Positions 1 through 30,667 of a stretch of 30,667 bases of DNA are shown here, piece by piece (position 1 is the first letter of the stretch; each line of letters starts with the position of its first letter). This DNA comes from Ectocarpus siliculosus. Taxonomy: Eukaryota > Sar > Phaeophyceae > Ectocarpales > Ectocarpaceae. Below the pieces are notes generated by a model, which did no database searches, was not told the DNA's origin, and saw only the letters and a program-made list of their open reading frames with translations. The translations under genes and the position numbers were made by a program. The stretch covers positions 1,549,783 to 1,580,449 of the forward strand of contig FN649737.1 in NCBI GenBank assembly GCA_000310025.1, in the 5' to 3' direction.

Positions 1-508
1 TCGCACACCGACGACTTGGCGGTGATGGAGCTTGCCAGGATATGATATTCAGCGTGTGCATTGATTGCTTCAAACCCACTCCCCAATGCAATTAAGGAAT
101 AATAAAAACACACACAGAAAGACTACCAATTGTTTTGATTACGGCAGATAGAGTCGTCACCAGGGCCAGCCAGTCACAATTGCCTCGAGTGCGGTCGTCG
201 GGGTGTAACTTGAGAGAGAGGCAGGGGGGCAGCTCGAAAAACAATTTTTGAATTTTTGAACGGCAGGTGTTTGCCCGCATTGTGCCGGTGGCGGTTGAGG
301 GCTGAGGGCCTAAAGTTGCCCCTAGGACCCAGTCATTTAATTATTTGATGGACCTAACTAATTGGATTTTGGCCAAAGAGGGCTTGCTTCGTTTTAACGT
401 AATTTTGTCACACCCAAATAATGTCAATCGAGTAAATCGAGGTTCAGCAACAACACCAAATAAATGCGGCGGGAAACTCCGCGGCGAGGTGACGTGGGCA
501 AACAGGTA
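1..508. other. intergenic, no supported gene
   Basis: I see no convincing gene here. The only open frames are 60-95 codons, occur on both strands at the same place (about 341-629), and show no domain or splice context. The stretch ends at the left terminal inverted repeat of the element that starts at 509. Confidence 0.5.
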
Positions 509-1876
509 CCGTATACGACACAAGATATCACACCTGCTGGTGCTAATATTTTCGGATCTCAAACGAGGAGCCGAAATACCACCCAGGTTACGTAAGATAA
601 CACACACCCTGAGGTTAGACCGCATGTAACCACGGAGCCCCCACTACTATCACCCCGGTCATGACCTAGCACCAGCAGTGGTCGCTGATCACACACAGAA
701 TGGATCCGCAGGGAACACACCTACGAGTTGGATAATGGAAGCTTCTGCCTCGCAGCGCGTTGATCCAGGGTTCTTCAATGCATTCCTGTATAACAACTCT
801 TTTTCTTCCCCGCCTTCTTTGCATATTCTCTGTTGTGCCAGGCGGTACTACTGTAGTAGTGATGAGATAAATTAATTTTCGTTGCATGGCAACATATTCC
901 CTGCTACAGTAGTTGATTAGGGCGTTGTTGGCGTTCATCGCCGGAATCATATTATGTGATCAGGGGCTGTATCACGCCCCCCGTGATCACCCCCGCTCAG
1001 AGCACACGTAGTTATTGGCGGGCAGTGGTATCACACCCCCTGCACGTACGTGTGGCAGCAGGCACGGTAGTAGTAGGTAATTCTGTGCGTTAACCTTCCT
1101 AGTACTAACCTTCCTACAATTGTATTATAGTACTGGAAGCAAGCCCAAATGGGGACACTTTGGGGACACAGCACTCAAATGCCTGTTTACCGCACCGTGG
1201 TCGTCACTCTGCTCCGCTGCGTGAAATGCGCGTGGGAAACCTTGATCTAGCATGGTTGGTTGTGTCACGCTGTGTGATGATATACTGCTGTGTGATGCCT
1301 GTGTGCCTCTCGTGTGCCTCTGACTTGCTGTACACAATGTCCCAAGCCGCGTGTCCCCTTGATGGTAAAAACTGTACATAGCCTAGTACTGGGAAAATTG
1401 CTGACTTGGCTTACTATAGAAAGAGTCCTCAGTGCATTTGGGGACACTTTCGATGCCGAAGCCAAGTCAGCAAGTCAGCCTTCGGCCTTCGGGACTGCTG
1501 TACAGCCTCTCCAATGAGCGGACGCCATTTTGTCTGGACCCATCACCTGTAACTAACTGGGTGCTAGGAGGGTTAACACACCCCTTCGGTCCCTGCGAGT
1601 CTGCGTCAGTGGTACCACACCCCCCCCCTGAATATCACCCCCCCCGGTTATCACACACCCCTTTGTTATCACACCGTTTTTCGGCCCCTACAAGTGTGTG
1701 GCAGGGGTGTCACACCCCCTAATTACCACCCCCCCTTCACGGCCCCAACGGCCGCACTTTATCACCGGGGCTACATAAGATATCACACCCCCCACAGAAT
1801 ACAACACCCGGGGATAGTTTTTTACACGCCAAAATGTTTTCCCCCGGGTGGGTGGGATTTCTTGTGTCGTATACGG
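509..1876. mobile_element. DNA-transposon-like element with 26-bp terminal inverted repeats
   Basis: The left end (509-534) starts CCGTATACGACACAAGAT and the right end (1851-1876) is its reverse complement with two mismatches over 26 positions. The left end is preceded by TA and the right end is followed by TG, so a TA target duplication is possible but not proven. The interior holds no transposase. It is C-rich and contains many short motifs of the form TATCACACCCCC (for example near 1021, 1653, 1707 and 1780), which resemble the inner part of the terminal repeat. It is best read as a non-autonomous element or a nest of element ends. The same termini occur on the smaller MITE at 2185-2401. 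Confidence 0.55.
956..996. repeat. GTGATCA inverted repeat
   Basis: GTGATCA followed by GGGG is mirrored about 20 bases later by CCCC(C)CG-TGATCAC. This gives an imperfect hairpin inside the C-rich interior of the terminal-repeat element. No function is evident. Confidence 0.35.
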
Positions 1877-2184
1877 TGGGGCGATAGACAAGGTGCACCA
1901 TCCCACAGCAGCTAGCTGTAGAAACGTATCAGCACACATAAGTAAGCATCAGTAGGCGGTGCCAGTGGTTCAGGCCTTATCCTCAGGCTTGCCCTTCACT
2001 TTTGTTTGGACTGTGTCGCTACACACAACCGGCCACTGACTCGCACATACTCTGGCCGGAAATATAAGCACGGTTCAGCATTCCCCTTGAAGACCTGATA
2101 AACACAAGGCCATGAGTTCGATTCTCGCTCAGAACACCTTTTTTCCCCCAAAAAATATACTCCCTCTGGCTGGCCGGAAATATA

Positions 2185-2401
2185 CCGTATATGACACAAG
2201 ATAACACACCCCCTGGACCGATTTCCAAAGCTCGATTACTCCACGACGAAGAGGATGCACAAACAAAACGATACATTTTCGAAAATTTCTCGACGAGACG
2301 ATTCCAACGCTGCCGTTTTCGGCGCCGTGACTCTTCCTGCTGTTAAGAAATCGAGCTTTGAAAATCGGCCAAGGGGGTGTGTTATCTTGTGTCATATACG
2401 G
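2185..2401. mobile_element. MITE, 217 bp, long terminal inverted repeats
   Basis: The first ~55 bases (CCGTATATGACACAAGATAA and onward through the AAAGCTCGATT segment) are repeated in reverse complement at 2345-2401 with few mismatches. TA lies directly outside both ends (2183-2184 and 2402-2403), consistent with a TA target-site duplication as made by Tc1/mariner-type transposases. There is no coding capacity. The outer 26 bases match the ends of the larger element at 509-1876, and a diverged copy lies at 25763-25976 in the opposite orientation. This would be a family mobilised in trans by a transposase not present in the window. Confidence 0.8.
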
Positions 2402-2403
2402 TA

Positions 2404-3690
2404 GTACCACTCCTACAGCACGGTGTCGGAAATCCGGAATATAAGCACGGTTTGTTATTTTTGAGGCGCATGGAAATTGATTGCTTGCATCATTTTGTTT
2501 CTATCATGCTTGGATAGGATAGGCGGTCAAGGATAAAAAGGGACGCATAGGGGATGATAAGGTTTCATACCCCCCCGTGAGAAAATTAGCTTCAATACTG
2601 GACTCCCGAGAACATAGTCAGCTACAGGAAGCAAAGAGGGGTGTCGTTTTTTCTCTCGTACGCGCAAAAAAAAAAAAAAACATTCTTTTTTTTCTTGAGT
2701 ATTTCTGGCTACTTGAGCTGCATGTACCACCACATTTTGAAGTGTTTAGCAGTTCTTTGGTGTTGAACGGGTCCAAAGCTTCTGGGGGGCAAAAATGAGC
2801 AAGTTGGGCGGGCAAAGACAAAGGGAAGAAATATATTCCAAATATATATTATTGTATTGGGAAGCAATCTCCACAGCAGCCAGCGCAAAAAGTTGACATG
2901 CTCACAGAATCATTTCAACACGCTGTTTCCAGGTATTTCCAGCTATTTCCCAGCAGCAGAAGTGGGCGATGCGTGTGGGTGCCGTACGGCTAGTGTGCCG
3001 CATGCGGTCCCGTCAGGGGTAACGCCAGCACGAGTTCAGCTCATCATCGTGGGGTGTGCAAAAGGGGCGCAGTCCAACTCGGGTACTTCGATTCAGCAAA
3101 AACCAATTCAATTTGCAATTGTTTTTTACTGCACCGAATATCGAAGTCACGCTTTTCCGGGCAGAGAAAGCCTCATCGTGTTTTTTTCCTGTTGACCAAC
3201 CAGCGTCTTTGGCCCCCGGCACCCCCCCCAGACTTAGTTTTGCAGGGCCTCTATTTAGACTAGGTGGCATTTTTTTAACGTTAAAACAGGCCCTGATCGA
3301 AAGTCTCCACCACTACAACCACGATGGCTTTTCGGTGCTTCTTTATTGGTCGCTGTGTGCGTCAGGGAGTGCGGATCGATTGATGTGGGTGAACCGCTGT
3401 GTGTTGATGCGTGGACACACAGCTCTACGCAATATAACACCGACAAGAAGGTATCAGGTATGCCAAGGGTCTACGTGAAAAAAACTCCGGACACATAGGC
3501 CACTCCCTTTCCCCCCCCCGGGAGGGCAATTTCGACTTCTGTTTTATAGTTATATATAGTATTTAGTATAGGGGGCTGGCTTCGTTCACGAACATAAGTC
3601 ATTGACCCCCCAACTGCAGATGTTTTTCTATTCACGGTGCCCCTTACGCAACTATATAGTAGAAATTAGAGTCGCCCTCTCCCGAAATTA
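2404..3690. other. intergenic, no supported gene
   Basis: No gene can be supported. The stretch holds a homopolymer A run at about 2667-2681 and scattered short open frames on both strands without recognisable domains. The phrase CGGAATATAAGCACGGTT just right of the MITE (about 2430) recurs in similar form near 2055, so the MITE may sit inside an older dispersed repeat. Confidence 0.4.
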
Positions 3691-3691
3691 G

Positions 3692-3789
3692 GGGAAACCG
3701 ACCTACTGCTTCTTCCTGGACGTGCAAGTGCACCCCCCTCCCCAAAAACATCACGGGAAGCCGACCTACTGCTTCTTCCTGGACGTGCA
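3692..3789 (+). repeat. direct duplication at the LINE 5' junction
   Basis: The ~35-base segment with CCGACCTACTGCTTCTTCC at 3692-3727 is repeated at 3755-3789. The spacer contains CACCCCCCTCCCC, and similar C-rich sequence (CCCCCCCCTCCCC) follows the LINE poly-C tail at 5430-5441. This may mark the target site of the retrotransposon. Confidence 0.6.
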
Positions 3790-5437
3790 AAAGACATACG
3801 ATACAGTTTGGAGAAATGGGCTGTGGAAACATTTGTCCGAGTACGGGATCAAGGGGAAAATGTAGAGAGTGCTCAAGAAGATGACAGAGTGAACAAAAAG
3901 CGCGGTCATGTTAGACGGAGAACAGTCTAAATTATTCAACACTGAACAGGGGGTCCCACAAGGTTGCACTCCGTCCCCAACATTGTTCCAGGTGTTCATC
4001 AACGATCTGTTGAAAGTCGTAGAAGCAGTCGAGAAGGGAGTAGAGGTAGGGGAAAGCACGGTGTCGGGAATGCTATTTGCGGATGACTTTGTTGGGGTGT
4101 CTGAAACCCCTGAGGGACTGCAAATGCAAATTGATGCGGCGTTTGCTGAAAAGTGGAGATTGTCTGCCAACGTTAAGAACAGTGCCGTCATGGTATGCAA
4201 CGAGGACAGGGAGGAACCTGTTGGCCATAGGTGGAAGTGGGGGGTCGAGGAGCTTGCAGTAGTGGACCAGTGCATATACCTCGGAGTAGAGATCGCGAAA
4301 GACTGCTCATGGACTGCGCACATGTCCAAGGTAGCGGAAAAGGGCAAAACACGAGCAGGGAAGCTGAACCAAGTACTCGCAAACCGGCACCTCGATACAC
4401 GCTTCAAATTGAAGGTTTTGAAGAGCACAATCGTCCCGCCGCTAGAGTACGCCGGCGAAGTATGGGTGGGAAATAAGAAGGTAAACAACGAGCTCGAGGC
4501 GGCGCAGATGAAAGTAGCGAAAAGTCATCCTATAATAGGATGCTCCAAGCGCACAACTGATGCAGCCGTCAGGCATAACTGGGGATCCAATCCCTACGAT
4601 CGGGAAGAGACGCAAGGAAGCTGACATGGCAGTATCGCATGCGCGACATGGGAGAGGAGAGGTTGCCGAGAATAGCCTAGGAGGCGACGTGGGAAAACAA
4701 GAAGAGGGGTAGAAAACCCACGGAGTGGGTCAAGGTTGTAGGTGACGTATGGAAAGGGTTAGAATTGACGAAGTCGATACGCTGGATACGGAGGGTCTAA
4801 ACGGGTTCAAGGAGAAGATATCTGCTGCTTTTGCCGAGAGAGAAGAACAGAATCTAAGAAAAGAAACCAAGGATATGGAGCGTATAGAAGTGTACGGCAT
4901 ATTGAAAGAAGGAATAGGGTTCAAGGAGTACCTTCATGGACCAATGGATGCTGGGACAAAGCTGAAGGTCAAATTCAGGACTGGGGACATTGGCCTTCGA
5001 GAGCGTAGCCGAAGACTTTGGAAGGTAGACGATGAAGACGCAAAGTTCAAATGTGATTGCGGCTTCGAGTGCGAAGACCGTGTTGATGTAATCGCGGAAT
5101 GCCGGCTGTACAAGAAGGAGAAGGAAGTGTACATGACTGAGCTGGGAAAAGTAGGAGAAAAGTACAGGGAGATGTTTGAGGCATGGGATAGCCAGGAGAA
5201 GACATTAGCTGTACTGGGGCATAGAAAGTGGTTTGAAAAGGCGGGAAGTGATATCGGTAGAAATTATATCGGTAGGATAGATAGACTAGGGAGACATTTT
5301 TGAGCCACCTTTGGCAAAGTAGGAAGGAACGATTGACCATCGGTGATCGGTCCTGCGGGAACAATGCTCCGTCCTCTCGAGGACGCGTGGTCAGCGGTCT
5401 AACTGCTAAGGCATGCAAATAAGAGTACGCCCCCCCC
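3692..5437 (+). pseudogene. 5'-truncated non-LTR retrotransposon (LINE), reverse transcriptase remnant
   Basis: The translation shows a reverse transcriptase: FLDVQKTYDTVW (RT motif A, about 3775-3813), then GVPQGCTPSPTLFQVFINDL, then the catalytic LFADDFVG (about 4073-4096) and the YLGVEI thumb-proximal motif. The C-terminal part (about 4749-5303) carries a zinc-knuckle-like CDCG...C pattern typical of the end of LINE ORF2 proteins. After a further frame change, the protein tail runs to TAA at 5420-5422. In-frame stops at 3863-3865 and 3890-3892 and frameshifts near 4530, 4740 and 5300 show it is dead. Endonuclease and N-terminal parts are absent. Only seven bases separate the TAA from an 8-base C run (5430-5437), so there is practically no 3' UTR and the tail is poly-C. 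Confidence 0.85.
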
Positions 5438-5894
5438 TCCCCGCCACGGACCCCGATTTTCGATTATTTAGTAGGCCTATGTGTCTAGGATGTTTTTCAG
5501 GAAGACCCTTGTGTATGCATAGATCCTGCTGTCGAAGTGACCGAGAGCAAGGGTCATCAAGGGGTGAGGATGCATAATGAAGATAAAAGCAGGCAGCAGG
5601 AACAACCCACAGCAGCGGTGTGGCGTAAGGTCAACAGGTCATTCACACAGCTGACGGCCGACGACGTGCTATTGTCTCGAACAGCCCAGCGAACCTACGC
5701 GAACCAAAAACAACCACACGCCGCTAACCAAGGATCAACACGGAAGCACGGAACAAGCTGCTTTTTCCGTATGCAAACTGCTGTATGTGATCTGTCTTCC
5801 TATGGGTGCCACATACAGAATACCCAATATTGTACGCGGACGACATTCACGAACATCATGACATAGGTGTAGGGCTTGTAATCGTTATGACATC
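5438..5894. other. intergenic between LINE and receptor copy 1
   Basis: There is no convincing gene. One 109-codon open frame on + (5537-5866) has low complexity, no recognised domain and no counterpart in front of copies 2 and 3. Similarity between copy 1 and the other two copies begins only at about 5895. Promoter elements are not clear. Confidence 0.4.
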
Positions 5895-5953
5895 AAAAGT
5901 TGCACGTCGATGCTTATGAGTCCCGCCGTCCAACGTACTCGTCATGGCAAACA

Positions 5954-7394
5954 ATGCAACACTGCTTGCGTGTGCGTTCTCAGGTTCCTTCCTCTCGACA
6001 CGCGCAGGCAGCAGGTTTGGCGACTGTGCTGGTGATGTCGGCAGCAATTCCTGAGTTCGACGAGGTGTGGCGTTGGGACGGATGGACAACTCTTGATGAG
6101 CATACCAATGATGGTGCGGTCGACTTGGACGGCAATGTCGTGCTCGTGGGGTCACAAGGCTACGCGGCAGCAGAATACACAATCGATGACACTTTCGTAG
6201 ATGCCTATTCCGGAGATTTCGCCGCCGTCAAGTTGGAGGGCGCGTCAGGCGAAGTGCTGTGGACTTGGACAGCTTCCTCTTTGGGGAGCGAAGCGGATAC
6301 GTTTCTCGCAGTGGACACCGACAGCAACAACGATATCGTCATGGGAGGTCGGACGGAAGGGTACTGGTCATCGTCCAACCCCGACACGACCCCACATATA
6401 GCGGTCGTGAAGCTTGATGGGGGTACGGGGGATGAGATATGGAGGTACCAAGAACACCCTCCGGACTCATACACGTCTTGGGGGAATTCCGTTTACCACG
6501 GTTTGGGCAGCGTTAGCGGTGTGGCTGTCGACGGCGATGATAATTGCCTTTTGGTGGGCCAAACCTATGGCAGCCTGGTCTATGGTGAGGGTGACCCTGG
6601 AGATTCTGATTTCTTCGTCATCAAGCTAGACGGGACGGACGGCAGCGAGATCTGGACGGTGCAAGGCGGAGAGTCGGCGAGCTTTGATTCATTGCACCAC
6701 GTAAAGGTGGACTCGGGCGGAGATCTGATCGCCGTCGGCATAGGTGGAGACGAAGACGCAGTGAACGTTGTCGTGGTGAAGTTCAGCGGCACCGACGGCG
6801 CCGTTCTCTGGGAATATTCGCCTGTCACGTCGTCCACTCATGATGTTCCCGCGTCGGTCGACGTTGACACCCAGGACGATGTGTATATTGCTGGCGGCTA
6901 CGATGCCCTGAATCTGCAGGGCACTCTAGCAGAAACTCCGGTGGTGCTGAAGCTAGACGGGGCGACAGGCGATGTCGTGTGGACCTACGAGGGCGTAACC
7001 ACATCGAGCGCTGGGCTCATTTGTGTTGCCGTGGATCTTACAACGGGGTGGGTTGTGGGTGCTGGCTGGACGGAAGGGACCTGGTTGACGGGGGCAGCTC
7101 AAGGCGGCTATGACTTCGCGGCGGTGGTGCTAGATGGGGTCACTGGAGATGAACTAGGGCGCTACCAGGATGGCACCACTGATGACGAATATCTTTCGTT
7201 CGTTGGATTTGATTCCGTTGGGGGCTTAATCTTGGGGGGATCCTGGACGGACACCGGCGGAGATGAGTTCGTGGCGATCAAGTTCGCCCCCTGGAACTCG
7301 AGTTACCCCACAACGGGGACGGAAGCACTTGCCCAGTGGGAGATCGGGGCCATCGCAGGCGCGGGGGCTTTGTTCCTTTTACTCCTGGGACTAT
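5954..7394 (+). CDS. SBBP/PQQ-like beta-propeller membrane protein, copy 1, main exon
   Basis: This encodes the ectodomain and membrane helix of a probable single-pass surface protein. Starting at the in-frame ATG 5954, the first ~35 residues end in AAGLATVLVMSAA, a plausible secretory signal core. The mature part begins EFDEVWRWDGW. Then follow about six repeats of 55-75 residues with the pattern [FV]-x-V-x-K-[LF]-x-G-x-x-G-x-x-x-W and a later V-D-x-x-x-[ND]-x-x-x-x-G-[GA] strand, typical of SBBP/PQQ-type propeller blades. A short linker with NSSY (a possible N-glycosylation site) leads to the helix QWEIGAIAGAGALFLLLLGL. The frame is open throughout. The exon should end at 7394, where GTGAGT follows and is conserved in all three copies. 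Without splicing the frame would run to a stop at 7690 through sequence that is not protein-like. Ligand and function are unknown. Confidence 0.8.
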
Positions 7395-8542
7395 GTGAGT
7401 GCCGAATGGCAGGCCAGATCGATAAAGGCCTTCTGTACGTGATTTTGTTTTCCGGTCGACGACTCAAGGATGCCAGTTTTTCCGTAAAGTTTTCCTTATC
7501 TTCTCCCGTACACTTACGGCAATCTTGCCGTTCGGTCGTGGGCGGGGAGCGTTTGCCAGGGGATTGGAGAGTATATCAGGGGGGCAACATCCCCAAGGGG
7601 AAGGCTGAAAAAGGTTATCCTGTACACCTCCCCCCGCATGCATGCTACAGTTTCGATTTTTGCGGTATTTGTTGTCAATACCAGTGGTAAAGAGGCTCTC
7701 CAACATTGAAGCGCAAGCTCTTCTGAGATAAAATGACTTTCCACCGCCGGACGTCTTCGATTGCCAAAGCTTTAGCGCTCCCGAAAGCAACCTATTCCCC
7801 GCAGATGTACCAGACAGGGGGCGTCTTTGTTGTTGTGGGATCATGATCCTGCGCGGGCTGGGCAGGATTAGCACCGAAAATGTTGACTGTATGCCGCGTT
7901 AGTTTCGGGGAAGGATGGATTTCAAGTCGTTAACAGGATTAAATGTGGAAACTGCCTTGGAATCGAGCTGAAGTCGGCATCCCTCTGCTGGCTCCCAGAA
8001 TTCACAATTATTTCGTAACGAAGACACGCTCCTCGTGATGAGCGAGCGCCGGCTCGTTCAGTTACTTTTCCAGTCATTGTACGGGTTGAGAAGCGGTGAT
8101 CGTGATGAAAACGTGTGTCAACTTCGGCCTACGTGGCCAATCCCCATGTATCGGCGGCCGAGCCTCATGTCTCATGAGCCCGCTAGAGGTACGTGGAGCA
8201 CAGACAACACCACATATTTGCTTGTTACGTTGGCGTACCGCGTGAAAGGCCGTTTCGATCACTGCTTTCTTCGACGTATTGTATCCTCACCGCACCGCTC
8301 AGGCATTTTCTGCTTCCGACGCAAGAGCTCTCAAGGTCAGCAAGATGCAGCCAAAGGTACGTGCCTCGATGTAGCAAGCATGCGGTAGGACTTGGTGTCG
8401 GTTCAGGGATTTCCCGGAGTTGGAGCAGCGTGCTGGTGAAACGGGGCTCGATCATACCCCCCTGTGCGATATCCCCGTTGTGCTTAGATCCTCCGTCATG
8501 CTATCACCTTCCTCTCAGCAGGTTCATCGCAAATTTTTCCAG
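7395..8542 (+). other. probable intron 1 of receptor copy 1
   Basis: It starts GTGAGT right after the membrane helix and ends TTTTTCCAG at 8542. The sequence aligns to the same interval of copies 2 and 3 but shows no consistent reading frame, and contains a conserved C-rich/G-rich block near 7540-7630. Two open frames in it (8035-8388 and 8193-8609) are not conserved in frame in the other copies. Confidence 0.55.
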
Positions 8543-8605
8543 TGGAGAATTTCGTCGGTCCGAGTGTGCAAGGCGAAGTTCTTCAACCTCGACCGTTGGT
8601 CATAG
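8543..8605 (+). CDS. receptor copy 1, candidate exon 2 (juxtamembrane)
   Basis: This is a 63-base block between TTTTTCCAG and GTAGGA. Exon 1 ends in phase 1 (a lone T), and that base plus this block gives an open frame reading LENFVGPSVQGEVLQPRPLV, again ending in phase 1. The homologous block in copy 2 (13897-13959) has the same length, both splice signals and the same frame (EIFGGPSVQGEVLQPRPLV). That agreement in length, phase and frame is the main support. In copy 3 the block is two bases shorter and the donor GT is lost. No domain is recognised. Confidence 0.55.
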   Translation, partial: WRISSVRVCKAKFFNLDRWS

Positions 8606-8954
8606 GTAGGAACGGCCTGTTACTTTCATGGCAACCGCAAAACAATCTTTAGGCAATCGGTATTGTGTTGTCGTGTGCGCTTGACTTCAGATTGTCATCG
8701 TGTGGGAAACCCCTTCATAGTTCTAGCACACGTGTGAGCTCCGGATCGTTATCGGAGCTATGCGCCTGGCATGTGTCGTCATCGATGTCGTGAACTCGGC
8801 GTGTTCGGGATCTGCTTGGGCTAAACCGCGTTCATTCACCGGTCGTACCATTTGCAACCTCAAACAGCCAGCACCCCAACCAGGCTGGATAACCTGGCCG
8901 CTATCGCATACGTGCACTCACTCTGCTTAAATGAAATCCTTACACTCTGGTCAG

Positions 8955-9135
8955 ATGATTCCTCCCCCCCACCCCCAATCCCTCGATGCGTTGACCGCAG
9001 TGAGCGGAATGGGAGAATTTGCACCTCCTGCGCCTCCTGCACCTCCTGCTCCAAAGACACCCCTGCCCCCACCTGCAGAACCCCCTCTCTCGCCACCACC
9101 GGACAACAACCCACCACCCCTTCCACCGCCCGAAG
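8955..9135 (+). CDS. receptor copy 1, candidate Pro-rich cytoplasmic exon
   Basis: The block is bounded by CTGGTCAG and GTCAGA. In the frame that ends in phase 1 it encodes a Pro-rich segment: SLDALTAVSGMGEFAPPAPP, then further proline runs ending PPPEG. The same frame is kept in copy 2 (SPLDSLTAAGGRGAFAPSAP...LPPPAYNSL) and copy 3 (FLDSLVAASRMGGFPPPPPP...PPAYNSPPPEG), where a PPAY motif is present. Entry is in phase 0 while the preceding candidate exon leaves phase 1, so either an extra small exon lies between them (a conserved stretch at 8739-8830 is a candidate) or one boundary is wrong. Role inferred: proline-rich ligand for SH3/WW-type domains. Confidence 0.5.
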
Positions 9136-9394
9136 GTCAGAGCTGTTAGGTGATCAGGCACGGTTATTCACGGCCCAAGAATTGGGAGATATCTGCCGAA
9201 AAGCAGGACAGTGTGCGGCAGGTCCACTGTTGTTGTATCTGCTTGGCTGGATGACATTTTCACCGTGCCTGCCGTGAACCGTCTTGCTGACGACATCGGA
9301 TTGGGATGTCCACTTGGGATTGTAGATCAAGAACTTGGCACTCCATGGGGATATCCGTTGAGTTGAATGTCGTCTTGCTTGAAACCCCACGCAG

Positions 9395-9493
9395 TTGCTG
9401 CCACTGAGGAGCGTCCACCACCGCCATCCTACGAGGAGATGAATGCCCCGGAGCCTGCCGCAGCCCCGGCTGAAGCACCATGGGAACGGCTAG
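9395..9493 (+). CDS. receptor copy 1, candidate PPxY-containing exon
   Basis: This 99-base block lies between CCCCACGCAG and GTGAGT. Entered in phase 1 from the Pro-rich exon it encodes VAATEERPPPPSYEEMNAPE and then APWERL, leaving again in phase 1. PPSY is a PPxY motif, the classical binding site for WW domains such as those of Nedd4-family ubiquitin ligases. Copy 3 has a block of identical length with FATDELPPPPSYGDLNPP (in-frame TGA near its end). In copy 2 the acceptor AG has mutated to AT and the motif is PSSY. Matching phase with the previous block supports splicing of the two. Confidence 0.55.
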
Positions 9494-9923
9494 GTGAGTT
9501 TTGCAGTCAAGCCTTCGACGAGCATAGTTTCACGCCACTTGTTGGATTTCTGGTCCCCTTGTTGATGTATCTGCGGCATGGCGAAGCTTGAGGCAGTGTC
9601 GATCCGTCTCTGTGTCTCGTTGAATATTCTCCAATTGTTTGATAACCCTGTTTGTCAAACGTCGGGAGCTTCCGCGATCGATCGTGTTTTGGCATGATCG
9701 TAAGTATGATGCGTGCTGCGCGGAGGTGAGTATTTGAAACAGAACCGCCTCGCGAACAGGCAAAAGAGGCACGAGGCAAGCAGTGGCACCGCTGCACCAA
9801 CAGTTGAAGCGTTGATGGTGTCGAGTTGAAATGACAATGCAATGACATTTACCCGCGCTTCTTCACCCTCTGACGTCCAAAACGATGCGTTTCTGCCTCT
9901 TCGCCTTTGATATGCCTGTACAG

Positions 9924-10030
9924 CCAAGCGAGTGGACCGCGTCCCCAGCAAGAAAGCGTTCGAACAAAACTACCGAGACATATCGGTCAGCCGCTACGCA
10001 CCGTACGCACCGTCTACAACCGATCATTAG
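9924..10030 (+). CDS. receptor copy 1, possible terminal exon
   Basis: It follows CCTGTACAG, an acceptor also seen in copy 2 (CCTGCACAG). Entered in phase 1 from the PPxY exon it gives 35 residues beginning AKRVDRVPSKKAFEQNYRD and stops at TAG 10028-10030, a basic tail. In the other two copies this frame is interrupted early, and another frame (PSEWPAS...RKRS) looks more conserved, so the choice of frame is uncertain and the block could instead be untranslated. Confidence 0.3.
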
Positions 10031-10110
10031 TCCAGACTGCATTTCGTGGAGGACTTCTACGTGGATATTCCGTTCGGCACGAGGGTTGTTATGATAGAGT
10101 TCAGTACCGG

Positions 10111-12149
10111 TTGCACTCATGGTGATTTTGAAATCAGGCCCAGCCTGGACTATGTACTCCATTGTATAGCAGTTTAGCCTCGCTTCCATGCTGAGGCTCG
10201 ATATTGTGATATTTTCTTGTTTTGTTCCAGACCCTTAGCTTGATTGTCTCAGGATGCACTTATGAGCTGGCCTGTAATATACAAGATCCGCGGTTGCCAT
10301 GCTGAGTTGATGAGGAATAACAACATGCGGTACGGGACAGTCAAAGTGTACGATAGAAGAGACTGAGAGACCACCGAGCCGGGGGTGGGGGGGGCAAGGG
10401 GGAAGAAGGGTCGAAGGACCTCGTTGGAGGAGACGACTGTCGTTGCGGAGAGCAGGACGGAGTGAATGCGAGACATGTACCGGACTGAATATGATGGAGG
10501 TGGACTGGAATAATAGTCAAAGGTCTCTCTCTCTCGCACTTCTTCGCTATGCCCCCCGCCTGGTCATTCCCCCCGATGTGAGATGTCGTTATCCTAATTA
10601 TCATTGTGTTGTCTAAATATTTGTTGTCCCGGCGTGGAGTGATCTTAGAACCACCCATACGCGCTTATATTTTTGCGTGTACGTGCGGGGAACGGCTTGG
10701 CCGGTGTAACCCCGGCGGTTAACACAACCCCGGCCGTAGGAGAGGGAATCAGACGACAATTATTGTAGTTTTGATTGGTGATCTTTCACTCTTGAATTTG
10801 TTGTGTTTTTTTTCGAGCACGAGCGACGGACTCTCTTTCTCTTAATTATGAGAATGCGCGTGACGAGGAGGAGAAGGAGGAGGAGGAAGAGGAAGAGGAA
10901 GAGGAAGAGAAGGAGCCTGACAGGTGCTTCTTCTCATATGTCAAGCCTAGCCGTTGCTCGTAGACGCAGGGCGTATCACCGGTAACGTTTTGGCTTGTTT
11001 CTCGTCGATGCATGTATGTCAGCGTAGCGGTTTCGTTTTGGTGTTTGTTTTGCCGTTGGAATAACGGTACTTTTATTTTTTGGTGTTTGTTTTCGTAGCG
11101 TTTTCGCGCGCATTTTATTTTGGTGATTGCTTTGTTGCATGGCACTTTATTGGTACGATAGCCTAGCCGTTTCTCGCAGACAGGGTTGATGAAAGCAAGG
11201 CTGGCATGTTGCGTGTTGCGTTGTAGGCGCAGAGTAGCGGTTGCATGCGCGTAGGTGGGAAAAAAAATGAAAGGTGGTGTTGCGGCGTTGCTCGTGAAGA
11301 TGTGGCATGTGGAGCAATGTTCCTGTTTTCAGGTTGGTTTGTTGCAGTTGGCCATTTACAAGTCAGCTTTGGGATAATAAACAAAAGTGACATCATAAAC
11401 ATGTTCCTGATGGCTATTCCGGAGGGAAGAAAAACAGCTTTTGTCCGATGGACCGTTTGCGGACGAAAAATGCGCGTACTTTTCACCTTGCGCCTTGCCT
11501 TGCCCGTGGCCTTACGCCCGTTGGCGGCAACTACACATGGCCATGCACTAGCCGTTGTTGAAGTAGGTCGGGCACGGTCAAAACCTCGACACATGAAATG
11601 GTTGAGAGGATGGGCACGGCCAACCCCCAGCACGTGAAATATTCCTTCGCTTCTCCCGTTGTTCCTAGGTGCGTGGCCCCACGGGGAGTTGCACACCTTG
11701 GAAGGCTGTTTTTCGTTGGATCGGGGCGATCTATAGGGGGGTACGTACGTGCCCGTGTCTCAGTTTTAGCTAGGTCTACTACCCTCGACCATTTTGTGTG
11801 CGGTGGTGCGTCCTTTCAGTTGCCCTGCCCTTAGACGTGCAGAACCTCATTGCTTGTTGTATCTGTTCGTTTCTGAACATGGACGTCGAAAAATGCAGAC
11901 AAAATTGATATTCGAACTCGGCACCGTACATCGTCGTATATATTTCCGACCAATATTACTCACGCGATGGGATGAGCAGAAAACACTCGACTCTTTCCCG
12001 AACATATCTTCCTACCTCAATCTTTGACCTCTTTGGAGCAAGAGTCGATCTGCCAGAAAAAGCTACAGCAGTACATGTGGCCTCTACCCTTCAGTGGCGA
12101 AATGCACCAAAGACCAACAGTACCGCATGGTGCGGTTCCTCGTCAGCAA
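10111..12149. other. intergenic, no supported gene
   Basis: This stretch lies between the far ends of inverted copies 1 and 2. The longest open frames (11163-11696 on - and 11245-11637 on +) overlap on opposite strands, have no recognised domain and contain no splice-supported structure. A phrase of about 29 bases starting GGGCACGG near 11569 is imperfectly repeated near 11610. It also holds a GA-rich microsatellite (10864-10916). Confidence 0.45.
10864..10916 (+). repeat. (GAG/GAA)n purine-rich microsatellite
   Basis: About 50 bases of nearly pure purine made of GAGGAG and GAAGAG units. It reads as Arg/Lys-Arg runs on + and Ser/Phe runs on -, so the overlapping short open frames are by-products of the repeat. 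Confidence 0.85.
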
Positions 12150-12469
12150 TTCACCACGGTCCTATCGGATCTTGCGTACATTATTACGGGTCAGCTCGTA
12201 AGAAACGAAGTCGTGGATCTCATGCTAAAGTTTTGAAACAATACAAGCAAATATCGGGCCTCAGTATCGATTGCAACACTAAATCCTATAAAATGGGCGA
12301 AGTTTGACCTTCGCCCCATCAAGAAAGCCAGGCTGAGCCTAGATTTTCAGTTACATATGAGCGGAACCGGTACCGTACTGTATGTCTATTCCAACATTCT
12401 TGACCCAGGGGATATCCAGGTAATAGTGCACACAATGTCCGCCACGAAATCAAAACGCAAGTGTAGACT

Positions 12470-12577
12470 ACATACTGATCGGTGGTTGACGGTGCGTGCG
12501 GTTCGTAGTGGCTGACCGATTTGTCTCGAAAGTCTCTGTTCGAACGTTTTAATTGGGTTCGCGGGCCACTCGCTTGG
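12470..12577 (-). pseudogene. receptor copy 2, counterpart of terminal exon
   Basis: It begins after CTCCTGCACAG on the minus strand and aligns with 9924-10030. Entered in the phase expected from copy 1 it meets a stop (TAA) within about ten codons because the block is one base shorter. The PSEWPAN... frame is open instead. Considered part of the decayed copy 2. Confidence 0.3.
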
Positions 12578-13109
12578 CTGTGCAGGAGTTTGAATGCAGA
12601 GGGCAAAGAGGCAAAAACGCATCGATCATTTCTGCTGTGAGAAGGTGAAGTGGCGCCAAATAAGCAGCATGGCACGGTGCTTTCAACTCGACATCATTAA
12701 CGCTTCAACTGTAGGTGTACCGGTGTCATCCGTTGCCTCATGCCTCGCCACTTGTTCGCGAGGTGGTTGTGTTTCAATAATCATCTGACCGCATCCATGC
12801 ACACAATCATACCCCAAAAAGATCACTGAGCACCCGAGGGAAAACGGGGTGGACAAAAGATGGTCATCATATACCTGAAGATTGCTCAACGGGGCACAGA
12901 AACGGATCGCCATGTCCATTACGATTGGGTGGGCGTTCTACACGAAACTTCCTAAAGCCTTTACGATATTACACTGACGCTAGCTCAACTGCAACGGGAC
13001 CAGCAATCCAACACGTGGTGGGTTCTCGATGTTTGTTTGTGGCGTGACACTCCTTTTACAAGGATTGACTGCAAAACGCACGTAGTCGTTCCCGTGGTGT
13101 TTCACTGGG

Positions 13110-13184
13110 ATTCGTTGGGCGCCGGGAAAATCCTTTTCCCGTAGGATGAGGGCGGCGGAAGCTCCTCAGTCTCCGCGGCAGCAA
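13110..13184 (-). pseudogene. receptor copy 2, degenerate PPxY exon
   Basis: The minus strand reads AAETEELPPPSSYGKR, aligning to the PPPPSY exon of copies 1 and 3, but the tyrosine motif has become PSSY, the downstream half no longer matches, and the 3' splice site ACGCAG of copy 1 is here ATGCAT. It is unlikely to be spliced correctly. Confidence 0.5.
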
Positions 13185-13380
13185 ATGCATGATGTTTCAA
13201 AAAGGGGTGGCGTCTAACCACTTTGTTTGAAAGTTGGTTCTGGGCAGGGACGATGAAACCACCACACGACTTCGTCGATAGAACAACGGCGGACCTGCCG
13301 CGCCCTACCCGGCTTTAGGCATGTTGGCCCCCAAAATGTCGACGGTAGCAAACCGTGCCTGCTCGCCTATCACCTCTGAC

Positions 13381-13522
13381 CTTCAGACGGTGGGCGGGGT
13401 AGCGAGTTGTAAGCCGGTGGTGGCAAGCGCGTCTCAGGAGCAGGAGGTGCAGACGGTGCAAACGCTCCCCTTCCGCCCGCTGCGGTCAACGAATCGAGTG
13501 GGGATGGTGGGGGGTGATGCTT
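13381..13522 (-). pseudogene. receptor copy 2, Pro-rich exon
   Basis: The block lies between CTCTCGTCAG and GTCAGA on the minus strand. It is open in the same frame as copy 1 and encodes SPLDSLTAAGGRGAFAPSAP, then PPAYNS and PRPPSEG. It is 39 bases (13 codons) shorter than copy 1, so frame is preserved. PPAY is a PPxY motif. Locally intact, but part of a gene disabled elsewhere. Confidence 0.45.
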
Positions 13523-13896
13523 CTGACGAGAGTGGAAGGCCTTCATTTACGGAAGAATGAATGCACATGTGCGAAGCGGCTAGGCAAGCAGCCTGGTGAG
13601 CTACTAGTGCCATGGTGGGTTTCTGCAAATGGTACGACCGTTGGATGAAAGGGTGCTCTAGACAACAACACCCCAAGCAGCTCCCGAGCACGCCGAGTTC
13701 ACGCTGTCGATGACGACACATGCAATGCGCATAGCTCCGACAACGATCCGGAGCTCACACGTGTGCCTTCTACTGCAAGAATTATGAAGGGGTTTCCCAC
13801 ACGATGGCAATCTGAAGTCAAGCGCGCACGATAAAACAATGCCGATTGCATGAAGTTTGTTTTGCAGCTGCCATGAGAGTAACAGGCTGTTCCTAC

Positions 13897-13959
13897 CTTG
13901 GACCAGCGGTCGAGGTTGAAGAACTTCGCCTTGCACACTCGGACCGCCGAAAATTTCCC
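13897..13959 (-). pseudogene. receptor copy 2, juxtamembrane exon
   Basis: Sixty-three bases between AATCCAG and GTAGGA on the minus strand, encoding EIFGGPSVQGEVLQPRPLV in the phase left by the membrane exon. Length, splice sites and frame equal those of copy 1 (8543-8605), which is the best evidence that this block is a real exon in the family. Confidence 0.5.
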
Positions 13960-15118
13960 CTGGATTAAATCGCGATGAACCCGCTGAGGGAAAGTGATCT
14001 CATGACAGAGGTTCTAAGCACAATGGGGATATCGCATTGGGGGTATGATCGAGCCCCGTTGCACCAGTTCGCTGCTTCGACTCCGGGAAATCCCTGAACC
14101 GACACCAAGTCCTACCGAATGCTTGTAACATTGACGCACTGACCTGTGCCTGTCCCTTGCTGATCTCGAGAGCGCTTGCGTCGGAATCAGAAAAGGCCTG
14201 AGGTTCGGTGAGGATGCAAAATGTTGAACAAAGCTGTGATCGAAACGGCCTTTCCACGCGGTACGCTAAGTTAACAAGAATAGGCGGTATCGTCTTTGCT
14301 CCACTAACCACACCCGATAGCTTCCGCAACGACCAGCACCAGGCGTTCTTAGGAGCGGGCTCGTGAGCCATGAGGCTCGGCCGATACACGTGGATCGGCC
14401 ACGTAAGCATAAGTTGACTCAAGCTATTATCACGATCACCGTTTCTCAACCGGTACGACGACGAAGGCAATCCGATTAAACCAGTCGGCGCTCGCTGACG
14501 CGAGGAGCAACCACGTGACAGCCAACTTGTATTTCACCCATTGGGGGCCAGCCGAGGGATGCCGACTTCAGCTGCGTTTCAAGGAAATTTTCCAAATGAA
14601 GTCCTGTTAACGCCTTGCAATGAAGCTCTTACTGCGAAACTAAAGGCCATAGCAGTGTACCATTCTAACGTTCGGTACTAATGTTGACGACGCCCGGGGA
14701 GGGTCATCATCTCACAACAACGAATAACCCCCCCCTCTGGTACCTGCTTAGGGGGGAAAGACTCACTGTCAGAAACGCTTGGTTGTACATGTTAGTGAGA
14801 TGGCATAGAGGAGCAAAACTGCGAAAATCGAGGTTGTAGTATGGGGAGGTGTACTGTCAGCCTTCCCCTTCAGGAATGTCCCCCCCCTGAGATGCTCTCC
14901 AATCCACTGGCAAATGCTCCCCCCCGACGGTCAAACCTAACACAGAACAAGGGAAAATTGACCTAAATCTCCCGAATATGAGGAAGATTCTGCCGGAGAA
15001 AACATTGCACTCGAGTCGTCCCGGTGGTAAACAAAAGCACCTACGGAAGGCTTTTATCAACCTGGCCTGCTGTTCAGCACTCACAGAGTCCGAGGATTTA
15101 ACAGGAGCAAAGCCCCCT

Positions 15119-15132
15119 CCCCGCCTGCGACC
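15119..15132. repeat. left target-site duplication of the copy 2 insertion
   Basis: CCCCGCCTGCGACC here is repeated at 16389-16402. Uninterrupted copy 3 has a single CCCCGCCTGCGA at the matching place. Because the insert ends in poly-C, the C-rich edge of the duplication cannot be fixed; at least GCCTGCGACC is duplicated. Confidence 0.65.
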
Positions 15133-15141
15133 CCTCCCACC

Positions 15142-15333
15142 GGTGTTTGCCATCGGGGTTGGGTTTTCGTCGCTTGGCAACGACGTTGTAAAACAAGCCG
15201 CCCCCCCCGGTGTTTGCCATCGGGGTTTGGGTTTTCGTCGCTTGGCAACGACGCTGTAAAAGAAGCCCCCCACTCGGTGTTTGCCATCGGGATTGGGTTT
15301 TCGTCGCTTGGCAACGACGTTGTAAAACAAGCC
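15142..15333 (+). repeat. 67-bp tandem repeat, about three copies
   Basis: Units start at 15142, 15209 and 15276 with GGTGTTTGCCATCGGG and contain GGGTTTTCGTCGCTTGGCAA followed by CGACG. CGTCG and CGACG can pair around TTGG, giving a small hairpin per unit. The period is exactly 67 between starts and the third unit is slightly short. It lies at the 5' end of the retroposon insert. Confidence 0.9.
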
Positions 15334-15359
15334 AATTCACTTCGTGAACTCGGCAACCA

Positions 15360-15405
15360 GGTTACCGTTTTTTTTTTTACCTCGGTTTTTTTTTTGGCGG
15401 TAACC
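15360..15405. repeat. GGTTACCG/CGGTAACC inverted repeat around T runs
   Basis: GGTTACCG at 15360-15367 is matched by CGGTAACC at 15398-15405, enclosing two runs of T separated by ACCTCGG. It could fold as an 8-bp stem with a 30-base loop. It lies inside the retroposon insert; function unknown. Confidence 0.6.
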
Positions 15406-15816
15406 ATGAATGGTGGTCGAGTAGATCATGTTGTGCGGGGTCGAGAAACCTCACTCCGCGCAACGGGGGATGATCGCACCACGTTGTGTTAAAATGGTCA
15501 AGCTTCCTCGAGGCAGTTACACAGTGCTTACAACTGTCTCTGGAAGTGAAAGCACCAGAAAATAAATTAAGTCATACGTAGCTGTCATCCGTACGCAAGG
15601 AAGTAAGCACAAGATGCCGAACACCCTTAGCAGGATGCAGCTCACCCTTCATGCGACTCGCCAAATACCTCACGGCGCTTTGCGCTTGGTGATGTGAGAG
15701 CCTGGTCCGGTGAGAACCCGGCGTGCTCCGTCCCGGCTTTGTAGGGATGCGAGGTCAATGGTCAAACGACTACGGCATGCACGACTATGAGTACACCCCC
15801 CCCCCCCCCCCCCCCC

Positions 15817-16243
15817 GGGAACATTTTCCAGTGGGCGAGTATTTTTGAACCCGCCAAAGGCGTTTAAGAATCCCTCCAATCCCAAGGCCGGGGACCCGGA
15901 AAAGGAAAAGGGAGGGGGGCCCGGGGGGGGAAATTTATCCCCCCCAAATCCTCTTTCCCGGGGTCCCTCCCGGGGCCCCCCCAAAAAAACCCCCCCACAA
16001 AAACCAAACCAAAGAAAGGAAAGGAATCCTCCTCCGCGGGACCCCCCTGGGAACCTCCCAATTTGGCCCCCTAAAACCCCTCCAACAACCCCCCGGGCAA
16101 ATCCTGGGCCCCTTGAGAAAAACCCCAAACCCCGGGTTCTTTTGTTCAGCCCGGACCCCCAAACCCCCCTGGGGGGGGAACCCCCCCCACCCCCAAAAAA
16201 ACAACTCTCCACGTGGGTACCCCCCCCTAAAATCCCATGAAAT
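15817..16243. other. probable low-quality duplicate sequence (assembly artefact)
   Basis: This extremely C-, G- and A-homopolymer-rich stretch aligns base by base, with smeared calls, to the good sequence at about 16403-16832: for example TTTTCCAGTGGGCGAGTATT against TTTCCCAGTGGTCGAGTATT, and later CTCTCCACGTGGGTAC against CTCTCGACGTGGCTAC. It begins immediately after a 21-C run, as a sequencing read that lost phase would. The long open frame that seems to cross it is not real. Confidence 0.85.
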
Positions 16244-16343
16244 NNNNNNNNNNNNNNNNNNNNNNNNNNNNNNNNNNNNNNNNNNNNNNNNNNNNNNNNN
16301 NNNNNNNNNNNNNNNNNNNNNNNNNNNNNNNNNNNNNNNNNNN
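16244..16343. other. assembly gap (100 N)
   Basis: Exactly 100 N, the conventional length for a gap of unknown size. The flanks indicate that the true missing length is probably zero. Confidence 0.98.
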
Positions 16344-16371
16344 AAGGATTCCGGCATCCAGGATTAGGAGT
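16344..16371. other. probable low-quality duplicate, right side of gap
   Basis: AAGGATTCCGGCATCCAGG onward is a smeared version of the good sequence ending at 15795 (AACGACTACGGCATGCACG onward). It sits immediately left of a second 21-C run (16372-16392). This is the mirror of the artefact on the left of the gap: a read from the opposite direction losing phase through the same C run. Confidence 0.7.
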
Positions 16372-18310
16372 CCCCCCCCCCCCCCCCCCCCCGCCTGCGA
16401 CCATTTCCCAGTGGTCGAGTATTTCTGACCCGGCCAATGCCGTTGATGAGTCACTCGAGTCCGAGGCCAGGGTACCGGGAGAGGGAGAGGGCAGGGTGCC
16501 CAGGGGGGCGAACTTGATCGCCACGAACTCATCTTCGCCGGTGTCCGTCCAGGTGCCGCCCAAGAACAGCCCCCCAACAGAATCGAATCGAACGAACGTA
16601 AGGTAGTCATCATCAGCGGTACCGCTCTGGTATCGTCCTAGTTCGTCTCCATATACCCCATCTAGCAGCACCGCGGCGAAGTCATGGCCGCCTTGAGATA
16701 CACCCGACACCCAGGTCTCTTCTGTCCAGCCAGCACCCACAATCCCCCCTGTGGTGGGATCCACCGCAACCCCAAAGAACACAGCTCTCGACGTGGCTAC
16801 GCCCTCGTAGATCCACATGACATCCCCTGTCGCCCCGTCTAGCTTCAGCACCACCGGAGTTTCTGCTATATAGCCGAGCAGGTCCTGGGCATCGTAGCCG
16901 CCAGCAACATACACATCGTCCTGGGCATCAACGTCGACCGAGTGGAGCACGTCATGTGTGGACGATGTGACAGGCGAATATTCCCAGAGAATACTACCAT
17001 CGATACCGCTGAACTTCACCACAAAGGCATCGACGGCGTCTGCCTCTCCGCCTGAGCCAACGGCGATCAGATCTCCGGCCGAATCCACCTTGACCTTGAT
17101 CAAAGCATCAAAATTGGTTGACTCTCCGCCTTGTACTGTCCATACTTCGCTGCCGTCCGTCCCGCCTAGCTTGATGACGAAGAAATCAGAATCTAAAGGG
17201 TCACCTTCGCCGTAGACCAGGCTGCCAAAGAGTTGCCCTACTAAGAAACAGTTATCGTCGCCGTCAGCAGCCACACCGATCACGTTGCCCGAACCGTAGT
17301 ATCCCGAATAAGACGTGTACGAGTCCAGAGGGTGTTCTTGGTACCTCCATATCTCATCCCCCGTGCTTCCGTCGAGTTTCACGGCCGCCAGATGTGGGAT
17401 GTTATAGGGGTTGGACGATGACCAGTACCCCTCAGTTCTACCCCCCATAATGATGTCGTCATTGCTGTCGGTGTCCACTCAGAAAAAGTAGTCCTCTTCG
17501 CTCGCCAAAGAGGAGGTGGTCCAAGTCCACAGCACTTCACCTGAGGAGCCGTCCAACTTAACGGCCGCGAAATCGCCGGGATAGACATCTCCGAAAGCGA
17601 CATAGAGTATGTTTTCTGCGGCCGCGGAGCCTTGTGACCCCACGAGAACCAAATTGCCGTCCAAATCGATAGCACCATCATTGACGTTATCGTCAAGAGC
17701 GATCCAGCCGTCCCAACGCCACACCTCGTCGGAAGTGGACACAATGCCCGGCATCACCAACGTAGCAAAACCTTGCCTGCATGTGCAGAAAGGAGCGTGG
17801 AGAAAACGAGTGGCAGGGTGGCATTGTTGTTGCCACAGAAATGCTGTCTAAACGTCTGAATCGGGATGCGAGCATCAACGTATGTATCCAACATGGTGCA
17901 GAAATCGACGCGACGCGTGCTGACATCAGGAGCGCACTATAGTCTAATGTGCACTATTTTATAGCGACATTGATCGCGCTTTGTCGAAGCATGTCGCACC
18001 CCGTGTTGCCACGAATAATCCTCAATATGTAGTAGATGAGGACAATTTGGAGGGCGGGGGCAACTTGTTCTTTGAGTCTCAACGACGTAACTAGTAAAAC
18101 GCGTTCCAGTACCTCGACAAAGCAATAACGGGCGAGTGAACGTGCAATATTCACTCCTTAACGAGCACATGGCACTGTGTTCAGCAACAATATGGGACAC
18201 TTGAAAACGCGAAAATAGAGCCTACGGGACATTGAGCAAAAGCGTCCGAGCTTCGGCGGCACCTTGACTTTTTTCTTCGTTCCGTGTTTCGCGTCGGATT
18301 GTTTTGCTCT

Positions 18311-20199
18311 TCCGGCACCACGTGGGCAAAACAATCTGCCGCCGTGTCGCTCTCCAAGGACTCTTTCTATAAGTTGAACATGGCGTGTAACGAGCAACTT
18401 GGCAGAGCGGACGACTGGAACTCTACGTCGGGGCTCAGAACCTTTGGTGCCAGTCCGACGGTGGACACGAGCCTCGCATTCACCACCAGCACTGCAGCTA
18501 TTAGTCGGGATCACCGCTAAGGCTGTGATCTAAGCCATTGCGATGCTTGCTAACGCGGGCCAGGACATTTGTGCAGTTGGAGCCATAGCGGGCTACATCC
18601 ACGCCGGCCAAGCTATGGCGTGGAGCTTATCCTCCGCCAGCTTGCCTCTGTGGTGCTCGATGATGATAGCAGTGGATCCTGAAGCGCTGCGGCCCAGGAT
18701 ACGGTGGCCCTTCAGGCGCAACTGTGGCCTACCGACCAGCCCACTTTTCCATGCAATATTTCAGGGTCAGGGGGGCTTTGAGCAGACCCACGCCCGGCTC
18801 AGCGCGAAAGGAGATGGTGCCGATGGAGGTTAGAGACCGGAACCGATGGTGAAGAACTATTAAACATTGGGCCGTCCTTCACACGGCGGGGGGGCGGCCA
18901 ACTATATGGCTTTCCACGAGGAGCCGTTGTCTCTGGCATTGGGAGACGCCTTTGCAGCGTATGCCCCCCCGTACGCCGCTTTAATCCCATAGCTGTATAT
19001 ACGAAAGTTTGGGTGACTCAACCACGCTCCAGGTCAGTGGTCGCGAAGAAGACGGGACAAGGAAAGTATGGGTGGGACCACAGGCCGGAGCTGGAGGCCT
19101 CATCCAAAAACCCAATACTTAGATTAAAATATCCTAGGCCACGAGCAATAATACAACAGAAAAATCCTGTTTGTTGTTCTTTTTCACAGAATGTTGTATT
19201 GTAAACGACGAAGAATTATTATGTGATAAAGTGAGATGGATCTAGAATGTCGATGTAGTGTTCATATCCCTTGCCTATCGTTTCAGAGCCGAATGTATCT
19301 GCCGATGAACCAAATAGTAGCACCACGAGAAACTAATCGTGAACCCCAAATCTGCAGTTTCCGGTAGATATATTATTTATTTATTTATTTTTTCTTAATA
19401 TGACACAACGAAACCATCTCTATCATAGAAAAGAGTCTGAGACAGAGTAGCAATGGATTCATAGCGTCAGAAAGTACCTGTATGTCTACGATTTCCCAGA
19501 CAGCATATAGGGACATACAGGTTCAACAAGACAGTAAGGAGCATTGACGGATGCTCTTCTTGTGTGCGTGTACAAGTACTCCAATGATCAGTAAATTTAC
19601 CCGGATAGACTTACTACATGGTCAGACGAGATACATGGACGCCTTCATGTAGACCGAATACAAGCACGCACAGGGAGATGTCACAATGTTTTCCATTCAC
19701 ACCGTGGATAAGTGCTGTTCCTTGAGGTGTTCATGGTGGTGTGCGGGTTGAGGAGAATGACCTACTCTCCTGTAGAAAAAAATACTTCCAAAACACTCTC
19801 TCTTCTTCCTATTGACGACATGTTCATGGTGGTGCGCGGGTCGAGGAGAGTGACCTACTCTCCTGTAGAAAAAATGCCTCCAAAACACCCTCTCTTCTTC
19901 CCATAGTCGATGTTGAAGTCGAACGGCCCCCTCTCTTGTATGTAGGGAACAACCGCGACCGAATGAATCTCAGAATGCATCCCAGCCAACGGCGAGGTAT
20001 GGTCCTGTCCATCATGGCACAACAGGGCACCCTGAACAATTCCGCATCCAGCCTCGTGAGTGACCGATATTTCGTCGTTTTTACCCCCAGTGACAACTGG
20101 GTGCTAGCCTCATTTATCCATGATGTTCGTTCGAAAGCCTGTTCTCCAAGAAGAGCGAATGCCATCTTTCGATTACTGTAGCTCCCAACAGGCGTTTGA
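18311..20199. other. intergenic between copies 2 and 3, no supported gene
   Basis: Only short open frames on both strands, none with a recognisable domain. A 96-codon frame at 18543-18833 (+) has an amphipathic Ala/Gly-rich start but no relatives in the window and no splice or promoter context. It contains an ATTT microsatellite at about 19372-19391 and a 93-bp tandem duplication at 19728-19913. Confidence 0.4.
19728..19913 (+). repeat. 93-bp tandem duplication
   Basis: Two units start TGTTCATGGTGGTG at 19728 and 19821. Each contains AGGAGA[AG]TGACCTACTCTCCT, whose ends pair as AGGAGAGT/ACTCTCCT around GACCT (one mismatch in the first unit). The period is a multiple of three, so open frames on both strands run through it as 31-residue repeats without other coding evidence. 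Confidence 0.85.
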
Positions 20200-21104
20200 C
20201 AACGGTTACCCACGATATTGTCGCTTTGTTCACGACCTATTTAGACTGTGCTCGGATCTTGCACACAGTACCGCCCAGCTCCGTTGTAACGAAGTCGAAA
20301 GGAAGCCAGGCTAAGATTCTGAACACGAACCAAGAAAACATACGAGCCTCGGCGTCTAATTCAACACTAAATCCTTTACAATCGGCAGGTGCTCGACCTT
20401 CGCCGTATCAAGAAAGCTAGGTCGAGTTTGATCTTCAGTTCCTTGTGAAAATGACTACTCTAAAGTTACATCTTCTCTGCCACGGGGAATATCCGGGAGT
20501 GGTACACAAAAGCGTCTTCGACGAACGATCAGTCTTGACTGCAGTAGTAGTGATCGCTTAAAGACGGTGCGTGCGCTGCGTAGCGGCCGACCGATTTGGC
20601 TCGTTCTGTCGGAACGTTTTCTTGGTGGTGAGGATGCGGGCCAGTCGCTAGGCTTTGCAGGAACATGGAGAACGAAAAAGCAGAAAGACATCGATTTCAC
20701 TGTGAGAAGGGGAAGTAGTACCGTAAAACGTCATCGCGTTGTGCCTTCAACTCGACACAGTCAAAGTTCCTAGGTGTAGCGGTGCCACTGCTTGCCTCGT
20801 ACCTCTTTCGCCTGTTCGCGGGACGGTTTTGTGCTTTCAGTAAGTCATCGCATGCCTACGATCATGCCCAAAAATGATCGCGGAGAACCCGACAGAAAAC
20901 GAGGTGAGCAAACAGGGTTATCAAACGGATTGGAGACACGTAGTCTATTCAATGTGGCACAGAGACGAATTGAGACTGTCTAGAGCCTTTCGGCTACGCC
21001 GCTCACACCAGCTACTTCAAAAGAGGCCAGAAACCAACAAGGGCCGGACTCTTGACGTTTGTGGCGAGATGCTGCTGTGTGCTCGATAAGGCTTCTAGAC
21101 GCAC

Positions 21105-21203
21105 CTACTCATTGCCATCGTGTTCCATCTGGGGCTGAAGCGAAGTCCGGCGGGTTCAGGTCCCCATAAGACGGTGGTGGTGGAAGCTCGTCAGTGGCAA
21201 AAG
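21105..21203 (-). CDS. receptor copy 3, PPxY-containing exon
   Basis: Ninety-nine bases, equal in length to copy 1 exon 9395-9493, between ACTCACGCAG and GTGCGT on the minus strand. In phase 1 it encodes FATDELPPPPSYGDLNPPDF, then TRWQ and an in-frame TGA just before the donor. The PPSY motif is kept. The protein may end here, or the exon may be decaying. Confidence 0.4.
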
Positions 21204-21510
21204 CTGCGTGAGTTAGAAAAAACCCCCGTTAAACTCAATGGACACCACCATCGCCCAACACGTTCTTAATCGACAATCAGGAGGGACGATTTCATTGAAC
21301 ATGTGTCAGCAAAGATGGGCCACGGCAGGCACGATGAAACCATTACACAACCAAGTCGACAGAACAACAGCGGACTTGCTAAATCCTTACTGACTCCTCG
21401 GCATTTCTCCCCCTAAATTGCCCACCGTAAGAACCCATGATTGATCGCCTAACAACAGATTTTTGCCCACAGTAAGAACCCATGATTGATCGTCTAACAA
21501 CAGCTCTGAC

Positions 21511-21671
21511 CTTCAGGCGGTGGCGAGTTGTAGGCCGGAGGTGCCTGGAGAGGCTGTGCTGCCGGTGGGGGCAGGGTTGTCCCAAAAGCAGGAGGTGGAG
21601 GAGGTGGAAACCCTCCCATTCTGCTCGCTGCGACCAACGAATCGAGGAAGTGCGGGTGGGGGGAAATGATA
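21511..21671 (-). CDS. receptor copy 3, Pro-rich exon
   Basis: The donor side (GAAG|GTCAGA) equals copy 1. The acceptor side has lost about 16 bases including the polypyrimidine and CAG of copies 1 and 2, leaving only AATGAAG as a weak acceptor. The frame reads FLDSLVAASRMGGFPPPPPP, then LPPPAAQPLQAPPAYNSPPP and ends EG. PPAY is a PPxY motif. Whether it is still spliced is doubtful. Confidence 0.4.
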
Positions 21672-22083
21672 CTTCATTTGCAAAGTGAATGTATGTATGT
21701 GACAGCGAACAGGTGTTCAAGCCTGGTGAGGTGCTAGTGCAATGGAGGTATTCTGTACATGACACGCTCGATGGATGGATATGGAGGGTACGCCAGACAA
21801 CAGCCGAAGCAGCTCTCGAACACGCCGGGTTCACGAAATAGAATGATACAACGATTCTTTTTAGCAAGAATGACACGATGGTTCTAGCATTGAGAGCGAC
21901 ACGAAGAATGCGCATACCGCCGACAAAGACCTACGGAGCTAGCACGTGTACTTCCTGCTGCCAGAACTATGGAAGGTATTTCCCACAGGACGGCATTCTA
22001 CAGTCAAGTGATCACGACAAAACAATATATAGCGCCGAAAGAGTGGGATATTCTCCGCATGAGGGTGAGCAAGTCGTGTCTCC

Positions 22084-22144
22084 CTTTAACCTACGGTCGA
22101 GGGGAAGAACCTCCCCTTGCACTCTCGGCTTGCCGATTATTCCA
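22084..22144 (-). pseudogene. receptor copy 3, broken juxtamembrane exon
   Basis: It aligns to the 63-base exon of copies 1 and 2 with a good acceptor (TGTCTTGCAG) but is two bases shorter. Entered from the membrane exon it meets TAA at the third codon, and the donor GTAGGA is replaced by GGAGAC. If used, the protein would lose the whole Pro-rich tail directly after the helix. Confidence 0.5.
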
Positions 22145-23314
22145 CTGCAAGACATGACGATGCACCCGCTAAGGGAAAATGATAGAGATGTTTTTAGCAT
22201 GATGGGTGGGGGTATGATCGAGCCCCGCGACAGCAAGTGCACTGCTCCGACTTCAGAAAATCTTTGAACGGATACCAAGGCCATACCGAATGGTTCGACG
22301 CATTTACCTTTGGCTGCATCGTGCTGACCTTGAGGACGCTTGCGTCGGAAACAGAAAAGACCTGAGGTATGGTGAGGAAACCCATCGAACAAAGCAGCGA
22401 TCAAAGCGGCCTGTTACTCGGTACGCCACCTACACAAGCAAAAAGTGTTGTACATATGTGCTCCACGTATCTCACCTGACCGCCTACACAACCACCAGCA
22501 CCAGGAGGCGTCACGAAGTCAGAGGGTCGGCCTAAACACAAGGTCAGCCATGCAGGGCGGAAGCTTTCATCACCGCTGTGATCAAACGGAATTTACGGTA
22601 ACAACGGCACACAAACCTAAGTTGCCGGCGCACGCGCTTGACACGCCCCCTCTGCGAGCCACTCCACGTGATAGAAACTTCGTGTTCCAGTTCTCAGAAG
22701 CCAAAGAGGGGTGCGCATTCCGCCTTCCCATCAACTGCAGTTGTTTTCGCCTTCGGACTCACCCCCCCCCGCCCGCAAAAAACGGCCGAAGTGTAGACAT
22801 AACGTTCGATGTTAATGCTGAATAAGGTCCGGGGGGGATCGTAATCCCACAACTCAAACAATCCCCCGTCCTTGTAGAGGTTTTGCTTAGCGGGGCCTGA
22901 ATCTCTTTCGGGGCGTAGTATTATAATAATGAAATCGACGAAGGCGCAAGGCAAGTTATTCATCTGAGAACCACTTGCTCGTGGGTGTTGGAAAAGACAT
23001 TCCGCTACGGGTAAAGAGGCATAGAACTCCGGAAATCGATTGCCTAACAAGCATGCAGCGGGGGGAGGTGTACACGAGAACCATTCTCAGCCTTCCCCTT
23101 CGGACGTCCCCCCCCCTGACATACTTTCCGATCCTCTGGCAAACACTCTCCCCCGCCCGGCCATAACCAAACAAAGAACACGGCAAGATCGCTCGACGCC
23201 CGCGGAAAATGAAGCAGCATGCGGGAAAAAACGGCAATTTAATTCTTCCCAGTGGTGCACGAAACCACCCACGTAAGGTCTACATTGACCTAGCCTGCTA
23301 CATGTGGCACTCAC

Positions 23315-25036
23315 AGAGTCCGAGGAGTAGAAGGAGGAAAGTTCCCCCGCCTGCGATGGCCCCGATCTCCCACTGGGCAAGTGATTCTGTCCCGGCCGCC
23401 GCCGTTGTTGGGGCTGGGGTCGATATGGACCCACGACCAACCGGAGACGGAGTGGTCGAGGGAGGCTGGTTGCCGGCCAGGGGGGCCGTTGTTGGGTCAC
23501 CCGAGCCCGAGGGTAGGGCGATGGGAGAAGGAGTTGGCACAGCCAGGGGGGCGAGTGTTGCTTCGATCGGGGCAAGCGAAGAGGACAGGGGCGAAAACGT
23601 TGTCTGCAGAGAAGAAGGAGCTGGAGTAGACGCAGACCCAGGCGCGAACTTGATCGCCACGAACTCATCTGCGCCCGTGTCCGTCCAGGATCCCCCCAAG
23701 ATTAAGCCCCCAACAGCATCAAACCCAACGAACGAAAGATAGTCGTCATCAGTGGTACCATCCTGGTAGCGTCCTATTTCGTCTCCAGTGTCTCCATCTA
23801 GCACCACCGCGGCGAAGTCATAGCCGCCTTGAGCTGCACCTGTCAACCACGTCCCTTCCGTCCAGCCAGCACCCACAACCCACCCTGTTGTGGGGTCCAC
23901 GGCTACCCCAAAGAACCCAGCTCTTGACGTGGCTACGCCCTCGTAGGTCCACACGACATCGCCTGTTGCCCCGTCTAGCTTCAGCACCACCGGAGTCTCT
24001 GCTAGGTCGCCTTCTAGATTTAGAGCATCGTAGCCGCCAGCAAGATACACATCGTCCTGGGTGTCGACGTCGACCGACTCGGGAACGTCATGAGTGAAAG
24101 ATGTAACAGGTGAATATTCCCAGAGAATGCTTCCATCGATACCGCTGAACTTCACCACGACAACATTGATGGCGTCTTCGTCTCCGCCGATGCCTATAGC
24201 GACCAGATCTCCGGCCGAGTCCACCTTCACATCGACAAAAAAATCATAGCTCGTCGACTCTCCGCCTTGCACTGTCCAGATCTCGCTGCCGTCCGTCCCG
24301 TCTAGCTTGATGACGAAGAAATCAGAATCTCCAGCGTCACCCTCGCCGAAGACCAGGCTGCCCCAGGTTTGCCCAACCAAGAAACAGTTATCGTCGCCGT
24401 CGACAGCCACACCTGTCACACTGCCGGAACCGTAGTAAAAATAACTTCCCAAAGACGTGTACGTGTCCGGAGGGTGTTCTTGGTACCTCCATATCTCATC
24501 CCCCGTGCTGCCGTCAAGTTTCACGGCCGCAAGATGTGCGACGCTGTCGGGGTTAGACGATGACCAGTACCCCTCTGTTCTGCCCCCCATGACGACGTCG
24601 TCGTTGCTGTCGGTGTCACCTGCCAGAAACAGATCTGCTGCGCTCCCCAAAGAGGAGTCGGTCCAAGTCCACAGCAAATCGCCTGATGCGCCGTCCAACT
24701 TGACGGCCGCGAAATCTCCGGAATAGGCGTCTTCGAAAGTATCATCGAGAAGGTCTTCTGCGGCAGCGTAGCCTTGTGTCCCCACGAGAACAACATTGCC
24801 ATCCGAGTCGACCGCGCCATGAGTGAGAGTCTCATCAGAAGTTGTCCACCCGTCCCAGCGCCACACCTCGTCAAAACCAGGCACAACGCCCGACATCACC
24901 ACCACAGCGTTTCGAAAGCTTAACCTTGCGTGGATGTGCAAAACGGGACGTGACAAATACGAGTGTCGGCAGTGCCGAAATTGTTTGCCACAGAACTGCT
25001 GTCTAGACTGCGATGCAAGCATAAACGTGTGCAACA
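23315..25036 (-). CDS. SBBP/PQQ-like beta-propeller membrane protein, copy 3, main exon
   Basis: The frame is fully open from the ATG at 25036 (MLHTFMLASQS), although the frame stays open further upstream to 25190 and the true start is uncertain. The ectodomain begins FDEVWRWDGWTT and has the same blades as copy 1 (AVKLDG..GDLLW, VIKLDGTDGSEIW, VVLKLDGATGDVVW, AVVLDGDTGDEIG). It differs by a stalk of about 90 residues rich in Thr, Ser, Pro and Ala between FAPGSAS and AAGTESLAQWE, as in O-glycosylated mucin-like stalks. The helix IGAIAGGGTFLLLLLGL is followed by the conserved GTGAGT donor (23309-23314). Without splicing the protein would end five residues later (CECHM, stop). Best-preserved ectodomain after copy 1; downstream tail exons are damaged. 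Confidence 0.8.
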
Positions 25037-25425
25037 TGGCGTAAACATCGACACTTTCTGGCATAAGGAGCGTACTAGAGGTCACAACAAACGATAATGT
25101 CCTTGAGTGTTTTCGAAGCATATCCCACCCGCGTTGCTTTGAAACATCCTCAACACACCTCTTGGAGAGCATTGTTGGAAGGCGGTGCAATTTCTTGATT
25201 TGCGTGGTCTCAACATAAGGCCAACGACGTGACTTTAAAACGAAGGTTCAAGTACCTCGACGAGGAAAATGAAGGGCGGATGCACGTGCAGTCAATCCTA
25301 GGCAAGAACATGCAACTTTCTGGCGAAATAAAGGACAACACTTTCAACGGGAATGAGACATTTGGGCGAAATGCCTCGAAGTCAGGCCGTACTCTGACTT
25401 TTCTTTTGGTGCTTCGTGTCGGATT

Positions 25426-25762
25426 GCATGCGAACTAACATAGCAAGACGATCACAACCATGTCATCTTGCCTAAACCATCGGCGAGATGTCACTCGCGA
25501 AAAAATGGCCCGATGGGGAAACTCCGTAACCAACGCCTTTCATTTCTCAAGTAGTCTACAGGGTCTGCTGACCACGACGATACTTTCGGGCACACGAAAA
25601 CCGCTAAATTATAACAGTCAAAGTGCCACAGAGCAGCAGGAGCTTTTCCCGGCCATTTGAATCATGTCGCGCTGCTGCTGCGCTTGCCCGTCAAGAGTAA
25701 AGCGGGCATTTCAGGGCGGCGCCGCTTCACCAAACAAAGGAGGACACAAATAAATATGAAAA
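25426..25762. other. intergenic, no supported gene
   Basis: Short open frames only. This stretch separates the upstream edge of duplication copy 3 from a decayed MITE. Confidence 0.4.
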
Positions 25763-25976
25763 CCGTACGTATGAATACGCGACTCAAGAGACATCATCCT
25801 GGATTGATTTTCAAAGCTCCATTTCTCCACAGCAAAAAGAGGATGATACAGAAACTGCCGGCGTTGGAACCGTCTCGTCGAACACTTTCCCAAAACGTAT
25901 CGTTTGGATTAGATCTTCTCCGTGGTGGAGTTGTCGAGCTTTGAAAATCGGCCCAGGGGATGTGATATCTTGTGTA
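25763..25976. mobile_element. diverged MITE copy, inverted relative to 2185-2401
   Basis: The reverse complement of this stretch aligns to the MITE at 2185-2401: shared phrases include TTCAAAGCTC/GAGCTTTGAAAATCGGCC, the GACGAGACGGTTCCAACGC core, AACGATAC and AAGAGGATG. Its outer terminal repeats are eroded (CCGTACGT... on the left, GATATCTTGTGTAACTG on the right). Confidence 0.65.
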
Positions 25977-27540
25977 ACTGCAGCCCCAGCAAGCTATTGT
26001 TCCGTTCCAACGATCCATTGTAGTTTCTCCGGGTCGATGTCCGCAAAGACCCCGTGTCTGTAGAGATCATACCTCACTACTGTCTGTTGTCATCAATGAT
26101 GTTTGCTGCAAGATATCAGGGAACACAGCACAACGTGTGTTGAAGTCGGACGATGCGCAGGAGAGAGAATCTTTGGAGAAGGCAGTATTTGTACGGTAGC
26201 AGATAGTCTACTGCTGTACACTCCTCATCTAATACGTGTAGTCTACAGAAATACAGCATCGATTGGTAGGAACAGCAGTAGTAGACTAGATCTTCTGCTG
26301 TGTAGCGCGCAATACACTCCAGCACCAGAGCGCCGCCTACCAAACATTCCTCGTGCATGTCCCTCTGAATGTGTTTCTCTCCGACAAAGGGCTCCTAGAT
26401 TCCGAACAAGGACCTAAGGACCTAAGCTTAGTCTAGACTTCGACGCGAGGACCATTCTTCTTGGGTTCCCATGACCCATGACCCACCACTAAATATATGA
26501 CGTTTTTCTTCAACCAACGACTCAATCTCATGGTCATACCATCACACGTTTTGGTTTGGTGGGGTTTGGTGGCTGGTTTGTGTGGAATAAACGCGCATGC
26601 ATCAAAGACAAATGAGCTTGTTTTTGGCTTCCCCCGCCTCTCATGGCTGTGCCGGACTCTGTAGTGGTGGGTGTGGAACACAGAGAGAGACAGAGGCAGT
26701 AGGCGCACAGCGGCACCGAGAACAGAACATATTGCGGCGGTGGTGGTGAGCAAACCACCTCTTCGACGGAAAATAAACGTGACTGCTACGCTTCCGAGAG
26801 GTGCTCTGTCAGAGCCATGCTTCGCAATAAACTCACCCCGGCTCGCCTCTTGTATGCTTTCGCTGCTCCCCAGTATCACAAGGGCCGTTTCTCTCGCGCG
26901 GGTATGTGCAGCTGTGCACTCGTACTCGGTAGATAAAACTGCCCGTATGAAGATTGAATTTTTTATTCACGCAATTACAGTATTACAGTATGTAGTAGAA
27001 GTATAAACCCAACGGATCTAAGATACATGTACATAGGAAGGTTTGTTCGTCGAAGCAGATAGAATAAACTGGTGTTTATTTTGTAACAGTCGAATTAGAA
27101 TTTGGCTTCATTTTCTACCGGAAACCCAGGGTCACGGTGTTTGGAATTATTAGTCTATAGTTGGGGGTGTCATTCCGTGATCGAGTCCACGCAGGGGCTG
27201 TAGCAAAGTCGGGTAACGTGTGACAGCTACAGAGCGCGTGAAGCAACGGAAGGACAGCAGCAGCCGCCTAACGCAGTAGCGGCGGCAGTTTAGAAAAGGG
27301 CGGGACGGGACACGGCGCAAGCATTGGGGAAGTGACCAGCACGCGACTCTCCATATAAAGGTGTGTACTCGTGTCCAACATTCATCGTGTCGGCCGTGTT
27401 CCTATTCGCGTCCCGCTACTCTTGTGACCTCACCGCTGCGTGCATTTAGCACGAGGGGGGAGGGTGCAGTAAGATAAGCGGCGGCAAGCCAACGCAGTCT
27501 CGCTCGCCGCGCCGCTCAGATAGGTCCCTTCCCAAACATG
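25977..27540. other. intergenic, no supported gene
   Basis: No gene can be supported. It contains an inverted repeat (26204-26288) and a TATA-like CATATAAAGG at about 27351 with no clear coding region downstream. A 148-codon frame on the minus strand (26433-26879) has no recognised domain. Confidence 0.4.
26204..26288. repeat. TAGTCTAC..GCTGT inverted repeat
   Basis: TAGTCTACTGCTGT (26204-26217) is mirrored by ACAGCAGTAGTAGACTA (26272-26288), with three extra bases in the right arm. A stem of about 14 bp with a 54-base loop is possible. It may be the remnant of a small element. Confidence 0.5.
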
Positions 27541-27631
27541 GGATGCGGTTCATCCCAACCGAGACGTACTCTCGCTGAAGAAAAAAAATGCGGTTCGTCC
27601 CAACCAGACGTACTCTCTCTGAAGAAAAAAT
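27541..27631 (+). repeat. tandem duplication, unit about 45-47 bp
   Basis: ATGCGGTTC[AG]TCCCAACC followed by AGACGTACTCTC[GT]CTGAAG and a run of A occurs twice head to tail. The differences are single bases. Confidence 0.85.
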
Positions 27632-27937
27632 TCAACGGCAAAAAGAAAGAGCGGGGCCTGTTGTATGGTCGCACGCTGACTTGTCGCGGTTGATAGCAGC
27701 CATTGTACTGCACGGGGTGGAGGAACCCTGCGGCATCGGACATAACCAATCGACCCGCGGCAGTAGGGCATGATGCTGTCACGATTATGCACATGAGGCA
27801 GGTGCCTTGTTTTCTGTTTCCCCCGGCTTACTAGGGACTACTTGCCGGTACAATCTTGTCTGTGCCGCGCACAGAGGGGCATATAGCTGAAGGAATCGAC
27901 GATAATATGCCCACTCACGTAAGCAATCGTCTCCACG

Positions 27938-27978
27938 GATGGTATTGACAAGTCCCCACTGATGGTATCGACAAGTCC
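27938..27978 (+). repeat. short direct repeat GATGGTATYGACAAGTCCC
   Basis: The 19-base phrase is present twice (27938 and 27960) with one transition between the copies. No function is evident. Confidence 0.7.
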
Positions 27979-28195
27979 CATGGCATACAAAGCGGCCGCA
28001 TACGTAATCGGAAAGTGCATTCAACAGCATTCACGGGAACGGATAAAAGCAAAAACACATGCATGCGAGAGAAAGACTCAAAGAAAAAGACTGAAAAACA
28101 ATGAAGACGAGAAAAAAAAAAAACGAGACAGCGAACTACGTGCTGTATGCATAAGGAAAAAGAAGATGAGAAAAAAATAGGGGGGGGAGGTGGAT

Positions 28196-28256
28196 GTGAC
28201 ACGCGAGGTTCGAACTCGCGAGGAACGTCAGGTAGCGGTCCATGTGAGTGCATCAC
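28196..28256 (-). pseudogene. tRNA-like remnant
   Basis: On the minus strand, a perfect T-arm GCGAG-TTCGAAC-CTCGC (28203-28219) is followed by GTGTCAC, which can pair with GTGATGC 61 bases upstream (five Watson-Crick and two G-U pairs), as an acceptor stem would. Between them CATGGACCGCTACCTGAC resembles a tRNA D-arm (ATGGA..GC..CCTGAC). About a dozen bases, the anticodon loop and part of its stem, are missing, so it cannot be a functional tRNA. It may be a tRNA pseudogene or the head of a tRNA-derived SINE. Covariance scoring was not possible here. Confidence 0.4.
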
Positions 28257-28456
28257 GGTCTCGAGGGGCATCACGTCAAATTTATTGCCGCCGTGACACA
28301 AACCTTCTATAAGAATACGTCACGTCCATCGACGATTAAGCGACCAAAAACGCCCGGACAGCAATTGATGCATGCCAAAAACTCGTCAACCTGCCGTAGG
28401 ATTGTCTATGCGGAAGTGATCTCCAATGAAAATAAAAAAAAAACAAGGACACGCAC

Positions 28457-30219
28457 CAGCACGGGACGCGCCAATAGTGGAAGCACTCGTCCGTGCTGTT
28501 GGCGAGTGGAAGTTAACCGATCTCAACGCAACGAAACACGAAGTCATACATGTATCAGCACGGGATGCGCCAATGAGTGGAAGCACCCGCGCTGTTGGCG
28601 AGTAGAGTTAACCGAATTCAACGCAGCGGTAGAAAAATACCACAAATCATGCATACAGTACGGGACGCGCCAATGAGTGGAAGCACCCGTGCTGCATATG
28701 TGATGTCAGCCTCAGCACGGGACGCGCCAATGAGTGGAAGCACTCGTGCGGTTGGTGAGTAGAGTTAACCGATCTCAAAAAGAAAGAACAAAACGCCGTA
28801 CATGTATCAGCACGGGACGCGCCAATGAGTGGAAGCACCCGCGCTGTTGGCGAGTAGAGTTAACCGAATTCAACGCAGCGGTAGGAAAATACCACAAATC
28901 ATGCATCAGTACGGGACGCGCCAATGAGTGGAAGCACCCGTGCTGCATATGTGATGTCAGCCTCAGCACGGGACGCGCCAATGAGTGGAAGCACTCGTGC
29001 TGTTGGCGAGTAGAGTTAACCGATCTCAAAAAGAAAGAACAAAACGCCGTACATGTATCAGCACGGGACGCGCCAATGAGTGGAAGCACCCGCGCTGTTG
29101 GCGAGTAGAGTTAACCGAATTCAACGCAGCGGTAGGAAATACCACAAATCATGCATCAGTACGGGACGCGCCAATGAGTGGAAGCACCCCGTGCTGCATA
29201 TGTGTTGTCAGCCTCAGCACGGGACGCGCCAACGAGTGGAAGCACTCGTGCTGTTGGCGAGTAGAGTTAACCGATCTCAAAAAGAAAGAACAAAACGCCG
29301 TACACGTATCAGCACGGGACGCACCAATGAGTGGAAGCACCCGCGCTGTTGGCGAGTAGAGTTAACCGAATTCAAACGCAGCGGTAGGAAATACCACAAA
29401 TCATGCATCAGTACGGGACGCGCCAATGAGTGGAAGCACCCGTGCTGTATATGTGTTGTCAGCCTCAGCACGGGACGCGCCAACGAGTGGAAGCACTCGT
29501 GCTGTTGGCGAGTAGAGTTAACCGATCTCAAAAAGAAAGAACAAAACGCCGTACACGTATTAGCACGGGACGCGCCAATGAGTGGACGCACCCGTGCTGT
29601 TGGCGAGTAGAGTTAACCGAATTCAACGCATCGAAAACGAAGTCGTACACGTATCAGTACGGGACGCGCCAATGAGTGGAAGCACCCGTGCTGCATATGT
29701 GTTGTCAGTTTCAGCAAGGGACGCGCCAATGAGTGCTGTTGGCGAGTAGAGTTAACCGATCTCAAAAAGAAAGAACAAAAACGCCGTACACGTATCAGTA
29801 CGGGACGCGCCAATGAGTGGGCGCACCCGTGCTGTTGGGCGAGTAGAATTAACCGATCTCCACGCATCGAAAACGAAGTCATACACGTATCAGTACGGGA
29901 CGCGCCAATGAGTGGAAGCACCCGTGCTCATATGTGTTGTCAGTTTCAGCAAGGGACGCGCCAATGAGTGGAAGCACCCGCGCTGCGTACAAGTATCATC
30001 AGTGCGGGTCGCGCCAATGAGTGGAAAGCACCCGTGCTGCATATGTGTTGTCAGTTTCAGCGAGGGACGCGCCAATGAGTGGAAGCACCCGCGCTGTTGG
30101 CAAGTGGAGTTCACCGTATCCAACGCATCGAAAAAAAAAAAAAAAACACGTATCAGCACGGGACGCGCCAATGAGTGGAAGCACCCGTGCCGATGGCGAA
30201 CCGGGGTTCACCGAATCCA
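28457..30219 (+). repeat. minisatellite with 251-bp higher-order repeat and hairpin cores
   Basis: About 22 copies of a ~39-base core starting CAGCACGGGACGCGCCAATG and ending AAGCACCCGTGCTG are joined by three alternating spacers. Spacer A contains GTTAACCGAATTC and CCACAAATCATGCAT, spacer B CATATGTGATGTCAGCCT, and spacer C GTTAACCGATCTC plus AAAGAAAGAACAAAACGCC. The A-B-C order gives a higher-order period: equivalent cores start at 28556, 28808, 29059, 29310 and 29561, that is 252, 251, 251 and 251 bases. After about 29600 the order becomes irregular. CAGCACGGG and CCCGTGCTG at the ends of many cores are perfect inverted repeats. Since 251 is not a multiple of three, the open frames that appear on both strands are repeat by-products. 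Confidence 0.95.
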
Positions 30220-30468
30220 AGAAAATATATATATAAAAAAAAAAAAAAGAGAAACCATCGCTAGTGTTCCAAAGAGAGAAATATTCGGGATTGGTCGACG
30301 TCCGGTGACCGTAGCGTCAGCAGCAATAATCACTCCATTCAATCCACAGGCGTCGAGAATGAACTAACGCGAGCTCGCGATATAACAACGCGTCGTTCTG
30401 GGCCCGACGAAAACCCACGTCAGATAGTTTCGCCCGAAGATAGGATTTGTAGACCATTCTAACTGCAG
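30220..30468. other. region between minisatellite and right-edge exon
   Basis: It starts with an AT/A-rich run (ATATATATA then poly-A, about 30226-30249). No gene is seen. A CTAAC plus TGCAG at its end (30460-30468) resembles a branch site and a splice acceptor. Confidence 0.35.
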
Positions 30469-30667
30469 ATCCAGGCGCGCGATCGACTACGCCCACGATG
30501 AAGAGGAAAAGAAGTGTTCCCGCAACGCCGCCCTGACGCTCGCCCGCCGCCTGCCGCCGGTCCGCTGCTTATACGACTCCAACCGCGACCAGATGCCGAC
30601 ACGGGCCTCACACGCGGAGCGGCAGGGCAGCGGCTGGGCAAGCAGGGCGAGGTCGGGCGGCGACACC
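30469..30667 (+). CDS. possible partial exon running off the right edge
   Basis: After CTAACTGCAG the sequence turns GC-rich and one frame stays open for 66 codons to the window end, with G or C in most third positions: RRAIDYAHDEEEKKCSRNAA, then TLARRLPPVRCLYDSNRDQM. This contrasts with the AT-rich, stop-rich sequence on its left. An antisense frame (30459-30641) is open too, as expected in GC-rich DNA. No domain is recognised. Confidence 0.35.

Follow-up and report, generated by a model that had tools for sequence, protein, structure and literature searches.

What do the repeated propeller genes on this stretch of the Ectocarpus siliculosus genome encode, and are they functional genes? The window (the whole 30,667-nucleotide stretch of DNA that was analyzed) contains three homologous propeller regions with 83 to 86% DNA identity, located at 6053-7291 on the forward strand (g1) and at 16504-17730 (g2) and 23640-24875 (g3) on the reverse strand. 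The original prediction described a three-gene family with one copy inverted relative to the other two and with homology reaching into noncoding sequence. The strands and the noncoding homology (e.g., 7807-9044 versus 14743-13436) agree with this description, and three regions do lie in the window, but the actual count is five full-length copies within ~46 kb. The other two copies, gA and gB, are 94% identical to g1 at the protein level and are located just upstream of the window:

C12:1528295-1529533: full-length copy
C12:1541853-1543091: full-length copy

Beyond these five, we found a diverged paralog ~29 kb past g3 (C12:1603992-1607049), a truncated match of 203 residues on another contig (C24) that ends after approximately half of the propeller, and intron-split relatives at other places in the genome. 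The cluster looks like a locally expanding family.

Assembly of one locus three times was ruled out, since full copies are separated by dS values of 0.059 to 0.453 and their flanks differ, indicating that the copies are real duplicates. Bacterial contamination was also ruled out: the tail introns are of the GT-AG type, a reverse-transcriptase open reading frame (ORF) and other repeats lie nearby, intron-split relatives occur elsewhere, and G+C content (0.44 to 0.60 per kb) runs across the window without a break. The reverse-transcriptase ORF is situated upstream of g1. An element shared between 2183-2403 and 25806-25975 was rejected as a common first exon; given its inverted ends of 55 to 58 bases, the copy at 2183-2403 looks like a short transposon.

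The gene model for g1 had been drawn to end at 7394, at the end of the propeller exon. Instead, three further tail exons follow downstream, and g3 has the same plan:

6053-7394, forward strand: g1 propeller exon, with the propeller, a very short stalk, the membrane helix, and a GTGAGT donor at 7395
8303-8356, forward strand: g1 juxtamembrane exon, 54 nt, encoding FCFRRK
9001-9135, forward strand: g1 proline-rich tail exon, 135 nt, without PPxY
9395-9592, forward strand: last g1 exon found, encoding PPPPSYEEM, with a frame that stays open as far as the TGA at 9592 if no splice occurs near 9498
23315-24875, reverse strand: g3 propeller exon, with the propeller (23640-24875), a long Thr/Pro/Ser stalk, the membrane helix, and a GTGAGT donor
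22308-22361, reverse strand: g3 juxtamembrane exon, 54 nt, encoding LFCFRRKR
21511-21627, reverse strand: g3 proline-rich exon, 117 nt, encoding PPAY
21109-21203, reverse strand: last g3 exon, encoding PPPPSYGDL and a stop codon

Thus, three exons follow the helix: one encoding FCFRRK, one proline-rich, and one encoding PPxYxx[M/L]. In g1, gA, gB, and g3 these exons have common GT-AG limits and a common phase, and their lengths vary by threes only (54 nt for the juxtamembrane exon; 117, 126, 126, and 135 nt for the proline-rich exon among the four copies). The predicted plan of a helix followed by a tail was therefore upheld and extends to FCFRRK plus PPxYxx[M/L] in all four intact copies.

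The remaining copy, g2, lies next to an assembly gap and is a pseudogene. Its features on the reverse strand are as follows:

16504-17730, reverse strand: g2 pseudogene propeller, with an in-frame TGA at 17481-17479
16243-16342, reverse strand: assembly gap of 100 N
15810-16342, reverse strand: gap plus homopolymer-swollen duplicate reading, low end judged by eye
14144-14197, reverse strand: g2 juxtamembrane exon, 54 nt, with a TGA at 14189-14187, read by eye
13381-13479, reverse strand: g2 proline-rich exon, 99 nt, encoding PPAY, limits counted by eye

The far side of the gap (~15.8 to 16.24 kb) holds a second, homopolymer-swollen reading of the same stretch. The helix region of g2 is fragmented, and no in-frame ATG was found upstream of its propeller. 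The broken g2, the C24 match that stops midway through the propeller, the lack of one PPxY in g1, and the reverse-transcriptase ORF beside g1 would all fit a decaying family, in which fragments and pseudogenes spread with repeats and have no present function. However, the 412-codon propeller exon is open in four of the five cluster copies (g1, g3, gA, and gB), with dN/dS of 0.21 to 0.32 among them at dS of up to 0.40, and tail exon lengths that differ only by threes likewise speak against decay, which we regard as quite improbable. The intact propeller exons are under purifying selection.

The fold of the extracellular candidate region was addressed by structure prediction. The AlphaFold model is a seven-bladed, velcro-closed propeller (pTM 0.81) whose 28 strands follow the pattern D-(ABCD)x6-ABC, with loops at pLDDT of <50; the anticipated propeller fold is thus supported by the model. 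The blades had been called SBBP/PQQ-like. The SBBP likeness stands but is weak: PF06739 (SBBP) matched g3 over one stretch below its cutoff (E = 0.0014; 19.0 bits versus 20.5) and gave no match to g1 in the Pfam search. The PQQ likeness does not stand, with no PQQ family in Pfam or NCBIfam matching g1 or g3 at E ≤ 1. The NCBIfam LipL53 model (NF047494) matched both g1 (E = 3.5 × 10−12) and g3 (E = 3 × 10−11), with scores (45.7 and 42.6 bits) that did not reach the cutoff of 400. A single record among 72,556 plasmids searched, an SBBP protein of Hymenobacter volaticus (NZ_CP095063), aligned with 99% of the g3 propeller (25.2% identity; E = 8 × 10−9). The cluster therefore has the blade repeat in common with bacterial SBBP propellers, with all matches below curated cutoffs or at low identity; unlike them, the Ectocarpus propeller is combined with a stalk, a helix, and a PPxY tail, and its nuclear gene has introns. 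None of 43 pattern matches in prokaryote genome contigs and none of 66 in viral contigs was confirmed, and phages gave no match. A viral origin gained no support from these scans, and neither did recent transfer from a prokaryote, given the unconfirmed contig matches and one distant plasmid match, although the latter is a weak test with patterns drawn from two short stretches.

Among solved structures, the closest fold is that of the CylK propeller (7roo, 7fh6; Z = 42.2; root mean square deviation, 2.5; 358 residues), with the next unrelated row at Z = 33.0; a sequence search of the PDB gave no match. CylK is a cyanobacterial Friedel-Crafts alkylating enzyme, and as the best fold match it raises the idea of an enzymatic ectodomain akin to CylK-like propellers. 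This seems very improbable: the match covers only the propeller part of CylK (residues ~250 to 652) at 23% identity, and the extra N-terminal domain of CylK has no counterpart in the model.

A hydrophobic helix is predicted after the propeller in g1 and g3. The expectation that each copy carries a stalk and helix held for these helices but not throughout, since the helix region of g2 is broken up and g1 and gB are nearly stalkless (~15 to 20 residues), in contrast to the long Thr/Pro/Ser stalks of g3 and gA. After the helix, tails read CLFCFRRKR or CIFCFRRKS. Under the positive-inside rule, basic residues right after a helix place the tail on the inside, and because basic residues directly follow the helix here, we place the tail inside. 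The 5′ end, by comparison, differs among copies. Upstream in-frame ATGs with a hydrophobic stretch, a possible signal peptide, occur in g1 (ATG at 5954) and gB and are not conserved in g2. Reading the translations upstream of the cluster copies did not establish a signal-peptide exon, and a scan upstream of the diverged paralog gave unconvincing candidates only. In addition, GTGATG(T/C)CG lies approximately seven codons before the propeller in all six cluster and C24 sequences. Translation could thus begin at this conserved ATG without a signal peptide, leaving the propeller facing the cytosol from an internal membrane. We consider this unlikely, as the basic FCFRRK after the helix, the PPxY tail, and the Thr/Pro/Ser stalk suit the opposite topology, and g1 and gB have the upstream ATG and hydrophobic stretch.

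These features suggest a type I single-pass membrane protein with a tail that WW-domain proteins, an AP-type endocytic adaptor, or both would recognize. PPxYxx[M/L] is present in all four intact tails and a further PPxY in three (g1 has a single PPxY). When tail residues were shuffled, PPxYxx[hydrophobic] still arose in 1.3 to 2.5% and the single PPxY of g1 in 11%, so that a single tail alone is weak evidence. A helix-tail query gave 12 matches in the genome; the nine with E of <0.01 all fell inside the C12 cluster, and the other three (E = 0.05 to 0.1) look like chance and were rejected as tails of genes outside it. As potential readers, the genome has 75 WW-domain matches and 14 AP mu-type matches (9 above the cutoff), among which AP-2 is not separable from other AP mu proteins. 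None of the 28 HECT matches lay within 80 kb of any WW match in tables read by eye, where a pair could be masked by split exons or runs of N, and hence no Nedd4-type partner is evident. The C-terminal tails of ENaC carry PPPxYxxL (PMC7973139), where PPxY overlaps YxxPhi in a cytoplasmic tail as in the cluster; ENaC is an unrelated protein, and its Nedd4-type partner is not evident in the Ectocarpus genome from the WW/HECT scan.

Our tentative proposal, held at slightly short of even confidence, is a locally duplicated nuclear family of single-pass type I membrane proteins with the propeller outside and a WW/AP-read tail inside. A seven-bladed SBBP-type propeller outside the cell would stand on a Thr/Pro/Ser stalk of variable length and be anchored by a single membrane helix. 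The helix would lead into a basic stop-transfer segment, FCFRRK, and then a proline-rich tail in the cytoplasm that carries PPxY once or twice. Because the last PPxY is extended to PPxYxx[M/L], WW-domain proteins could bind it, and it could also serve an AP-type endocytic adaptor as a YxxPhi motif. The propeller may bind a ligand, either carbohydrate or protein, on the wall or on another cell, and the tail would link the protein to WW proteins and endocytosis, setting its residence time at the surface. The architecture looks like that of a receptor or adhesin.

Alternatively, the propeller and stalk may simply tie the membrane to wall polysaccharide, with the tail serving turnover and no signaling. 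The variable Thr/Pro/Ser stalk, the tail motifs suited to turnover, and the lack of any recognized enzymatic or kinase domain in g1 and g3 (Pfam and NCBIfam, E ≤ 1) are consistent with such a structural anchor, and nothing decisive opposes it; we see it as possible but doubtful. Recognition would be better suited by variability on the predicted top face, where g1, gA, and gB differ at 16 of 141 sites versus 0 of 70 on the bottom face (P = 0.0016), although the difference disappears with g3 added (31/141 versus 11/70; P = 0.36). Positive selection on the top face was unsupported (dN/dS there, 0.20 to 0.58).

Integrin alpha subunits and the Ectocarpus integrin-alpha-like protein CBN77719.1 (PMC3192720) offer a further comparison and resemble the cluster proteins in outline: a seven-bladed propeller, a membrane anchor, and a short tail. 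Unlike integrin alpha, g1 and g3 lack an FG-GAP match at E ≤ 1, no KxGFFxR was found after the helix in the tails, and the repeats are SBBP-like rather than integrin-type. By title or abstract, in literature mostly outside subscription journals, we found no description of this family. In our reading, the diverged paralog keeps the ectodomain, stalk, helix, and juxtamembrane exon and has an acidic tail without PPxY. It is conceivable, if rather speculative, that brown algae turned a bacterial-type SBBP propeller into integrin-like receptors for recognition at the cell surface, keeping ectodomain, stalk, and helix while tail exons were exchanged (acidic in the paralog, WW/AP-binding in the expanding cluster) and duplicates diversified their top-face loops. 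Complex multicellularity arose separately in brown algae, and to our knowledge few of their cell-surface receptors have been described. If the family is real as proposed, these bacterial-type propellers on a eukaryotic membrane anchor would offer specific candidates for a role in adhesion, in sensing the wall, or in recognition in brown algae.

Six-frame translation of the 189-Mb assembly (492 contigs), in which the window spans C12:1549783-1580449, was searched with the propeller of g1, the plus-strand copy in the window, as query. Twelve matches were obtained, distributed as follows:

Window 6053 to 7291, plus strand: g1
Window 16504 to 17730, minus strand: g2
Window 23640 to 24875, minus strand: g3
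C12:1528295-1529533: gA, upstream of the window, protein 94% identical to g1
C12:1541853-1543091: gB, upstream of the window, protein 94% identical to g1
C24: match of 203 residues
C12:1603992-1607049: diverged paralog, four exon-sized pieces of one gene
C15 and C33: short matches

Non-coding DNA was also homologous among the copies, far beyond the coding exon. Window positions 5432 to 7423 shared 95% DNA identity with gB, and the g1 side shared more homologous blocks with gA, reaching 10756 (80 to 86% DNA identity). Among g1, g3, gA, and gB (412 codons), dS ranged from 0.059 to 0.401 and dN/dS from 0.21 to 0.32; dN/dS was 0.31 to 0.33 for pairs including g2 and 0.27 to 0.36 for pairs including the C24 match. 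These copies are duplicates that differ in age and have been kept under constraint. Upstream of g1, a reverse-transcriptase ORF was detected at 3908 to 4624 (PF00078; E = 1.2 × 10−10), and the g1-gB homology begins soon after it. Tandem repeats of ~251 bases occupy 28429 to 30199, with smaller repeats inside and four 245-base copies at a spacing of 251 (80 to 97% identity to the reference copy). A short element at 2183 to 2403 has inverted ends of 55 to 58 bases and a related stretch (79%) at 25806 to 25975, and looks like a MITE.

In Pfam, g3 matched SBBP slightly below the cut-off, and the sole g1 match was the FAM234A/B propeller (E = 0.47). NCBIfam LipL53 matched both g1 (E = 3.5 × 10−12) and g3 (E = 3 × 10−11), far below the family cut-off in each case, and a PDB sequence search at E ≤ 1 matched nothing. 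An AlphaFold model built from an alignment of the C24 match with four full-length copies (pTM 0.81; mean pLDDT 74.5; pLDDT <50 at 59 of 412 residues) contained 28 strands in the order D-(ABCD)x6-ABC, predicting seven blades in a ring closed by the N-terminal strand. When 983 chains were aligned to the model, the top five rows were CylK structures (Z 41.1 to 42.2; sixth, 33.0). The propeller is a distant SBBP relative, scoring below curated cut-offs. SBBP-like blades were also observed on separate open frames at C15:415500-425400 and C33:1987500-1993500, as if encoded at about one blade per exon; one of these exceeds the Pfam cut-off (C15:424925-425020; 39.9 bits).

The exon plan of the tail is conserved. 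In g1, g3, gA, and gB, the predicted membrane helix is followed by a GTGAGT donor, a 54-nt exon encoding FCFRRK, a proline-rich exon (135, 117, 126, and 126 nt, respectively), and one last exon; junction phase is identical and exon lengths differ by multiples of three. The 3' end was located for g3 only (stop codon at 21109). The last exon carries PPPPSYGDL in g3, PPPPSYEEM in g1, and PPPPPYEEM in gA and gB, and an additional PPxY lies in the proline-rich exon of gA, gB, g3, and the pseudogene g2, being absent from g1. PPxYxx followed by a hydrophobic residue arose in 1.3 to 2.5% of shuffled tails, and at least the observed number of PPxY motifs arose in 0.6 to 1.4% (gA, gB, and g3) or 11% (g1). 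Taken alone, a single tail argues weakly for the motif; its retention in g3, at a dS of ~0.4 from the other copies, argues for it more strongly.

The g2 reading frame is interrupted by a TGA at 17481-17479, a second TGA lies within its 54-nt juxtamembrane exon, and its last exon, searched for PPxY, had none. This copy abuts a 100-N gap (16243 to 16342), beyond which the same stretch recurs with swollen homopolymers (71% identity), most likely the low-quality end of an unmerged read rather than a repeat of biological origin. In its disrupted helix region (15132 to 15333), g2 contains direct repeats that are nearly identical (91% over 137 bases; offset, ~69).

The paralog propeller (C12:1600800-1609500) is spread over four open frames and is therefore interrupted by three introns, whereas each cluster copy carries it in one exon; our guess is that the cluster copies lost these introns. 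Identity to g3 was 53% over the manually joined paralog model. Its stalk, helix, and subsequent GTGAG donor resemble those of the cluster copies, the next exon encodes CLCSVRRRAKAKM, the counterpart of FCFRRK, and the last exon, from DNA read by eye, is acidic (VDVYPDEDEDAKF) and without PPxY. Thus, the tail differs while the outer part is retained.

At the 5' end, GTGATG(T/C)CG occurs approximately seven codons ahead of the propeller in 6/6 cluster and C24 sequences. Upstream in-frame ATGs in g1 (at 5954) and gB yield MQHCLRVRSQVPSSRHAQAAGLATVLVMSA, a possible signal peptide; reading the g2 upstream region in frame gave no such ATG. The paralog frame begins immediately after a likely splice acceptor, and the family signal peptide may be split across a further exon or absent.

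We infer that the propeller lies outside the cell and binds a ligand, and that the tail has partners. The family is similar in outline to integrin alpha or a lectin-like receptor but differs from integrin in both features tested (FG-GAP repeats and KxGFFxR). The closest model for the tail is ENaC, whose PPPxYxxL contains both PPPxY and a YxxPhi motif (PMC7973139). Genome-wide, there were 75 WW matches, 28 HECT matches, and 14 AP mu-type matches (9 above the cut-off). In the genome match tables, read by eye, no HECT match lay <80 kb from any WW match, and a Nedd4-like partner is therefore not evident. Nine WW-domain matches lie on one strand within 8.5 kb at C15:1688048-1696493, apparently a gene with multiple WW domains that could serve as a partner of the PPxY tails. 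The EsV-1-7 motif family is expanded in brown algae, and its cysteine motif was abundant in this genome (150/150 scored candidates matched; 880 candidates at first look). Taken with the assembly size and the Sanger-like character of the sequence at the gap, this abundance points to Ectocarpus.

A lectin-like receptor is expected on Ectocarpus male gametes (PMC4700764). Gamete recognition is one possible role of the family. Fast evolution is common in gamete recognition proteins, and the dN/dS of the copies gave no such signal. None of the titles and abstracts retrieved described a protein that combines an SBBP propeller with a stalk, a helix, and a PPxY tail. Together, these data indicate a real, small, and constrained gene family, whose architecture is clear and unusual and whose role is putative.
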